NCBI GenBank assembly: GCA_021828285.1
Contig: JAKASG010000002.1
Coordinates: 1 to 64,000, forward strand
From: Acidobacteriota bacterium
Lineage (GTDB): Bacteria; Acidobacteriota; Terriglobia; UBA7540
Direction of reading: 5' to 3'
DNA: 64,000 nucleotides
A model generated the notes under the pieces. The model searched no databases. It worked only from the letters and a program-made list of their open reading frames with translations, and was not told the origin of the DNA. Each line of letters begins with the position of its first letter. Within the stretch, counting starts at the first letter, position 1. The position numbers and the translations under genes were made by a program. This document shows, one piece after another, positions 1 through 64,000 of this stretch.

Positions 1-78
1 GGTTCCGGCCCGCATCCACTGCCGGAGAATTTTCGCTTCCTCCGCATCAAGGGAAATGACTGCCGCTTGTTTGCTCAT
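1..78 (-). CDS. IS630-family-like transposase, N-terminal 26 residues (runs off the window)
   Basis: ATG at 78-76 opens a frame reading MSKQAAVISLDAEEAKIL, then RQWMRAGT, and runs off the left edge without a stop. A short start of the form 'hydrophobic strand, L-x-x-E-E, L-x-x-W/L-x-R-x-G/S-T' is the usual opening of the helix-turn-helix domain of IS630-type transposases, whose next residues are normally a P-Q-R motif. Only 26 residues are visible and no catalytic DDE residue is present, so the family call rests on this short motif. A general helix-turn-helix regulator is the alternative. Confidence 0.5.
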   Translation of the reverse strand, partial: MSKQAAVISLDAEEAKILRQWMRAGT

Positions 79-123
79 GCCGGCAGTCTGACATATAACG
101 CTTACTAATGCAACTAAACACTA
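1..123 (-). mobile_element. Right-hand edge of an IS630-family-like insertion sequence (partial)
   Basis: The window opens inside a likely insertion sequence. A transposase N-terminus is read leftwards from position 78. The stretch from 79 to about 123 would be the terminal region of the element. IS630 elements insert at and duplicate a TA dinucleotide; the TA at 122-123 (in CTAG) is a plausible junction because the histidine-kinase reading frame resumes with a membrane-helix sequence immediately after it. The other end of the element is outside the window, so terminal repeats cannot be confirmed and the exact boundary is inferred. Confidence 0.5.
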
Positions 124-144
124 GCGGTCCTTGCCGCGATCGGT

Positions 145-1857
145 TTGCTTTCATACGAAACCACGAAGGCCCTCATCCAAATCGAAGCGGCCCGCGACCA
201 TAACCGGGAGGTCCGGGAAACGGCGCAGTTGCTGCTCACCGAGCTCGACGACGCCGAGACCGGCCAGCGCGGCTATTTGATCACCGGTAAAGAACCTTAT
301 TTGCAGCCCTACAACGAAGCGACAAAAGCCATTCGTCAAACCGTCCGTTCACTCGACCGTTCAATCCACTCCCCCTTCGAGCGCCAGGAGATGGAACAGC
401 TCAAGCCACTGATTGCCATGAAGCTCGCTGAGCTGCAGGAGACTATTGACTTAAGGCGGACGAAAGGGTTCGCTGCCGCGGACCAAATTGTCTTGTCGAA
501 CCGCGGCAAGCGGGCGATGGACGAAATTCGCAAGGTTATTGGCGCGATGATCGGGCGTGAAGACGTCCTTTTGGACCAGGGGAGAAGCGCGGCTCAATCG
601 AGCGCGAGCCGGGCGCTGATTGCCCTTGCCGGCGGCGGCCTTTTAAGCGTTGGACTGCTGCTGTTTGTCTTCATTGTGCTGACTCAGGAGATTCGGTTGC
701 GCAAGCGGACCGAGGAGGCTCTGCGCGAAAGCGAAGAACGTTTGCTCCTGGTAATTGAGGGAGTCAAAGGGTATGCCATCTTTATGCTCGATCCGGAAGG
801 AAACGTCCTGACGTGGAACGCCGGCGCGGAACGGCTCAAAGGCTACCGCGCCGATGAAATCATCGGAAAGCATTTTTCCATTTTCTATACGCCGGAAGAC
901 GCCGCTGCCGGAAAGCCGGCGCACGAGCTGGCGGCGGCCGAAGCGGAGAGCCGCACAGCGGACGAAGGCTGGCGCGTGCGCAAGGACGGCTCGCGCTTTT
1001 GGGCCAGCGTGACGATTACGGCGCTGCGTGACGACGCCGGGAAGCTTCGCGGATTTTCAAAAATCACTCGCGACGATACCGTGCGCCACGGGGCGGAAGA
1101 GGCGGCGAAGCAAGCGAGCGCCGCTCTGGCGAGGCGCACTGCGGAACTCGAGGCGGCGAACAAAGAGCTTGAAGCGTTCACCTACTCGGTGTCGCACGAC
1201 CTGCGCGCGCCGCTGCGCCATGTGGATGGATTCTCGAAGCTGCTGCTGGAGGAAAACGCCGCCAGCCTTTCCGACGAGGCGAAGCGTTATCTTGGCTTCG
1301 TTCGCGAAGGAGTCATCCAAATGGGCCGGCTGGTGGATGACTTGCTGAATCTCGCCCGCGTGGGCCGCAAGGAACTGAGCGTCCAAGTGGCCGGCTTGAA
1401 CTCGCTCGCGGATGAAGTGATGGCCGAGCTGAAACACGACTGCGCCGCGCGCTCAATCGAATGGAAAGTCCAGCCACTGCCGTTTGTCGAGTGCGATCCC
1501 GCGCTGATGAAGCAGGTGTTCGCCAACCTCCTTTCGAACGCGGTCAAGTACACGCGGCCGCGCGAGCGTGCCGTCATCGAAGTGGGCACAGCGCAGGAAA
1601 ACGGCCAGGCTGTGGTTTACGTCCGCGACAACGGCGTGGGATTCAACATGAAGTACGCCGACAAGCTTTTCGGCGTGTTCCAGCGCCTGCACCGGTCGGA
1701 GGATTTCGAGGGAACCGGAGTCGGACTCGCGACCGTGCAGAGAATCATTCACAAGCACGGAGGAAGAATCTGGGCCAAAGCCGCGCTCGATCAAGGCGCG
1801 ACGTTTTACTTTACGGTGGGAAAAGCCGAAAGCCGCGAGTCGAAGAATGAGATTTGA
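145..1857 (+). CDS. CHASE3-PAS sensor histidine kinase, apparently truncated at its 5' end
   Basis: Membrane sensor kinase of a two-component system. From the TTG at 145 the 570 residues contain a CHASE3 extracellular sensor domain (about 5-150, with the TGQRGYL signature), a membrane helix (about 156-180), a PAS domain (about 195-315), a coiled coil, a HisKA domain with phospho-accepting H351 in SVSHDLRAPL, and an HATPase_c domain ending in a G-box of the GTGVGLATV type. CHASE3 is normally flanked by two membrane helices. The first seems to be cut: the frame is open back to a TAA at 115 and upstream codons read LAVLAAIGLLSY, the end of a hydrophobic helix, with no convincing start or Shine-Dalgarno. 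This coincides with the presumed insertion-sequence edge, so the gene may be inactivated or expressed from the element. The regulator that follows 24 bp downstream is its likely partner. Confidence 0.8.
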   Translation: MLSYETTKALIQIEAARDHNREVRETAQLLLTELDDAETGQRGYLITGKEPYLQPYNEATKAIRQTVRSLDRSIHSPFERQEMEQLKPLIAMKLAELQETIDLRRTKGFAAADQIVLSNRGKRAMDEIRKVIGAMIGREDVLLDQGRSAAQSSASRALIALAGGGLLSVGLLLFVFIVLTQEIRLRKRTEEALRESEERLLLVIEGVKGYAIFMLDPEGNVLTWNAGAERLKGYRADEIIGKHFSIFYTPEDAAAGKPAHELAAAEAESRTADEGWRVRKDGSRFWASVTITALRDDAGKLRGFSKITRDDTVRHGAEEAAKQASAALARRTAELEAANKELEAFTYSVSHDLRAPLRHVDGFSKLLLEENAASLSDEAKRYLGFVREGVIQMGRLVDDLLNLARVGRKELSVQVAGLNSLADEVMAELKHDCAARSIEWKVQPLPFVECDPALMKQVFANLLSNAVKYTRPRERAVIEVGTAQENGQAVVYVRDNGVGFNMKYADKLFGVFQRLHRSEDFEGTGVGLATVQRIIHKHGGRIWAKAALDQGATFYFTVGKAESRESKNEI

Positions 1858-1881
1858 ATGCTATCCTCAAGGAGATGAATC

Positions 1882-2343
1882 ATGAGCGAAGGTGATGTTC
1901 AAATACTTCTGGTCGAGGATAACCCGCGGGACGTCGAGCTGACGCTTCACGCGCTGCGCAAAGAGAAGCTCGCAAACAACGTGGAAGTAGCGCGCGACGG
2001 CGAAGAGGCGCTGGACTTTCTCTTCTGCCGGGGAAAGTACGCCGGGCGGAATGGCAAAAATCAGCCGCGTCTTGTGCTGCTCGACCTGAAGCTGCCCAAG
2101 GTGGATGGGCTGCAAGTCCTCCGCGAAATCAAGAACCAACCCTCGACGCAGGCGATTCCCGTCGTGATCCTGACCTCGTCGCGAGAGGAAAAGGACATGG
2201 TCAGCGGCTACAAGCTGGGCGTCAACGCCTATATTCAGAAGCCGGTGGACTTCGAGCAATTTCGAGAGATGATTAAGGAAGTCGGCTTGTTTTGGCTGGT
2301 CGTGAATCAGCCGCCTCCTTTGGCGGCCTTCCAGCCGAAGTGA
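1882..2343 (+). CDS. Single-domain response regulator, CheY/Rcp1-like
   Basis: A 153-residue stand-alone receiver domain with no output domain. Acidic residues E12-D13, the phospho-acceptor D68 in LLDLKLP, the conserved T/S region in VILTSS and the lysine in QKPVD are all present. The insertion between strand 2 and helix 3 (about 48-62) and the class of partner kinase resemble regulators of the cyanobacterial phytochrome-partner Rcp1 type. The start ATG follows an AAGGAGATG-type Shine-Dalgarno sequence at 1870-1876. Its position between two kinases suggests it relays phosphate from the upstream CHASE3 kinase, possibly to the downstream hybrid kinase. Its physiological output is not visible. 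Confidence 0.9.
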   Translation: MSEGDVQILLVEDNPRDVELTLHALRKEKLANNVEVARDGEEALDFLFCRGKYAGRNGKNQPRLVLLDLKLPKVDGLQVLREIKNQPSTQAIPVVILTSSREEKDMVSGYKLGVNAYIQKPVDFEQFREMIKEVGLFWLVVNQPPPLAAFQPK

Positions 2344-2351
2344 AGGCTCTT

Positions 2352-5066
2352 ATGCCGGAAGCAAACGAATCGCTGTCTCAGCGCCCCTTGCGAGTGGTCC
2401 TCGTCGAGGACAACCCGCTCGACGCCGAGCTGATCGTCGCCACGCTCAAACGCGCCGGCTACGCGTTGTCTTTTGAGCGCGTGGATTTGCCGGAGGATTT
2501 CAAGAGGCAACTCCGGTATGGCAACCCCGATTTGATCCTCTGCGACCATAACTTGCACGGCTGGACAGGAAGCGATGCGCTCAAGATCCTGCGCGAGATC
2601 AAGGACGACGTTCCCTTTGTTATCGTCACGGCCACGCTCGGCGATGAAGCGGCGGTCGAATATATCAAGAGCGGAGCGAGCGATTACATTCTGAAGCACC
2701 GGTTGGACCGCTTGCCCGCGGTGGTCGGGCAGGTGCTTCGGGAGAAAACACACCGGGTCGAGGAAAAAAAGCTCCATGATCTGCTCGTGACCGCCAAGCG
2801 CGATTGGGAGCTGACCTTCGACGCGGTTCCGGACCCCGTTTTTCTGCTCGATCACGAATGGCGCGTGCTGCGGGCGAACGAAGTGGCGACCAAAACACTC
2901 GGGAAGCGGTTCCAGGATTTGATCGGGCAACTGTTTTACGAGCAAGTCCAAGGGTCGGTGGAAGACTCGGGCTGGCATCGGCTCGCATCCCTGATGGAAG
3001 GGCGGGAGCAGCGGATGGACATCACGGTGAGCCGGCTGAACAAAACCTTCGACACCTATTGCATTCCATTGCGAGATGCGACAGGCCAGATTGCCCGCTT
3101 CGTCCTCACCCTGCGTGACGTGACCGACCAACAGCGGGCGGAAGCGGAACTGAAAGCCTCCGAAGAACAATACCGGCTGCTGTTTGAAAGCAACCCTCAC
3201 CCGATGTGGGTGTTCGACCGTGAGACGCTGGGGTTTCTCGCGGTCAACGATGCCGCTGTCAAGCACTACGGCTACACGTACGACGATTTCCGCAAGATGA
3301 CGGTCAAAGAGATCCGCGCGCCGGAAGAGTGGCCAAAACTGCTCGACGACATCGCGCGGAAGCACGGCGGACTCGACTCCTCCGGCGAGTGGAATCACCG
3401 GACGAAGGAGGGCCGCATCATCACCGTCGAGATCACGTCTCATGAAATCACGTTCCTCGGCCGAAACGGGGTGCTCGTCCTCTCGCACGACGTAACGGAG
3501 CGCAAGCGGATGGCGGAGGCCTTGAAAGCGCGCGAAGAACAATACCGCAGCTTGGTCGAAGGCACTCCCATCGGCATTTACCGCACGGCGGCGGACGGAA
3601 AGATTTTGAGCGTCAACGCCGCGCTCCTTCGCATGATGCGCTTCCCGGATCGCGAAACGGCTCTCAGGATGTCGTCGTCGGAGCTCTATTTACATCCCGA
3701 AGAGCGCAAGCAATGGGCGGCCCTCATGGCGCGGGACGGCGTGATCAAGGATTTCGAAGTCCAGCTCCGCCGGTACAATGGCGAGCCGTTTTGGGCTCGC
3801 GACAACGCTCATGCGGTTCTCGGTGCGGCCGGCGAAACGCTCTATTTCGAGGGCGTTCTTGAGGACATTAGCGAGCGCAAGCAGCTCGAAATGCAGCTCC
3901 AGCAAGCGCAAAAAATGGAAGCCGTGGGCCAGCTCGCCGGCGGCGTCGCGCATGACTTCAATAACCTCCTGACGATCATTTCCGGGCGCAGCAGCATGGT
4001 CGCCGAAAAACTGAATGCCAACGACCCGCGCCGGGATTCAGTCGAAGAAGTCATCAAGGCCGCGGATCTCGCCGCCGCGCTCACCCGCCAGCTTTTGGCG
4101 TTCAGCCGCCAGCAGGTCTTGCAGCCGCGGATCCTCGATTTGAACGAGACCGTCGCCAACATTGAGAAAATGCTGCGGCGGCTGATTGGCGAGGACGTCG
4201 CTCTGATCACGTCGCTTGACAAAACCCTCGGGCGCATCAAGGCTGATCCCGGCCAGATCGAACAGGTGATCATGAACCTGGCCGTCAACGCGCGGGACGC
4301 CATGCCGAACGGCGGCGAGGTCGCGGTTGAAACCCGCCACGTCAATCTCGACCCGGATTACGCGGTCACGCATCTGAACATTGCCCCGGGCGCATACGCC
4401 ATGCTGGTGGTCTCCGACACCGGCGTAGGAATGGATGAGCGGACGCGCCTGCACGCCTTCGAGCCGTTCTTCACCACCAAGGAGCCGGGCAAGGGCACGG
4501 GGCTCGGCCTCGCCACCGTCTATGGGATCGTGAAGCAAAGCGGCGGCCACATCTGGGTTTATAGCGAGCCGGGCAAGGGAACGACCTTCAAAATCTATTT
4601 GCCGGAGCTCACGGCGGAGGGCGAGCCGCTCCCCGCATCCGGCGCCCTTCCCGCATCTTCCGCCGGAGGCACGGAAACGATTCTGCTGGTCGAAGATGAA
4701 TCCTCCTTGCGGACGATGGTGCGGGAAATCCTGGCCGCCCGCGGCTATCGCGTCATCGAAGCGGAGAACGGTCCGCGCGCCCTCGAGCTTGCCGCCGCTC
4801 AGCCGCAGCCCATTCACCTGCTGGTCACCGACGTGGTGATGCCCGGCATGGGCGGGAGAGAATTGTCGGAGCAGGTGGCGAGCCGGCATCCTGTAATGAA
4901 GGTGCTTTTCATCTCGGGTTACACCGATGACGCGGTCATTCGGCGCGGCGCGCTGCGCGCGGGCTCGTTCTTTCTCCAGAAACCGTTTTCACCCGAAGCC
5001 ATCGCGCGGAAAGTGCGGGAGGTTCTGGATACGCCGCGTGAAAAAGCCGCGCCGGCGGAGCCCTAG
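2352..5066 (+). CDS. Hybrid histidine kinase, REC-PAS-PAS-PAS-HisKA-HATPase-REC
   Basis: A 904-residue cytoplasmic kinase with no membrane segment. Order of domains: N-terminal receiver (about 12-130, acceptor D65 in LILCDHNL), three PAS domains (about 150-260, 270-385 and 395-510), HisKA with H534 in [10 protein letters not shown], HATPase_c (N-box [15 protein letters not shown]-boxes DTGVGM and [13 protein letters not shown]) and a C-terminal receiver with D827 in [13 protein letters not shown]. The H-box variant HDFNNLL is typical of this soluble multi-PAS kinase group. I chose ATG 2352, nine bases after the previous stop, over an in-frame ATG 60 bases earlier because the earlier start would overlap the upstream receiver gene. 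Input arrives through the N-terminal receiver and PAS domains, and output passes through the C-terminal receiver. Confidence 0.9.
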
Positions 5067-5141
5067 CGCAATTCCCGCGCGGCCCGCGGAAGCGTTGCGC
5101 GAACGCGGGCCCGCTTTCACTCAGATCGGCTCGGAGGAATC

Positions 5142-5825
5142 ATGGGCGCTCGCATCCTGGTCGTGGATGACGAACCTGGCGTTTTGAGGATAATGAGCGA
5201 TGTGCTCGAGCCGCTGGGCTATGAAGTTCTCGCACTCTCTGACAGTCGCGTTGCCTGCGAACAGTTGAACCGGCAGAAGTTTGACGCCGCTTTTGTGGAC
5301 GTCAACATGCCGCACCTCGACGGGTTCAAGATGACGGAGCTGATCCGGAATTCCCGCTCGAACAACCAGATGCCCGTCGTCATGATGACCGGGCTCGAAG
5401 ACGTCGAACTGATGCAGCGCGGATTCAAGGCAGGCATCACTTTCTTCCTGAGCAAACCCTTCAATCCCGACCGGCTTCGCGGCCTTCTCAACACGATGCA
5501 GTCCATGATCCTGAAGGAGCGCAGACGCTACATGCGGCTGCCGCTGGTAACGGACGCGACCATCGAGCGGCATGGGAAAAGTTACCGGGCGCAGACGGTC
5601 AATATCAGCCAGGGAGGAATGCTGCTCGATTCCGCCCCGCGCATCGAAGTCGGCGAGGAAGCCGTCGTCGAGCTCAAGCTCCCGGGCGTCTCGAAACCCA
5701 TTCGAACTCGCATTCGGGTCGTCCGGAAAGACGCTTCGGGACGTATCGGCGCGATTCTCCCCTCCTTGCCGATTGAAGACCGTGCGACCATTCAAAATTA
5801 CATCCTGGGAACGTTACGCTCCTAG
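5142..5825 (+). CDS. Response regulator with PilZ output domain
   Basis: A 227-residue protein with an N-terminal receiver (about 4-118; D9-D10, phospho-acceptor D53 in AAFVDVNMP, K105 in LSKPF) and a C-terminal PilZ domain. The PilZ c-di-GMP-binding residues are visible: the RxxxR-type motif RRYMR at 128-132 and the N-x-S-x-x-G motif in NISQGGM at 154-160. Known PilZ proteins bind cyclic di-GMP and affect motility, secretion or polymer production; here the receiver would couple that to phosphorylation. The ATG follows a GGAGG at 5133-5137. It lies 75 bp after the hybrid kinase, on the same strand, and is probably in its pathway. Confidence 0.9.
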   Translation: MGARILVVDDEPGVLRIMSDVLEPLGYEVLALSDSRVACEQLNRQKFDAAFVDVNMPHLDGFKMTELIRNSRSNNQMPVVMMTGLEDVELMQRGFKAGITFFLSKPFNPDRLRGLLNTMQSMILKERRRYMRLPLVTDATIERHGKSYRAQTVNISQGGMLLDSAPRIEVGEEAVVELKLPGVSKPIRTRIRVVRKDASGRIGAILPSLPIEDRATIQNYILGTLRS

Positions 5826-5867
5826 ACCAGGAACGTCCTCCGCTCCCTGCGCGTTCTCCCCGGCGCA

Positions 5868-5896
5868 TTGCACGATTCGCCGACCTTCGATAAAAT
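5868..5896 (+). promoter_or_regulatory. Candidate sigma-70 promoter of rpiB-glyA
   Basis: TTGCAC at 5868-5873, a 17-base spacer and TAAAAT at 5891-5896, 32 bases before the rpiB start codon. The -10 box matches five of six consensus bases, the -35 box three of six, and the spacing is ideal. Confidence 0.5.
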
Positions 5897-5928
5897 CAAT
5901 CCGCCGGTAAATTTGTACTTTCGGCATC

Positions 5929-6408
5929 GTGCGAATGGATCGAAAGCTTAAAATCGCACTAGGGGCGGATCACGCGGGCTTTCCGCTGAAGGAAACAATC
6001 CGCGGCTATCTGCTGAGCAAGGGTTACGAAGTGGAGGACCACGGCGCCAGCTCCGCGCAATCGGTGGACTATCCCGATTTCGCGGAGCGCGTGGCGAAGC
6101 GCGTTGCCTCGGGCTCGGCGGATTCGGGCGTGCTCATCTGCGGCACGGGCCTCGGAATGGAGCTCGCGGCCAACAAAGTCTCCGGCATCCGCGCCACGCC
6201 CTGCAATGACACGCTGAGCGCGCAATTCGCGCGGTCGCACAATAACGCAAACGTCCTTACGCTCGGAGCGCGCCTCGTGGATGAAGCAACGGCCAGGAAA
6301 ATTCTCGACGTCTGGTTTTCGACCGCCTTCGAAGGAGGGCGGCACGAGCGCCGCATTGAAAAAATCGCCGCCATTGACCAGCGGGAGCATAGGGAGAGAA
6401 AACCATGA
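5929..6408 (+). CDS. rpiB: Ribose-5-phosphate isomerase B
   Basis: Interconverts ribose 5-phosphate and ribulose 5-phosphate in the non-oxidative pentose phosphate pathway. The 159 residues carry the family hallmarks: GADHAG near the N-terminus (substrate phosphate and catalytic Asp/His), VDYPDFA, the cysteine in LICGTGLGM and the [13 protein letters not shown] segment. Length fits the family. Start is GTG 5929 or ATG 5935 two codons later; neither has an obvious Shine-Dalgarno. The stop codon overlaps the glyA start by four bases, so the two are translationally coupled, as is common in many bacterial genomes. Confidence 0.95.
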
Positions 6409-7691
6409 ACCAGATCTTGCCGGACCGCCAGCGTTCCCTCGCCGGCGTTGATCCTGAAATCGGCCGCGCCATCGGCCTCGAAGTCGACCGGCAGGAACGC
6501 TCGCTCGAGCTGATCGCCTCGGAAAATTTTGTCAGCGAAGCGGTGCTCGAGGCGATGGGCTCGCCGCTCACGAACAAATACGCCGAGGGCTTGCCCGGCA
6601 AGCGTTATTACGGCGGCTGTGAGTTCGTGGACATCGCCGAATCACTCGCCATCGAGCGCGGGAAGCGGCTCTTCGGCGCCGAACACGTGAACGTCCAGCC
6701 GCATTCGGGCGCGCAGGCCAATCAAGCGGTTTACATGACCGTGCTTCAGCCGGGCGATACCCTGCTCGGGATGAACCTTGCCCACGGCGGCCATTTGACC
6801 CACGGCCATCCTCTCAATTTTTCGGGAAAGATGTACAAGATCGTCCCCTATGGCGTCCGCAAAGAGACCGAAACGATAGATTACGACGCGCTCGAGCAGT
6901 TGGCCCTTGAAAACAAGCCGAAGCTGATTGTCGCGGGCGCGAGCGCTTATCCGCGTATCATTGATTTTGAGCGCTTCGGCGCCATCGCCAGGAAGGCTGG
7001 AGCGCTGCTGATGGTGGATATGGCGCACATCGCCGGACCCATCGCCGCCGGCCTGCATCCGAGCCCCTTCCCGCACGCCGACTTCGTCACGACGACGACC
7101 CACAAGACGCTGCGCGGCCCTCGCGGCGGCGCCGTCTTTTCAAAGGCGCACTTTGCAAAGGAACTCGACAAGATCGTTTTCCCGGGGATTCAGGGCGGGC
7201 CGCTCATGCACGTCATCGCCGCGAAGGCCGTTTGCTTTCACGAAGCGCTGCAGCCGGAATTCCGTGAATACCAGAAACAGATCCTTGCGAACGCCAGGGT
7301 CCTCGCAGAAACGCTTTCCGGCGAGGGTTTCCGCATCGTCTCCGGCGGAACGGACAATCACCTGATGCTCGTTGATGTTTTCTCGAAAGGCGTCACGGGG
7401 CGCGACGCCGAGCAGGGACTCGAACGAGCGGGGATTACCGTCAACAAGAACGCCATCCCGTTCGATACGAACCCGCCGATGAAGGCGAGCGGCATCCGCG
7501 TCGGCACTCCCGCCGTCACCACGCGCGGCATGAAGGAGCCTGAGATGCGCCGCATCGGAAAATGGATCAGCGAAGTGCTCCACAATCTGCAGGATGAATC
7601 CGTGGCAGCGCGAGTGCGCAAGGAGGTGGAAGCGCTCACGGAACGGTTCCCTCTCTACGAAAGCCGCCGCGCCGCGGTCGCAGGCAAATAG
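6405..7691 (+). CDS. glyA: Serine hydroxymethyltransferase
   Basis: PLP enzyme that converts serine and tetrahydrofolate to glycine and 5,10-methylene-tetrahydrofolate, the main one-carbon source. 428 residues, normal for the family. Diagnostic segments are the N-terminal [25 protein letters not shown], the PLP-lysine region [15 protein letters not shown] (lysine follows TTTH) and the C-terminal [14 protein letters not shown]. Starts at an ATG overlapping the rpiB stop (ATGA) and shares that gene's transcript. Cytoplasmic. Confidence 0.97.
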
Positions 7692-7730
7692 CCGGCGCAA
7701 GCCCAAAATGCATCTTCCGAGACCGAGCCG

Positions 7731-9317
7731 CTAAAACCCCAGCGGGGTCTTCAAGTATCCGAGCCAGAACTTAAGGCGGCTTGAGGAGGCAAGCGGCATG
7801 GGTTTCATCCGCGGGCCGAGCTGCATAATCTCCAGATTTCCGGCGCGCAAAGGCGGCCAGAGCGGCAGGCTTGCGCCGCTGGGACTTCCGGATTTCGCGA
7901 AGTTCGTCCAGTAAGAGGACATCTGTTCGGCGATGCGCCAATCCAGCGCTTGCCAGGGACGGCGCATCAAGCGGAGATTATCGAAAACATACGGCTCCTC
8001 CGAAGAATGAAATGCGCCGAACTGGGGATGCTGCGGCCAGGGAATCTTCCGGTCGAAGTAGTAAATGTAAACTCGGGGGCTCATGCGCGTCTGCAGCACG
8101 CCCCATTTGTAAAGCGAAACCCGGGCCCGGTCGCGAAGAGCGTTCAGGATTGCGCTTGCCGCCTGCTGATCGTTATGCGCGGGATAGAGTTGGAGGCAGG
8201 TTGAAAGTTCCGTTCCGCAAACCGCCTCAAGTTTTTGACGGTAGGTTTCAAGCGTGACCGGCGGAGGCGCGCCGTTGCCGTAATAACCGATTCCGATATC
8301 ATCCGCGACCATGCCGTTGATCACCTCGACTTCGCGCTGCGGATGCCAGCCCTCACGGAGCACCCAGCCATCCTCGACGGGTTCCCAATCGATAGGGCCG
8401 GAATCTCTCACGATGGTTTTTGCCGGCAGCGCGCGCAATTGTTCGAGCGAATGGGCGCCGAGCAGCGCAGCGAATTTCCGGCCTTGCGCCTCCCCTTCCG
8501 CAAGCGAGCGCTTTGCAGACATCATCGCGGGAGTGGGAATCACCGCGGGGCCGCTCATAATGACGGCTCGTTCGAAAAGGCCGCGCGCGAGCGGCGATTG
8601 CATGAGCAGCCAGACGCTCGCCGCTCCGGCGGATTGGCCGAAGATCGTGACCTCGCGAGGATCGCCGCCGAATCCGGCGATGTTCTTCCGCACCCAGCGA
8701 AGCGCGGCAATCTGGTCGAGCAGTCCGTAATTGCCGGAAGAATGGTGCGGAGATTCCTGCGTCAAACCGGGATAGGCCAGAAAACCGAAGGGTCCCAAGC
8801 GGTAATTGAAGCTCACCAGCACCACGCCTCTTCGCGCGAGCGCCGAGGGGTCATAAATTCTCACGCTCGCAGCTCCCGAAACGAACCCCCCACCGTAGAT
8901 CCAGACCATCACCGGCTCCGGAGCTGAAGGTTGCTTCGCTGTAGTCCAGACGTTCACGTAGAGGCAATTTTCACTCGACGGCCGCATGGACAGAAATGAA
9001 GCTGACCACGGCCCGACGCGATGCGGCTCCACAGGCTGCATACACGGCGCGCCAAAATGATCAGCCTGGCGAACGCCACGCCACGCTGCGGGAGGCTCCG
9101 GCGGACGCCAGCGCAGCTTGCCGACGGGCGGCGCGGCAAACGGAATGCCCTTGAATACTTCAAGGCCGTGCGCGAAGGGGACGCCGGAAACAAGACCGCC
9201 CGTGACGCGGACCGGCGATTGCGCCGCAAGCGCGAGCGCGGGAAAAAACAAAGCAATCACCGCCCCTTCCAACCGCATCGCTCTCCGCTTGCTCGCAACA
9301 TCCAATTTCATCCGCAT
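7731..9317 (-). CDS. Secreted type-B carboxylesterase
   Basis: Alpha/beta-hydrolase of the carboxylesterase type B family, predicted exported. Oxyanion-hole segment YGGGF, nucleophile serine in TIFGQSAGAAS (about residue 229) and the late catalytic-histidine region PQFGAFHSSEEPYVF are all present. The start at 9317 is chosen because GAGGAG lies seven bases upstream on this strand; it gives a basic n-region followed by a hydrophobic stretch ending ALALA, a good signal peptide. A longer in-frame start at 9368 and a shorter one at 9278 exist. Convergent with glyA. Substrate is unknown; the family includes esterases acting on xenobiotic and plant-derived esters. Confidence 0.9.
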   Translation of the reverse strand: MRMKLDVASKRRAMRLEGAVIALFFPALALAAQSPVRVTGGLVSGVPFAHGLEVFKGIPFAAPPVGKLRWRPPEPPAAWRGVRQADHFGAPCMQPVEPHRVGPWSASFLSMRPSSENCLYVNVWTTAKQPSAPEPVMVWIYGGGFVSGAASVRIYDPSALARRGVVLVSFNYRLGPFGFLAYPGLTQESPHHSSGNYGLLDQIAALRWVRKNIAGFGGDPREVTIFGQSAGAASVWLLMQSPLARGLFERAVIMSGPAVIPTPAMMSAKRSLAEGEAQGRKFAALLGAHSLEQLRALPAKTIVRDSGPIDWEPVEDGWVLREGWHPQREVEVINGMVADDIGIGYYGNGAPPPVTLETYRQKLEAVCGTELSTCLQLYPAHNDQQAASAILNALRDRARVSLYKWGVLQTRMSPRVYIYYFDRKIPWPQHPQFGAFHSSEEPYVFDNLRLMRRPWQALDWRIAEQMSSYWTNFAKSGSPSGASLPLWPPLRAGNLEIMQLGPRMKPMPLASSSRLKFWLGYLKTPLGF

Positions 9318-9688
9318 CAGGGCGCTCCTCGGTTTCCAATTCGGCGAATCACTGCGCCGTTTCCTCAATCATAACCGTCCTCCGGCGAACCTTTCAAATG
9401 CCGTCGGGACGGCTGGCGCTGTACAATAGCTTCCATGGCGGCGCACCCCATGCCCGAAGTTCGCGCCGGTGGCATGGCAGCCATTCGCGGCAGAGGTCGT
9501 CTGGCGCGTGACATTCGGATAGCAACCGGGAGCGGGGCGAGCGATCATGAAGAAATGCTGAGAAGGTGTATTTGCGCCCAGGCAAAGGCCGGCACTTGCC
9601 AACCGCGGCACTCGCGGTATAAATTCAATCGAATGCCGCGCCCGGGTGGAAAGCCCGATGCGGCGGCGGAATTATAAAAGGAGATGCT
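9318..9688. other. Intergenic region between divergent esterase and AIM24 genes
   Basis: 371 bases without a convincing gene. The short frames here have compositions and starts unlike the neighbours. It should hold the promoters of both divergent genes; a good candidate is visible only for the rightward gene at 9596-9623. Confidence 0.5.
9596..9623 (+). promoter_or_regulatory. Candidate promoter of the AIM24-family gene
   Basis: TTGCCA at 9596-9601, a 16-base spacer and TATAAA at 9618-9623. Transcription would start about 60 bases before the gene, whose ATG is preceded by AAAAGGAGA. Confidence 0.5.
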
Positions 9689-10444
9689 ATGCAAAGCCGC
9701 ATTCTCGGTACGACGATGCCGGTGCTTGAAATCGAGTTGCAACCCGATGAGTCCGTTTTTTCCGAATCCGGAGAACTTTCCTGGATGACGAGTTCCATCC
9801 AGATGACGACGCACACGCAATTTGGCGGCGGCGGTGGCGTCTTCGGCGCGATCAAGCGCGTGGCGGGCGGTGGGTCGCTCTTCATGACCGAGTACCGCGC
9901 CATGGGCGCTCCCGGAACAATTTCCTTTGCCACGAAACTGCCGGGGCATATCGTCCCCGTCGAAGTCGGCCCGGGAAAAGAATATATGATTCAACGCCAC
10001 GGGTTCATGTCCGGAACGCCGCAAATCCAGATCGGCGTCGGCTTCCAGCAATCGCTCGGCGCGGGAATCTTCGGCGGCGAGGGCTTTCTGCTCCAGCGCC
10101 TGAGCGGAACGGGAACGGCGTGGCTCGAGCTTTCAGGCGAGCTGATTGTAAAGGATCTCCAGCCGGGCGAAAACCTGCGAGTCCATCCGGGACACGTCGG
10201 CGCGTTTCAAGCAGGCGTCGCCTTCACCATCTCAGCGGTGCCGGGGATCAAGAACATGATTTTTGGCGGCGACGGGCTTTTCCTCGCGTCTCTGACCGGG
10301 CCGGGAAGAATCTGGCTGCAATCGCTGCCCATTTCGCGGCTCGCGCACGCGCTCATTCCCTATCTGCCCGCGCAGCAGAATCAGGCGGTCGAGGGCGGAG
10401 TCGTCGGCGGCATCATGGGATCCATCCTGGGCGGAATGCGCTAG
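9689..10444 (+). CDS. AIM24 / TIGR00266 family protein
   Basis: 251 residues with the features of the AIM24 family: an early E-x-E-L-Q-P-D-E-S strand, the glycine-rich turn GGGGGVFGAIKR followed by FMTEYRA, and a glycine-rich C-terminus (GGVVGGIMGSILGGMR). Members form a double beta-fold resembling the TRAP attenuator; the mitochondrial relative is needed for inner-membrane organisation, and bacterial roles are undefined. A strong AAAAGGAGA Shine-Dalgarno lies at 9678-9686. It is a stand-alone gene, convergent with the C45-like hydrolase. Function should be left as unknown. Confidence 0.85.
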   Translation: MQSRILGTTMPVLEIELQPDESVFSESGELSWMTSSIQMTTHTQFGGGGGVFGAIKRVAGGGSLFMTEYRAMGAPGTISFATKLPGHIVPVEVGPGKEYMIQRHGFMSGTPQIQIGVGFQQSLGAGIFGGEGFLLQRLSGTGTAWLELSGELIVKDLQPGENLRVHPGHVGAFQAGVAFTISAVPGIKNMIFGGDGLFLASLTGPGRIWLQSLPISRLAHALIPYLPAQQNQAVEGGVVGGIMGSILGGMR

Positions 10445-10476
10445 CGGGACGAAAGGGCGCAGGTTACGGCGCCGCC

Positions 10477-11955
10477 TCAATCGCGCTCCCCGGCGCGGAA
10501 AAGCGTCCACGGGCCGGCGATCATATTTCGCAGGACAGGCGCTTGCCAATCGTATTGGGGATGCGCCCTGAGAAAAGGCTTCACATAGAAATTCATCCCG
10601 TCAGGATGGCCGCGGCGGGCATAAAAAGTCATGCCTTTTGCCATCTGACTGTCGATGGCCTTGCCTTGAATCGCGCCGCCGGGAAAATACGGACCCCAAT
10701 CCCAGCTCGCAACGCCGTGCGCCGACAGATCCACGTGGCCATCGAGCGTGCGCGCATCGGGACGGAATTTCTTGAGGTAAGTGTCGTAATGGTCGGCGAG
10801 GAATTTTTCCGCGAGCATCACGTCAATCCGTCCTTTATATTGTTTCATCAGTTGCTTCCAGCGGATGTGGCGGGCGTTCGGCGAGCTTGAAAGGTCGTTC
10901 GGATTGAAATCCGTTTCATCCTTCATGACGAGCGGATCGCTCGGAAAATTCGAGCTGACGTAATAACCGTTTTTCGTTCTCCAAACGCGCCAATGCTTCA
11001 GGCCCTCCTCAAAGCGCGCGATTTCACCGGTCTTGCGGTCGCCGAGCAGCCAGTCATTCGCGTATCCGCCGTTATTGCCATCGAGCATGATGCGAACGTA
11101 TTGATCAATGGAAGAGGCGTATTGCATCGCCTTGCGCGAGCGCTCGAACTCGGGAATACCGTTCGGGTTCCAGCCTTTGAAGCCGGTGATCGTCGTCTCG
11201 GTAATCATCAGGCCGGCGGAGTTGACGCCGAAGTCGTCGTCGCTCGTGATGACGCCCGGGAAGCCGTCCATCAGGATGCGGTAGCCGTGCGTCGGTTCGA
11301 TATCGAAAATGATTCGCCAGCGCTCGCCTTCCAGATAGCTGGTCCAGGCGTTGTGCGCCATCACGATTTGGTGGTTGCGCGTCCAATCGCCGGTGGCGAC
11401 GAAGGCGCTGCAATGGCCGGAGGGCTTTATGTTCTCCGCGACTTTGTGTTGCGCGTCGTACCACGGAACGTAATAATCCGGCAGCTCTTCGAAAGCGTTC
11501 AGAGCCACCACGTCGTCCAAATCCATGTTTTCAACGCCGTGCGCTTTGAGCCCCGCGACGATGCCTTCGAGTTCATGCTGGTATTCGGAGTCAATTTTCG
11601 GCCAAAGCATATTGCGCGCCGCCTGGCGGAAAAACTCCCAGCTCTTGCCGGAACCGTGCGTGTCATTCAGCTTGATTGCCTGGAAAGCGTCCTCGATCTC
11701 GGGCGCGAGGAGATAGCCATGCTGAAAGCCAATGTCGGACGGCGAGCCTTGCAAATGGACGTAAATCCATCCGGCCTTATCGAATCGGTACGCTCCCTTC
11801 AAACGCGGGTCGAGCTTGTGTGCGGCCTTGCGCGTCCCGGCGGCGCTCGCTGCTTTCGGTCGCGCAACTCGGACGAGTGCAAACAGCAGGACGAATCCCG
11901 CAACCGCAGTCAACGCACCAGCCAAAACGGAATGTTTCTTCCCTGGTCCGATCAT
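10477..11955 (-). CDS. C45/phospholipase-B-like Ntn hydrolase, exported or membrane-anchored
   Basis: 492 residues. An N-terminal hydrophobic segment (about 9-31, ending in VARPKAASA) predicts export or membrane anchoring. Residues 48 onward resemble the C45 acyltransferase / phospholipase-B-like Ntn-hydrolase superfamily: QHGYLLAPEI, VVALNAFEELPDY, then C182 in PSGHCSAFVATG, the expected autoprocessed nucleophile, followed by AHNAW and GVNSAGLMITETT. Such enzymes cleave amide or ester bonds, but the substrate cannot be inferred. The start ATG has an AGGGAGG Shine-Dalgarno eight bases upstream and overlaps the hpnE stop codon by four bases, so it is the last gene of the hpnCDE unit. That placement suggests, without proving, a role in lipid or hopanoid metabolism. 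Confidence 0.8.
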   Translation of the reverse strand: MIGPGKKHSVLAGALTAVAGFVLLFALVRVARPKAASAAGTRKAAHKLDPRLKGAYRFDKAGWIYVHLQGSPSDIGFQHGYLLAPEIEDAFQAIKLNDTHGSGKSWEFFRQAARNMLWPKIDSEYQHELEGIVAGLKAHGVENMDLDDVVALNAFEELPDYYVPWYDAQHKVAENIKPSGHCSAFVATGDWTRNHQIVMAHNAWTSYLEGERWRIIFDIEPTHGYRILMDGFPGVITSDDDFGVNSAGLMITETTITGFKGWNPNGIPEFERSRKAMQYASSIDQYVRIMLDGNNGGYANDWLLGDRKTGEIARFEEGLKHWRVWRTKNGYYVSSNFPSDPLVMKDETDFNPNDLSSSPNARHIRWKQLMKQYKGRIDVMLAEKFLADHYDTYLKKFRPDARTLDGHVDLSAHGVASWDWGPYFPGGAIQGKAIDSQMAKGMTFYARRGHPDGMNFYVKPFLRAHPQYDWQAPVLRNMIAGPWTLFRAGERD

Positions 11956-13328
11956 TCGACGATCCTCCCTAAATCATTCTCCAATTCATCTACGGCAGTG
12001 TAACCGCTTTGGGCCGCGCCTTCAATCGTTGCCGGCAGTCCGGTGGCCGTCCAATCGCCGGCAAGGTAAAGGCCGCGGACGGGCGTGCGAGCCGTCGGGC
12101 GAAGCGCCTCGACGCCGACGTGCGGAGAAAACGTAGCGAACCGTTCCTTGATGACCAGCGAATGCCGCAGCCTGGCTTCCCGTGCGGCCGGCAGCAATTG
12201 TCCCAATTCTCGAAGCGCCATGGCCAGAATCTCTTCTTTCGGCCGCGCAACGTGCGCATGCGCCCCGCTGAGAACGATGCTCACAAACGGCTCGCCGCTG
12301 CCGTCGTCGCCTCGATTGAACAGCCATTGGATCGTCGTATCCCGCAGCGCGGCGAACTCGATTTCGGTAATGCGCCGGTCGAACCAAAGGTTGATGGAAA
12401 TGATCGGCGCGGGACGTAGCGCGAGGGTGCGAGTGAAAAATGGGTCGGAACGCAACAGGCCGGGTGGCAAAAGCAGCGTGAAAGAATTCCAGGGAACAGC
12501 GCTGATGATGTGATCGGCCTCAAGCCTCTCTCCACCCGCAAGCTCGACGCCGCGGCAGGCGCCTTCTTCGATTATGAATCTGCGGACGTTACGATTGAGC
12601 TCCAACTGTCCGCCGCGATCCTGGAGATAAGCGGGAGCGAGCGAGGAATAGAGATCACTCAGTCCGGTGCGCGCGAATCCGAGCCGGGAATCCGCCGCCG
12701 AACTGAACAGCGCAAGGCGCAGAACCCGCTCGAAGATCTGGGCGGAGGCGATTTCCGGATCTTCATTCATCGCGGCGACGGCGAGCAGATTCCAGAAATT
12801 GTGCTGCAAGGTTTCCGACTGGCCTGCCTGCCGAAGCCAGGATGAAACCGTCGCACCGTCGGCGGGCGCGGTTGCACTTCGAGAATTCCGCCGGAGCATG
12901 CGCGCGAAGCGAAGCAGTTCCCATTTTTCGCGCGCGGTGAAACTCCCCGAACCGATCACGCCCGCAAGCAGATGCCAGGGTGCGGGCAGACGAGGGCAGC
13001 GGAGATGCGTCCGCTTCCCGGACGCATCCAAAAATTCGAGAGCGAATCCCGGCTGGAATCGAACGCGGCCGGCGGCGCCAATCGTTTCGAGGAAGCGAAG
13101 CGTCGAATGATAACAGCCCATGAGCAGGTGCTGGCCGTTATCCACGACCGAGCCGGTGACCGGCTCAATAAGCGAGCGCGCGCGGCCGCCGAGATGCGGC
13201 TTTTGTTCGAGCAGCCGGATGCGCCGGCCTTTGCTCGCGAGCGCAACCGCGGCGGCGAGCCCCGCGAACCCTCCGCCAATCACCAGGACGGGACGGTTCA
13301 CAGCCGCCGCTCCCTCGTGCACGCGCAT
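11952..13328 (-). CDS. hpnE: Hydroxysqualene dehydroxylase (squalene-associated FAD desaturase)
   Basis: FAD-dependent oxidoreductase of the phytoene-desaturase-like fold that reduces hydroxysqualene to squalene, the last step of the HpnCDE route. The Rossmann motif VIGGGFAGLAAAVAL is near the N-terminus and the C-terminal FAD segment reads LYLAGDWTATGLPATIEGA. Length (458 aa from ATG 13328) fits. A GTG at 13301 preceded by GAGGGAG and giving MNRPVLVIGGG may be the true start. Lies 30 bp downstream of hpnD and overlaps the C45-like gene by four bases. Confidence 0.93.
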   Translation of the reverse strand: MRVHEGAAAVNRPVLVIGGGFAGLAAAVALASKGRRIRLLEQKPHLGGRARSLIEPVTGSVVDNGQHLLMGCYHSTLRFLETIGAAGRVRFQPGFALEFLDASGKRTHLRCPRLPAPWHLLAGVIGSGSFTAREKWELLRFARMLRRNSRSATAPADGATVSSWLRQAGQSETLQHNFWNLLAVAAMNEDPEIASAQIFERVLRLALFSSAADSRLGFARTGLSDLYSSLAPAYLQDRGGQLELNRNVRRFIIEEGACRGVELAGGERLEADHIISAVPWNSFTLLLPPGLLRSDPFFTRTLALRPAPIISINLWFDRRITEIEFAALRDTTIQWLFNRGDDGSGEPFVSIVLSGAHAHVARPKEEILAMALRELGQLLPAAREARLRHSLVIKERFATFSPHVGVEALRPTARTPVRGLYLAGDWTATGLPATIEGAAQSGYTAVDELENDLGRIVE

Positions 13329-13358
13329 AGAACTAGGAATCGCATCGGCTGGTGCTTA

Positions 13359-14231
13359 TCAAACTCCCGGCGCCTGGGGATACCACTCGAGGCCAAGAAA
13401 AACCCGGACTGCGGATATCATTTTGGACGCGCGGGACAGCCGGACGCGCTCGGCAAAAGGGTTGTTGCGGCGCTGAAGAACGCGCTCGAGAAGCTTCCAA
13501 TAAATCGCCGCCATAATCTCCGCAGCGAGCATCGCGCGCCGGTCTTCCTCGGGCAGAGCGCGCCGCGCTTCTCGAAAGCATTCGCGCGCGCGCTCTGCCT
13601 CAAACTCCATCATCTCGCGGAAGCGCCCATCCGGCCGCCCATTGCAAATTCCATCCGGACTGACCCCGAAACGCTCGAGATCCTCTTCAGGCAAATAGAC
13701 GCGCCCGCGCCGGCCGTCGCTCCCGAGGTCGCGGAGAATATTGACGAGCTGCAGAGCCTGTCCCAATTTCACGGCGTAATCGCGAGTGCGTGGATTTTGA
13801 TAGCCGAAGATTTCGACCGAGATCAAACCGATGGTCGAGGCGACGTGATAGCAGTAAACCGCGAGGTCGTCGAAGGTGCGGTAACGCGTCCGAACGAGAT
13901 CCATCTCGAGCCCGCGCAGGAGATCCTCGAAGTGCCGGCGGGGAATTTTGAACCGCTCAATCGCCGCCGCGAGCTGAACGACGTTCGGCGTGCGGCCCTC
14001 GGCGCGGAAACGTCCATCCGCCGGATAGCACGCCACCAGGTCTTCGCGGCACCGGGCAATCTCACGAATCGCACTCTCATGGCCGCCCTCGCGGTCCACC
14101 GCGTCGTCGCTGCGCCGGGCGAAAGCGTAAACCGCCTCGATGGCGCGCCGTTTTTCGGGGCGCAAAACAAGGAACGAATAATAAAAGTTTGTCGTCCGCG
14201 CGTTCGTCAGCCGCACCTCCGGACTTTGCAA
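13359..14231 (-). CDS. hpnD: Presqualene diphosphate synthase
   Basis: Squalene/phytoene-synthase family enzyme of 290 residues; in the HpnCDE pathway HpnD condenses two farnesyl diphosphates to presqualene diphosphate. The two aspartate-rich prenyl-diphosphate-binding motifs appear as RRSDDAVD (about 40-47) and QLVNILRDLGSD (about 161-172). Middle gene of the hpnC-hpnD-hpnE set. HpnC and HpnD are paralogues; this copy is called HpnD from its position immediately before hpnE and the RGRVYLP segment after the second Asp motif. Confidence 0.9.
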   Translation of the reverse strand: MQSPEVRLTNARTTNFYYSFLVLRPEKRRAIEAVYAFARRSDDAVDREGGHESAIREIARCREDLVACYPADGRFRAEGRTPNVVQLAAAIERFKIPRRHFEDLLRGLEMDLVRTRYRTFDDLAVYCYHVASTIGLISVEIFGYQNPRTRDYAVKLGQALQLVNILRDLGSDGRRGRVYLPEEDLERFGVSPDGICNGRPDGRFREMMEFEAERARECFREARRALPEEDRRAMLAAEIMAAIYWKLLERVLQRRNNPFAERVRLSRASKMISAVRVFLGLEWYPQAPGV

Positions 14232-14276
14232 GTTCCCCCCGTTATGACCGTCTGGCGAGCCCCCGCCACGGACCGA

Positions 14277-15155
14277 TCAGTCCATCGCTGAAGCCGCCGC
14301 TTTCGCCGGCGCGAGCGGAGAAAGGCGCCGGCCCGATTGCAAATAGAGCCAGACCGCTTCGAGCTTCGAAAGGCGCGGCCGGCGATTGAGCGTGTCGTAA
14401 TCGAGAGCCTCAATCTTATTGAGAATGGCCATGCCGCCCCGCCAAGTCGTGCGAAGCTGCCGCCGCAGGCGTGCGTCAGCAAGATCCGTGAGCGGCCGGC
14501 CGCGCTCAAAAAGCTCGCGCGTGCGGCGCACCTCAAAAGCCATCAGATTTCTCCAGCGCTCGTCCGCCCGGCCGGTCACCAGACCCTCTCTTGAATAGCC
14601 GAATCGCGTGAAATCTTCAAGCGGAATATAAATCCTTCCGCGCTTGAAATCCACCGCGACATCCTGCCAGAAGTTCGTCAGTTGAAGCGCCGTGCATATG
14701 CAATCGGACAAGCGGGCATGCTCCGCATCGCGATCTCCGAAAAGCGCCAGCACGAGCCTGCCCACAGGATTTGCCGAGCGCTCGCAGTAAGCCATGAGCG
14801 CCTTAAAATCCGGGAAGGCCGTTCCGCGCGAGTCCATCTCGAAGGCGTCCAGCAGAAAGTCGAAAGGTTTCTGCTTGAGGCCGAATTTTCCGACGGCATC
14901 GGCCAGCGCGACAAAAACAGGATCCTCCGCCTGGCCGCGGAATGATGTGCCAAGCTTTTCCCGCCACTCGTCAAGCTTTTCGAGACGAGCTCCAAAGCGG
15001 GGCTCGTCGGCAAAATCGTCCGCGCTTCGTGCAAAAGCGTAGATTGCCGCAAGGGCGTCACGCCGGTCCTTTGGAACCAAGCGCGAAGCGACGGGAAAAT
15101 TCTCGTAATGCCGCGCCAATCGCCGGCATTCGGCGTAGGCCCTTCGAACATTCAT
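14277..15155 (-). CDS. hpnC: Hydroxysqualene synthase
   Basis: Squalene/phytoene-synthase family, 292 residues; HpnC converts presqualene diphosphate to hydroxysqualene. Visible motifs are the HYENFPVASRLVP segment characteristic of HpnC, ARSADDFADEPR (first aspartate-rich motif) and QLTNFWQDVAVDFKRGRIYIP (second). ATG 15155 is chosen because the longer frame would run into ftsZ and because conserved sequence begins right after it (MNVRRAYAEC); no strong Shine-Dalgarno is visible. It begins 70 bp after the ftsZ stop on the same strand with no terminator seen between them, so it may be co-transcribed with the division cluster. Confidence 0.9.
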   Translation of the reverse strand: MNVRRAYAECRRLARHYENFPVASRLVPKDRRDALAAIYAFARSADDFADEPRFGARLEKLDEWREKLGTSFRGQAEDPVFVALADAVGKFGLKQKPFDFLLDAFEMDSRGTAFPDFKALMAYCERSANPVGRLVLALFGDRDAEHARLSDCICTALQLTNFWQDVAVDFKRGRIYIPLEDFTRFGYSREGLVTGRADERWRNLMAFEVRRTRELFERGRPLTDLADARLRRQLRTTWRGGMAILNKIEALDYDTLNRRPRLSKLEAVWLYLQSGRRLSPLAPAKAAASAMD

Positions 15156-15225
15156 CTGGCTATCCGTAGGCAAAGGCCCTCTGCGGGACGCTCGCCGAGC
15201 GATCCGTGGGTGCGACGCGCGGAAG

Positions 15226-16401
15226 CTACGCGCCAGATTTGGGCCGGCGAAGGAACGCGGGCACGTCAAGATCGTCTTCGGGCACTTCTGCGGGCGGTTT
15301 CTTGACCGGCGCTTCGATAGGCAGTTTTTCTCTTTTCATCATGGCCGAGCGGATGGTCTGCTGCGCGCTGCGGAGCGCAGGCGAAACGCCGGTGAGCGGC
15401 TTGAGCCCCATTTTATCCGACTTGATTCCGGTGGCGATGACAGTGACCTTGACCGCGTCTTTCATTGCTTCATCGTGAACGGCGCCGAAGATGATGTTGG
15501 CGTTATCGGCCGCGGCCTTCTGGACGATGGATGACGCCTCATGCACTTCGTGCAAAGTGAGCTTGCTCGAGCCTGTGATGTTAAGGAGAATGCCCTGCGC
15601 CCCGTTGATCGAGGCGTCTTCGAGAAGCGGGCTGGCCATCGCGCGGTTCGTCGCTTCGATCGCCCGGTTTTCGCCCGACGCCACGGCCGTTCCCATCACC
15701 GCGTAGCCCATGCCTTCCATGATGGTTTTGATGTCGGCGAAGTCGCGGTTGATGATGCCGGTGATCGTGATGATGTCGGAGATCCCCTGCACACCCTGGC
15801 GCAGGATATCATCGGCGATGCGAAAAGCCTCAAAGAAGCTCGTGCCTTTGTCCACGTACTGCATCAAACGCTCGTTGGGAATGCAAATGACCGTATCCAC
15901 GGCCTGGCTGAGCTCGCCCAGGCCCTGCTCGGCCTGCGTCATGCGGCGCTTGCCCTCAAAGGCAAAGGGCTTGGTGACGACAGCAACAGTCAGTGCGCCG
16001 AGCTCGCGCGCGAGGCTCGCGACGATCGGCGCGCCGCCGGTTCCCGTGCCGCCGCCGAGGCCCGTCGTGACGAAGACCATATCCGCGCCTTCGAGCGCCT
16101 CGATGATTTTTTCCGTATCCTCGAGGGCCGCCGCGCGGCCGACTTCCGGATTTGCGCCGGCGCCGAGCCCTTTCGTCAGCTTTGCGCCGAGCTGAATTTT
16201 GAGCGGCGCCTTCGACGCCTGGAGCGCCTGCAGATCCGTGTTCGCCGCCATGAATTCGACGCCTTCGAGCTTGGCAGCGATCATCCGGTTGACGGCGTTT
16301 CCGCCGCCGCCGCCCACGCCAATCACTTTGATTTTGGCGCCCTGGCGAAGATGATCGGAAAAATCCACGCGCAAGGCCCCGTCGTTTCCTTCAATCGTCA
16401 T
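15226..16401 (-). CDS. ftsZ: Cell division protein FtsZ
   Basis: Tubulin-like GTPase that forms the cytokinetic ring. 391 residues; the tubulin signature [10 protein letters not shown], the early [17 protein letters not shown], the T7-loop region [11 protein letters not shown] and the conserved C-terminal peptide LDVPAFLRR for FtsA binding are all intact. Last gene of the dcw cluster, 16 bp after ftsA. Transcription probably comes from the internal promoter upstream of murD as well as from mraZ. Confidence 0.98.
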
Positions 16402-16417
16402 GCTGGCTCCTCTCCGC

Positions 16418-17641
16418 TCAGTTCACCGGACCTCTCAGAGCGCCCCAAATCTTACCCACCAAACCGCGATTCCTCGACTCCCGCAACAGGCGCATTTTCT
16501 TGCCGTAAACGGCGAGGCCTGCGACGGTCACGAGTTCGGGATCGTTCAACCAATCCTCCGCGCACACGATGCCGCCGGGCAACGCGGTGCGCACGGGCAA
16601 TTCGAAGTATTGTTCAGCGAGCGCGGCGAAGCCGCCGAGTTTTGCTCCGCCGCCTGCGAGAACCACACCGGCCGCGAGCGGTCCCGAAAGCCGGGCGCGA
16701 TCCAGCTCGGCTTGAATCAGCTCGAGCAACTCGAGCGCACGCGGCTCAATAATCTCATTCAGCCGCACCGCGTTGACGACGCGCGAAGGGCGGTCGCCGA
16801 CGCTCGGCACTTCGAGCGCCGCCGCTTCCGCCTTGAGCCCTTCGGGCTGCCCCCAGCTCCGCTTCATCTTTTCGGCTTCCGGGATTGGCGTTCGCAATCC
16901 CACCGCGATGTCATTCGTGAAGTGCTCGCCGCCGACGGGAATTGCCGCCGTGTGGCGCACAGTCCCCTGCTGATAGACAATGAGACCGGTCGAACCTCCG
17001 CCCAGATCGACGAGGGCGACGCCCTGCTCGCGCTCATCGGCCGTCAGGCAGGATTCCGCCGAAGCGAGCGGCTCAAAGACGATGCCGCTTTCTGGAACTT
17101 CAACGCCCGCACGATTGACGGCCGTCACCACATTTTGCCACGCCAGGGCCGAAGCGGTAATGAGGTGCACGTCCGCTTCGAGGCGCGAGCCGACCATGCC
17201 GATCGGATCGCGAATGCCGTCCTGCGAGTCGAGCAGGAACTCCTGCGGCAGGACGTGGAGCAGCTCGCGGTCCTGCGGAAGCGTAACGCCCTGCGCCGCG
17301 CGAATCGCCTGCCGGATTTCCTCGCGAGTCACGCCGCGGCCGCGGTCGGTGACCGTGGCGGCGCCGCGCGCGCTCACTCCTTTTACATGCCGCCCGCCGA
17401 CGCCCACGTACGCCGCGCTCACCGGAACGCCCGCCGACGCTTCCGCCGCTTCCACCGCTTTCTTGACCGCCATGACGGTGGCATCGAGGTTGACGATGAG
17501 TCCCTTGCGCCAACCCCTCGATTCCGCGACGCCGATGCCGCCCGCTTCAAGCCCCGCACCATCCGAAAGGAAACACACGAGAGCGCAAACCTTGGTGCTC
17601 CCGATGTCAAGCCCGACAATCGGTTCGTCTTTCCTTGCCAT
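16418..17641 (-). CDS. ftsA: Cell division protein FtsA
   Basis: Actin-like ATPase that tethers FtsZ to the membrane. 407 residues with the phosphate-binding loops [13 protein letters not shown] and [21 protein letters not shown] in the adenosine motif, and a C-terminal amphipathic helix [11 protein letters not shown], the membrane-targeting sequence. Lies 30 bp after ftsQ. Confidence 0.97.
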
Positions 17642-17671
17642 CGTTAATTTATCCTCAGCCGTCTGCCAGAA

Positions 17672-18592
17672 TCAGTTTTGCGCCGCAGGCTTCGTCGCGC
17701 CCGGCGCCACCGGATTGACGACAACCTGGTTCTTATACCTCAGATCCACCGAATCCACCGGCGCGTTCAGCTTTTCAATCCGGGGAAGCAGAGCAAGCAG
17801 ATTGGTCAGGCGCGCGCCGAATTCCCGCCGGCCGAAATGCACCAGAATGGTGCGTTGTCCCGAAACGATCAATGCTTTGAGGTCGGAAGGGTCTGAAACA
17901 TCCACCTGCGAAACCGTCCAGCCTGATCCCTTCATTGAATTCCGCGTCGCCTGCATAAACGTCAGGAACAATTGAACCCGTTCGAGGCGGTCGGAAGGAG
18001 TCTGGCCGTTCGCAAGGCCCGCGAGAATCGGAAAGTCGAACATCGCTCGGCTCGGCGGATCGAGCAACACGCCGTCGCGATCCACCAGCTCGATGTGCCC
18101 TCCGACCTCGGCGAAAGCCACCGGCGTCCGCTCAACCACAAAAATCGCCAGGCTCGCCGGAAATGTCCGAAGCACAGTGGCCGATTCAACCCAGGGAATG
18201 GATTCGACCTCTGCCCGCACGGCGCCGAGGTGCAAGCGAAAAATGTTGGTTCGCTGCGCGCCGTTAGCGTCCGGCGTGAACGCCAAAGCGTTCATGAACT
18301 CCTCGCGTGAAACGTAGCGATTGCCTTCAATCGTCACTTGCACGCTCGAGCCAAATCCGAAACGCGGCGCGCTCAAAATATAATGTGCCAGCCGATATGC
18401 GCCGTAAGCGAGCGGAATCAGGATCACGGCCACGAGCGCACCTGCAAACGCGGCATGTCGCATCTTCCGCGCCGCGCGGCCTCGGCGCACGGGCACGACT
18501 TTCGGCGCCCGCAAATAGCGCGGCTCGACTTCCGCTATCAAGTCGTCGGTCAGCGGGCGTTCCTGCTCGGAGGGTTCGATGGCCCTGTTCAC
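17672..18592 (-). CDS. ftsQ: Cell division protein FtsQ
   Basis: Bitopic divisome protein that recruits FtsB/FtsL. 306 residues: cytoplasmic basic N-terminus, one membrane helix (about 46-70, AAFAGALVAVILIPLAYGAY), then a POTRA domain (VQVTIEGNRYVSREEF to about 155) and the FtsQ/DivIB beta domain (VERTPVAFAEVGGHIELVDRDG onward). Its ATG overlaps the murC stop by four bases. Confidence 0.95.
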   Translation of the reverse strand: MNRAIEPSEQERPLTDDLIAEVEPRYLRAPKVVPVRRGRAARKMRHAAFAGALVAVILIPLAYGAYRLAHYILSAPRFGFGSSVQVTIEGNRYVSREEFMNALAFTPDANGAQRTNIFRLHLGAVRAEVESIPWVESATVLRTFPASLAIFVVERTPVAFAEVGGHIELVDRDGVLLDPPSRAMFDFPILAGLANGQTPSDRLERVQLFLTFMQATRNSMKGSGWTVSQVDVSDPSDLKALIVSGQRTILVHFGRREFGARLTNLLALLPRIEKLNAPVDSVDLRYKNQVVVNPVAPGATKPAAQN

Positions 18593-19998
18593 TTTTCGAG
18601 CGCTCCCACGCGAGGCGTTCGCTCGCGCAGTCCTTCCAGAATCTCTTCGCCCAGCCTGCCGACGCTTCCGGCCCCGATCGTCAAAAGCAGGTCGCCCGGC
18701 CGCGCGCCGGCAACCGCAGCTTCGACCGCCGACCGCTCCGATGGGACGTACTCGGCGCGGCGGAAGCCCAGCTCACGCATTCGCTCCAGCAGCCGTTCGG
18801 CCGTCACGCCGGGAATGGGCGGCTCACTTGCAGGATAAATATCCAGAACGAAAAGATGGTCGCAGGCTTCAAAGCAGCCCGCGAAATCATCCATCAGCAT
18901 TTTCGTGCGCGTAAAGCGGTGCGGCTGAAAAATCGCCAGAATGCGGCCGGGGCGCCGCAGGCGGGCCGCTTCAAGCGTCGCGCGAATTTCATTCGGATGA
19001 TGGCCATAATCATCCACGACGGTCACGCCGCCCGCCTCACCCTTGACTTGAAAACGGCGGTCCGCACCGCGAAAACTCTCCAGGCCTCGCCTCAATTCGT
19101 CCGCAGTCAGTTCGAGCTCGAGCCCGACCGCCAGCGCGGCAAGAGCGTTCTGGACGTTGTGCCGTCCGGGAATGCGAATCTCAAACCGGCCGAGGGACTT
19201 TCCTCGATCGCTTACTTCGAAGGAAGCCCCCGCGGGACCGAGCTCGACATTTGAAGCCGTCACGTCCGCTGTGCATTCGATTCCATAGGTGATGGCTCGG
19301 CGCCTGAGCGAGGGCGCAATGCTTTCGAAGGCAGTTCGCCAGGGAGGGTCTACGCAAGCCACGATCGCACCGTAAAAGGGGACTTTGTTCAGGAACGCTG
19401 CAAACGCCTGCTCGATTTCTTCGAGGTCGCGGTAACGATCGAGATGCTCCCGATCCATGTTGGTGACGACGGCAATCGTGGGCAGCAGATGGAGGAACGA
19501 CCGGTCGCTTTCATCCGCTTCGACCACCATGAACTCGCTTTTGCCGAGCCGTGCGCTTGAGCCGAAGCTGTCGAGGCGCCCGCCGATCACGGCCGTCGGA
19601 TCGAGTCCCGCTGCGGCCAGAAGGACGGCAATCATCGAAGTCGTGGTCGTCTTGCCGTGAGCGCCGGCCACCGCGATGCTGAACTTCATGCGCATCAACT
19701 CCGCCAGCATCTCCGCACGCGGAATGACGGGAACGCCTCGCCGTTTCGCTTCAAGAATTTCAGGGTTCTGCAAGGAAACGGCGGAAGAAATCACGGCAAC
19801 CTGCGCGTCATTCAAATTCGCCGCCATATGCCCTTCGTGGATTCGCGCGCCGAGCCGCGCCAAGCGTTCGGTGACGGCCGTCAGTTTCGTATCCGATCCG
19901 GAGACTGAAAAGCCCAGGTTCAGCAGAACCTCAGCGATGCCGCTCATTCCGCTGCCGCCGATGCCTACAAAATGGATGCGCCGAATTTTCCCGAGCAT
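18589..19998 (-). CDS. murC: UDP-N-acetylmuramate--L-alanine ligase
   Basis: First amino-acid ligase of peptidoglycan precursor synthesis, adding L-Ala to UDP-MurNAc with ATP. 469 residues: Rossmann-like N-terminus HFVGIGGSGMSGIAEVLL, ATP-binding P-loop GAHGKTTTTSMIA and the central-domain VVEADESDRSF. Separated from murG by 85 bases with no gene in them. No murB or ddl accompanies it, so those functions must be encoded elsewhere. Confidence 0.97.
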   Translation of the reverse strand: MLGKIRRIHFVGIGGSGMSGIAEVLLNLGFSVSGSDTKLTAVTERLARLGARIHEGHMAANLNDAQVAVISSAVSLQNPEILEAKRRGVPVIPRAEMLAELMRMKFSIAVAGAHGKTTTTSMIAVLLAAAGLDPTAVIGGRLDSFGSSARLGKSEFMVVEADESDRSFLHLLPTIAVVTNMDREHLDRYRDLEEIEQAFAAFLNKVPFYGAIVACVDPPWRTAFESIAPSLRRRAITYGIECTADVTASNVELGPAGASFEVSDRGKSLGRFEIRIPGRHNVQNALAALAVGLELELTADELRRGLESFRGADRRFQVKGEAGGVTVVDDYGHHPNEIRATLEAARLRRPGRILAIFQPHRFTRTKMLMDDFAGCFEACDHLFVLDIYPASEPPIPGVTAERLLERMRELGFRRAEYVPSERSAVEAAVAGARPGDLLLTIGAGSVGRLGEEILEGLRERTPRVGALEK

Positions 19999-20083
19999 GG
20001 ATAAATCGTCCTTCGTTGGCTGCTGAAGGCGCTCGCGGCCTTCCGCGCGTCATCGGCCGACGGCTCTTCTTCGCCGCCGGATG

Positions 20084-21232
20084 TCACCGTACAAGCTCTT
20101 CCACGCAATCCGCAATTTCGCCCGCTGCACCGGGACGTGTGAGCGATTTGGCGCGGTCTTCCATTTGCCGCAATCGGTTCGCATTCCCGAGCAAATCGAG
20201 AATTTCACCGGCCAGACGCTCCGGCGTCAGATCCGCCTGCGGCAGCACGCGCGCCGCGCCCGCACGCTCGAACGCCAGCGCGTTGGCCATTTGATGCTGG
20301 TCGGCAGCTCCGGGAAACGGAACAAGCAGCGCCGCACGGCCGGCCGCGGCAATTTCCGCCACGCTCATCGCTCCGGCCCGGCCGACCACCAGATCGGCGC
20401 GCGCAAAAGCCGCGGGAACGTCCTCAATGAAAGCATGAACTTCCGCGGCCACACCCGCGCTCCCGTAAGCGGCACGCACCGCATTATAGTCTGCTTCGCC
20501 CGTTTGGTGAATGAAGCTGAGCGGCTGCGACGAGAGCAGCGGCAGAGATTTTGCAACCGCCTCATTGATCGCGTGTGCACCCTGGCTTCCGCCGATGACC
20601 ACCACGGTGAAGGGAGCTCGATGCGGCTTAGCCGGCACTTCAAAAAACTCCTTGCGGACGGGATGGCCCGTCCATCGCGCTTTCGCTCCGTAAAACCGCG
20701 CCGCCTCTTCAAAGCCGACGGCTGCAATGCGGACAAAAGGCCGAAGCACGCGGTTGGTGAATCCCGGGAGAGCATTCGGCTCGATCAGCAAGGCCGGAAT
20801 TTTCTTGAGCGACGCTATCAGCATTACCGGTCCGGCGGCGTATCCGCCCATCCCCACGACCACGTCCGGCCGAACCTCCTTCAAAACCGCAGCCACTCTC
20901 ATCCCGCTCCGAGGGAGCAATAACAGGTTGCGAAGCAGCCTGGCTCCGCGAATTCCTTTGAGCCCTGCCGCGGGCGCCGTGCGCAGCGGAAATTCCGTGA
21001 TGAGCCGCGCTTCGAGTGCTCGGCCCGTGCCTAAAAAAATGATTTCATTGGCGATCACCGGCCGAGCGGTATCCCTCGCGCGCTCGCGCAACAGCCGTGC
21101 AACCGCCAGCGCCGGAATGATGTGACCGCCGGTTCCTCCCGCAGCGACCAGCACGCGAATCCGGCGCTTCGCACCCTCCTCCATCCGCGAGCCTCGCTCC
21201 GCCATTCCCTGACCCACCGCCGGCGCCGTCAT
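20084..21232 (-). CDS. murG: Undecaprenyldiphospho-muramoylpentapeptide beta-N-acetylglucosaminyltransferase
   Basis: GT28 glycosyltransferase that makes lipid II from lipid I at the inner face of the membrane. 382 residues from ATG 21232; the N-terminal VAAGGTGGHIIPALAVA and the acceptor/donor-site segments GMGGYAAGPVM, GGSQGAHAINEAV and the GRAGAMSVAEIAAAGRAALLVPFP region are intact. Two further in-frame ATGs (21205 and 21184) are possible starts; none has a strong Shine-Dalgarno. Follows ftsW by 34 bp. Confidence 0.96.
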   Translation of the reverse strand: MTAPAVGQGMAERGSRMEEGAKRRIRVLVAAGGTGGHIIPALAVARLLRERARDTARPVIANEIIFLGTGRALEARLITEFPLRTAPAAGLKGIRGARLLRNLLLLPRSGMRVAAVLKEVRPDVVVGMGGYAAGPVMLIASLKKIPALLIEPNALPGFTNRVLRPFVRIAAVGFEEAARFYGAKARWTGHPVRKEFFEVPAKPHRAPFTVVVIGGSQGAHAINEAVAKSLPLLSSQPLSFIHQTGEADYNAVRAAYGSAGVAAEVHAFIEDVPAAFARADLVVGRAGAMSVAEIAAAGRAALLVPFPGAADQHQMANALAFERAGAARVLPQADLTPERLAGEILDLLGNANRLRQMEDRAKSLTRPGAAGEIADCVEELVR

Positions 21233-21266
21233 AGGGCGCCCTGCCCGCCTTCGAAGCGTTCACCGC

Positions 21267-22358
21267 TCAGCTCGTGTTCTGCGAGATGTTCAACAAAATG
21301 CCCATCTCGATCAGGCTGAAGACCAGCGAGGAACCGCCGTAACTGATGAACGGCAGCGGAATGCCTTTGGTGGGAAGCAAACCCACGACGACGCTGACGT
21401 TCACAAGCGCCTGAATGACAATCATCGCCGTCAGCCCGAGGGCCAGAAGCCGGCCGAAATCGTCTTTCGCCCGAAAAGCGGCGCGCAGCCCGCGCCACAA
21501 AATCACGCCGAACAGACCCAGCACCACGAGTCCGCCAATCAATCCCAGCTCTTCGCCGATCACACCGAAAATAAAATCCGTCTGCGGCTCAGGCAGGAAG
21601 AAAAGCTTTTCTTTGCCTTCCATTAATCCGACGCCCAGGATGCCGCCGCTGCCCACCGCAATATACGATTGGATGATCTGGAATCCCGCCCCAAGCGAGT
21701 GAGCATAAGGGTGAAGAAAGGCCAGGATCCGCCGGTAGCGATAGCCCACGTGGAAGACGAGCCAGTAAATCGCCGGGATCGACGCGACCACGGCATAAGC
21801 CATATAGGCGACGCGCAAACCCGCTGCAAAAAGCATCGCCCCAACGATCACCGCGAGCGCGAGTGCAGTGCCGAAATCCGGTTCGCGCAGCACCAGCAGA
21901 ACGTCGAGGCCCGCGATCAGCCCCACGGGCAGGAGCGTTTCGCTCCAGTCGTTCACCCGGTTCTTGCGCAGGCTGAGAAAGTAAGCGAGAAAAATGATGA
22001 GCACGATTTTAGACAGTTCGGAGGGTTGGAACGTGGCTGGGCCGAGATGAAGCCAGCGGTGGGTATCGTGGTTCAGGCTCGAGAAGAGCACGAGCACGAG
22101 AAGAATCAATTGCAGGCCGAGCGCCGGAAAAATCAGCATCGGATTTTTCAGCCTTCGGTAGTCTACGTTCATCACGCCGACCATCAGTAAAAGCCCGAGC
22201 GTCGCCCACGCAACCTGGCGAACGAGGAAGTAGGTGCTCGAATGATATTGCTGGGCAGCGATGACCGCCGAAGCGCTGTAAACCATCACGATGCCGAAAA
22301 GAACAAGACAAACGACTGCGCCGAACAGCACTCGATCCGCTTCAAGCCGCCGCGCCAT
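21267..22358 (-). CDS. ftsW: Lipid II polymerase FtsW (SEDS family)
   Basis: Polytopic SEDS glycosyltransferase that polymerises septal peptidoglycan together with FtsI. 363 residues and about ten membrane helices; conserved segments are VGGILGVGLMEGKEKLFFLPE, TDFIFGVIGEELGLIGG and the C-terminal TKGIPLPFISYGGSS. Starts five bases after the murD stop, so the two are probably translationally coupled. Confidence 0.96.
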   Translation of the reverse strand: MARRLEADRVLFGAVVCLVLFGIVMVYSASAVIAAQQYHSSTYFLVRQVAWATLGLLLMVGVMNVDYRRLKNPMLIFPALGLQLILLVLVLFSSLNHDTHRWLHLGPATFQPSELSKIVLIIFLAYFLSLRKNRVNDWSETLLPVGLIAGLDVLLVLREPDFGTALALAVIVGAMLFAAGLRVAYMAYAVVASIPAIYWLVFHVGYRYRRILAFLHPYAHSLGAGFQIIQSYIAVGSGGILGVGLMEGKEKLFFLPEPQTDFIFGVIGEELGLIGGLVVLGLFGVILWRGLRAAFRAKDDFGRLLALGLTAMIVIQALVNVSVVVGLLPTKGIPLPFISYGGSSLVFSLIEMGILLNISQNTS

Positions 22359-22363
22359 CGCTG

Positions 22364-24067
22364 CTATCGCTCCTCCCGGGAAGAAGCCCGCGCACGGCGT
22401 TTGGCGCTCCGCGTCGCAGCGGATCGGGAGACATCCTCGCGCGGGCGCACTTCATAATTCATCGGCTCATCCGCGGGCTCTTCCGCAGGCCCGAAGTCCT
22501 CGAATACCGGCAAAGGCGCGGGTGAAGGCGCCTCGGGCAAATCTGTGCGGGAAAATTCTTCCGCGCTCACTTCAAAGACATATTCAAGCTCGCGAGCCTC
22601 GGAAGCTTCCTTCTCCGTCGCCGCCGGAGCTTCCGGAGGCATTTCAACGGCGGAGGGCGAAGGCGGAATCTTCGCCGATTCCGAGACGAGGGACAAAGGC
22701 GGCGACGCTTCACGGACAAGGTGCAAGACCTGCTGCTTGAATGCACGGCCGCGCTCTTCAAAGTCGTGGAATTGGTCGTAGCTCGAGCAGGCGGGCGCAA
22801 GCAGAACCGTATCGCCGGGCGCGGCACGGTGGAAAGCTTCGCGCACTGCAACGTCCAGCGTGCCGGCCGGGATGATTTCGGCGTGCGGGCCAAGCTCGCG
22901 AGCGATGATTTCCGCCGCCGATCCGATCGTCAAAATTTCCCGCACTCGCCCGCCGAGCAACGGAACGAGCGGGGCATAGGGCGCGCCCTTATGCTTTCCC
23001 CCGAGAATCAGATGGACGCCCCGCTCAAAACTCGATAGCGCCTTCGCAGCGGCATCCACACTGGTCGCTTTCGAATCGTTATAAAATTTCACGCCGCGCA
23101 CCTCGGCGACGAATTCCAGGCGGTGCTCGACGCCCTGGAAATGCCGCGCCGCGCGGCGCACGGAGGCGAAATCACCGCCGACCGCAGAAGCCGCGGCCAC
23201 TGCCGCAAGAACATTTTCGAGATTAAAATCGCCGCGCAATCGAACGTCGCTGACGTCCGCCACCACGCGCTCCAGTCCGTCAAGCCGCCAGAGAATCTCT
23301 CGGTTCGAGATGAACGCCCCCTCGGGCAGCTCGCGGCTCCGGCTGAAGAAAATTTTGCGCGACCGAACCGCGTCGGAAAGAGCCGCAACCCGGGGATCAT
23401 CGGCATTCAAAATTGCGATGTCGTCTTCGGTTTGATTACGGAAGATTTGCGCCTTGGCCTGGATATAAGCGTCAAACGTCGGATGGCGGTCGAGATGGTT
23501 CGGAGAGAGGTTCAAAAGCGCCGCGACGCGGGGGTGGAAATCACGAATCGCTTCCAATTGAAAGCTGCTGAGCTCGGCGACGACGATGGAATCCTCCGTC
23601 AAGCGCTCGACAACGGAAATGAGCGGCACGCCCACGTTCCCGGCCATTACAACGTCGAAACCCGATTCTTCGAGCATTTTTGCCGTCAGGACCGTCGTCG
23701 TTGTTTTACCGTTCGATCCGGTGATGCCGATCAAGCGGCCGCGGAGATACGCCCCGGCGAGTTCGATCTCAGGGATCACCTCCATTCCCTTTCGCCGCGC
23801 CTCGGCGAGCGGCGCAAGATCCCACGGCACGCCGGGGCTCACGACAATCAGATCCTGGGCGAGGAACGTTTCCGCGCGGTGGACTCCTGTTTCGATCCCC
23901 GCTTTCAGGCCGAGCAGCTCTCGGACCTCCGCCTGGAGCACGGCCGGCGAGCGCGAGTCCGTGGCTATAACGAGCGCACCGTGCGCGGCAAGGAAACGCG
24001 CCGCCGCAAGGCCGCTGCGGGCCATGCCGACCACCAGAACGCGCCGTCCTGCGAGCGGTTTCACCAC
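22364..24067 (-). CDS. murD: UDP-N-acetylmuramoyl-L-alanine--D-glutamate ligase with a long acidic C-terminal tail
   Basis: Adds D-glutamate to UDP-MurNAc-L-Ala. Residues 1-454 are a complete Mur ligase (VVGMARSGLAAARFL; P-loop GITGSNGKTTTT; SPNHLDRHPTFDAYI; KFYNDSKATSVDAA; LLAPACSSYDQFHDFEERG). Typical MurD proteins stop here, at about 450 residues. This one continues for about 113 residues (genomic 22367-22705) rich in Pro, Glu and Ala, with hydrophobic spots LEYVFEVSAEEF and PLPVFEDFGP and a basic end (SAKRRARASSREER). The frame is uninterrupted. Starts are two adjacent GTG codons (24067, 24064) overlapping the stop of the upstream ribbon-helix-helix gene. Confidence 0.95.
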   Translation of the reverse strand: MVKPLAGRRVLVVGMARSGLAAARFLAAHGALVIATDSRSPAVLQAEVRELLGLKAGIETGVHRAETFLAQDLIVVSPGVPWDLAPLAEARRKGMEVIPEIELAGAYLRGRLIGITGSNGKTTTTVLTAKMLEESGFDVVMAGNVGVPLISVVERLTEDSIVVAELSSFQLEAIRDFHPRVAALLNLSPNHLDRHPTFDAYIQAKAQIFRNQTEDDIAILNADDPRVAALSDAVRSRKIFFSRSRELPEGAFISNREILWRLDGLERVVADVSDVRLRGDFNLENVLAAVAAASAVGGDFASVRRAARHFQGVEHRLEFVAEVRGVKFYNDSKATSVDAAAKALSSFERGVHLILGGKHKGAPYAPLVPLLGGRVREILTIGSAAEIIARELGPHAEIIPAGTLDVAVREAFHRAAPGDTVLLAPACSSYDQFHDFEERGRAFKQQVLHLVREASPPLSLVSESAKIPPSPSAVEMPPEAPAATEKEASEARELEYVFEVSAEEFSRTDLPEAPSPAPLPVFEDFGPAEEPADEPMNYEVRPREDVSRSAATRSAKRRARASSREER

Positions 24068-24249
24068 AGTCCGCGCCTCTCCCGCCGCGCGAATCCGTTT
24101 CTGCGCAAATGGACGGAAAGGATTTCGGAAACCACTTCAGAAAGCGAGCGGCGCGCGCGGCGCGCCAGGCGCCGCGCCGCGCGCAGCGTGGCGCCATCGA
24201 GCGTCAGGCTGACCCGCGTCGGATTGCGGAACGATTTGGGACGCCCCAT
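24061..24249 (-). CDS. Small ribbon-helix-helix DNA-binding protein inside the dcw cluster
   Basis: 62 residues. A basic N-terminus (MGRPKSFRNP) leads to a beta strand TRVSLTLD, helix A (GATLRAARRLARRARR) and helix B (SLSEVVSEILSVHLRR), the CopG/Arc-type ribbon-helix-helix layout, ending in an Arg-rich tail. Such proteins bind palindromic operators as dimers and often repress their own promoter. AGGA lies seven bases before the ATG. Immediately upstream is a near-consensus promoter whose -10 box lies inside a perfect palindrome. The 3' end overlaps the murD start. I infer an autoregulator of the murD-ftsW-murG-murC-ftsQ-ftsA-ftsZ half-operon. An orphan antitoxin is the alternative, but no toxin gene is present. 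Confidence 0.75.
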   Translation of the reverse strand: MGRPKSFRNPTRVSLTLDGATLRAARRLARRARRSLSEVVSEILSVHLRRNGFARRERRGLW

Positions 24250-24259
24250 CGGCGATTCC

Positions 24260-24276
24260 TGCGCATTTTATGCGCA
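24260..24276. promoter_or_regulatory. Perfect palindrome, candidate operator of the ribbon-helix-helix protein
   Basis: TGCGCAT (24260-24266), spacer TTT, ATGCGCA (24270-24276): seven-base arms with no mismatch. It covers the -10 hexamer of the promoter next to it and reaches the expected transcription start, a position where a bound repressor would block RNA polymerase. Association with the adjacent regulator is inferred. Confidence 0.65.
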
Positions 24277-24293
24277 CTTATATCGTTTGTCAA
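24265..24293 (-). promoter_or_regulatory. Internal dcw promoter driving the RHH gene and murD to ftsZ
   Basis: On the minus strand TTGACA (24288-24293, perfect consensus), a 17-base spacer and TAAAAT (24265-24270, five of six). It sits entirely in the 51-bp gap between the mraY stop and the RHH start. The predicted transcription start is near 24258, only about ten bases before the start codon. Confidence 0.75.
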
Positions 24294-24300
24294 GCCAGAC

Positions 24301-25431
24301 TCAGCGCAATTTCAGCGTGGTGAGCGCGAAGAGCGCGAACACCAGCGCCGCGATCCAAAACCGGGCGATAATCTTTGATTCCTTCCACCCGAGCAATTCG
24401 AAATGGTGGTGAAGCGGCGCCATCTTGAAGATGCGTTTCCGGCGCAGCTTGAAGGAAGTCACCTGCAGAATCACGGAAAGCGCCTCAATGACGAAAATGC
24501 CGCCGATAAAGGGCAAAAGGAGCTCCTGCTTGATGATGACGGCGATGGCGGCGATGGCGCCGCCGAGCGCGAGCGACCCGACGTCGCCCATGAAAATCTC
24601 TGCCGGATAAGCGTTATACCAGAGGAATCCCAGACTCGAACCCACCATCGCGCCGCAAATGACGGTGATTTCGGCGGCGTCGGGCAAATGCTCGAGCTCG
24701 AGATAGCGCGAGAGCACCGCATTGCCCGCGATGTAAGTCAGGACGGTGAGCGCCGAAGCGGCGATGATGATGCATCCGATAGCCAGGCCGTCGAGCCCGT
24801 CGGTGAGATTGACGGCATTCGATGAGCCCACGACGACAAGAAGAACGAAGATCAGGAAAGGCGCGAAGGCCAAGGGGAACGTCCAACTGGTACGCTCGAG
24901 CGACGCCAGGATAAAGGTGGGCTGAATTTGCTTGAAAAATGGAAAACTGAGCGTCGTCGAATAGATTCCGCGCGCGGTCATATACACCAGAATCATTCCA
25001 AAGACGAAGGCGACGAGTGACTGGAGGACGAGTTTGTTCCGGGCGGTCAGGCCCAGGTTATGCCGCCGGCGAACTTTCTGGTAATCATCCCAAAATCCGA
25101 TGGCGCCGAAGGCGGTCATCACCGCGAGCACCAGCCAGACGAAAGGATTGCGCAAATCGGCCCAAAGAAGCGTTGGAATGATGACGCACACATTGATCAG
25201 GACTCCGCCCATGGTGGGCGTGCCCGCTTTCGCCTGATGAGCTTTCGGGCCTTCTTCGCGAATGAATTGGCCGATTTGGAATTGCTTGAGTTTGCCGATG
25301 ACCCATGGCCCGAGCACCATGGATAGAAACAGCGCCGTGAGGCTCGCGTAGGCCGTGCGAAACGTCACGTACCGGAAGAGATTCAGGATGTGGAGGCGAG
25401 TATGCCCCGCGAGATATACGAAATAGAACAT
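24301..25431 (-). CDS. mraY: Phospho-N-acetylmuramoyl-pentapeptide-transferase
   Basis: Integral-membrane enzyme transferring phospho-MurNAc-pentapeptide to undecaprenyl phosphate to make lipid I. 376 residues and about ten membrane helices. Catalytic and signature segments are present: [32 protein letters not shown], the [12 protein letters not shown] loop and the HHHFELLGW segment near the C-terminus. 24 bp downstream of murF. Confidence 0.97.
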
Positions 25432-25455
25432 GGGAACACCGCAACGCGCCGGGCT

Positions 25456-26871
25456 CTACTCCGGCTTGCGCATTTCCGCAGGCGCACCGGCAAGCGCCTG
25501 CGTCACTCCTTCCAAATGTACACCTCTCGAACCCTTGACGAGCACGACGTCGCCGGGCTCGAGAATTTTCCGGCAAAATTCCGCCGCTTCCGCCGCGCCG
25601 GCAAAAAAGAGAGCGCGTTCCCGCGGAAGTCCCGCTTCGACGGCCCCTTCAACAAAAAACCGCGCGTCACCCCGAACGGCAATCAGCCAATCGGCGTTTA
25701 TTGCAGCCATCTTCCGCCCGACGGCGCGGTGAAGCTCAGGCGAAGTCTTGCCGAGCTCAAGCATTTCTCCTGCAACGACGATGAGCCGGCTCGCTCCCGG
25801 CCATTCAGCGAGCGTTTCCAGCATTCGCTCCATGGCGCGCGGATTCGAGTTGTAAGAATCGTTGAGGAGAGAAATGCCGCCGGGCAAAACGATCACTTCG
25901 TTCCGCTGGGCCATTGCACCAAAGCTCAAAAGCGCTTCCCTCGCCTCGTCCGCGTGCACACCGAACACGCCGGCGACGGCAAGCGCGGCAAGCGCATTCT
26001 CGACATTGTGCCGGCCGGGAAGGCGAAGATGGAATTCACCCGTCATAAGATTTCCTCGAACGCGGAACGAACTTCCGCCTCCGTCAAGCGTTTCAATCGC
26101 TTCGGCGCGGACGTCGGCCTTCGGACTCATCCCGAATGTCGCGACTCGCCCTCCGAACCCTTCCCTGAATTTTCGAACGCGCGAGTCGTCTTCATTCAAG
26201 ACGGCCGTGGGATCTCCGCGCTCACGCGAAAGATTCTGGATCAGCTCTCGTTTTGCCGCCGCAATGCCCTCGACGGAATCGAAAAAAGCGAGATGGACGG
26301 GTGCGACGTTGGTGACGACGCCGACGTCGGGTTCTGAAATGCGCGCGAGGCGCGCGATTTCTCCCGGCGCGGACATGGCGAGTTCGACGACGGCCAGATC
26401 GTGCACGGGCTCGAGTGCGAGCAAAGCCTGGGGCAGCCCGAAGAGATTGTTCAGATTTCCGGGCGACTTCAAGACGGAAAAACGTGTCGAGAGCAGCGAG
26501 GCGGTCATTTCCTTGGTCGTTGTTTTGCCTGCGCTGCCTGTGACGCCGACCAATCGCCCGCCCCATCGCCGTCTCACGGAGCAGGCGAGATTTTCAAGCG
26601 CTTCGGCGGTGTCGCGGACCGCGATCAGATCCGGCTGGAGATCCCCGCTCGCCCAGCGCAAAAAGTCGTCGCACACGACCGCGCCGGACGCGCCGCTCGC
26701 CATCGCCGCGCGCACAAAATCGTGGCCGTCGAATTTCGGTCCTTTGATCGCGAAAAAAAGCTGGCCCGGCTTGATGGTCCGCGAGTCGATCGAATAGCCG
26801 GTGGCCATGCGTCCCGCGCCCTTCCAGCGGGAGCTCAGAATCTTCGCGACCTCCTGGAGATCGAGCTTCAT
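25456..26871 (-). CDS. murF: UDP-N-acetylmuramoyl-tripeptide--D-alanyl-D-alanine ligase
   Basis: Adds the D-Ala-D-Ala dipeptide to the UDP-MurNAc-tripeptide. 471 residues: N-terminal YSIDSRTIKPGQLFFAI substrate-binding domain, P-loop GVTGSAGKTTTKEM, and the C-terminal segment NDSYNSNPRAMERML. The frame is open a further 312 bases upstream into murE, but the family N-terminus begins at ATG 26871 (MKLDLQEV), so that start is used. No strong Shine-Dalgarno is seen. Confidence 0.96.
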   Translation of the reverse strand: MKLDLQEVAKILSSRWKGAGRMATGYSIDSRTIKPGQLFFAIKGPKFDGHDFVRAAMASGASGAVVCDDFLRWASGDLQPDLIAVRDTAEALENLACSVRRRWGGRLVGVTGSAGKTTTKEMTASLLSTRFSVLKSPGNLNNLFGLPQALLALEPVHDLAVVELAMSAPGEIARLARISEPDVGVVTNVAPVHLAFFDSVEGIAAAKRELIQNLSRERGDPTAVLNEDDSRVRKFREGFGGRVATFGMSPKADVRAEAIETLDGGGSSFRVRGNLMTGEFHLRLPGRHNVENALAALAVAGVFGVHADEAREALLSFGAMAQRNEVIVLPGGISLLNDSYNSNPRAMERMLETLAEWPGASRLIVVAGEMLELGKTSPELHRAVGRKMAAINADWLIAVRGDARFFVEGAVEAGLPRERALFFAGAAEAAEFCRKILEPGDVVLVKGSRGVHLEGVTQALAGAPAEMRKPE

Positions 26872-26947
26872 CGAGTTTCGGGTGCGGGCCTCCGTTCCCG
26901 CAAATGCTATGATGCCGCGTGCCGGGCGGCGTGCGCCAATGAGGGCA

Positions 26948-28435
26948 TCATGCCGGGCGCGCCCTTGTATAGCCCATTCCGGCGAGCGCACGGCGGGCTG
27001 CTTCCCTGTCATCAAATGCGATGGTGCGGTCTTTGAGCACCTGATACGTTTCATGGCCTTTTCCGGCGAGCACCACGGTGTCGCCTTCGCGCGCTTCTTC
27101 GAGAGCCATCTGCACGGCGCGCTCGCGATCCACTTCGGCAACATAGGGCTTGCCGGTGCGCTGCAAGCCGACGAGCGCGTCATTCATAATTAGAATCGGA
27201 TCTTCGCTGCGTGGATTGTCCGAAGTAAGGACGACAAAATCGGCGAGCGTGCCGGCCGCCTCGCCCATGAGCGGGCGTTTGGTGCGGTCGCGTTCGCCGC
27301 CACAGCCGAAGAGAACGATCAGCCGATGGCGGGTCATCTCGCGCGCGGTGCGCAGGACGTTGCGCAGGGCGTCATCGGTATGCGCGTAATCCACCACCAC
27401 GAGAAAGGGCTGGCCCGCTTCGATGCGCTCGAAGCGTCCCGGCACAGCACGAAGCTTCGCGACGCCTTCGCGGATGACATCGTCCGCGATGCCCAGGCCA
27501 TGCGCCGCCGCGACGGCCGCGAGGATATTCATGACGTTGACACGCCCGACGAGAGGCGAGTGAATCTCGAGCGTGCCTGAGGGCGTCGTCACGCGCGCTT
27601 CGATGCCGTTGAGGTCCTGCCGCCAATGGCTTGCGCGAACATCCGCGCCCGCTTCGAAGCCGTAACTCAGCGTGCGAGCGGCGCGCGATTCCGCCATCAG
27701 CCGCACGCCCCGCGGGTCGTCGCGATTGATGACGGCAAGCGCCGGCGGAGGAGCGCCCAGCCCCTCGAAGAGACGGCGCTTCGCGGCAAAGTAACTTTCA
27801 AAGTCTTTGTGAAAATCGAGGTGATCGCGCGTCAAATTGGTAAAGATGGCGGCGGCAAAGTGAAATCCCCAGATTCGTTCCTGGGCAAGCGCATGGGAGG
27901 ACGCCTCCATGACCGCCGCCTTCGAGCCTCTTCGAACCAGCTCATCGAAACGGGCGAGGAGGTCGAGCGACTCGGGCGTGGTGTTGACCGCCGGTTCGAC
28001 TCGCGTTCCAACCCGGTATTCGATGGTCCCGAAAAGCCCTGGATCCCAACCCGCGGCGCTCAGAACGCTTTCGAGCAAATACGCCGTCGTCGTTTTTCCA
28101 TTGGTTCCCGTAATCCCGAAGACGTGAAGCTTTGTGTCCGGAAAACAAAAAAACTTGCGGGCGGCTTCGGCGAGCGCCCGGCGGATTTTCGGGACCCGGA
28201 TCCAGCGAGAGGAATCTTCGGCCGGGGGTTCACGTTCGCTGACCACGCCGGCCGCGCCGCGTTCGAAAGCCCCGCGGATGAAGCGGTGACCATCCGCCTT
28301 TTCGCCGCTGATGGCGAAAAATAACCCTCCCGGCTCAACGCGCCGCGAGTCATAGGCTAACGCGGTGATTTCAAGGCTAGGATCGAGTGTGGTTTTGGCG
28401 CCATCAACTGCCGCCAGGAGTTCCCCGGCTTTCAT
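26948..28435 (-). CDS. murE: UDP-N-acetylmuramoyl-tripeptide synthetase, meso-DAP type
   Basis: Adds the third amino acid to the peptidoglycan stem peptide. 495 residues: SRRVEPGGLFFAI, P-loop GITGTNGKTTTAYLLE, VMEASSHAL and the specificity motif DNPRSEDP. DNPR in that position marks meso-diaminopimelate-adding enzymes, as opposed to lysine-adding ones. Start chosen at ATG 28435 (MKAGELLAAV) where homology begins; an upstream ATG at 28474 would add 13 residues and cannot be excluded. Lies 141 bp downstream of ftsI. Confidence 0.95.
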   Translation of the reverse strand: MKAGELLAAVDGAKTTLDPSLEITALAYDSRRVEPGGLFFAISGEKADGHRFIRGAFERGAAGVVSEREPPAEDSSRWIRVPKIRRALAEAARKFFCFPDTKLHVFGITGTNGKTTTAYLLESVLSAAGWDPGLFGTIEYRVGTRVEPAVNTTPESLDLLARFDELVRRGSKAAVMEASSHALAQERIWGFHFAAAIFTNLTRDHLDFHKDFESYFAAKRRLFEGLGAPPPALAVINRDDPRGVRLMAESRAARTLSYGFEAGADVRASHWRQDLNGIEARVTTPSGTLEIHSPLVGRVNVMNILAAVAAAHGLGIADDVIREGVAKLRAVPGRFERIEAGQPFLVVVDYAHTDDALRNVLRTAREMTRHRLIVLFGCGGERDRTKRPLMGEAAGTLADFVVLTSDNPRSEDPILIMNDALVGLQRTGKPYVAEVDRERAVQMALEEAREGDTVVLAGKGHETYQVLKDRTIAFDDREAARRALAGMGYTRARPA

Positions 28436-28576
28436 TTCCCGCCCGCGGAGTTCGCTCGCGGCGCCGGTTCGCATCCGCCGCCCGCACCGGCCGTTTGGCT
28501 CGGGCGGCGGAACTGCGGAAACTACAGAAGCGCCGCCGCAGTATAGAAACCTCCAACAAAAGCATTTTCGCGCATC

Positions 28577-30643
28577 TTAGCGCGCCAGTCGAACCCACAC
28601 GCTCGTATGGAGAGGCACTTGAGCGCCTGCCGGAGGAGTCTGCTCGACGGCAACGCCGAGGCCGGAAAGTTCTGCTTCAAATCCGAGCGCCTGGCACTCG
28701 CTCGCCACCTGGCGAGCGGACTGGCCGGCAAAGTCCGGCACGGTCACGCGCGGACCGTCATCGAGGATGACGGTTCCGACTGAACTGAGGCCCGGCGACC
28801 ATACGCCGGCGTTCGCGGACACGGGACGAGTGGCAGCTTCGGCAGATTCAAAGTTATTGGGAGGGTTCCCTGACGTGGCGAGCCGTTGCTGGCGACGCGC
28901 CGCGGGGTGGGTGAGGGATGCGACTTGCAGAGGCTGGGAAGGTTGGTCTTGCGGGACACTCAAATAATTCAGCGTCTGCTCTGCGATGAACTTGAATGCC
29001 GGAGCCGCCACTTGGTCTCCGTAAATCGCTCCAACCGGCGTATCAATAGCCACCAGAATGGTTACTGCCGGGTTTTCGACCGGAGCGAAACCGATGAACG
29101 ATGCTATGTAATGATGATGCGAATAACGACCGTGCGAATCAATCTTCTGGGCTGTGCCTGTTTTTCCCGCGGCGGAGTAGCCGTCGAGTTGCGCGGGACG
29201 GCCGGTGCCCCCCGTCACGACGCCTTCAAGCATCTGTTTCATTTCCTCGTCGGTCTGTGGACTGAGGATGCGCCGCCCGGGAGAAACAGGGACTGGCTTC
29301 AAATCGCTGCCATCGCCCGTTGCGCTGACAATGCGCGGCTTCATCATGACTCCGCCGTTTGCCACCGCCGAGTAGGCATCAACCAACTGGAGCGGAGTGA
29401 TGCCCACGCCCTGGCCCGTTGAAATATCGGCAATCGAAATGCCGGACCACCGGCTCGGAGGCTCGAGCAAACCCCTTTCTTCACTCGCCAGGCCGATATC
29501 CGTTCTTCGATCGAAACCGTAGCGCAAAATCCAGTCGTAAAGGCGCTGTTCGCCGAGGCGCAGGCCGATCTTGATGGTCCCCACTTCGCTCGAATTCATC
29601 AGAACCTGCGCAACCGTCAGGTCGCCGAACGGGTGCCAGTCATGGGTAACGATGCCTGCGACGACGATCTGCCCCTCCTGGCAATTAATCACCTGATCGG
29701 GAGAGGCAAGGCCTTCCTGAAGCGCGGCCGAAATGGTGACCAGCTTGAAGGTCGAGCCCGGCTCGTAGATCCAGGCCACGGCGCGGTTTTCCGTTGCGCC
29801 GGCTGGAGCCTGCTCGAAGTCGTTCGGATTGAAGGTCGGCTGGCTCGCCATTGCAAGAATGTCTCCGGTGTGAGGATTCTGCACGATGACCACGCCACCC
29901 GCCGCATGATACTTCTTGACGATTTTGGCCAGCTCTCTTTCGGCGATGAATTGAATGCCTCGGTCGAGCGTCAGCACGAGGTTTTGCCCGGGTTGGCCCG
30001 GCTGCTCGACGGATTTGAAGGAATGGTGGCGCGCATCGGTTTCGAGCAGCACGCGTCCCGATTTGCCCTTCATGAGGCTGTTGAAAGAGTATTCGAGCCC
30101 CGCCAGCCCGTTATTGTCCATGCCCACGTATCCGAGGACCTGCGCCGCAAGGTCTCCGTTTGGGTAGAATCGCTTCATTTCTTTCTCAAAGTAGATTCCC
30201 TTCAGGTTGAGCGCCTTGACGCGCGCCGCTTGCTCATGGCTGACTTTCCGTTCAATCCAGCAAAACGAACGGTAGGCCTTGAATTGGCCGAGCAAGTCTT
30301 GCGGGTCGAGCTTCAAAATCGGGGCGAGCAGATGCACAACCATCCCGGGATCGGGAATCTGGTTCGGTACGGCATAAATGGATTCGGCGGGCAAGCTCAT
30401 GGCAAGCGGATGCAGGTTGCGGTCGTAAATGATGCCGCGCTGAGGGGCGATTTCCACGACTTGTTGCTGTTGCCTTTCTCCGCGCGCGAGCCATCGCACG
30501 TATTGAATCACTTGAAGGTCATAGAGGCGAAGCGCGACGACGAGCATCCACAGAAATAAAAACGCCGCGAGGACCAGCGTGCGCCGGACCACAGGCGACT
30601 CGAGAGCTGCGGACCCCTCGGTTTGCGGTTTTGACGAGGCCAT
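28577..30643 (-). CDS. ftsI: Peptidoglycan D,D-transpeptidase FtsI (PBP3) with a C-terminal PASTA domain
   Basis: Septal class B penicillin-binding protein, 688 residues. Short cytoplasmic N-terminus, one membrane helix (about 21-43), dimerisation domain, transpeptidase domain with S297-T-F-K300 (active serine), S351-S-E353 and K494-T-G496, then a Pro/Gln-rich linker and one PASTA domain (about 631-688). The second motif, normally S-x-N, has glutamate in the third position. A C-terminal PASTA repeat is common in Gram-positive division PBPs and less usual in Gram-negative FtsI. Starts just after ftsL (gap of three bases). Confidence 0.95.
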   Translation of the reverse strand: MASSKPQTEGSAALESPVVRRTLVLAAFLFLWMLVVALRLYDLQVIQYVRWLARGERQQQQVVEIAPQRGIIYDRNLHPLAMSLPAESIYAVPNQIPDPGMVVHLLAPILKLDPQDLLGQFKAYRSFCWIERKVSHEQAARVKALNLKGIYFEKEMKRFYPNGDLAAQVLGYVGMDNNGLAGLEYSFNSLMKGKSGRVLLETDARHHSFKSVEQPGQPGQNLVLTLDRGIQFIAERELAKIVKKYHAAGGVVIVQNPHTGDILAMASQPTFNPNDFEQAPAGATENRAVAWIYEPGSTFKLVTISAALQEGLASPDQVINCQEGQIVVAGIVTHDWHPFGDLTVAQVLMNSSEVGTIKIGLRLGEQRLYDWILRYGFDRRTDIGLASEERGLLEPPSRWSGISIADISTGQGVGITPLQLVDAYSAVANGGVMMKPRIVSATGDGSDLKPVPVSPGRRILSPQTDEEMKQMLEGVVTGGTGRPAQLDGYSAAGKTGTAQKIDSHGRYSHHHYIASFIGFAPVENPAVTILVAIDTPVGAIYGDQVAAPAFKFIAEQTLNYLSVPQDQPSQPLQVASLTHPAARRQQRLATSGNPPNNFESAEAATRPVSANAGVWSPGLSSVGTVILDDGPRVTVPDFAGQSARQVASECQALGFEAELSGLGVAVEQTPPAGAQVPLHTSVWVRLAR

Positions 30644-30646
30644 GGA

Positions 30647-31126
30647 TTACTCACCCGTCATCGCCCTCGCATTCGGCAAGTTGCGAGCGTATTCGATGCT
30701 CTGCTCCGTTCCCGCCGCTGATTTGCCCACGGGCACGATTTGCCCGGGCTGGGGAGGAATCAACCCCAGTTCGGTTTGCGCAAGCCGGTCAATGCGCTGC
30801 GGATTCGCCAGCGAAGCGCGCTCCATGCGCAGCCGGTTGTCCCAATTCTGCATGGCGGCCTGCTGGGACCGAAGCTGCTGAATCTCGTAGCCGTAGCGAA
30901 CGCACTCGAAATGCTCCCAGCAAACAAGCAGGAAGAAAAGAAACACAACCCCGCCGAGCGCGAGAAAGCGATAGCACTCGCGCCGCTTCGCCCAATCCAC
31001 GTCGCGGCGCAGGCGGGAATTGTCAATGGGTTTGCGGAAGTAAATCTCCGGGCTTCGCGCGCGGCCGCCGGCCAGACTTTGCCGGGTGCGAGGCCTTTCC
31101 TTCGGGATCAGGACTGCGGTCGCCAT
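30647..31126 (-). CDS. ftsL: Cell division protein FtsL-like
   Basis: 159 residues: a basic cytoplasmic N-terminus (about 1-60), one strongly hydrophobic helix (about 63-82, FLALGGVVFLFFLLVCW), then a coiled coil rich in Glu/Gln/Leu (YEIQQLRSQQAAMQNWDN) and the RIDRLAQTELGLIPP segment typical of FtsL/DivIC proteins. Sequence similarity within FtsL is low, so position between rsmH and ftsI is the main support. Start taken at ATG 31126 (MATAVLIPKERPR); the open frame extends 40 codons further upstream into rsmH, which seems non-coding. Confidence 0.85.
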   Translation of the reverse strand: MATAVLIPKERPRTRQSLAGGRARSPEIYFRKPIDNSRLRRDVDWAKRRECYRFLALGGVVFLFFLLVCWEHFECVRYGYEIQQLRSQQAAMQNWDNRLRMERASLANPQRIDRLAQTELGLIPPQPGQIVPVGKSAAGTEQSIEYARNLPNARAMTGE

Positions 31127-31187
31127 CGGTTTGCAGCTTTCAGCGCGCCAGGCGGACGGATTCCGCCTTTCGCGCAGGCTCTTTCCG

Positions 31188-32066
31188 TCAGGAATTTTTC
31201 TCCGCTGCGCGCAGCTTCGCGCTGCGCGAACGGGAATTGATTTCAACTTCTTCAGGCGAGGGCCGCACCACCTTGCGCGTCAGGATTCGCGCCCGGCCTT
31301 CGCGCTGCCAACTCTGGAAAGTCTGTTTCACCCTTCGGTCTTCGAGCGAGTGATAACTCAGAATCACGATCCGTCCGCCACGGGCGAGGACGCTTGGAAT
31401 CGCTGCGAGAAAACGCTCCAGGCTTTCCAGTTCGCGGTTGACCGCGATGCGGAGCGCCTGGAAAGTTCGCGTGGCCGGATGAATTTGGTGGAGGCCCGCC
31501 CGGGAGGGGATCGCTCGCGTCACCACCTGCGCCAATTCGGTGGTTTTACGAAACGGACGGGCCTTCACAATCGCTCGCGCTATGCGGCGCGAGTGGCGCT
31601 CTTCCCCAAACTTGAAAATCAAATCCGCAAGCTCGCGCTCTGGCGTCTGATTGACGATTTCGCGAGCGCTCAGCTCGGCTTCAGGATCCATTCGCATGTC
31701 GAGCGGGCCTTCGCGCATAAAGCTGAATCCGCGGCTCGCGTCGTCCAGTTGCATCGCGCTCACGCCGAGATCGGCCAAAACGCCGTCGGCCGCCGGGAGG
31801 CCGCTCGCGCGGTGCAAAGCTTCGATTTCCGCGAAGTTTCCGGCCATCAGAATCGCCTGCTCCCTGAATCGAGCGAGCCTTTCGCGCGCCATGGCGAGCG
31901 CTGCCGGGTCTTGGTCAATCCCCAGAAGCTTCCCTCTTCCTTCGCCGAGCCGCGTGAGGATCGCCTCCGCATGTCCGCCGGATCCAAGCGTTGCGTCAAT
32001 GTAAACTCCGTCTCTGCGCACATTCAAAAATTCCAGCGTCTCCCGAAGCAACACGGAAACGTGCAT
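31188..32066 (-). CDS. rsmH: 16S rRNA (cytosine1402-N4)-methyltransferase
   Basis: SAM-dependent methyltransferase (formerly MraW) that methylates C1402 of 16S rRNA. 292 residues: N-terminal HVSVLLRETLEFL, SAM-binding YIDATLGSGGHAEAIL, GVLADLGVSAMQLDD and C-terminal ILSYHSLEDRRVKQTF. Its ATG is immediately after the mraZ stop with no gap, so translation is coupled. Confidence 0.97.
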   Translation of the reverse strand: MHVSVLLRETLEFLNVRRDGVYIDATLGSGGHAEAILTRLGEGRGKLLGIDQDPAALAMARERLARFREQAILMAGNFAEIEALHRASGLPAADGVLADLGVSAMQLDDASRGFSFMREGPLDMRMDPEAELSAREIVNQTPERELADLIFKFGEERHSRRIARAIVKARPFRKTTELAQVVTRAIPSRAGLHQIHPATRTFQALRIAVNRELESLERFLAAIPSVLARGGRIVILSYHSLEDRRVKQTFQSWQREGRARILTRKVVRPSPEEVEINSRSRSAKLRAAEKNS

Positions 32067-32507
32067 CTAAATGCCCAGGTCGCTCAGCGTCTTCTCGTCT
32101 TCCGGCGTCAGCGGGTCCTTCTCCAATTGCTCGCGGAAGCGGTCCGCATTCCAAACGTCGAGATAATTGAGATTCCCGACGACTGCCACTTCGCCCTGCA
32201 TGGCTGCACTCGCGCGCAACTGCGCCGGAATCAGCAGCCGCCCCTGCGCATCCGCGCGCACCGTCTGTCCCCAATAGTTCGCGCGGTCGAGCAGCTTCTT
32301 TCTCGCCCGATTCATATGGGGTAACGCGATCAGCTTGTCCTCGAAACCCCGCCAGACTGAAAACGGGTAAACATGCGTCGATTTTCCGTCGATACTCGTA
32401 ACGAAAAAGTCCGGCCCGTAATTCTTGTCGAGGAATTCCTTGAAGGCTGTGGGGATCTTGAGACGACCCTTCGCGTCCACCGTTGCCATGTAGTTTCCGC
32501 GCAGCAT
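32067..32507 (-). CDS. mraZ: Transcriptional regulator MraZ
   Basis: First gene of the dcw cluster. 146 residues with two SpoVT/AbrB-type swapped-hairpin domains: MATVDAKGRLKIPTAF (first) and VRADAQGRLLIPAQL (second), each with the DxxGR signature. MraZ forms rings and binds short direct repeats in its own promoter, repressing the cluster in E. coli and activating it in Mycoplasma. Start ATG 32507 (MLRGNYMATV) matches the family; a GTG two codons earlier is an alternative. A candidate MraZ-box array lies 57-93 bases upstream. Confidence 0.96.
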   Translation of the reverse strand: MLRGNYMATVDAKGRLKIPTAFKEFLDKNYGPDFFVTSIDGKSTHVYPFSVWRGFEDKLIALPHMNRARKKLLDRANYWGQTVRADAQGRLLIPAQLRASAAMQGEVAVVGNLNYLDVWNADRFREQLEKDPLTPEDEKTLSDLGI

Positions 32508-32563
32508 GTCCACCAGAACCCTCGTTCGCCACTCAGAACCAGCCTTTTTCCGGCCTTAGATTT

Positions 32564-32600
32564 CTACTTTCAACTACTTCCTACCACTTTTATCCACGAA
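32564..32600 (-). promoter_or_regulatory. Four-copy MraZ-box-like array
   Basis: On the minus strand TTCGTGG, AAAGTGG, GAAGTAG and AAAGTAG occupy 32594-32600, 32584-32590, 32574-32580 and 32564-32570: exactly ten bases from copy to copy. Known MraZ sites are direct repeats at ten-base spacing (GTGGG/TGGGN type in E. coli, AAAGTG(T/G) in Mycoplasma). The array begins at the -10 box and extends into the leader, the expected place for autoregulation. Confidence 0.75.
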
Positions 32601-32628
32601 CTATAGAGATACGCATTCAGCTTGTCAA
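32600..32628 (-). promoter_or_regulatory. mraZ promoter of the dcw cluster
   Basis: TTGACA (32623-32628), a 17-base spacer and TATAGT (32600-32605) on the minus strand, about 93 bases before the mraZ ATG. Perfect -35 box, five of six in the -10 box, ideal spacing. Confidence 0.8.
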
Positions 32629-32747
32629 GCTTTTTTTTCGACTTTTCTAGGATTTTTTTCGGCTTACTTGGGGCGTTCCGTAATCCCCGTGAATTCGTGG
32701 GTGGGGACATTCGGAGGAGCTTAAGGCAGTCGAAGTTGAGCGGAGCG

Positions 32748-34253
32748 TCATTTGTCGCGTGCCGTGGCAGTGGAAAGAGCCTGATAAATCAGCGACGCAA
32801 GGACCGCCGCGAGCGCTTGCTCGATATTCTTTTGAGCGACGCTCCTTCCTTCATCTTTCGCATTTCTCACGACGCGCCGCGCGAAGGAATCAGTAAAAAC
32901 CAATGACCAATCGGAAGGAATGAGAATCAGCTTTGCGCCGCTATCGAGGAGAGCGAACGCAGGCGCGTGAAGATGATCGGCGAAGCAGATGCGCGGCGGC
33001 TTTTGCACACCCGCAACTTTGCGCAGGAGAGGCGCACATTTTTTTTCGCAGAGTTTCCATGCCGGCGCAGAAAAATTCGCTGGGGCAGGTTCGAGAATCG
33101 TGATGTCCCGCGAGTCTAGGTTCAAAGTCTTTCCGACAAACGAATTCTTCGGACTGCGAGCCGCGGCATACAGCAGGCTATCCACACGCGCCAAATCGCG
33201 GTGAAGGTCCAGCATGCGCAGAGGATTGGGTTCCAGGCGAGCGTAGTACCGGTAGCGGGCGAGATAAGCAAATTCCTCCTCCGACTTTTGGAAATGATCG
33301 AATTGGTAAAGCAGATCTTCCTCAAGGGCCGATAAGCCGCGCATTCTTGCCAAGGTGGCGTACCACTTAAACGCTTTCCGCAGATACCACCCCGGCGTCT
33401 TAAAGCGTCCGGCTCGCCCCGCGTCTTCGCCAAAAATGTTGAAGCTCAACTGGTTGAACATGTCCATGTAATCTTCTGTTTGCCGCCGGATGACGTCCGC
33501 CCATTGCATATGGGCGCGCTCCAGGTGGTCATCCATCGAGCCTTCGGGAAAGTAAGCATAGTGAGGCGAATAGCCTCCATCACGGTGGAGATGGGCCCGC
33601 ACAAATCCGGGCTTCATGCCGACCAGGAAAAGGTGAAAGCCGTGAATGGCGTTGGACTTGGCGTCGCGGAATTGGATTTGGGGGCGGCCCTGCTCATCCT
33701 TTCCCAGTGGCATGGAATAGAGGCCGTGTTTGATTAGTTCGCTTGTCAATGTTTTCGAGAGATCAGTTTTGAACCCGGACAGATGACCGAGCTCCGGCGG
33801 AAGAAAAATTCGAATATCAATGTCGCGAACGTAATCCCAATCCACATGGCCCCAGCGAGCGACGCTCAAGGCCATGCTGCCGTGTGGTGAGATCGGAGTC
33901 TTGCCGACCCAATCCAAAAGTTGCGGGAAGCTATAGGCGTAGGCGCGGAGGGTTTGATCCACGGCGCTCCGCAGCAAGGAAATCACGGGAACGTCTTCGG
34001 CGCCGCCGAATCGCTCCCGGCCCAGGAGAAACGGGTCTTCGGGAACAGGGTTCCGGTGCGAAGCAAGGACGGGCTCGATGCGCAAACCCTGGAACGATGC
34101 GATTTCTTCCTCGCTTCGGAAGAGGAATCGCATGGCGGCGCGGAGACGGCCGCTGCGGGCTAACGCGGAGACCAAAACTTCTTTGTGGTCCGAGGCGTTC
34201 TCCTCAGCACCGTTCTCTGTATTAATTTCCGCCGATTTTCCGGCGCGTCTCAT
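32748..34253 (-). CDS. Uncharacterised protein with a possible nucleotidyltransferase signature
   Basis: I do not recognise the family. 501 residues from ATG 34253 (a GTG at 34334 would add 27 low-complexity residues; neither start has a clear Shine-Dalgarno). No signal peptide or membrane helix. The segment ISPHGSMALSVARWG followed by YVRDIDIRIFLP resembles the G-S...D-x-D pattern of polymerase-beta-type nucleotidyltransferases, though the 17-residue gap is longer than usual. A middle region rich in His, Tyr and Trp (IHGFHLFLVGM, FVRAHLHRDGGYSPHYAYFP) is followed by a helical part (GWYLRKAFKWYATLARMRGL) and a C-terminal domain. It stands alone upstream of mraZ on the same strand and diverges from the BtuF-like gene. 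Expression as an independent unit is likely. Confidence 0.7.
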   Translation of the reverse strand: MRRAGKSAEINTENGAEENASDHKEVLVSALARSGRLRAAMRFLFRSEEEIASFQGLRIEPVLASHRNPVPEDPFLLGRERFGGAEDVPVISLLRSAVDQTLRAYAYSFPQLLDWVGKTPISPHGSMALSVARWGHVDWDYVRDIDIRIFLPPELGHLSGFKTDLSKTLTSELIKHGLYSMPLGKDEQGRPQIQFRDAKSNAIHGFHLFLVGMKPGFVRAHLHRDGGYSPHYAYFPEGSMDDHLERAHMQWADVIRRQTEDYMDMFNQLSFNIFGEDAGRAGRFKTPGWYLRKAFKWYATLARMRGLSALEEDLLYQFDHFQKSEEEFAYLARYRYYARLEPNPLRMLDLHRDLARVDSLLYAAARSPKNSFVGKTLNLDSRDITILEPAPANFSAPAWKLCEKKCAPLLRKVAGVQKPPRICFADHLHAPAFALLDSGAKLILIPSDWSLVFTDSFARRVVRNAKDEGRSVAQKNIEQALAAVLASLIYQALSTATARDK

Positions 34254-34467
34254 AGGTCTGACGCCAGCGGGCGCACGGTTCGCGCGACTGTTATCGGCAT
34301 GCTTTCCGTGCGGGAATGGATCGCCGCCGCTCACTTTCTCTTTATAACATTCGGCGAGGCGGGCGTTTTACATATTTGCCAAAGGGAGTGGAGCCGGTGA
34401 GCGAAGCCAGCCGGAGCCGCGCCCATATGCCCGTCGCTTTCGCGCGGACTCTTGCTAAAATGCGGAG

Positions 34468-35238
34468 ATGCCGGTTCGGCCGCCGATGCGCATTGTATCG
34501 CTCGCTCCGAGCGCGACGAACATCCTTTGCAGCCTGGGCGCTCAAAACTCGCTCGTTGCCGTCACTCGTTGGTGCAAAGACGTCGTGCCGGCGGAGGCGA
34601 TTCGCGGGCTGCCGGTGTTCGACGATTGCTGGAGCGCCGACGCTCGGAAGGTCGCAGAGCTCAAGCCCGACCTCGTGATCGGGTCCGTCCCCTATCGCGG
34701 TGAAGTTGTCGAGAAATTCCTCGGGAGCGGACTGCGATTTCTGGCGAAGTCGCCGCATTCGCTCAAGGATATTTACGGCGATATTGCTTTGCTCGCCGGA
34801 ATCACCGGTAAATTCCAAGCGGGCGAGGAGCTGATTCTGAAAATGCGCGATCAAATCGAAGAAGCGTCGCGCCACGCCTCGAAAGCGCAAAAGCGCCCGC
34901 GAATCTATTGCGAAGTCTGGCCGAACCCGCCGCGCAATTGCGAGCATTGGGCCGAGGAAATGGTCGAAGCCGCAGGCGGCGAATTCGTTCCCCGCCCTGC
35001 CGGCCGTCCGGTGACGTCCGAAGAAATGATTGCCGCGAATCCCGAAATCATTGTGCTCGCCTGGGCTGGAACGGGAAATCGCGCTCGCGCAGAAACTGTT
35101 GCGAAACGCGCTGGATGGGATAAAATTCAAGCCGTCCGCGAAAAACGGATTCACGTGATGCGCGACGAGTGGCTCAACACGCCCGCCCCCGTTCTGCTCA
35201 AAGGATTGAAGGCGCTTACGGAAATCATTCGCCCGTGA
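34468..35238 (+). CDS. BtuF-like helical-backbone metal/cobalamin-binding protein without a signal peptide
   Basis: 256 residues with the fold signature of periplasmic binding proteins for cobalamin, haem or siderophores: MRIVSLAPSATNILCSLG, LVAVTRWCKD, LKPDLVIGSVPYRGEVVEKFL and the C-terminal IHVMRDEWLNTPAPVLLKGL. Unlike BtuF it starts directly with the mature domain; there is no signal sequence or lipobox, and no permease or ATPase gene is adjacent. Start ATG 34468, alternative 34486. Its stop overlaps the next gene's ATG by one base. A cytoplasmic cobamide-binding or sensing role is possible but unproven. Confidence 0.8.
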   Translation: MPVRPPMRIVSLAPSATNILCSLGAQNSLVAVTRWCKDVVPAEAIRGLPVFDDCWSADARKVAELKPDLVIGSVPYRGEVVEKFLGSGLRFLAKSPHSLKDIYGDIALLAGITGKFQAGEELILKMRDQIEEASRHASKAQKRPRIYCEVWPNPPRNCEHWAEEMVEAAGGEFVPRPAGRPVTSEEMIAANPEIIVLAWAGTGNRARAETVAKRAGWDKIQAVREKRIHVMRDEWLNTPAPVLLKGLKALTEIIRP

Positions 35239-35717
35239 TGACTCGCAATCATAGCGTGGGATCGAAGCCGATGACTTCGGCGGGAATTTCAAGCGCGCTG
35301 GGCGAATCGGCCGCGGCGACAAAGGACCCGCGGGCCTTCCTGACTGAAGCCGTTAGGCTGCTCGAACGTGAGCGGGCGCATTTCAACTGGGTGGGGATTT
35401 ACTTGCTCGAAGGGGACACGCTGGTGCTGGGGCCGTTTGTGGGCAAGCCGACGGATCACGTGCGGATTCCGCTCGGCCGTGGGATTTGCGGCGCGGCGGC
35501 TTCGGCGGGCAAGACAGTGATTGTTGATGACGTAAATGCCGATCCGCGCTATCTTGCCTGTTCGCTCGAAACGCGCGCGGAAATCGTTGTGCCGATCATT
35601 CGCGACGGAAAAGTGCTCGGCGAAATTGATATTGACAGCGACACGCCCGCGGCGTTTACTGATGACGACCGCCTGTTGCTCGAAGGGGTAGCAGAAATTC
35701 TGGCGGCGAAATTGTGA
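35238..35717 (+). CDS. GAF-domain protein related to free methionine-(R)-sulfoxide reductase
   Basis: 159 residues forming a single GAF domain: HFNWVGIYLLEGDTLVLGPF, IPLGRGICGAAA and YLACSLETRAEIVVPI are the fRMsr family landmarks. Known enzymes reduce free Met-(R)-O using three cysteines. C84 (in GICG) and C108 (in LACS, the proposed catalytic one) are present, but the third, which lies a few residues before VRIP, is replaced here (GKPTDHVRIP). Reduction with two cysteines is plausible; a ligand-binding role is the alternative. Start ATG overlaps the previous stop (TGATG). Confidence 0.82.
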   Translation: MTRNHSVGSKPMTSAGISSALGESAAATKDPRAFLTEAVRLLERERAHFNWVGIYLLEGDTLVLGPFVGKPTDHVRIPLGRGICGAAASAGKTVIVDDVNADPRYLACSLETRAEIVVPIIRDGKVLGEIDIDSDTPAAFTDDDRLLLEGVAEILAAKL

Positions 35718-35843
35718 GAGGCGCGGCGAAAATCGCAGCCGCCGTCAAGGCAACGGCAGAGGGCGCAAAGCGCCGCGACGCGCTTCCGCTGCAGAGTCCG
35801 GCTGATTCAACCGGACGCATCAACCGAGAGCCCGGAACCGGGC

Positions 35844-36860
35844 ATGGAGAGCCGGACCATGTGGCTTGAACCTGACGCAAAAATCCACTCACCGGAGATT
35901 GGGAGGATCTGGATCAACTCCGCGCCGTTGAATCTTCAACAGCTCCACGGACGCGTCGTGCTGGTGGATTTCTGGGATTATACCTGCGTAAATTGTCTTC
36001 GCACGCTGCCCTATCTGAGCGAATGGCATCGCCGTTACTCCGACAAGGGCCTGACGATCGCAGGCATTCACACGCCGGAATTTTCTTTCGCCCGCACTCC
36101 GCAACTGGTCGAGGCTGCCGTGCGCAGGCTCGGCGTCGAATATGCCGTGGCGCTCGACAACGAATACCAGATCTGGCAGGCGTTTGCGAACCGCTGCTGG
36201 CCGGCGAAGTACTTGATTGATAAGGACGCCTACGTTCGCTACGTCCATCTCGGCGAAGGCTCCTACGGCGAAACCGAGGAGGGGATTCAGAAGCTGCTGC
36301 TCGAAGCCGATCCGAAGCTTACTTTTCCGAAGCCGCTCGAGCCCCTGCGTGAGGCGGACGTTCCGGGCGCGCGCTGTTATCCCGCGACGCCGGAGCTTTA
36401 CCTCGGCTTTGGCCGGGGAACCATCGGCAACGCGTCCGGCTACAGTGAAAATCAGGTGCTCGATTACCTGCCGGGCGATCTCGCGCAGCCCGACACGGTG
36501 TATCTCGGCGGGCCGTGGTTTGCGGACCGCGAATATATCGAGGCCTGCCCTCTCGACGGCAAGGCCTCGCGCATCGCATTGCAATACGCCGCCGCGGAAG
36601 TCAATCTGGTGATGAGCCCGCCGCACGGAGGCGAAGGGATCGCGCACGTTTTCGAAAATGGGAAGCCGCTTGCGCCTGAAGTTTTCGGCGAGGACATCAT
36701 CGAGAAGGACGGCAAGGCGGGTTTCGCGATCACCGAGCCGCGCATGTACCGGCTGATCAAGAACCGCGCATTCGCCACTCGCACGCTCGAGATCGTTACC
36801 TCAACTCCCGGCCTCGGCGCGTACGCGCTAACGTTCGGTTCATGCCTGATGGAAAGTTAG
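35844..36860 (+). CDS. Thioredoxin-fold protein of the DipZ C-terminal type
   Basis: 338 residues. The N-terminal two fifths is a redoxin/TlpA-like domain: VVLVDFWDYTCVNCLRTLPYL with C48 and C51 as the redox pair, GIHTPEFSF and the cis-proline region. The C-terminal part (about 165-338) is a beta domain (LGGPWFADREYIEA, NLVMSPP) as in the C-terminal half of actinobacterial DipZ. There is no signal peptide and no CcdA-like membrane part, so it resembles the stand-alone DipZ C-terminal module, probably cytoplasmic or exported by an unseen route. ATG 35859 preceded by GGAG is an alternative start. Confidence 0.85.
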   Translation: MESRTMWLEPDAKIHSPEIGRIWINSAPLNLQQLHGRVVLVDFWDYTCVNCLRTLPYLSEWHRRYSDKGLTIAGIHTPEFSFARTPQLVEAAVRRLGVEYAVALDNEYQIWQAFANRCWPAKYLIDKDAYVRYVHLGEGSYGETEEGIQKLLLEADPKLTFPKPLEPLREADVPGARCYPATPELYLGFGRGTIGNASGYSENQVLDYLPGDLAQPDTVYLGGPWFADREYIEACPLDGKASRIALQYAAAEVNLVMSPPHGGEGIAHVFENGKPLAPEVFGEDIIEKDGKAGFAITEPRMYRLIKNRAFATRTLEIVTSTPGLGAYALTFGSCLMES

Positions 36861-36924
36861 GCGGCCATCGGCCAAGAGGCGCGGCCGGCCGAACGGAGCC
36901 TCGCGCCCGTCACGCCTTCCTGCC

Positions 36925-37329
36925 ATGCCCCGAAAGAAGCCTGTTCCCGTCGCCGCCGCCGTCATCGTTCGTGAGGAAAAAATATTGATCGCGCAACGCC
37001 ATCACACGGACGCTTACGGCATGCAATGGGAATTTCCGGGCGGCAAAGTAGATGGGCGCGAAAGCTTCGAGCAGGCCTTGCGGCGCGAGCTTCAGGAAGA
37101 GCTTGGCATTGCCGCTGAAATAGGGCCGGAGATTTATCGAATGCGCCATCGCTATCCCGGCCGTGAGGTTGAAGTGGCGTTTTTTCGCATCACTCGTTTC
37201 AAGGGAGAAGCTCGCAACCGGGTGTTTGAGAAAATCGCGTGGGCAACGCGGACGTCGCTCAGGAATTACAATTTTCTCGAAGCAGACCAAGCGCTGGTCG
37301 AGCGCCTGGCAGCAGGAGAATTCGTATGA
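36925..37329 (+). CDS. MutT-like Nudix hydrolase
   Basis: 134 residues. The complete Nudix box GX5EX7REUXEEXGU is seen as GKVDGRESFEQALRRELQ followed by EELGI, after WEFPGG. The short length, VAAAVIVREEKILIAQRH start and C-terminal ALVERLAAG are typical of (deoxy)nucleoside triphosphate pyrophosphohydrolases that remove 8-oxo-dGTP or 5-methyl-dCTP; the exact substrate cannot be told. Its stop overlaps the next gene by four bases. Confidence 0.9.
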   Translation: MPRKKPVPVAAAVIVREEKILIAQRHHTDAYGMQWEFPGGKVDGRESFEQALRRELQEELGIAAEIGPEIYRMRHRYPGREVEVAFFRITRFKGEARNRVFEKIAWATRTSLRNYNFLEADQALVERLAAGEFV

Positions 37330-38465
37330 GGATTCGAGGAGCGCGGGCGCGCGACCGCGGGGGCCACGTCCGCAAACGTTGCAGCTCAATTCACCTGCGC
37401 CTCGCGCTCGAATGGGTCTGCCTGCTGGCATTGGCGGGCGGCCTTCGGCTTTCAGCCGCGCAATCCGAGAAGAGTGAACCCGCCGGTCCTCCCGCGCCGC
37501 GCGCTCAATGGATTTTTGCCGCACGAATCAAAGGCCATCTCGTGTTGCGTGGTTCGCCGGCGGGCGCTTTCAGCCGGGATAGCCGATCCATCGCAATTAT
37601 CAGCGGCCATCGAGTGCTGCTCACCGGCCTCAATTCGAAATCGCAGCGCCGGTTTTTGCAGCCGGGCGTGAAAGGCGTGATCGATCTGGAGATTCAATCC
37701 GCGAGCTTCGTCTCTCCCGATCGTTTGCTCATCCTCGCCGCCGGCCGAATCGCCAAGCGTCCGAGTTATCAGACACCGCTGCTTGCTTTCCTCTGGAGCG
37801 CGTCAAAAGACGGCGCTGCGGGAAAGGCCGAGGAGATCGCCACGAGCGGTGGTTTCGGCCCTGCCGTCTTCTTTCCGCGAATCGGATTTCTGGTGATCCC
37901 GAAGAAAAACTATTTCACGCTCTGGAACCCGGTGACCGGGCGGGTCTTGGGAGAAAAAGTCCCCGAGCTGACCCGTCCCGCCCAGGTCTTCGATTTCTCA
38001 CCGAACGGTCAATGGCTCCTGCTCGCCCAAATCGAGGGCAATGCATTTCCCGATCCCGTCGTGGTTCAGCTCAAAGGCCATCGCTTTGTGGATATCCTGA
38101 AGGGACATACCGGTCCGGTCACCGGCATGAATTTCTCAAGGGACAGCTCGAAAGTCGTGACGGCATGTACGGACGGCAGGGCGCGGATTTATTCGGCGCC
38201 GGGCTGGAAATTGCTTGAGACGCTTTCCGGACACGCGGGGCCAGTCCGCTGGGCGGAGTTTTCACCCGACGGCCGCACCGTCGTTTCCGCCGGCGACGAC
38301 GGGACAGTGAGAGTCTGGTCCGCCGAGGATGGCCAGCTCCTGGAAACGCTTACCCAGCCGCGCTCTTCGGTCCGCACCGCGGCGTTCTCGCCGAACGGTG
38401 AGTGGATCGCCGCGACAACCAACCGTTACGTTTACCTCTGGCAAAAAACGCACGGCGGCCAATAA
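37326..38465 (+). CDS. WD40-repeat protein, probably exported
   Basis: 379 residues. Basic N-terminus and hydrophobic segment (about 25-42, ALEWVCLLALAGGLRL) ending SAAQS give a signal peptide. The rest is a beta-propeller with recognisable WD repeats in the C-terminal half: LKGHTGPVTGMNFSRDSSKV, LSGHAGPVRWAEFSPDG with VSAGDDGTVRVW, and AAFSPNGEWIAATTNRYVYLW. The N-terminal repeats are diverged. Start ATG 37326 overlaps the previous stop (ATGA) and has AGGAG eight bases upstream; an earlier in-frame ATG is ignored because it lies within the Nudix gene. Presumably a periplasmic scaffold; no catalytic residues are evident. Confidence 0.82.
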   Translation: MRIRGARARDRGGHVRKRCSSIHLRLALEWVCLLALAGGLRLSAAQSEKSEPAGPPAPRAQWIFAARIKGHLVLRGSPAGAFSRDSRSIAIISGHRVLLTGLNSKSQRRFLQPGVKGVIDLEIQSASFVSPDRLLILAAGRIAKRPSYQTPLLAFLWSASKDGAAGKAEEIATSGGFGPAVFFPRIGFLVIPKKNYFTLWNPVTGRVLGEKVPELTRPAQVFDFSPNGQWLLLAQIEGNAFPDPVVVQLKGHRFVDILKGHTGPVTGMNFSRDSSKVVTACTDGRARIYSAPGWKLLETLSGHAGPVRWAEFSPDGRTVVSAGDDGTVRVWSAEDGQLLETLTQPRSSVRTAAFSPNGEWIAATTNRYVYLWQKTHGGQ

Positions 38466-38558
38466 ACCTCCTTTCGAAAGTTTCTGCTTGAAGAGCTCAC
38501 GAGGCGCTGACTTGCCGCCGTCACGCTTCCCTGCGGGAAGAACCGCCGGGAGAAAGTG

Positions 38559-38567
38559 TGTTAAAAT
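38559..38567 (+). promoter_or_regulatory. Extended -10 element before rimO
   Basis: TGTTAAAAT (TG at 38559-38560, TAAAAT at 38562-38567), about 52 bases before the rimO ATG. No matching -35 box is seen, as expected for an extended -10 promoter. The 153-base gap also holds a small hairpin at 38526-38540 without a T-run. Confidence 0.35.
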
Positions 38568-38618
38568 TTTTAAAGGCCGGAAAAACGCGGGACGGCGCGG
38601 AGCGAGCCAAAAAAGCGT

Positions 38619-40058
38619 ATGCCGAAAGTTGGATTGATAAGCCTCGGCTGTCCGAAAAATCTGGTGGACAGCGAAGTGATGCTGGGAATGCTCGCGCGGC
38701 AAGGATGCGAAATCACGCCGCGCGCTGAAGACGCTGAAATCCTGATCGTCAACACGTGCAGTTTCATCGAGCCCGCAAAGCGCGAGTCCATAGACGCCAT
38801 CCTGGAAATGGCTGAGCACAAGAAATCCGGCTCCGCGAAACGCCTGGTGGTGGCCGGATGCCTGGTCGAGCGATACCGCAAGCAGATTCTCGAAGAGATC
38901 CCGGAAGTGGATTTCGTGGTCGGAACGAACGAGCTCGAGAGCATCGTCGAGGCCTGCGCGCTCGAGAATGCAGGACGCGAAACGGGCGCCGCGGCTGGAC
39001 CCTATCTCTACCACGAATTCACGCCGCGCGTTCTCTCGACCCCAAGTTTCTCCGCTTACCTTAAAATCGCGGAGGGCTGCGACCATCCCTGCTCGTTCTG
39101 CGTGATCCCGCAGATGCGCGGCCGATTCCGCTCGCGGCGCTTCGAATCGGTCGTCCGCGAAGCGGAAAACCTTGCGCGGCGCGGCGTGCGCGAACTTACT
39201 CTGATCGGACAGGATACGACGAGTTACGGCGAAGACCTGGGTTTGCGCGACGGGCTTGGAATGCTTTTGAGAGAGCTCGCGAAGATTCCGGACCTGGTTT
39301 GGATTCGCTTCCTTTATTGCTATCCGAACCGGGTGACGCAGCAACTGATCGAAACAGTCGCCGCCACTCCTAAAATCGCAAAGTATTTCGATATCCCTCT
39401 GCAGCACGCGAGCCGCGCCACATTGAAAGCGATGAAGCGCGGAGCGAGCGGAACTCAATTTCTCGAGATGATTCGCAACATCCGCGCAGCCATACCCGGC
39501 GCCGCTCTTCGCACTTCATTGATAGTCGGTTTTCCAGGCGAGACGGAAGACGATTTCAAAATTCTGCTCGACTTCATCGAGGCCGTAGAATTCGACCACC
39601 TGGGCGTCTTCCTCTATTCCAATGAAGAAACGTGCGCATCGCATGCCCTGGACGGACAGGTTCCCGCGGAACGGGCGCGCCGGCGGCGGGAAAAACTGAT
39701 GGCGGCGCAACGCAGGATTTCCGCGCGGAAGCTGCGCCGGAAAATCGGCCAGACGTTGCCGCTATTGGTTGAAGGGCCATCCGAGGAAACGGAAATGCTT
39801 TGGCGCGGGCGGCTTGAATCCCAAGCGCCCGGCATTGACGGGCAAATTTATATCAACGACTTCGAAGGCGAGGAGCCTCAGGCAGGCGAGTTTCGCCTCG
39901 CGACGATTACGGAAAGCGCGGATTACGATTGCGTGGCGCGGCTACGCGGGAGGCCGCCGGCGGCGCCCGAGCCGCAGAAGAGCGCGGAACTCCTGCCGCG
40001 CCTGGTCCAGATCGAACCTCGCGAAGCGGTGGCGGCCCATGCGGTGTCCGATTTGTAA
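38619..40058 (+). CDS. rimO: Ribosomal protein uS12 methylthiotransferase
   Basis: Radical-SAM methylthiotransferase that modifies Asp89 of ribosomal protein uS12. 479 residues: UPF0004 domain with cluster cysteines C11, C47 and C81, the radical-SAM motif C154-x3-C158-x2-C161 in EGCDHPCSFC, and a C-terminal TRAM domain. The DHPCSFC and QMRGRFRSR segments distinguish RimO from MiaB. The last 30 or so residues (after about 445) extend past the usual TRAM end and overlap the start of yacG by 20 bases. Confidence 0.95.
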   Translation: MPKVGLISLGCPKNLVDSEVMLGMLARQGCEITPRAEDAEILIVNTCSFIEPAKRESIDAILEMAEHKKSGSAKRLVVAGCLVERYRKQILEEIPEVDFVVGTNELESIVEACALENAGRETGAAAGPYLYHEFTPRVLSTPSFSAYLKIAEGCDHPCSFCVIPQMRGRFRSRRFESVVREAENLARRGVRELTLIGQDTTSYGEDLGLRDGLGMLLRELAKIPDLVWIRFLYCYPNRVTQQLIETVAATPKIAKYFDIPLQHASRATLKAMKRGASGTQFLEMIRNIRAAIPGAALRTSLIVGFPGETEDDFKILLDFIEAVEFDHLGVFLYSNEETCASHALDGQVPAERARRRREKLMAAQRRISARKLRRKIGQTLPLLVEGPSEETEMLWRGRLESQAPGIDGQIYINDFEGEEPQAGEFRLATITESADYDCVARLRGRPPAAPEPQKSAELLPRLVQIEPREAVAAHAVSDL

Positions 40059-40239
40059 GCGGAAGACGGCGAGCAAAAACAATCCCCATCTGCCTTTCTG
40101 CAGCGAGCGGTGCCGGTTACTGGATCTGGGACAATGGCTCGAAGGCCGCTACCGCATTCCGGCTGGCGACGCGGGCCGGACGGCTGCGGATGAGGGCAGC
40201 GAGCGATCCCTGCGCACGGACGAGAGGCAGCGTGAGTGA
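40039..40239 (+). CDS. yacG: YacG-family zinc protein (DNA gyrase inhibitor)
   Basis: 66 residues. A zinc ribbon with C3, C6, C21 and C25 (MRCPICKRKT ... LPFCSERCRLLDLGQWL) followed by RYRIP, the standard YacG pattern; the acidic tail matches as well. In E. coli YacG binds GyrB and blocks DNA binding. It is read from ATG 40039, 20 bases inside the end of rimO in another frame, and its end overlaps pgpA by eight bases. Short length and overlaps make it easy to miss. Confidence 0.88.
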   Translation: MRCPICKRKTASKNNPHLPFCSERCRLLDLGQWLEGRYRIPAGDAGRTAADEGSERSLRTDERQRE

Positions 40240-40714
40240 GCGGCAGCGAGGTCTTGCGGTCTGGATAGCGACGGCCGGCGGAGTCGGCTATTTCCCTGTG
40301 GCGCCGGGAACCTGGGGCTCGCTCGTCGGCGTCGGCGCGGTTGCCGCGCTCGGTTTGGCGGGCCTGCAAAGCTCGGCACGCTCCGCCGCAGCGGGCGCGG
40401 CGATTGTCCTCATCTTCGCTCTTGGAGTCTGGAGCGCAGGGCAGGCGGAAGACTTTTTCGGGAGAAAAGACCCCGGCACTGTTGTGGTGGATGAAGTCGC
40501 GGGGCAAATCATCGCGCTTGCGCCTTTCATCGGAACGTCGCTCAAATGGCTTGGAGCAGGATTCGTGCTTTTCCGGATTTTTGACGTGCTCAAGCCGTTC
40601 CCTGCCCGGCGCGCAGAACGCCTCCATGCGGGTTGGGGTATCATGATGGATGATGTGACGGCGGGCGTTTACGCAGCGGCAACGCTTGAAATCATTCGTA
40701 CCTTGGTAAAATGA
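40232..40714 (+). CDS. pgpA: Phosphatidylglycerophosphatase A
   Basis: Membrane phosphatase removing phosphate from phosphatidylglycerophosphate to make phosphatidylglycerol. 160 residues: GGVGYFPVAPGTWGSL and VVVDEVAGQ are the PgpA catalytic motifs, followed by FRIFDVLKPFP, and three to four membrane helices. GTG 40232 is used as start: GAGAGG precedes it and it overlaps the yacG stop. Its own stop overlaps the next gene by four bases. Confidence 0.92.
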   Translation: MSERQRGLAVWIATAGGVGYFPVAPGTWGSLVGVGAVAALGLAGLQSSARSAAAGAAIVLIFALGVWSAGQAEDFFGRKDPGTVVVDEVAGQIIALAPFIGTSLKWLGAGFVLFRIFDVLKPFPARRAERLHAGWGIMMDDVTAGVYAAATLEIIRTLVK

Positions 40715-41799
40715 GTCTCTTCAAGAAGCCAGGCAAATCCGTTCCTCGGCCGAGCCGCGGCGAGTCCCGCGACGGCAGACCCCACATCGAGCAGGTGTCG
40801 CCGCCGGCTGCAATCCCGGGAGGCGAATTCCTGTTGCGGGGTCAGAATTTCACCGCGAACGGCGCAACGCCCCCGCGAGTGCGTTTGGACGGCCAGTTGT
40901 CCAGCCTGCTCTTCACCTCCGAGCGGCGGCTCGTCGTCCGCGTTCCGAACGGAGTGAAGAAGGGTGAGATGACCGTCGAGTCGTCGAAAGGCGTGAGCGC
41001 GCCGATTGCAGTCAAGGTTGGTGAATTGATTGCGGAGATGGTGCATCCCGTTGCAAACCCGGCGGTGGACAGCCTGGGCCAGGCGTTCACGACGCTCAGC
41101 GGCGGCCGGGGCCAGAAAACTCCGGTTTCCGTCTTCAAGACGGACACCAATCGCGTTATGACGCCGTTTCTGAAGGACCTGCTGAACGCCACGGGGCTCG
41201 CTTTCGATCGCCTGGGAAGCCTTTATATTTCGAGCCGCGCCGAGGGCACGATCTATCAAGTGACGCCGGATGGCCGGCGCTCCGTTTATGCGGAAGGCAT
41301 GGGTGTGGCGACGGGAATTGCGTTCGATGCGGAAGAAAATCTCTATGTCGGCGACCGCACGGGGACGATTTTCAAGATCAACCGCGAGCGCCAGATTTTC
41401 GTCTTCGCGACGCTTGAGCCGAGCGTTTCGGCTTACCATCTGGCCTTTGGCCCCGGCGGCCACCTCTACGTGACCGGCCCCACAACGTCGAGCTTCGATC
41501 AAATCTACCGGATTGCGCCGACCGGAGAAGTCGGAACGTTTTATCGAGGGCTGGGGCGGCCGCAAGGAATGGCGTTTGACGCACAAGGCAATTTGTACGT
41601 TGCCGCATCGCTCGCCGGACGCCGGGGAATTATCCGTTTGACCCCCGAAGCGCAGGCCGAGCTGTTCGTTTCAGGATACAATATCGTCGGTCAAGCCTTC
41701 ACGCCGCGTCGCTCCCTGGTGATCGCAACCAACGAGTCTCTCGTCGAGCTGGCCCTCGGCATCGAAGGCAGACCGCTGCTGCCGAATCCGGCCCGCTGA
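40711..41799 (+). CDS. IPT/TIG plus NHL-type beta-propeller protein
   Basis: 362 residues. An N-terminal IPT/TIG-like immunoglobulin fold (about 24-105; IEQVSPPAAIPGGEFLLRG) is followed by a propeller of NHL/SMP-30-like repeats (GLAFDRLGSLYISSR, GIAFDAEENLYVGDR, HLAFGPGGHLYVTG, GMAFDAQGNLYVAAS). There is no signal peptide, so it may be cytoplasmic or exported by another route. The ATG overlaps pgpA (ATGA). No active-site residues could be identified; a binding or scaffolding role is most likely. Confidence 0.8.
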   Translation: MSLFKKPGKSVPRPSRGESRDGRPHIEQVSPPAAIPGGEFLLRGQNFTANGATPPRVRLDGQLSSLLFTSERRLVVRVPNGVKKGEMTVESSKGVSAPIAVKVGELIAEMVHPVANPAVDSLGQAFTTLSGGRGQKTPVSVFKTDTNRVMTPFLKDLLNATGLAFDRLGSLYISSRAEGTIYQVTPDGRRSVYAEGMGVATGIAFDAEENLYVGDRTGTIFKINRERQIFVFATLEPSVSAYHLAFGPGGHLYVTGPTTSSFDQIYRIAPTGEVGTFYRGLGRPQGMAFDAQGNLYVAASLAGRRGIIRLTPEAQAELFVSGYNIVGQAFTPRRSLVIATNESLVELALGIEGRPLLPNPAR

Positions 41800-41861
41800 A
41801 TTCCCGACCGCTTTTCCCTTTGCCGCTTTACCCCGCCGAATTTACCCTTTACACTTTTCGC

Positions 41862-43097
41862 ATGGACGCCGAGATCATCGCGGTGGGGTCGGAGCTGCTC
41901 ACGCCTTTTCACCAGGATACCAATTCGCTTTTTCTCACCGACCAGCTCAATCAAATTGGGATTGAAGTTCGCCTGAAGACGATTGTCGGCGATGACCGCG
42001 CTCGGCTGGCGAACGTGCTGAGCGAGGCGCTTGGCCGCTCGGGTTTGATTGTGCTGACGGGCGGGCTCGGCCCGACTGAGGACGATATCAGCCGCGAAGT
42101 CGCGTCAGAAGTGTTGGAACGTCCGCTCACTGAAAATGCCGAGGCGCGGCGGCGATTGATGGAGCGTTTTGCCCGCACGGGCCGGCCGATGCCGGAAAAC
42201 AATCTCCGGCAGGCGCTGGTTCCCGAGGGCGCGGAGTTGCTCGAAAACCGCAACGGCACGGCGCCGGGCCTTTGGATCGAAAAAGACGCCGCCATCGTGA
42301 TTCTTCTTCCGGGACCGCCCCGCGAGCTCGAGCCGATGTTTGCCGCCGAATGCATCCCGCGCTTGAAGCGAATTTCAACCGGCGCAGTGATTCGGACGCG
42401 CGTCTTTAAGATCGCGAGCTTGCCGGAATCGGAAGTCGACCGGAGAATCGCACCCATTTACAAGAAATTCGAGAATCCCTCGACGACGCTCCTTGCCACT
42501 CCCGGAGGAATTGAAGTGCATCTTCGGGCGCGCGCCCCGAGCGAAGCCGAAGCCGAGAAACTGCTCGCGGCGGCGGGCGATCCGATTGAAAATCTTCTGG
42601 GCGATCATATTTTTTCCACCCGCGGCGAATCGATCGAAAAAGTGGTGGGAATGTATTTGATGATGAAGCAGAAGACGCTTGCGACCGCAGAAAGCTGCAC
42701 GGGCGGATTGCTGAGCGAACGCCTGACCCGCGTGCCCGGCAGCTCCGATTTTTTTGCCGGGGGCGCGGTGTGTTACAGCAACGAATTGAAGACCCAATTT
42801 GCGGGCGTTCCGGCCGCGCTGATTGAAGCCGAAGGCGCTGTTTCAAAGCCCGTGGCCCGGGCGCTCGCCGAGGGCATTCGAAAGCGGACGGGCGCCTCGA
42901 TCGGCGTGGGGATCACCGGTATCGCGGGCCCGAGCGGCGGCAGCGCGGAGAAGCCCCTGGGCCTGGTCTACATCGCTCTCGCCGATGAGCGCGGAACGGA
43001 GGTGCGGGAATTCCGGTTTCCGGGAGACCGGGCGCGCGTTCGGTGGCTCGCCTCACAGTCGGCGTTAGAGATGACGCGCCGGCGATTGAGCGGTTGA
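41862..43097 (+). CDS. cinA: CinA-like protein (MoaB-like plus nicotinamide-nucleotide amidase)
   Basis: 411 residues. The N-terminal domain is MoaB-like with ADP-ribose/FAD pyrophosphatase-type motifs (IIAVGSELLTPFHQDTNS, VLTGGLGPTEDDISREV, LPGPPREL), and the C-terminal domain is PncC-type (TLATAESCTGGLLSERLT, GAVCYSNELKTQF, GVGITGIAGPSGG). Both domains occur together in CinA, which salvages pyridine nucleotides. ATG 41862 is chosen because conserved sequence starts there; the frame is open 42 bases further upstream. Intact key residues suggest both activities. Confidence 0.94.
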   Translation: MDAEIIAVGSELLTPFHQDTNSLFLTDQLNQIGIEVRLKTIVGDDRARLANVLSEALGRSGLIVLTGGLGPTEDDISREVASEVLERPLTENAEARRRLMERFARTGRPMPENNLRQALVPEGAELLENRNGTAPGLWIEKDAAIVILLPGPPRELEPMFAAECIPRLKRISTGAVIRTRVFKIASLPESEVDRRIAPIYKKFENPSTTLLATPGGIEVHLRARAPSEAEAEKLLAAAGDPIENLLGDHIFSTRGESIEKVVGMYLMMKQKTLATAESCTGGLLSERLTRVPGSSDFFAGGAVCYSNELKTQFAGVPAALIEAEGAVSKPVARALAEGIRKRTGASIGVGITGIAGPSGGSAEKPLGLVYIALADERGTEVREFRFPGDRARVRWLASQSALEMTRRRLSG

Positions 43098-43121
43098 CCC
43101 GGCGGGGAGAAGAACAGAGCC

Positions 43122-43736
43122 GTGCGGGCTTTTATTGGGATTGATTTGCCGAACGAAGTGTGCGAGGCGTTGGCGCACAGGCAACGCGCGATTCGCGAAG
43201 TCGCGGAGCAGCGCTCTCGCAAGGCGATTCGATGGACTCGGCCGGAAGGAATTCATCTGACCCTCAAGTTCCTCGGCGAAATTTCTGAAGGAAAGGTGGC
43301 GGACGTTGCGAATGCGCTTCGCTCGCTCGGAGATTTTGATCCATTCCGGCTGGCCATCGCGGGTGTGGGATTTTTCCCGAGCCGCGGCCAGCCGCGCATC
43401 CTCTGGGCCGGCCTCGATGCGCCGGGGCAATTGGGCGAGCTGGCCGCGCGAATCGAAAGCGCGATGGAGCCTCTCGGCTTTGAGCGCGAGGCGAGAGCCT
43501 TCACGCCCCATTTGACGCTCGCGCGGATCAATGGGCGGCTGAATCCTGCGGAGGTTGAAGCGATGCTCATGGCGGGCGGCCAAAATGCGTTGGGGAGCGA
43601 GAGCGCCAGCACCGGCGAACGGACCGATTGTTCATTTGAAGTTTCGGAATTCTTCCTCTTTGAAAGCCGGCTCCATCCCTCGGGAGCGGAATACCGCAAA
43701 GTGATGCGCTTCCCGGCGCCGCGTGAAAATCCGTAG
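43122..43736 (+). CDS. thpR: RNA 2',3'-cyclic phosphodiesterase
   Basis: 2H-phosphoesterase (LigT) of 204 residues. The two catalytic H-x-T motifs are IHLTLKFLG (H45) and TPHLTLARI (H130), both intact. Opens 2',3'-cyclic phosphates on RNA ends. Start is GTG 43122 with GGGGAGA about a dozen bases upstream; the product begins RAFIGIDLPNEV as in the family. It lies 25 bp after cinA. Confidence 0.93.
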   Translation: MRAFIGIDLPNEVCEALAHRQRAIREVAEQRSRKAIRWTRPEGIHLTLKFLGEISEGKVADVANALRSLGDFDPFRLAIAGVGFFPSRGQPRILWAGLDAPGQLGELAARIESAMEPLGFEREARAFTPHLTLARINGRLNPAEVEAMLMAGGQNALGSESASTGERTDCSFEVSEFFLFESRLHPSGAEYRKVMRFPAPRENP

Positions 43737-43834
43737 CAGGCGACGGCTTCGTCCTCCGGCTTGCCGGCAGGTTTTCGGACCGAATTGCAGGAAAAGGCTC
43801 CTCCTGGGCAAGACGCTCCAAGACCAAAGTACTA

Positions 43835-43863
43835 TTGATTTCAGGCGGCGCATTCCCTAAGAT
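43835..43863 (+). promoter_or_regulatory. Candidate promoter of the HD-GYP gene
   Basis: TTGATT (43835-43840), a 17-base spacer and TAAGAT (43858-43863); four of six bases match in each box. Lies 15 bases before the ATG, so the leader would be very short. Confidence 0.45.
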
Positions 43864-43877
43864 ATGCTGAAGTCGCG

Positions 43878-45665
43878 ATGAAGAGCATTCGTCCCTGGCG
43901 GCTGAAAATCCTTTATGTGCTCCTGCTGATTCTCGTTTCGCTCAGCATCTTCCCGCTGTGGATTTTCGGGACGAGGATGCTGGCCATGAATCGCGACCGG
44001 CTGGAGACGCAGGAGCGCGAACTTCAGTACACCATCTCAAAATCGCTCGCCCAGCAGATCTCTCTCTACTACCAGAATACGCGGGAACAAGTCCGGCAGT
44101 TTTTCGAGACCATCGCGCCGCTGGCGGTGAAAGTCCCCGAGAATAAGTACGCCACGGATCCGACGCTCGATAACGCCCTCGAATCGCTGGTCACAAGCCG
44201 GCCTTCGGTGGTTTACGCAACCGTGCTGAACAATCAGGCGCGAGGCCGCGGAGTGCAGGCGAACTCGGCGGCGCAATTCAACGTCGCCTCGGACGTTTTC
44301 CTTAGAAACACTCTCGACGCGGCTTTTCTCGCTGCCCATCAAGGGCAGGAGTATGAAAGCAATCCGCTCACGGTTGGCGGCCCCAATGGGAACCAGCCCG
44401 TGATGGTGATGGCCGAGCCCCTCGAGGTCAAAGGCCGTTTCTTTGGAATGGTGGCCGCCGTGGTCACGCTCGAACCGATTGTCAAGCAATTGAACGAGCC
44501 GCGGCAGGCCGGCCTCGAAGCCTACGTTGTGGATAATCGCGGGAAGATCGTGGCGTCGAACAACCCCGACAACAACGTGGCCGGAATTGACGTGAACAAC
44601 ATCGCCATCGTGCAACGCTTCCTCTCGCTCCGCGGACACGCGCACCTGGCTGAAACCACGGAATTCAAAATGGTCAAGGGCCGGCAGCTTGTGCGGATGC
44701 TCGGCACCTATTACCCGACGCTCGGCGGGCGCTGGGGGGTAATCGTCCAGCGGCGCGAAAAAGACGCCTTCATCAGCGTGGTGGAAATGCAGCGCTCGGC
44801 GGTTCGGGTGGGGCTGGGCGTCATCGCGCTCAGCCTGTTGATCGGATTCATCGCCGCAAAGTCCATCACGGAGCCGATCGAGAAACTGACGGAAACGGCC
44901 CGCGCGATCGCCCAGCGCGATTTTACCCGCCGCGCCGATGTCCGGAGCCACACAGAAATGGGTGAGCTTGCCGAAGGCTTCAATCAGATGGCCGGAACCA
45001 TCCAGCAATATATCGGCGACCTCAAGGACGCTTCCGACCAGAATCGCCAGCTCTTTATAGACTCGATCGAGATGATCGCCGCCGCCGTTGACGCCAAGGA
45101 CCCTTACACCAAAGGCCATTCCGGCCGCGTAGCGCAATACTCGATGATCCTCGTGAAGGAACTCGGACTGCCCGAAGAAGAGGCGGAAAAAATAAGGATT
45201 TCGGCCACGTTGCACGACGTAGGGAAAATCGGGATTGAAGACCGCATCCTCAAGAAACCGGGCGTGCTCACCAACGACGAATTCGAGGTGATGAAGCGGC
45301 ACACGATTATGGGGTTTGAAATCGTCCGCCAGGTGAAGCAATTGGAAGAAATGCTTCCGGGCATCCGATGGCACCACGAAGCGCTCAACGGCCAAGGTTA
45401 TCCGGACGGAGTGACGGGCGATGAGATGCCTCTGATGGCGCGCATCATCGCCGTGGCGGACACGTTCGATGCCATCACCACGGACCGTCCCTACCAGGCA
45501 GGACGCGACTTTCCGACCGCACTCGAAATCCTGCGGAAATACGCGGGCAGCAAATACGATCCCGTCGTTGTGGATGCAATGGCCGCGGCTTACTCGAAAG
45601 GCGCGATGCGCGCGCAGGAAGCACGCCGCGCCGCCCTCGCTGCAGCCCCTCCTTCAAAGGCCTGA
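43878..45665 (+). CDS. Cache-HAMP-HD-GYP cyclic-di-GMP phosphodiesterase
   Basis: 595 residues. One membrane helix at about 10-30, a periplasmic Cache-type sensor domain (about 40-300; repeated AVVTLEPIVKQL and AYVVDNRGKIVASN elements), a second helix (about 308-327), HAMP (about 328-380) and an HD-GYP domain with H446-D447 (HDVGKIGI), H499-H500 and the GYPDG motif at 507-511, then DRPYQ. HD-GYP proteins hydrolyse c-di-GMP, sometimes completely to GMP; here activity would respond to a periplasmic ligand. It complements the PilZ protein at the left end of the window. A promoter candidate precedes it. Confidence 0.93.
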   Translation: MKSIRPWRLKILYVLLLILVSLSIFPLWIFGTRMLAMNRDRLETQERELQYTISKSLAQQISLYYQNTREQVRQFFETIAPLAVKVPENKYATDPTLDNALESLVTSRPSVVYATVLNNQARGRGVQANSAAQFNVASDVFLRNTLDAAFLAAHQGQEYESNPLTVGGPNGNQPVMVMAEPLEVKGRFFGMVAAVVTLEPIVKQLNEPRQAGLEAYVVDNRGKIVASNNPDNNVAGIDVNNIAIVQRFLSLRGHAHLAETTEFKMVKGRQLVRMLGTYYPTLGGRWGVIVQRREKDAFISVVEMQRSAVRVGLGVIALSLLIGFIAAKSITEPIEKLTETARAIAQRDFTRRADVRSHTEMGELAEGFNQMAGTIQQYIGDLKDASDQNRQLFIDSIEMIAAAVDAKDPYTKGHSGRVAQYSMILVKELGLPEEEAEKIRISATLHDVGKIGIEDRILKKPGVLTNDEFEVMKRHTIMGFEIVRQVKQLEEMLPGIRWHHEALNGQGYPDGVTGDEMPLMARIIAVADTFDAITTDRPYQAGRDFPTALEILRKYAGSKYDPVVVDAMAAAYSKGAMRAQEARRAALAAAPPSKA

Positions 45666-45702
45666 GCCAAGTTGGACTCGTTCGGGCTACAATAGATAAA
45701 CC

Positions 45703-46656
45703 ATGTCATCGGCGCAAACTCCGGAAAAGACTGGATTCTTCAGCCGGCTCAAAAAAGCCGTCGCCTCCACAAAGGCGCAGTTGGTGGAGCGGATCGAAGC
45801 CATCACCCAGGATCGCACGGAGCTTGACGCCGGCGTCTTCGATGACCTCGAAGCGACGATGATTGCCGGCGATCTGGGGGTGAAAACGGTGCACGAAATC
45901 ATGGAGCGGCTGCGCGAGCGGTCAAGCCGGCGCCTGCTGACTTCGCCCGCTCAGCTCCGCGCATCCATTGAGGAGGAAATTCTCGCCATCCTCGAGCGCC
46001 CTGCCAAAGCCGAAAAACCGTTGCGGCAGCCTCCTGAAGGATTGCCGGAAGTAATTTTCGTCGTGGGCGTGAATGGCGCGGGGAAAACTACGACGATCGC
46101 CAAGCTCGCGAGGCTGTACCTCGAACAAAACCGAAAACCGCTGCTCGGAGCCGCGGACACGTTCCGCGCTGCGGCGAATGAACAACTGGAAATCTGGGCG
46201 CGGCGACTGGGAATAGAAATCATCCAGCAAAAGCCGGGCGCCGATCCGTCAGCCGTAGTCTTTGACGCCCTTGCGCGGGGAAAAGCACAGCATTTGAGCC
46301 CGGTGATTGTGGACACCGCCGGGCGGCTGCATACCAAGCAAAACCTGATGGCTGAACTTGCCAAAATGTGCCGCATCGCCGGGCGTGAAGTTCCCGATGC
46401 GCCGCATCAGGTGCTGCTCGTGATCGACGCCACAACCGGGCAGAACGGCCTCGCACAGGCGCGGCAGTTTGCCGAACGCACGGGCGTGAATGGCATTGTC
46501 CTGACCAAGCTTGACGGGACAGCCAAAGGAGGCGTTGTAGTTGCGATTGCCGCGGAACTGGGTGTGCCCATCCGCTACGTCGGCATCGGCGAGCACGCCG
46601 ACGATCTGATTCCCTTCAACGCCAGGGAATTCGTAACTTCGCTTTTCGAAGCGTGA
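45703..46656 (+). CDS. ftsY: Signal recognition particle receptor FtsY
   Basis: SRP-receptor GTPase targeting membrane proteins to the translocon. 317 residues: N-terminal four-helix N domain (FFSRLKKAVASTK), G1 GVNGAGKTTTIAKLA, DTFRAAANEQL, G3 VDTAGRL, G4 TKLDGTAKGG and the C-terminal GVPIRYVGIGEHADDLIPF. The acidic N-terminal extension of the E. coli protein is absent, which is usual outside gamma-proteobacteria. Confidence 0.97.
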   Translation: MSSAQTPEKTGFFSRLKKAVASTKAQLVERIEAITQDRTELDAGVFDDLEATMIAGDLGVKTVHEIMERLRERSSRRLLTSPAQLRASIEEEILAILERPAKAEKPLRQPPEGLPEVIFVVGVNGAGKTTTIAKLARLYLEQNRKPLLGAADTFRAAANEQLEIWARRLGIEIIQQKPGADPSAVVFDALARGKAQHLSPVIVDTAGRLHTKQNLMAELAKMCRIAGREVPDAPHQVLLVIDATTGQNGLAQARQFAERTGVNGIVLTKLDGTAKGGVVVAIAAELGVPIRYVGIGEHADDLIPFNAREFVTSLFEA

Positions 46657-46737
46657 GTTCGACGAGCTCGCGGGCTTTGCGATGAAACTCCGGGGCCGGC
46701 TTTCAACATCATTCCAGCTTTCCATTCGGGAGGGATT

Positions 46738-48162
46738 ATGAGCGGCAGAAATCGTCGCGACTTTTTGAAGTTGGCCGGGTCCATCGGCGCGTCAGCCGCC
46801 GTTGCGCGCGCGGGACAATCAAAGGCCGCCGCGGAACCGCCGCCGGGCCCGGTGCGTGCGTGGAGAACGACGACGGGCCAAATGTTTCAGCCGATCGAGC
46901 CGCCGCAATGGGCGCCCTGGAAGGAAGCGTCGCCGGCGGCCATTCATCTTGACCCGGCAACGCATTATCAGGCGATTCTCGGATTTGGCGGAGCCTTCAC
47001 GGACGCCTCCTGCTATCTGTTTCACCGGATGGCTCGCGAGGATCGGAAGGCGCTTTTGTCCGATTTATTCGGATCCGAGGGTCTCGGGTTTTCTGTCTGC
47101 CGAACCTGCATCGGATCGAGCGATTATTCGACAAAAATGTACAGTTATGATGAAAGCTCCCAGCCCGACCTGGAATTGAAGAATTTCAGCATCGAGCACG
47201 ATCGCAAATGGATTCTTCCCACGCTGCTCGAAGCCGGGCGAATCAATTCCAATCTTTTTCTCTTTTCCTCGCCCTGGAGCCCTCCGGGATGGATGAAGCC
47301 GAACGGTTCGATGCTGGGCGGCAACATGGACGGCAGATACATGGGACCCTACGCGCAATATTTCATTAATTTTCTCAACGCTTATTCCGCCGCCGGCGTG
47401 ACCATCCAGGCGGTCACAGTTCAAAACGAAGTGGACACCGACCAGGATTGCAGAATGCCGGCCGCCGTTTGGGGGCAGGAATACGAAATCAAGTTCGTCA
47501 AGAAATTTCTCGCTCCCGCCCTTCAGAAAGCGTCACTCCAGACGAAAATATGGATTCTCGACCACAACTACGACCTCTGGGGACGCGTCGTGGATGAATT
47601 GGGCGATCCCGATGTCTATAACGCCGTGGACGGTGTGGCGTGGCACGGATATTTCGGAACGCCGGATTCGATGACGCGAGTGCACGATACGTTCCCGGCA
47701 AAACACGCCTACTGGACTGAAGGCGGGCCGGACTCTTTCGACAAGCCTGGCTATGGAACAAATTGGGCCAAATGGTCGAGCACGTTCACCGCGATTCTCA
47801 GGAATTACGCCCGGTGCATCGTTTCGTGGAATCTCTTGCTCGATGAGAAAGGCAAGCCGAATATCGGCCCCTTTACAGCCGGCGGCTTGGTCACCCTTGA
47901 TTCAAAGACTCAGAAACTAAGCATGAGCGGGCAGTACAGGGCTTTTGCGCATTACTCGAAGACGATGCAAAGAGGAGCACGCATTTTCGCATCGTGGGGA
48001 GAGCTTCCGGGCATTGATCATCTTGCGGCTGAAAATCCCGATGGGAGCCGCGTGGTCGTGCTCACCAATCGCGGCCTCGACCAACGCGTTCAATGCATTC
48101 TCGCGTCACGCGCCTTGAATCTCGCGCTTCCGCCCGACTCCGTCACGACGCTCGTGTGGTGA
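46738..48162 (+). CDS. Tat-exported glycoside hydrolase family 30 enzyme
   Basis: 474 residues. A twin-arginine signal (NRRDFLKLAGSIGASAAVA) indicates export of the folded enzyme. The body is GH30: GFGGAFTDASC, FSSPWSPPGWMKPNG, acid/base E231 in VQNEVDT and nucleophile E328 in YWTEGGPDS. GH30 members of this type act as glucosylceramidases or beta-1,6-glucanases, so the substrate is uncertain. GGGAGGG lies just upstream of the ATG. It stands alone between ftsY and the FecR gene. Confidence 0.92.
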   Translation: MSGRNRRDFLKLAGSIGASAAVARAGQSKAAAEPPPGPVRAWRTTTGQMFQPIEPPQWAPWKEASPAAIHLDPATHYQAILGFGGAFTDASCYLFHRMAREDRKALLSDLFGSEGLGFSVCRTCIGSSDYSTKMYSYDESSQPDLELKNFSIEHDRKWILPTLLEAGRINSNLFLFSSPWSPPGWMKPNGSMLGGNMDGRYMGPYAQYFINFLNAYSAAGVTIQAVTVQNEVDTDQDCRMPAAVWGQEYEIKFVKKFLAPALQKASLQTKIWILDHNYDLWGRVVDELGDPDVYNAVDGVAWHGYFGTPDSMTRVHDTFPAKHAYWTEGGPDSFDKPGYGTNWAKWSSTFTAILRNYARCIVSWNLLLDEKGKPNIGPFTAGGLVTLDSKTQKLSMSGQYRAFAHYSKTMQRGARIFASWGELPGIDHLAAENPDGSRVVVLTNRGLDQRVQCILASRALNLALPPDSVTTLVW

Positions 48163-48224
48163 ACGCCAGGATATACTTGACCCCGTGGTTCGTTTAGGGA
48201 AAAATAACAGCGGGTCAAAGGGTC

Positions 48225-49541
48225 GTGAGCACTGGTCATCCGCCTGGAATGCCGCCGGAACGGAAGTCTCACTACAGCGTAGTTTGGACGACCATCTCTT
48301 ACCGGACCATCGCGCTCTATGCGGGTCTGATATTTATCGGCCTTAACCTGGTTTTCTATCTGATTTCGCCGCATTTTTTCCGGGCTGCGGCGCGGAAAAT
48401 GCTGTCGCTCCTGACGGCGGGAGCGGTGGCAGGCCAGCAAATGAATACTGCGTCATTCAAACGGGAGGCTCATTTCGTCAATCTCGACGGGACGGTTCGC
48501 GTCAAGAAGGGCCAATCGCTTGACTGGATTCCGGCCGATTACAATACTCCGCTCGAGAAAGGCGATTTCGTTCAGACGGGGAGTGACGGTGTGGCGCGGA
48601 TCATTTTTTCAGACGGCACGAATTACGTGATCAAGCCCGATTCGCTCATCGTCATCGAGGAGAGCGGACAAGATCCGGTCACGCGAGCCACGCGAGTGGC
48701 TGTCCAGGTAAGTTCCGGCGCAGTGGACCTCTCAACCGGAAAATTTGAGGTGGCCGGCTCGACTTCGCAGGTGGCGTTTGAGGATGCGGTGGCGAGCCTG
48801 GGGCAGGAGACGCGCGCCGTCGTCCAGAACGATCCAAAGCGCGACATTCACCTGATGACGGTGGACGAAGGCCGCGCCAAAGTCACCCGCGGCTCGACAA
48901 CCGTCCAGTTGGGCCAGTATGACCGGGTGGCTTTCAACTCCGGACAGCCCGGCTTAACGGAAAGCAAAGTCATCGCGCCGCCGGTGCTCATTGCGCCGGA
49001 AAATATGGCTTTGACGATCGCTCGAGACCCAATGAATGCACCCATCGAGTTTTCCTGGACTCGCGTGCCCGATGCGGCAGCCTACCGCCTCGAGATTTCG
49101 CCTTCCGGAATGTTTTCGAATCTGGTCGTGAACAAGACCGTGACGGGCCAGCCTTCGACGGTGGTCACGGGTCTGGAAGAAGGTTTCTATTATTGGCAGG
49201 TCAGCTCGATTGACCGAAAAGGCGTCGAAAGCCAGCCTTCGGGCGCGAACCGCTTCAATCTGGTCCAACAAGCGTCAACAGGCAACACCGCGTTTCTCAA
49301 AATCACCCAAATCATTCAGCACGGGCGAGTCGTCGAGGTGGATGGAGTGACGGCGCCTGGCTCGACGGTCATCATCAGCGCCGGTGGCCAGAACCAGCGC
49401 GTCTTCAATATCGCTCCGGACGGGACTTTCCGCAGCTTCACGGCTCCTTTGGCGCAGCGGGGCTCGAACGAAGTGACGGTTACCGCTGTGGACCGAAAAG
49501 GCGAAGTCAATACGGTTCGCAAGGCCGTCGTTGTGCAATGA
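48225..49541 (+). CDS. FecR-domain protein with a single membrane anchor
   Basis: 438 residues. Short cytoplasmic part, one membrane helix (about 28-48, ALYAGLIFIGLNLVFYLI), then a FecR domain (about 85-240; KKGQSLDWIPADYNTPLEKG, ARIIFSDGTNYVIKPDSLIVI), a fibronectin-III-like domain (about 268-345; FSWTRVPDAAAYRLEIS) and an Ig-like C-terminus. FecR proteins elsewhere sense TonB-receptor state for an ECF sigma factor, but there is no sigma gene here, so this looks like an envelope structural or signalling protein. Start GTG 48225. A weak TTGACC-17-AAAAAT promoter candidate is at 48177-48205. Precedes mreB by 31 bp. Confidence 0.85.
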   Translation: MSTGHPPGMPPERKSHYSVVWTTISYRTIALYAGLIFIGLNLVFYLISPHFFRAAARKMLSLLTAGAVAGQQMNTASFKREAHFVNLDGTVRVKKGQSLDWIPADYNTPLEKGDFVQTGSDGVARIIFSDGTNYVIKPDSLIVIEESGQDPVTRATRVAVQVSSGAVDLSTGKFEVAGSTSQVAFEDAVASLGQETRAVVQNDPKRDIHLMTVDEGRAKVTRGSTTVQLGQYDRVAFNSGQPGLTESKVIAPPVLIAPENMALTIARDPMNAPIEFSWTRVPDAAAYRLEISPSGMFSNLVVNKTVTGQPSTVVTGLEEGFYYWQVSSIDRKGVESQPSGANRFNLVQQASTGNTAFLKITQIIQHGRVVEVDGVTAPGSTVIISAGGQNQRVFNIAPDGTFRSFTAPLAQRGSNEVTVTAVDRKGEVNTVRKAVVVQ

Positions 49542-49572
49542 ACCATAAGAGCCGGACGCGAACGGGAAAGAA

Positions 49573-50610
49573 ATGTCGAACGGAATGAATTTTCGCTCTC
49601 TCTTTAGCATCCTCTCTTCGGACTTGGCGATTGATCTCGGAACGGCCAACACGCTCGTCTATGCGAAGGGCAAAGGGATTGTGGTGAATGAGCCCTCGAT
49701 CGTCGCCATCAACAAAGTGACGGGCGATATCGAGGCGGTCGGCCGGGAAGCGAAGGAGATGCTCGGCCGAACGCCGGGCAACATCGTCGCCATCCGTCCG
49801 CTGAAGGACGGCGTGATCGCCGACTTCAAGGTGACGGAGAAGATGCTCAATTACTTCATTCACAAGGCCCACAACCGGAAGATGTTCGTGCACCCGCGAA
49901 TTGTCATCGGGGTGCCTTCTGAAATCACGCAAGTGGAAAAGCGCGCCGTGCAGGATTCGGCCTTCCGCGCGAAGGCGAGTGAAGTCTTCCTGGTCGAGCA
50001 GGCGATGATGGCGGCGATTGGCTCCGGCCTGCCGATCACGGAGCCGTCCGGAAGCATGATCGTAGACATCGGCGGCGGGACAACGGACATTGCCGTGATA
50101 TCGCTTTCCGGAATCGTTTACAGCCGCTCGGTGCGGGTGGCGGGAAACGAATTCGACGAAGCCCTCACGGCGTACCTCAAGCGCAAATATAACCTGCTGA
50201 TCGGCGAGCGCACGGCGGAGCAAATCAAGATAGAAATCGGCTCCGCCTATCCGCTCGAAAAACCGCAGACCATGGAAATCAAAGGAAGACACCTTCTCGA
50301 AGGCATCCCCAAAACGGTGACCATTGACGATTCCGAAATTCGTGACGCTCTTTCCGAGTGCGTGGCAACGATCATCAACGCGATTCGCGTCGCGCTCGAG
50401 CGCACGCCGCCGGAGCTTTCCGCAGATATTTCAGACCGCGGCATTGTGCTCACCGGCGGTGGCGCCTTACTCAAAAACCTCGATAAACGAATTCGCGAGG
50501 AAACCGGCCTTCCCGTTTCGATCGCGGAAGACCCGCTCGCTTCCGTCGTTTTGGGGACGGGCCGGATGCTGACCGACTTCACGCTCCTCCGGCGGGTTGC
50601 AATAGAATAA
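49573..50610 (+). CDS. mreB: Rod-shape protein MreB
   Basis: Actin-like filament protein guiding lateral wall synthesis. 345 residues: phosphate 1 [18 protein letters not shown], phosphate 2 [17 protein letters not shown], and adenosine motif [16 protein letters not shown]. Amphipathic N-terminus ([11 protein letters not shown]) for membrane contact. Starts the mreBCD run 31 bp after the FecR gene. Confidence 0.98.
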
Positions 50611-50671
50611 TCGCCGCCTCGGATTGACCCCCAGCAGGCGCGCGCGTTACCGGGCGGCGGATCAAAACACC

Positions 50672-51595
50672 ATGCTCGATTCCGAATGGTCCGATTTTAC
50701 CGGCCCCGGCCGCTCCCGCAGCCGGGATGGACGCGAACGAATGCCGGCTTTTCTCGCTTCCCACAGCGCCTTTTTTGTCCTGCTGGGCGTGTTGCTGGGC
50801 CAAGTGCTCCTGCTATCGTTTCAAATCACGCGAAACCGGAATGTGCGGCTCATTCACGTTTGGGCGGCCGGCGTGTTCGGACCGTTTGACCGGGCATTGA
50901 GGAGCGCAAGTTCGGACGTTGGCGGCGCATGGTCGGACTATTCCGGAATGTGGAGCGCCGAAGAAGAAAATCATGAGCTTTCCGCTCAACTGGCGCAGGC
51001 GCGCTGGCGAATCGCCCAGTTGACCGAGCAGGCGGCGGAAGCCGCGCGACTGCGCGCGCTGCTGAATTTCAAGACGCAAGACCCGTTGAACACCCTCGCG
51101 GCTGAAGTGATCGCTTCGAGCCCCGCGCCCGGCTCGCGCAGCGTGCTTATTGACCGCGGCCAAAGCGACGGCCTCCGGCGCAATATGGCCGTCGTGACCC
51201 CGAGCGGGATCGTCGGTGAAATCGCCGCCGTCTATCCGCATTCGGCGGAGGTTCTGCTGATTACCGATCCTTCGAGCGGAGCCGGTTGCATGCTGGCAGG
51301 GAGCCGCACGCAGGGAGTCCTGCAAGGAACCGGGTTGGCCTTCTGCCGGCTGAAGTACGTCATGAATGATGAGCCCGTCAAAGTGGGTGAGGCAGTGCTC
51401 ACTTCCGGTCTCGACCAGATTTATCCGAAAGGTCTGCCCGTGGGCGTGGTGGCGAGCGCGACGCGCGGCAACATCTACAAAGACATTCAAGTGAAGCCTG
51501 CCGCCGCTTTGGACCGATTGGAGAACGTGCTGGTGGTCATCGGATCCTCCGCCAGCGCCGGGCCGGCGCCCGGGGAGCGGGCAACGCAAAGGTAA
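50672..51595 (+). CDS. mreC: Rod-shape protein MreC
   Basis: Periplasmic scaffold of the elongasome. 307 residues from ATG 50672: one membrane helix (about 34-53, FVLLGVLLGQVLLLSF), a coiled coil (about 95-135; ENHELSAQLAQARWRIAQL) and the double beta-barrel domain (PGSRSVLIDRGQSDGLRRNM ... VVTPSGIVGEIAAVYPHSAEVLLI). The frame is open upstream to a TTG at 50624. Sits 61 bp after mreB. Confidence 0.94.
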   Translation: MLDSEWSDFTGPGRSRSRDGRERMPAFLASHSAFFVLLGVLLGQVLLLSFQITRNRNVRLIHVWAAGVFGPFDRALRSASSDVGGAWSDYSGMWSAEEENHELSAQLAQARWRIAQLTEQAAEAARLRALLNFKTQDPLNTLAAEVIASSPAPGSRSVLIDRGQSDGLRRNMAVVTPSGIVGEIAAVYPHSAEVLLITDPSSGAGCMLAGSRTQGVLQGTGLAFCRLKYVMNDEPVKVGEAVLTSGLDQIYPKGLPVGVVASATRGNIYKDIQVKPAAALDRLENVLVVIGSSASAGPAPGERATQR

Positions 51596-51653
51596 CGCGC
51601 CAGAGCAATGCTTCGACTTCGGCCGGCTGGTTCAAGAATTCCCTTTCAACACA

Positions 51654-52172
51654 ATGGGTGGAGCGAGATTCAACGCGAGACGAAAAGAGGTTTTTCGCGT
51701 GCGTCCCGCGGTGCTGCTGATTTCGGCTTTCATCAGCCTGCTTCTCCAGACTTTTCTTCCCCTGACGACCCCGGCCGCGAGGCTCTTTGATTTTCCGCTG
51801 CTCGTAACCATCTACTTTTCCGTGTTTCGACAACACAAAATTTTCGGCATCTGGCTGGGAACGATCCTCGGTCTTCTTCAAGACGCTCTCTCGCACGGCT
51901 ATTTGGGTATTATGGGGGCTGCGGACGCCGTCATCGGCTACCTGGCGGCGTCGGTTGGCATCAAACTGAATCTTGAGGGCATTCTAGCGCGGGGTTTGCT
52001 GACCGGACTGCTCGTGATTGTCCACGACCTGTGCGTATTCGGGCTGTTACACGCCATGCTGGAAACGCCGCCGCCGCTTCGCTCATTCGATATGGTCAGC
52101 AGTGCGCTGGTTAATATGGCGACGGCGCTGCTCCTGTTTCAAACCCTTGACCGCTTCAAACGGTCAACTTGA
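51654..52172 (+). CDS. mreD: Rod-shape protein MreD
   Basis: 172-residue membrane protein with five to six helices (VLLISAFISLLLQTFLPL, LVTIYFSVFRQHKIFGIWLG, LLQDALSHGYLGIMGAADAV). The Q-D-A-L-S-H segment in the middle is typical of MreD. A GTG at 51699 preceded by AGAGG is an alternative start. In many genomes mrdA and rodA come next; here a tRNA gene follows instead. Confidence 0.9.
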   Translation: MGGARFNARRKEVFRVRPAVLLISAFISLLLQTFLPLTTPAARLFDFPLLVTIYFSVFRQHKIFGIWLGTILGLLQDALSHGYLGIMGAADAVIGYLAASVGIKLNLEGILARGLLTGLLVIVHDLCVFGLLHAMLETPPPLRSFDMVSSALVNMATALLLFQTLDRFKRST

Positions 52173-52230
52173 AAAGCGCTGTGCGGACTTCGACATTGTG
52201 CTAATCTGGGTCGGAATAGCTCCAAGCCGC

Positions 52231-52307
<77 letters not shown>

Positions 52308-52609
52308 CTCAAAATCGCTTCGTCAGGCTCCCAACAACTCCCATGGCGCGCGGGACTGCCGTATAATTTACAAGGAGGTCCAGTGACGGTCGTTTGTGGC
52401 AAAGACCATACGGCAGTGTGCTGTGGCCCGGCAGCAAACACCTTGCGAATTAGGCTCCGCACAGGACCAGTCCGAGGGCGCGCTTGAGGCCCGATACGAA
52501 AGCCTTTGAAAACTATTCAACAGATGGCATTCATCTTCTCGCACGACCCTCTGTGAGCCCGTTGATAGGCTCCCTGCCCAGACGCTCGACTGCCGCGCAC
52601 GCCAAATTT
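52308..52609. other. Region between tRNA-Arg and the Reg_prop kinase
   Basis: 302 bases. It holds a perfect TATAAT at 52362-52367 without a recognisable -35 box, an AAGGAGGT sequence at 52372-52379 and a 34-codon frame (52383-52487, listed separately). The kinase frame is open from a TTG at 52484, but its signal peptide starts at 52610. Confidence 0.5.
52383..52487 (+). CDS. Possible small protein, 34 residues, cysteine-containing
   Basis: GTG at 52383 preceded by AAGGAGGT (52372-52379, full complement of the 16S rRNA tail, spacing only three bases) and by TATAAT at 52362. The product would read MTVVCGKDHTAVCCGPAANT followed by an Arg-rich end, with three cysteines. No family is recognised. 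The strong ribosome-binding sequence is the only real support; it may be accidental. Confidence 0.25.
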   Translation: MTVVCGKDHTAVCCGPAANTLRIRLRTGPVRGRA

Positions 52610-55600
52610 ATGGTTTGGGGGTTTTTCAAAAAGTGGACGCCCCGAAGTCTCAACCTGTTTGCGCTGATTGTTTTCACGTCGCTCCCTGTCTCCGCGCTGC
52701 CCACCAATAAAAGCATCTGGGAATTTGACCGTCGCGTCTGGTATGCGCAGAACGGCCTGCCGGATGAAATGATCCTGGCCATCACGCAAACGAAAAATGG
52801 TTACCTTTGGATTGGAACGCGTGGGGGTTTAGCGCGTTTCGACGGATTCCAGTTCGTCCTGTTTGACCGGTCGAACACACCTGCGTTTCATGACGATCGA
52901 GTTCTTTCTTTGTATGCCGCTCGCAACGGTGACCTCTGGGTTGGCACGGCGGGAGGCGGCGTTGTTCGCTACCACGACGGTGTGTTCAAGTCCTTTGGCG
53001 AGCAGCAAGGGTTGAGCAACGGCTTCGTGCGCAAGATTTATCAGATGCGTGACGGGCGGCTCCTGGTGGGTACGGACCACGGCCTGTTTCTGCTCAAAGG
53101 CAAGCGATTCGTGCGCCTCGACGGCCGCGACGGCCTGCCCTTCATTTCCGTTCATGCCATCACGGAAGACCGCCGTGGACGGCTGTGGGTGGGTGGGTCC
53201 GGCCTTTACGTCATTTCTCATCAAAAAGTGAAAAACATCGTGCTGGGCCGGAGCATGGCCAGCGACCAGATCAAGTCGGTTTTCCAGTCGAGCGACGGCA
53301 CGATGTGGATTGGAACCTACGACGGGCTCTATCGCCTCACCCCCAGCGGCAGAATCCTGCACGGACCTTTCGACAACGACGTTGAGGCGAACATCTGTCA
53401 GGACCGCGACGGCAACGTCTGGGTCGGATGGGTGGGGCATGGGCTCAGCCGGTATCGCAAGGGCTCATTTCGCACCTATCAAGCCCCCGCGATTCTACCT
53501 AACAACACCGTCCTTTCCATTTATGTGGATTCGGAAAAGGACCTTTGGGTGGGGACGGAAGACGGCCTTCTGCGAATCAGCGACACCGGCGTGAGTGTGG
53601 TTGAAAACACAGACGGCATTTCACTGGGCAACACGAGCACCATTTATGAAAACGTCAGCACGCTTTATGCGGCGCCGGATGGCTCTTTGTGGATTGCCGA
53701 CGGTCACCTTTATCGGATCGAAGGCTGGCGCCTGCTTGCTTATCGCTTGCCGACGTCAGTCCGCAATGTTGCGATTCGAACCGTCTTTGAAGATTCGAGA
53801 GGCGTGTTGTGGATTGGCACGGGAGGCCAGGGACTGGTGGCAATCCCGAAGAACGGCGTTGCTGTCCATTACACACGAAAGGAAGGGCTGGTCAACGACT
53901 TCATCCGGGCTTTCTGTCAGGACCGCAAAGGAAACCTGTGGATCGGCACGGACGGCGGACTCAGCCGCTGGAACGGGAAGGAGTTTCGGAACTATACCAC
54001 GGCCAACGGGCTGGTCTATCCGAGCATCCGCACCATTGTGGAAGACAAGGCCGGATACATCTGGATTGGAACCGATGGAGGATTGTGTGTCATCCACGAC
54101 GGCAAATTCATGAACGATCCGGCGCTCGCTGCATTGCGCAATGACAAAATCTGGGCCATTCGCGAAGACGGCAGCGGTACATTGTGGCTGGGCACTCGCG
54201 ACGAAGGTCTTTTCCGTTTGAAGAACGGGGCCTTGTCGCATTACACAACGCGCTGCGGCCTTCCCGACGACGATATTTACCAGATTCTCCAGGATCACGC
54301 CGGCAACCTCTGGTTCAGCGGGCGGGCAGGCATCTTCCAGATTTCACTCGCCAACCTTAACAGTTCCACGGGTTGCCAGCCGGGAGCACTTGCACCCACG
54401 CTCTACGGCAGTTCGCAAGGATCGGACGTGGGAGAAGTGAACGGCGGAATCCAGCCGGCCGGCTCCGTGACGCGCTCGGGCGTATTGTGGTTTCCCACGT
54501 CGAAAGGCGCCATCCGCATTGATCCTTCCGAAGTGAACTGGAGCGAAAAACCGCGCACGCTGATTGAATCCGTGGAGGCCGACGGAAATGACGTCTCTCT
54601 CAAATCGCACACACGGATTCCGCCGGGACGCGGGCGCCTGGAAATCAACTACACGGCTCCGAGCCTGCGCGCGCCTGAACACATTCGCTTCAAATACATG
54701 CTGAAAGGTTTTGACAACCAGTGGACCAACGCTTCCACACGCCGCGTGGCTTATTACACCAACCTGCCTCCGGGCAACTACGAATTCAAGGTGGTCGCCT
54801 ATTACAATGACGCGCCGAATGAAATGTCTGAAGCCTCATTCCCCTTCACTTGGGAAGCGCGATTCTATCGGACCTTGTGGTTTGATGCTCTCGTCGTCTT
54901 GCTGATTGCCGGGGCGGTGTGGGTGGGGCTGCGCGTGCATTTAGCCCAAACCAAGGCGCGCTACGCTGCCGTGCTCGCTGAGCGGAGCCGCCTGGCCCGC
55001 GAAATGCACGACACGGTCATCCAGGGATGCGTCGGCGTTTCCACGCTGCTTGAGGCGGTCTCCAGCATGCCGGAGCCCTCTTCAAGTACCGGACAAAGCC
55101 TGCTGACTCACGCTCGGGAGGAGATCCGGCAGACTCTCAATGAGGCGCGCCTCGCCATCTGGAACATGCGTTATACGTCCATGGAGGCGGAGGGCCTTGT
55201 TTCAGGGCTTCGGCATCTGGCCCGCAACTTTTCCGCTGAAAAAGAGGTGAACGTCCGGACGGAAGTTTCCGGGACTCCCTTTTACCTGGAACCGCAGGCG
55301 AGCAGCAACCTTCTGTTGATCGCCCGGGAAGCCGTGCGGAACGCGCTGACGCACGCGAACGCTGCAAACGTCGTCATCCAGGTGGCGTTTGCGGATCACC
55401 ACGTGCGGATAGAAGTTCAGGATGACGGCCGCGGCTTCGATCCGCAAAACGGTCCGCCGGGAAAAGACGAACATTACGGTATCGTCGGCATGCGCGAGCG
55501 TGCCGAGGAACTCGGAGGGAAATTTGAAATTGACGCGAAGCCAGGAAAAGGAACACATGTCGTGGTCTCAATTCCAGCCGGAGGACAAAAGCTCCACCGG

Positions 55601-55612
55601 CAAGCGGACTAA
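52610..55612 (+). CDS. Reg_prop/Y_Y_Y sensor histidine kinase (HisKA_3 type)
   Basis: 1000 residues. A signal or anchor helix (about 12-29, LFALIVFTSLPVSAL) is followed by two seven-bladed propellers of Reg_prop repeats (LWIGTRGGLARFDG, LWVGTEDGLLRI, LWIGTDGGLSRWNG, IWIGTDGGLCVI), a Y_Y_Y Ig-like domain (RFKYMLKGFDNQWTNAS), a second membrane helix (about 805-825 of the longest frame, DALVVLLIAGAVWVGL), a HisKA_3 domain with H800 in AREMHDTVIQG and an HATPase_c domain (NALTHANAAN, DDGRGFDP). This is the periplasmic polymer-sensing kinase type common in Bacteroidetes and Acidobacteria. Start ATG 52610 (MVWGFFKKW). The LuxR-type regulator overlaps its 3' end. Confidence 0.93.
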   Translation: MVWGFFKKWTPRSLNLFALIVFTSLPVSALPTNKSIWEFDRRVWYAQNGLPDEMILAITQTKNGYLWIGTRGGLARFDGFQFVLFDRSNTPAFHDDRVLSLYAARNGDLWVGTAGGGVVRYHDGVFKSFGEQQGLSNGFVRKIYQMRDGRLLVGTDHGLFLLKGKRFVRLDGRDGLPFISVHAITEDRRGRLWVGGSGLYVISHQKVKNIVLGRSMASDQIKSVFQSSDGTMWIGTYDGLYRLTPSGRILHGPFDNDVEANICQDRDGNVWVGWVGHGLSRYRKGSFRTYQAPAILPNNTVLSIYVDSEKDLWVGTEDGLLRISDTGVSVVENTDGISLGNTSTIYENVSTLYAAPDGSLWIADGHLYRIEGWRLLAYRLPTSVRNVAIRTVFEDSRGVLWIGTGGQGLVAIPKNGVAVHYTRKEGLVNDFIRAFCQDRKGNLWIGTDGGLSRWNGKEFRNYTTANGLVYPSIRTIVEDKAGYIWIGTDGGLCVIHDGKFMNDPALAALRNDKIWAIREDGSGTLWLGTRDEGLFRLKNGALSHYTTRCGLPDDDIYQILQDHAGNLWFSGRAGIFQISLANLNSSTGCQPGALAPTLYGSSQGSDVGEVNGGIQPAGSVTRSGVLWFPTSKGAIRIDPSEVNWSEKPRTLIESVEADGNDVSLKSHTRIPPGRGRLEINYTAPSLRAPEHIRFKYMLKGFDNQWTNASTRRVAYYTNLPPGNYEFKVVAYYNDAPNEMSEASFPFTWEARFYRTLWFDALVVLLIAGAVWVGLRVHLAQTKARYAAVLAERSRLAREMHDTVIQGCVGVSTLLEAVSSMPEPSSSTGQSLLTHAREEIRQTLNEARLAIWNMRYTSMEAEGLVSGLRHLARNFSAEKEVNVRTEVSGTPFYLEPQASSNLLLIAREAVRNALTHANAANVVIQVAFADHHVRIEVQDDGRGFDPQNGPPGKDEHYGIVGMRERAEELGGKFEIDAKPGKGTHVVVSIPAGGQKLHRQAD

Positions 55613-56231
55613 GGCGAAAATCCGCGTGATGGTGGTGGATGACCATCCGGTTGTCCAGTTGGGCCTTGCCGCCATTGTGAATGCCCAGACGGACATGACC
55701 GTGGTGGCGCAGGCGGAATCCGGAGAAGCGGCGGTGCAATTGTTCCACCAGCATCGGCCGGACCTGATCCTGATGGATTTGCGCCTGCCCACCATGAGCG
55801 GAGCGGAAGCCATCCGCCTGATCCGGAAAGAGTCGAAGGAAACTCGCTTTATCGCCCTCACGACTTACGACGGTGATGAGGACATCTTCACAGCGCTCAA
55901 CGCCGGCGCGCAGGCCTATCTGCTGAAAGGCATGTCACAATACGAACTGGTGAGCGCCATCCGCAGAGTCCACGCGGGCCACCAATACATCCCCGAGCGC
56001 GTTTCAAAGGTTCTTGCGGAGCGACCCGCATGCTTCCGCCTGAGCGCACGCGAGCTGGAAGTGCTGCAATTGATTGTCAAGGGGCTGAGCAACAAGGAGA
56101 TTGCACACTCGCTGAAGATCACCGAAGGCACGGTGAAGTGGCACATCAACATCATTCTGGGACTGCTCAACGTGAATGACCGCACGCAGGCCGCCGTCGC
56201 CGCGCTGCAACGGGGCATCATCCATTTCTAG
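55557..56231 (+). CDS. LuxR/NarL-family response regulator
   Basis: 224 residues: receiver (about 22-140; V-V-D-D at 26-29, phospho-acceptor D74 in LILMDLRLP, LLKGM) and a C-terminal GerE helix-turn-helix (about 155-220; LSARELEVLQLIVKGLSNKE, GTVKWHINIIL). It starts at ATG 55557, with AAGGA five bases before it, overlapping the kinase end by 56 bases in another frame, so it is the coupled partner of that kinase. Its targets are unknown; the convergent glycosidase genes next door are candidates. Confidence 0.93.
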   Translation: MSWSQFQPEDKSSTGKRTKAKIRVMVVDDHPVVQLGLAAIVNAQTDMTVVAQAESGEAAVQLFHQHRPDLILMDLRLPTMSGAEAIRLIRKESKETRFIALTTYDGDEDIFTALNAGAQAYLLKGMSQYELVSAIRRVHAGHQYIPERVSKVLAERPACFRLSARELEVLQLIVKGLSNKEIAHSLKITEGTVKWHINIILGLLNVNDRTQAAVAALQRGIIHF

Positions 56232-56264
56232 AGTTGCTTTCACGCTGGACAAAGGCACGCCGGC

Positions 56265-58451
56265 TCAGTCACCGCGGCAGCGCCACAGGCCCAGGCGCCA
56301 GATAGGCGGCCGCCACCAGCACGTTCCCTTCGCGGCCAAAAATCCAGTGGGCCGGTAGAGCCAGAGGTGAAGCGTTAGGCCGCGGGACTTTGCAGGAGGC
56401 TGCCAGTTTTTTACCAGCGAGAAGGGTGGGCCGATATCCGGCAGCGACTGCTTGCCCGCGCCTACCTCCCGGCCGCGCGAATTCACCACTTGCCACACCG
56501 CTTGATAATGGTCAAGAGAGTAAGAAGGGATGTGGAGTGGCCCGCGACGCTCGATGACGGCGCTGAATCCCGCCGGCGGGGAAACCGTTGTTTCGCCCTT
56601 CGGCCAGGTCATCTGGATATCGATTTTCGCCGGCGCGTTATCCCTTCGGAAAGCGTAATAGATGGGTTGGCGCTGGCGATTCCGGTTTACAAAGAAGCTT
56701 CCGAACGTAAAGGGCGGAGAGGGTATTGGGACCGTCAACTTAGTGCGCCGTGGAAACGCATGGGAGCGGTAAGGCGCATAGGCCCAGTAAAGCACTCCCG
56801 CAATCCAGGGATATTTGCCGAACAGTGACAGCTCTTTGCCGATGCTTTCGTCGCGAAAGCGCCGCGCCTCTTTGGGATTGCGGGTGAGCGGCATGTAAGG
56901 AGCGGTTTCCGAGATGATGACCATCTTGTTCGGATAATCGCTGCCGATTTTCCGGATCAGACTCGGAAGAACCTTTTCCGTGCCGTGTCCGGAGCCGTAG
57001 TATTCATTCCACATCACGAAGTCCGCATAACTCGCCGCATTGTCGCGGGGATTCTTGACGAGCGGCAGAAGGTCGTCCGCATAGGTCACGTAGCGTGACG
57101 GATCGAGCGACTTGATGTAGCGGTACATCGTCTTGAAGTAGGCGACGCCTTGCGGAGTATCGGTCGCGCTCTCATTGCAGACACTCCAGGCGAAGATGCT
57201 CGGGTGGTTGCCGTCCTGTTCAATCACCTCGTGCATCATCTGCTTGGCCAATGCAATGACTTTGGGATTCGCGAATTGGCCGGCGCTGAAGTGCCAGAGG
57301 GGGATTTCCGGGATCAGCAGAATGCCGTGCCGGTCCGCGAAATCGTAGATGAGCGGGTTTTGAGGGTAATGAACGGGGCGCGTAAGCGTAACCTGAAGCT
57401 TCTTCATGTCGTCGAAATCGTGCAGGATCGTGCCTTCGGTTTCCGCCAGGCCCTCCCAGGGCGAATCCTCGTGCCGGTCAATGCCCGTGAGACGAACGAT
57501 TTGGGCGTTGAGGTAAAGCTTGCGGTCGCGAATGACGAGGGTGCGCACGCCAAAGTTGTCCGTCCGCGAATCGAGCACTTCTCCGCGATGCCCTGTGAGC
57601 ACGGCCTCCATGCGATAGAGGTTCGGATTGTCAAAGCTCCAGAGCTTGACGGCGTGAAGGTTGAGTTTGAGGGTGACGACTTTCTTCCCCGGCGGCAATA
57701 GGACCGGCTGCACGGAAGTCGCCGCGACATCACCCCGGGGCCCGAGAACCTTGAGCGACAGCCGCGCATGGGCCGCGCTCAAGGCGTAGTTTTCAACATG
57801 CAAGTGATCGGTGACCGTTGCGCCGGTCCCGGAGACGGTGCTGAGAATCTGCTGCCATCGCACCAGTTGCGGCGCGCTGACCTTGAGCCAGACAGGGCGG
57901 ACGATCCCGCCGTCGGGCCACCAGTCATACCAGGTTCCGACCCTGTGGTTGCCTCGCATCGCCCAGCCCGGAATGGTCGTGACGCCGGGCTGATTGTCGA
58001 TTTCGACGGCTAGTTGGTTGACCGGTTTGAGGTAGGGCGTGAGGTTGAAATAGTAGCTGGTGTAGCCGCCCGGGTGGCTGCCCAGCTCGGTTCCGTTCAG
58101 CCAGACGTGTGAACTGTAGAACGTGGCGCCAAAATGAATTTCCACGCGCTCCTCACGTGTGAGAGCCGGAAAAGTGAACGTCTTGAAGTACCAGGCATGG
58201 CCGACATAATAGTAATATTTCCGTATGATGCTCCAGGTTCCGGGTACGCGGACCATCGTCGTGCCCTCGGGCTTTGCTTTTGTCCAGCCTTCCGACCCGC
58301 CTTGGTTTGAAGGGTCCGTTTTGAATTGCCAGTAGCCGTCGAGGTTAACGCGCGTGGATGCAAAGGCCATGGAACATCCCACGAAGATCAGGCCGGCAAG
58401 AAGACTTGTCCGCTTGAGCCACTGGCTTTTCATCCTCGATTCAAAATGCAC
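56265..58451 (-). CDS. Secreted glycoside hydrolase family 2 (beta-galactosidase-like)
   Basis: 728 residues. The start is GTG 58451: AGGAGG lies six bases upstream, and the product then has a signal sequence (LKRTSLLAGLIFVGCSMAFAS). Domain order is GH2 sugar-binding (VNLDGYWQFKTD), Ig-like sandwich and TIM barrel (GIDRHEDSPWEG). Acid/base E427 in AWSVCNES and nucleophile E515 in VIISETAPY are both present. GH2 covers beta-galactosidase, beta-glucuronidase and beta-mannosidase; with a GH53 galactanase beside it, beta-galactosidase is favoured. It is convergent with the LuxR regulator. Confidence 0.9.
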   Translation of the reverse strand: MHFESRMKSQWLKRTSLLAGLIFVGCSMAFASTRVNLDGYWQFKTDPSNQGGSEGWTKAKPEGTTMVRVPGTWSIIRKYYYYVGHAWYFKTFTFPALTREERVEIHFGATFYSSHVWLNGTELGSHPGGYTSYYFNLTPYLKPVNQLAVEIDNQPGVTTIPGWAMRGNHRVGTWYDWWPDGGIVRPVWLKVSAPQLVRWQQILSTVSGTGATVTDHLHVENYALSAAHARLSLKVLGPRGDVAATSVQPVLLPPGKKVVTLKLNLHAVKLWSFDNPNLYRMEAVLTGHRGEVLDSRTDNFGVRTLVIRDRKLYLNAQIVRLTGIDRHEDSPWEGLAETEGTILHDFDDMKKLQVTLTRPVHYPQNPLIYDFADRHGILLIPEIPLWHFSAGQFANPKVIALAKQMMHEVIEQDGNHPSIFAWSVCNESATDTPQGVAYFKTMYRYIKSLDPSRYVTYADDLLPLVKNPRDNAASYADFVMWNEYYGSGHGTEKVLPSLIRKIGSDYPNKMVIISETAPYMPLTRNPKEARRFRDESIGKELSLFGKYPWIAGVLYWAYAPYRSHAFPRRTKLTVPIPSPPFTFGSFFVNRNRQRQPIYYAFRRDNAPAKIDIQMTWPKGETTVSPPAGFSAVIERRGPLHIPSYSLDHYQAVWQVVNSRGREVGAGKQSLPDIGPPFSLVKNWQPPAKSRGLTLHLWLYRPTGFLAAKGTCWWRPPIWRLGLWRCRGD

Positions 58452-58523
58452 TGCCTGCCTCCTGATCACAATGATTTGGTCTCGCACCGAAGTGCGCCGT
58501 CATGCCTCGGTCAGCGTCACCCG

Positions 58524-58807
58524 TTACTCCGGAGAAGCGGTGATCCTGCGTATCTCGGCAATCTGCCCGTCAGGCGGGAATGCGAGCCGGGCGGCCCTCG
58601 GAATATAAACGGGAGCGCCTTCCGCTGCCTGGCGCAATTCCATTGACGCGAATCCGCCCGTTCTCCGGCGTCAGCGGGTCTTGCCGTATTTCGGGCTGCC
58701 GGCAGGCGCTGCGGAGCTGGCTCCGTAAGGCTACCTGCCAGGCCGGTGCCCACAGCCGCTTGCAGGAACTCGCGGCGCGTGCGCTTCTTTCCTTGTTCCT
58801 CTTTCAT
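58524..58807 (-). pseudogene. Remnant of a Tat-exported protein (internally deleted and frameshifted)
   Basis: ATG 58807 opens a clear twin-arginine signal: KKRTRREFLQAAVGTGLAG. After about 30 residues this frame loses coding character. A second frame then reads DPLTPENGRIRVNG and a third MELRQAAEGAPVYIP then RAARLAFPPDGQIAEIRRIT, ending in TAA at 58524-58526, which look like protein C-terminal sequence. I read this as an exported enzyme reduced to its two ends with at least two frameshifts. The original family cannot be told. It sits between the GH2 and GH53 genes on the same strand. Confidence 0.55.
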
Positions 58808-58852
58808 GTTTTTGAACAAAAACCAGGATCCCTATCCCGCGAACCTTGCCGG

Positions 58853-60016
58853 CTATCTTCGCGTGTACTCGTCAAACACAGTGATCGCCGGAAGCGCGTT
58901 CCCTGAATCGCCAAAGAGTCCGCGGACCCTGAGCGGCGTATTGGCGGGCACGGCAGGCTCCCACCAGAAGAGGCCTTTGCCCAGGTTGTCCGGAGTGTCC
59001 AGAACGGTCCGGTAAACCGCTTGGAGAAATTCCTTTTGTCCCGCGGGCGTCATGGGAAACGGCGGAGGTCCCAGATGGAAATGCGGCTTGAAGTTCTTGA
59101 GTTTCGGGTGCTCCTTCAAAAACTTGGCGGGAATGTGAAATTGCAGCTTTTTCCACGGGTATGCGACTTCAGCCAGGATGATGGGCTTGTGAAAGGTGGT
59201 CGCCGTCATGTAAAGGTTGTACCGCAGGGCGTTCAAGCTTCCCTGCCACCACGGGTAATAGGATTCGCCGATCACGTCATAGTGAACGCGATATTTCGCC
59301 AAGTGGTCGAAGAAGTAATGGGTCGCTTTCCAGTCTCCGCCGCGGTCAATGTGAATCATGATTTGCGGCCGCGGTTCATTTCCGTGGCCGGCATCCACGC
59401 CGTTGATTCCGGCCTTGAGCAGGTCCGTGAACTGTTTCCAGTTTGCCGGCAGCTTGCCGTCCGGCCACAACATGCCGTTGGTAATCTCATTGCCGATCTG
59501 CACCATATCGGGCAGAACGCCGGCCTTGCGTAAGGCTTCGATGGTGTTGCGGGTATAGGTAAAGACTTGTTCAACGAGCTGCTCGTGGTTCATTCCCGAC
59601 CAGGCTTTCGGAGTGATCTGATGACCCGGGTCCGCCCAGGTGTCGGAATAATGAAGGTCCAGCAGAAATTTGAACCCTAGCTTTTTAGCCGCTTGGGCGG
59701 AAGCGATTGTGTAGGCCAGATTGTTCGGGAGCTTCGTCGGATTGACAAAAAGCCTTAAACGGATCCAGTTGTAACCGTGGTCCTTGAGGATTTGGAGAAC
59801 GGGCATCGCCTTGCCGTTGTCCTTGAACACGGTCCCTTCATCTGTCGCCTGCTTTGCAAAAGATACATCCGCGCCGATGATATATTGAGCGCGCGCGGCC
59901 GGCACAATCATTAGGACGAGAAGAACCCCGAAGGTTGCTATGCCGAGCCCACGCGAGAACGTTCTTCGGCAGGTCAAGGTCCGGTGCTTCGAACGGCTTT
60001 GCGGATTCTCATTCAT
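58853..60016 (-). CDS. Secreted arabinogalactan endo-beta-1,4-galactanase (GH53)
   Basis: Cleaves internal beta-1,4-galactosidic bonds in pectic galactan/arabinogalactan I. 387 residues: signal peptide with hydrophobic core GVLLVLMIVPA and cleavage after ARA (about 43). GH53 landmarks are FIIGADVS-type YIIGADVSFAKQATDEG, NWIRLRLFVNP, LLDLHYSDTWADPGHQ, acid/base E177 in MVQIGNEITNG and nucleophile E283 in IILAEVAYPW. GGGGAGG lies six bases before ATG 60016, which decides this start over a longer open frame. Product sugars would feed the GH2 enzyme and the TonB receptor. Confidence 0.93.
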   Translation of the reverse strand: MNENPQSRSKHRTLTCRRTFSRGLGIATFGVLLVLMIVPAARAQYIIGADVSFAKQATDEGTVFKDNGKAMPVLQILKDHGYNWIRLRLFVNPTKLPNNLAYTIASAQAAKKLGFKFLLDLHYSDTWADPGHQITPKAWSGMNHEQLVEQVFTYTRNTIEALRKAGVLPDMVQIGNEITNGMLWPDGKLPANWKQFTDLLKAGINGVDAGHGNEPRPQIMIHIDRGGDWKATHYFFDHLAKYRVHYDVIGESYYPWWQGSLNALRYNLYMTATTFHKPIILAEVAYPWKKLQFHIPAKFLKEHPKLKNFKPHFHLGPPPFPMTPAGQKEFLQAVYRTVLDTPDNLGKGLFWWEPAVPANTPLRVRGLFGDSGNALPAITVFDEYTRR

Positions 60017-60359
60017 GCTGGTCCTCCCCTGTTCAAATCGGTCGCCGCGTACCCATCGCTCCAGACGGGACTCAACCGCCAGGCGGCCGGATGGCGGTAG
60101 GAATTGGCAAAAAAGCTGGCCGTGACCTTGCCCTCCGGCCACGAACGCTGCGGCTGACGCTGCGCGAAATCGCAGCGGTCAGAAAAGCGGATGGGCGAAT
60201 GCCCCCGTCCTCATTTGATCGGACCGTCCCACCGAAGCCCAATCGTGCAAAGACCTCCGGGCAGTCGAGGGCCTTAGTGGATGGGTGCTTCGAACGGTCC
60301 GAAACGTATTTCGTGCCAGAGGCTGCAACTTGAACAGGTAACGGCTCGAACCCGAGGCG
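60017..60359. other. Intergenic region between the TPR and GH53 genes
   Basis: 343 bases with no recognisable gene. It contains a terminator-like hairpin at 60109-60141 on the minus strand. No good sigma-70 promoter for the GH53 gene is evident, so its transcription may be activator-dependent or continue from the TPR gene. Confidence 0.5.
60109..60141 (-). terminator. Rho-independent terminator-like hairpin
   Basis: On the minus strand TGGCCG (60136-60141), a 13-base loop, CGGCCA (60117-60122), GC and then six T (60109-60114). Stem is short but GC-rich and followed by a proper T-run. Would end transcription from the TPR gene about 220 bases after its stop, or act as an attenuator before GH53. 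Confidence 0.5.
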
Positions 60360-61691
60360 CTAATGAGCAGTCCCTGAAAGCTCCTCGTCCAAGGTCAGCG
60401 ATCGCTTGTTCATCTGCCTGTAGAGTTGCCGTACCTGGGATTTGGCCGCCCTGATTTCCTGAAACATTTTCATCTCATGGCTCGCCTTATCCAGCATGTT
60501 CAAATTCCTATACGCCATCCCCAGCTGATAGCGTGCTTGGCCGTTCAGGGGCGCGGATTTGACCGCTTCGCGCAGGTATTTGACCGCCTCTTGCGGGTTT
60601 CCTTCATTCATCAGTACTTTCCCGAGCCCTAATTGCGCCTGGGTGTTCCCGTGGTCCAACGCATAGGCGCGATCGAAGTGAGCGTAAGCGCTCTTCAGGT
60701 GATCCTGCAGGAAAGCAATCTGACCGAGGAGGCATTCGATGCTTGGGCTGTCCCCATCCATCTTCATGGCGACCTCGAACTGCTTCTGCGCCGCCGCTTG
60801 TGCGGCCGGATCTTGGGGAGATGCGGCCAGAATCGCCTCGCCCAACTCAAAACGCACGCCGGGCAAACTCGGGTCGGCCTTCAATGTCTTTTCGTAGTAC
60901 TTGATGGCGCCCTGGAGATCCCCGTTATTCACCAACCGCTCGGCGATCACTTCTTCCATGCGCGCCGAATGGGGCGCTAAAAGCGCCAGCTTGTTCAGCG
61001 TGTCGTCGGCCAGGTCGTAATAGACTCGTTGCGCGAGGTACAAGACCTCGATATTGTCAGGCGCAAGACCCACGAGCGACTGCATCACCGCGGCGGCGCG
61101 GTTGAGGCTCCCTTGCCGGTAGTAGGTGTCCGCCAGTTCAAGCCCCACCTGGATACGCACGTTCTTCTCTTTCACTTTGGGGTACGCTTTCGCAAGTAAC
61201 GCCAATCCCGAACTCTTCCCCATTCTTATTTCGCACATCCCCAGCAACGCCTGCGTCTTCGCGAGGGAAGGATCGAGGGAGAGAGCTTTGCGAAAATATC
61301 CTGCAGCGTGCTGAACCCCCCCCTGAAAGAACGTGATGATCCCCAGGTTTGTGTAAGCTTCCGTGTTCCTGGGGTCCAGGGCAATAACCTTGCGAAAATC
61401 CGCTTCAGCCGCTCCGGGGTTCTTCGCCCTAAGCGCCGCCTCGCCGCGCTCAAGATACTTTTTAGCCTCAGAGGCAAGGGGAGGTGAAGATTGACCTCTC
61501 AAACTTGAGAGAGAGAAGGTGGCAATGGAAACGACCACGGCGATCCGACCGGCATGGGTTCTGAAACCGCCAAATGGCTGTTGGATGGTCCTTCGAGAAG
61601 GCCTCGGCAAGCGGGCCACTCGACGGACCGTCAAAGAACTGATAAGTGTTCGCAACTCACGAAAGTTTCTGAAATCGGGCCACAGTGGCAT
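60360..61691 (-). CDS. Exported TPR-repeat protein
   Basis: 443 residues. A basic N-terminus and a hydrophobic segment (about 48-62, RIAVVVSIATFSLSSL) suggest a signal peptide, with cleavage near GQS. The rest is TPR repeats, for example AAEADFRKVIALDPRNTEAY, AAGYFRKALSLDPSLAKTQA, AIKYYEKTLKADPSLPGVRF and AVKYLREAVKSAPLNGQARY. TPR proteins next to Oar-like TonB receptors and glycosidases are frequent in Acidobacteria, possibly as periplasmic adaptors. Start ATG 61691 (no strong Shine-Dalgarno) with a promoter candidate just upstream. Confidence 0.87.
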   Translation of the reverse strand: MPLWPDFRNFRELRTLISSLTVRRVARLPRPSRRTIQQPFGGFRTHAGRIAVVVSIATFSLSSLRGQSSPPLASEAKKYLERGEAALRAKNPGAAEADFRKVIALDPRNTEAYTNLGIITFFQGGVQHAAGYFRKALSLDPSLAKTQALLGMCEIRMGKSSGLALLAKAYPKVKEKNVRIQVGLELADTYYRQGSLNRAAAVMQSLVGLAPDNIEVLYLAQRVYYDLADDTLNKLALLAPHSARMEEVIAERLVNNGDLQGAIKYYEKTLKADPSLPGVRFELGEAILAASPQDPAAQAAAQKQFEVAMKMDGDSPSIECLLGQIAFLQDHLKSAYAHFDRAYALDHGNTQAQLGLGKVLMNEGNPQEAVKYLREAVKSAPLNGQARYQLGMAYRNLNMLDKASHEMKMFQEIRAAKSQVRQLYRQMNKRSLTLDEELSGTAH

Positions 61692-61726
61692 TCTGGAAAG
61701 CTTTCATGCGAATTTCGGTCTTCCAG

Positions 61727-61755
61727 ATTGTAGAGACTCGGGCAGATCCACGCAA
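61727..61755 (-). promoter_or_regulatory. Candidate promoter of the TPR gene
   Basis: TTGCGT (61750-61755), a 17-base spacer and TACAAT (61727-61732) on the minus strand, about 36 bases before the start codon. Lies between the hairpin at 61781-61818 and the gene. Confidence 0.5.
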
Positions 61756-61780
61756 CACATTAACCTCAAGGAGTTCTGAG

Positions 61781-61818
61781 GCCCCAGGACAAACCGGAGA
61801 TGGAGTCTGTCCTGGGGC
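61781..61818. repeat. Perfect 11-bp inverted repeat (hairpin) after the TonB receptor gene
   Basis: GCCCCAGGACA (61781-61791) and TGTCCTGGGGC (61808-61818) with a 16-base loop. It is placed 49 bases after the receptor stop codon. There is no T-run on the minus-strand side, so it is not a textbook terminator; an mRNA 3'-end stabiliser, a processing site or a protein-binding site are alternatives. Confidence 0.6.
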
Positions 61819-61866
61819 TGGCCGCCACAACTCTCCGCCGTCCTCCCACCAACAGGAAGCGCGAGG

Positions 61867-64000
61867 TTAAAAGGTAATCTCAGCCCCGAGTTGTATGATT
61901 CGCATATTGCCGTTGAAGCCCGCGGGGCCGGTGATTGTGCCAGCCGTAGGATCAACCAATGCGCCGGTTGCACTCAGCCCAACGTTGGCATCCGGGTTCC
62001 CGAAGTTGATGTGATTGAAGGCGTTATACATGTCAGCTCGGACTTCAAGCTGCGCCTGCTCAAAGTGGAGCGGAAACGATTTGGCAAAACTGAAGTCCGT
62101 ATCCGTGAATCCAGGCCCAATCAGAGTGTTGCGGCCGTTGTTGCCGAACGTTCCAGGCGCCGGATTCGCGAAGGCCGCGGGATTGAACCATTCTCCGTTG
62201 GTTGGATGAGCGACTTTAGGATTACCCACCAGCTCGGGATAGAGCGTGCCGGCTCCCTGGAGTCCTGGATCAATGCCAGCGGCAACAGAGCTCTGGATGA
62301 CGGGCGTAAATGGAACGCCCCCATGCCACTGGACAATGCTCGAGACGCGCCAGCCGCCGGCAATCTCATTGGCAACACCATGGAGTGGAAACGCGCGGCT
62401 GCTGCCGAACGGCAGATCGTAGACGACCTCGCCCACCAGGGTGTTTGCAGAGTTGAAGTCGGACAGCCCGTAATTGGCCGCGGGGCTGAAGGCGTTCTGG
62501 TAGATGTCAACGCCCGACCCGTGGCCGTTCCCGGTGCCCGTATCGAGCGCCTTCGACCAGGCGTAATTAAACGTGAATTCTAGCCCGCGCGAAATCTTTT
62601 TTTGAACGCTCAGTTGCAGCGCGTTGTAATTGGACCAGCCGGTGTAATTGGCGGCATTGATGGCATTGAACACGGGATTCGGAAATCCGCAGTGATAGCC
62701 CGTGCACCCCAATTTGCTTTGAGAAGCCTGGTTGATGTTCGTTTGAAAGTTCAGGTTGTTGCCGTGCGTGTAAACGTAACTTGAATCCAGCATGATCCCG
62801 CCAACGAACTGGTGCTCGACACTCAGGAGGAACTGCTGCACGTAGACCGTCGGCATGTTCCGCGGATAGTATTGCACGCTGCTGAAGTTCGAGATTTCCG
62901 GTGAAAGAGTTTGAAGCGTCGGAAAGATAACGGTGCCCGGAGGCGGTCCCACGGCCAGTTTCCACGGGTATGTTCCGTAGACGTATCCTCCATTGCCGAC
63001 ATTGTGAGGATTAAAGCCGAGGCCGAGGGCGCCGTCTGTGTAATTTTCGGCATCCCGCGGAGCATCGAAAATCCCGTAACTCGACCGGACGGACCAGTTT
63101 GGCCGAGGCGACCAGGCAATCCCCACCCGAGGAGCAAATTCGTGGTAATCCCCGTTTTGGACAGTCGCCATATTCTTCACGCCGAAAGCAGGATCGCTCT
63201 GTCCGCCGAAAAGGATCGCGCCCTTGTATTGCCCTCCGTAAGCCGAATTCGGCAGAAAGGGATCGTAGACGCCGAAGAGATTGTTCTTCACTCCCCAGCC
63301 GGACTGCAACTGCCAGCGCAGGCCCAGGTTGAGGGTCACGTGCGGCGTAACGCGATAGTCGTCACTGGCAAAAAAAGCCCCGTCCGACATGTGAGCGCCG
63401 GTTTCGTCGGACTCGTAAACGTACCACCCGTAAACATCACCGGAGAGGAAGTCGGCGTAAGGAATTCCAGTGACCCCTCCGTTAAATTCGAAATTGCCCG
63501 AAGTAATATCGCCCCAATTCGTATAATTCTGGTAGTCGCGGTCGTACTGGCCGCCCAGATTGATCGTTTGCTTGCCGCGAATGAGCGTGAGAACATCGGA
63601 ATAGTTGTAAACTTCTTCGCCCAGAACTGCGTTGATGTTGCCGTTTGAGCCGCACCCAGCGGCCAAAGCGAAGCATCCGGCGCCCGCGCCGGAATCGATC
63701 GTGACATTGGGAAATACGTTCGACGGGGCATTGGTCCCATAGGCGGGTTCGAGGCCGATCTGGGTTGGAGCGTTCTTGCCCAAGGACCAGGGGTGGTAAG
63801 CATCGAGCTCGTGCATTCCTCCGAAGCGAAATTGGTTGAGCGTCGTCGGATTAATCGTGTACACGTCCGAGATTTGCCCCGTAAAATTGGAATTGTGGCC
63901 CGCGTTGATCACCGAGGCCAGACTCGGGTAGAGAGGATCCGCCGGGACATACGTGACAAAATTCGGATAGTAGTTGAAACTGACCGATAGTTTCTGTTTC
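61867..64000 (-). CDS. TonB-dependent receptor, Oar-like, C-terminal part (runs off the window)
   Basis: Outer-membrane receptor. 710 residues of the C-terminal part are visible and the frame is open to the window edge, with the 5' end missing. The sequence is a beta-barrel rich in Asn, Gly, Tyr and Phe with aromatic strand ends (NYAWSKALDTGTGNGHGSG, LEVRADMYNAFNHINFG) and finishes with the outer-membrane-type signature ending in phenylalanine (RIIQLGAEITF). This matches the CarboxypepD_reg/Oar-like family expanded in Acidobacteria, which probably imports oligosaccharides. Beside GH53 and GH2 it is a plausible galacto-oligosaccharide importer; no SusD-like partner is present. Confidence 0.88.
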   Translation of the reverse strand, partial: KQKLSVSFNYYPNFVTYVPADPLYPSLASVINAGHNSNFTGQISDVYTINPTTLNQFRFGGMHELDAYHPWSLGKNAPTQIGLEPAYGTNAPSNVFPNVTIDSGAGAGCFALAAGCGSNGNINAVLGEEVYNYSDVLTLIRGKQTINLGGQYDRDYQNYTNWGDITSGNFEFNGGVTGIPYADFLSGDVYGWYVYESDETGAHMSDGAFFASDDYRVTPHVTLNLGLRWQLQSGWGVKNNLFGVYDPFLPNSAYGGQYKGAILFGGQSDPAFGVKNMATVQNGDYHEFAPRVGIAWSPRPNWSVRSSYGIFDAPRDAENYTDGALGLGFNPHNVGNGGYVYGTYPWKLAVGPPPGTVIFPTLQTLSPEISNFSSVQYYPRNMPTVYVQQFLLSVEHQFVGGIMLDSSYVYTHGNNLNFQTNINQASQSKLGCTGYHCGFPNPVFNAINAANYTGWSNYNALQLSVQKKISRGLEFTFNYAWSKALDTGTGNGHGSGVDIYQNAFSPAANYGLSDFNSANTLVGEVVYDLPFGSSRAFPLHGVANEIAGGWRVSSIVQWHGGVPFTPVIQSSVAAGIDPGLQGAGTLYPELVGNPKVAHPTNGEWFNPAAFANPAPGTFGNNGRNTLIGPGFTDTDFSFAKSFPLHFEQAQLEVRADMYNAFNHINFGNPDANVGLSATGALVDPTAGTITGPAGFNGNMRIIQLGAEITF

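Follow-up and report, generated by a model that had tools for sequence, protein, structure and literature searches.

Few gene clusters are as strongly conserved in bacteria as dcw, whose known dedicated regulator, itself encoded in the cluster, is MraZ. MraZ represses its own gene and the cluster, its gene being the first behind its own operator (PMC8475190). Among regulators of the ribbon-helix-helix (RHH) type, CopG of plasmid pMV158 is the autorepressor of the copG-repB operon, in which it is cotranscribed with the gene behind it (PMC5717011), and haloarchaea have CdrS, a short RHH protein of 55-61 aa whose gene immediately precedes ftsZ2 and is cotranscribed with it (PMC7439475; PMC8406309). 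A further RHH factor, aCcr1 of Saccharolobus islandicus, is reported in a review to inhibit the division gene cdvA when overexpressed (PMC7617429).

The locus considered here lies in a 64,000-nt stretch of acidobacterial DNA (the window) and resembles each of these systems in part. Like CopG, the protein encoded there is short and probably of RHH type, with a weak sequence match over the RHH core, but its gene is chromosomal and lies inside the dcw cluster rather than serving plasmid copy control, and the protein has an extra N-terminal arm, M(A/G)RPKSFRNP, which is conserved among its orthologs. Like cdrS, it is a short RHH gene directly before a gene of the cell-wall and division cluster; that gene is murD, however, not ftsZ2, the likeness is drawn at the level of the presumed RHH fold, and whereas archaeal CdrS has 18 ChIP sites the protein here has a single recognisable one. 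The gene context also differs from that of aCcr1, which belongs to an archaeal, ESCRT-type division system. As with MraZ, we propose an autorepressor of dcw genes that is encoded first behind its own operator, but this one sits in mid-cluster and not at the cluster head, and both the protein family and the operator are different. The original prediction had stated that no RHH regulator of division genes was known to be described in this position. That holds for the bacterial dcw literature, as no RHH gene in a bacterial dcw cluster was found in open-access publications, but archaea have CdrS and aCcr1; thus the kind of regulator is known, and it is the bacterial dcw setting that is new to open-access literature searches.

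Results

An RHH gene and its promoter between mraY and murD

The 62-aa frame that had been noticed between mraY and murD is present, its start lying 51 nt beyond the mraY stop, and is preceded by the following elements.

24301-25431, minus strand: mraY (TIGR00445); stop codon followed after 7 nt by the -35 hexamer
24288-24293, minus strand: -35 hexamer TTGACA; TTGAC in 22/22 orthologous loci
24265-24270, minus strand: -10 hexamer TAAAAT; invariant in 22/22 loci
24260-24276, strandless: 17-bp palindrome TGCGCAT-AAA-ATGCGCA, a perfect inverted repeat and the proposed RHH operator
24256-24280, strandless: extended 25-bp symmetric element, consensus TTnnTGCGYATAAAATRCGCAnnAA, window copy TAAGTGCGCATAAAATGCGCAGGAA
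24061-24249, minus strand: RHH (CopG-like) gene, 62 aa, an ATG-started open reading frame with orthologs

The promoter, TTGACA-17-TAAAAT on the minus strand, agrees with the consensus in 11 of 12 letters, so the description of it as near-consensus was correct, as was that of a perfect palindrome holding the -10 box: the whole hexamer is contained in it, and the palindrome is kept in all 22 orthologous loci. Within the 11 kb from 22000 to 33000 only two sites reach 11/12, this one and one upstream of mraZ. Perfect palindromes of 7+3+7 letters occur nine times in the 64-kb window, and such a palindrome alone is not rare; it is the position over the -10 box, together with conservation in 22/22 gene-bearing genomes, that goes beyond chance. 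In these genomes, which span 14 genera, YGCGYATAAAATRCGCR is accompanied by a TTGAC -35 box, and 20 of the 22 loci have a 17-nt spacer, the other two (L016 and L020) one of 18 nt. Column information is about 2 bits through the palindrome, high over TTGAC and near zero outside, which indicates that the rest of the gap between mraY and the RHH gene has drifted. Symmetric T/A pairs outside the -10 box (positions -4/20 and -3/19) point to an operator for a dimer. The right-hand AA of the 25-bp element could instead be the transcription start, with whose expected position it coincides; the left-hand TT alone is not open to this second reading. A transcript from this promoter would have a leader of about 8-9 nt (24250-24258, minus strand) and be near-leaderless, and a Shine-Dalgarno sequence is missing upstream of the RHH gene in most species (window and L002-L022).

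Since its arms could pair and it lies about 10 nt before the ATG in most genomes, the inverted repeat might be thought to work at the RNA level, as a hairpin close to the RHH start codon of read-through transcripts. We reject this as very improbable. One arm carries a C/A mismatch in 8/22 genomes, TAAAAT and TTGAC are conserved and needless for a hairpin, and the spacing of repeat and ATG is variable (6 to 120 nt); six genomes have a leader of 64-120 nt against the usual 10 or so, with the palindrome core intact in all six. An Rfam search of the region gave no match.

The assignment of the protein to the CopG-like RHH class, weak from the window protein alone, is supported by its orthologs and by matches to CopG. 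The window protein scores 12.7 bits against Pfam RHH_1 (cut-off 20.5 bits; orthologs up to 19.3 bits) and 20.5 bits against DUF6364 (PF19891; gathering cut-off 27.3 bits), a model that four of five orthologs tested exceed (27.7-30.4 bits) and that matches all 22 at E values up to 1. No NCBIfam model, that of MraZ included, matched the window protein. The family profile matches CopG (2CPG/1B01) weakly (E 0.02), and profile-profile alignment with hhalign gives E 3e-5 and a probability of 73% over 38 columns that correspond to the RHH core. An AlphaFold monomer of low confidence (pLDDT 66) has helices at residues 19-32 and 36-50 and, weak as it is, shows no N-terminal strand; its Foldseek matches are mostly RHH proteins (CdbA, MazE-mt10, CopG, Arc, AmrZ), all at E of 1 or above. 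The residues invariant among the orthologs include R3, P4, K5, S6, R12, L15, T16 and L17, which lie in an N-terminal basic arm and the presumed DNA-reading strand. The C-terminal part is very basic.

Distribution of the gene and its site

The family sample comprised 39 genomes of the source organism's family (Acidobacteria subdivision 13, soil bacteria), the named relatives being subdivision 13/Terriglobia MAGs. RHH orthologs, 60-76% identical in the alignment, were found in 22 of them, always at the same locus: murD follows directly in 22/22, and mraY precedes in all but L008, whose contig ends first (in L011 the mraY match covers only the first 203 residues). NG86 dN/dS values of 0.02-0.26, for the pairs in which they were estimable, and an excess of third-position differences show that the protein is under purifying selection. 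Profile searches that scored the 16 best candidates per genome, and may therefore miss distant versions, found no ortholog outside the family, either among other genomes of the class (about 360; E 1e-8) or in a phylum sample (E 1e-6); in outgroups from the class the mraY-murD gaps are 0-256 nt long and tblastn did not find the gene in them. The expectation that gene and palindrome would be conserved in other Acidobacteriota was thus borne out within the family (22/39) but not beyond it. Co-variation of the protein with the palindrome arms, which had also been proposed as a check, was not seen, protein and site both being too conserved within the family: S14N proteins (L004 and L022) carry the usual palindrome, and a G/A change in one arm is mostly without a partner change in the other.

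Such vertical inheritance at one locus under purifying selection counts against the gene being an orphan antitoxin or a mobile-element relic of no local importance, a reading that draws on weak similarity to CcdA, FitA and antitoxin RHH proteins. No toxin gene was found adjacent, tblastn against plasmids and phages returned no relatives of the protein, and we reject this explanation as hardly credible.

When TTGAC plus the palindrome was searched for with up to two mismatches allowed, 20 of the 22 gene-bearing genomes gave a single match each, in every case at the RHH locus, and controls gave none; the two unmatched genomes, G028 and G035, both have an 18-nt spacer. The source genome has no second palindrome site at up to two mismatches, and the 25-mer with up to three mismatches revealed no recurrent second target in the family genomes. 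A single site per genome makes it most likely that the RHH regulator is dedicated to its own promoter.

In 15 family genomes without the RHH gene mraY and murD are still neighbours, separated by 29-294 nt, and the 25-bp element is absent in all 15 (G023 and G034, in which mraY was not found, stand outside this count). The association of gene and site has a Fisher p of about 1e-10, with kinship between genomes ignored. A tree of MraY plus MurD, several deep branches of which are weakly supported, implies about six Dollo losses on the assumption that the family ancestor had the gene. Fossils of the gene were found in two species, G036 and G037, that are close relatives of the gene-bearing G038: in the former the promoter is still recognisable but has decayed (TAATCT; CGCGCAT...TGCGTG), and the frame lacks 48 nt where helix A is encoded, and the latter retains frame remnants, the promoter being gone. 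The gaps of the gene-less species contain no clear promoter, the best site being one of 9/12 in G010 that is equalled by 5% of shuffles. An inverted repeat rich in GC, CGGCGGTC...GACCGCCG, is shared by the gaps of two gene-less species (L109 and L110) and may represent a small repeat element.

Coupling to murD and probable read-through from mraZ

Downstream of the RHH gene the cluster continues as follows.

24061-24067, minus strand: overlap of the RHH stop and the murD start, likely translational coupling; 1-7 nt in 22/22
24076-24083, minus strand: Shine-Dalgarno-like GGGAGAGG of murD within the RHH coding sequence, from the count of Shine-Dalgarno bases
22364-24067, minus strand: murD (TIGR01087, 424 bits)
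21267-22358, minus strand: ftsW (TIGR02614)
20084-21232, minus strand: murG (TIGR01133)
18589-19998, minus strand: murC (TIGR01082)
17672-18592, minus strand: ftsQ-like, weak FtsQ matches under the curated cut-off
16418-17641, minus strand: ftsA (TIGR01174)
15226-16401, minus strand: ftsZ (TIGR00065)
32067-32513: mraZ, a separate gene at the head of the dcw cluster

The overlap of the RHH frame with murD, already noticed in the window, amounts there to 4 or 7 nt (GTG at 24064 or 24067), and in every gene-bearing genome the murD start precedes the end of the RHH stop codon by 1-7 nt. At least four Shine-Dalgarno bases precede murD, within the RHH gene, in 16/22 genomes versus 2/22 for the RHH gene itself. 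Overlap and motif together suggest that the RHH transcript is laid out to make MurD. The genes from murD to ftsZ are on the same strand as the RHH gene and nearly gapless, and from this layout and the conserved coupling the RHH promoter would be expected to feed murD and the genes behind it. The MurD model matches residues 9-447 of the 567-aa protein, which leaves about 120 residues as a C-terminal extension. Directly behind ftsZ (11952-15269, minus strand) there are three frames, by eye probably HpnC/D/E: two resemble squalene/phytoene synthases and one an amine oxidase.

All 18 high-quality family genomes have mraZ, with or without the RHH gene, so RHH does not replace MraZ. Upstream of mraZ in the window is a promoter, TTGACA-17-TATAGT (32564-32628, minus strand), followed by GTGG/AAGTGG/AAAGTAG repeats spaced by about 10 bp, which are conserved across the family and resemble the AAAGTG[T/G] MraZ boxes of Mollicutes. 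With only 7 nt from the mraY stop to the -35 box, read-through from the mraZ promoter should also cross the RHH gene, and since gene-less species keep mraY-murD without a clear replacement promoter, read-through alone can sustain murD. On this comparison the internal promoter is supplementary to read-through and not essential. It had been proposed that murD and the genes behind it are set independently of mraZ; an internal promoter does exist, but as read-through should cross it too, it would only add to the supply.

Repeated joint loss without a clear replacement promoter for murD also means that this promoter may account for little of the transcription of murD to ftsZ, and this bears on the main rival to our reading, a private loop that hardly affects FtsZ. 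The RHH protein would then meaningfully regulate only itself, from a private promoter that maintains its level for a different task (at the nucleoid, with a partner protein or at weak sites elsewhere), with murD to ftsZ transcribed mainly by read-through from the mraZ operon. The state of the gene-less relatives fits this, as do the very basic C-terminal part and the precedent of other small RHH proteins that act on the nucleoid (CdbA; PMC7156744). However, the overlap of murD start and RHH stop is kept in 22/22, the gene is at the mraY-murD position in every genome in which it was found, and there is no second strong site; we consider this explanation unlikely, if the most serious of the rivals.

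Discussion

Our preferred reading, to which we assign a probability of about three in four, is that the RHH protein is a single-target autorepressor of CopG type that controls the RHH-murD...ftsZ transcript in a negative-feedback loop within the dcw cluster. RHH dimers of CopG/Arc type would bind the palindrome over the -10 box of their own promoter and exclude RNA polymerase from it, and the RHH-murD-ftsW-murG-murC-ftsQ-ftsA-ftsZ transcript would thereby be kept at a set level, as a homeostatic loop that adds to read-through from the mraZ side. An operator on the -10 box of a promoter is the classic position for a repressor, and with the RHH gene first behind the promoter the arrangement has the logic of the CopG autorepressor. 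Two marks of that type are found in 22/22 genomes, namely a symmetric putative operator overlapping the promoter of the protein's own gene and a repressor gene that is first in a predicted operon with murD, as judged from the overlap of stop and start. The self-regulation put forward in the original prediction is strongly supported, in that gene and palindrome persist or disappear as a pair and each genome has the site once only; binding by the RHH protein, and repression rather than activation, we infer from these patterns, and a real contribution of the promoter to the levels of MurD...FtsZ on top of read-through is deduced in the same way.

The protein, whose binding is putative, might instead activate the promoter; some RHH proteins do activate, CdrS at ftsZ1 among them (PMC8406309). 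However, the promoter already agrees with the consensus in 11/12 letters and its -10 box is covered by the site, which is where a repressor would sit, and we regard an activator as improbable.

Autorepression might also serve a further end, which we put forward tentatively, as possible but not probable: that the RHH protein acts as a compensator, evening out the supply of the cluster's second half. Read-through past mraY would also make the RHH protein, which would shut the internal promoter; were read-through to fall, the RHH protein would fall with it and the promoter would open, holding MurD...FtsZ steady. If this is true, two autorepressor families, MraZ and RHH, share one dcw cluster, and the RHH protein is the first bacterial dcw-dedicated regulator of its type that can be found in the open-access literature.

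The parallel with archaeal CdrS suggests that bacteria and archaea alike have enlisted RHH proteins for division control. With one 25-bp element per genome, the proposed autorepression is directly testable. A putative second autorepressor in mid-cluster, kept in most genera of the family and repeatedly lost together with its operator, constitutes a natural experiment on the balance between the supply of wall-precursor genes and that of division genes.
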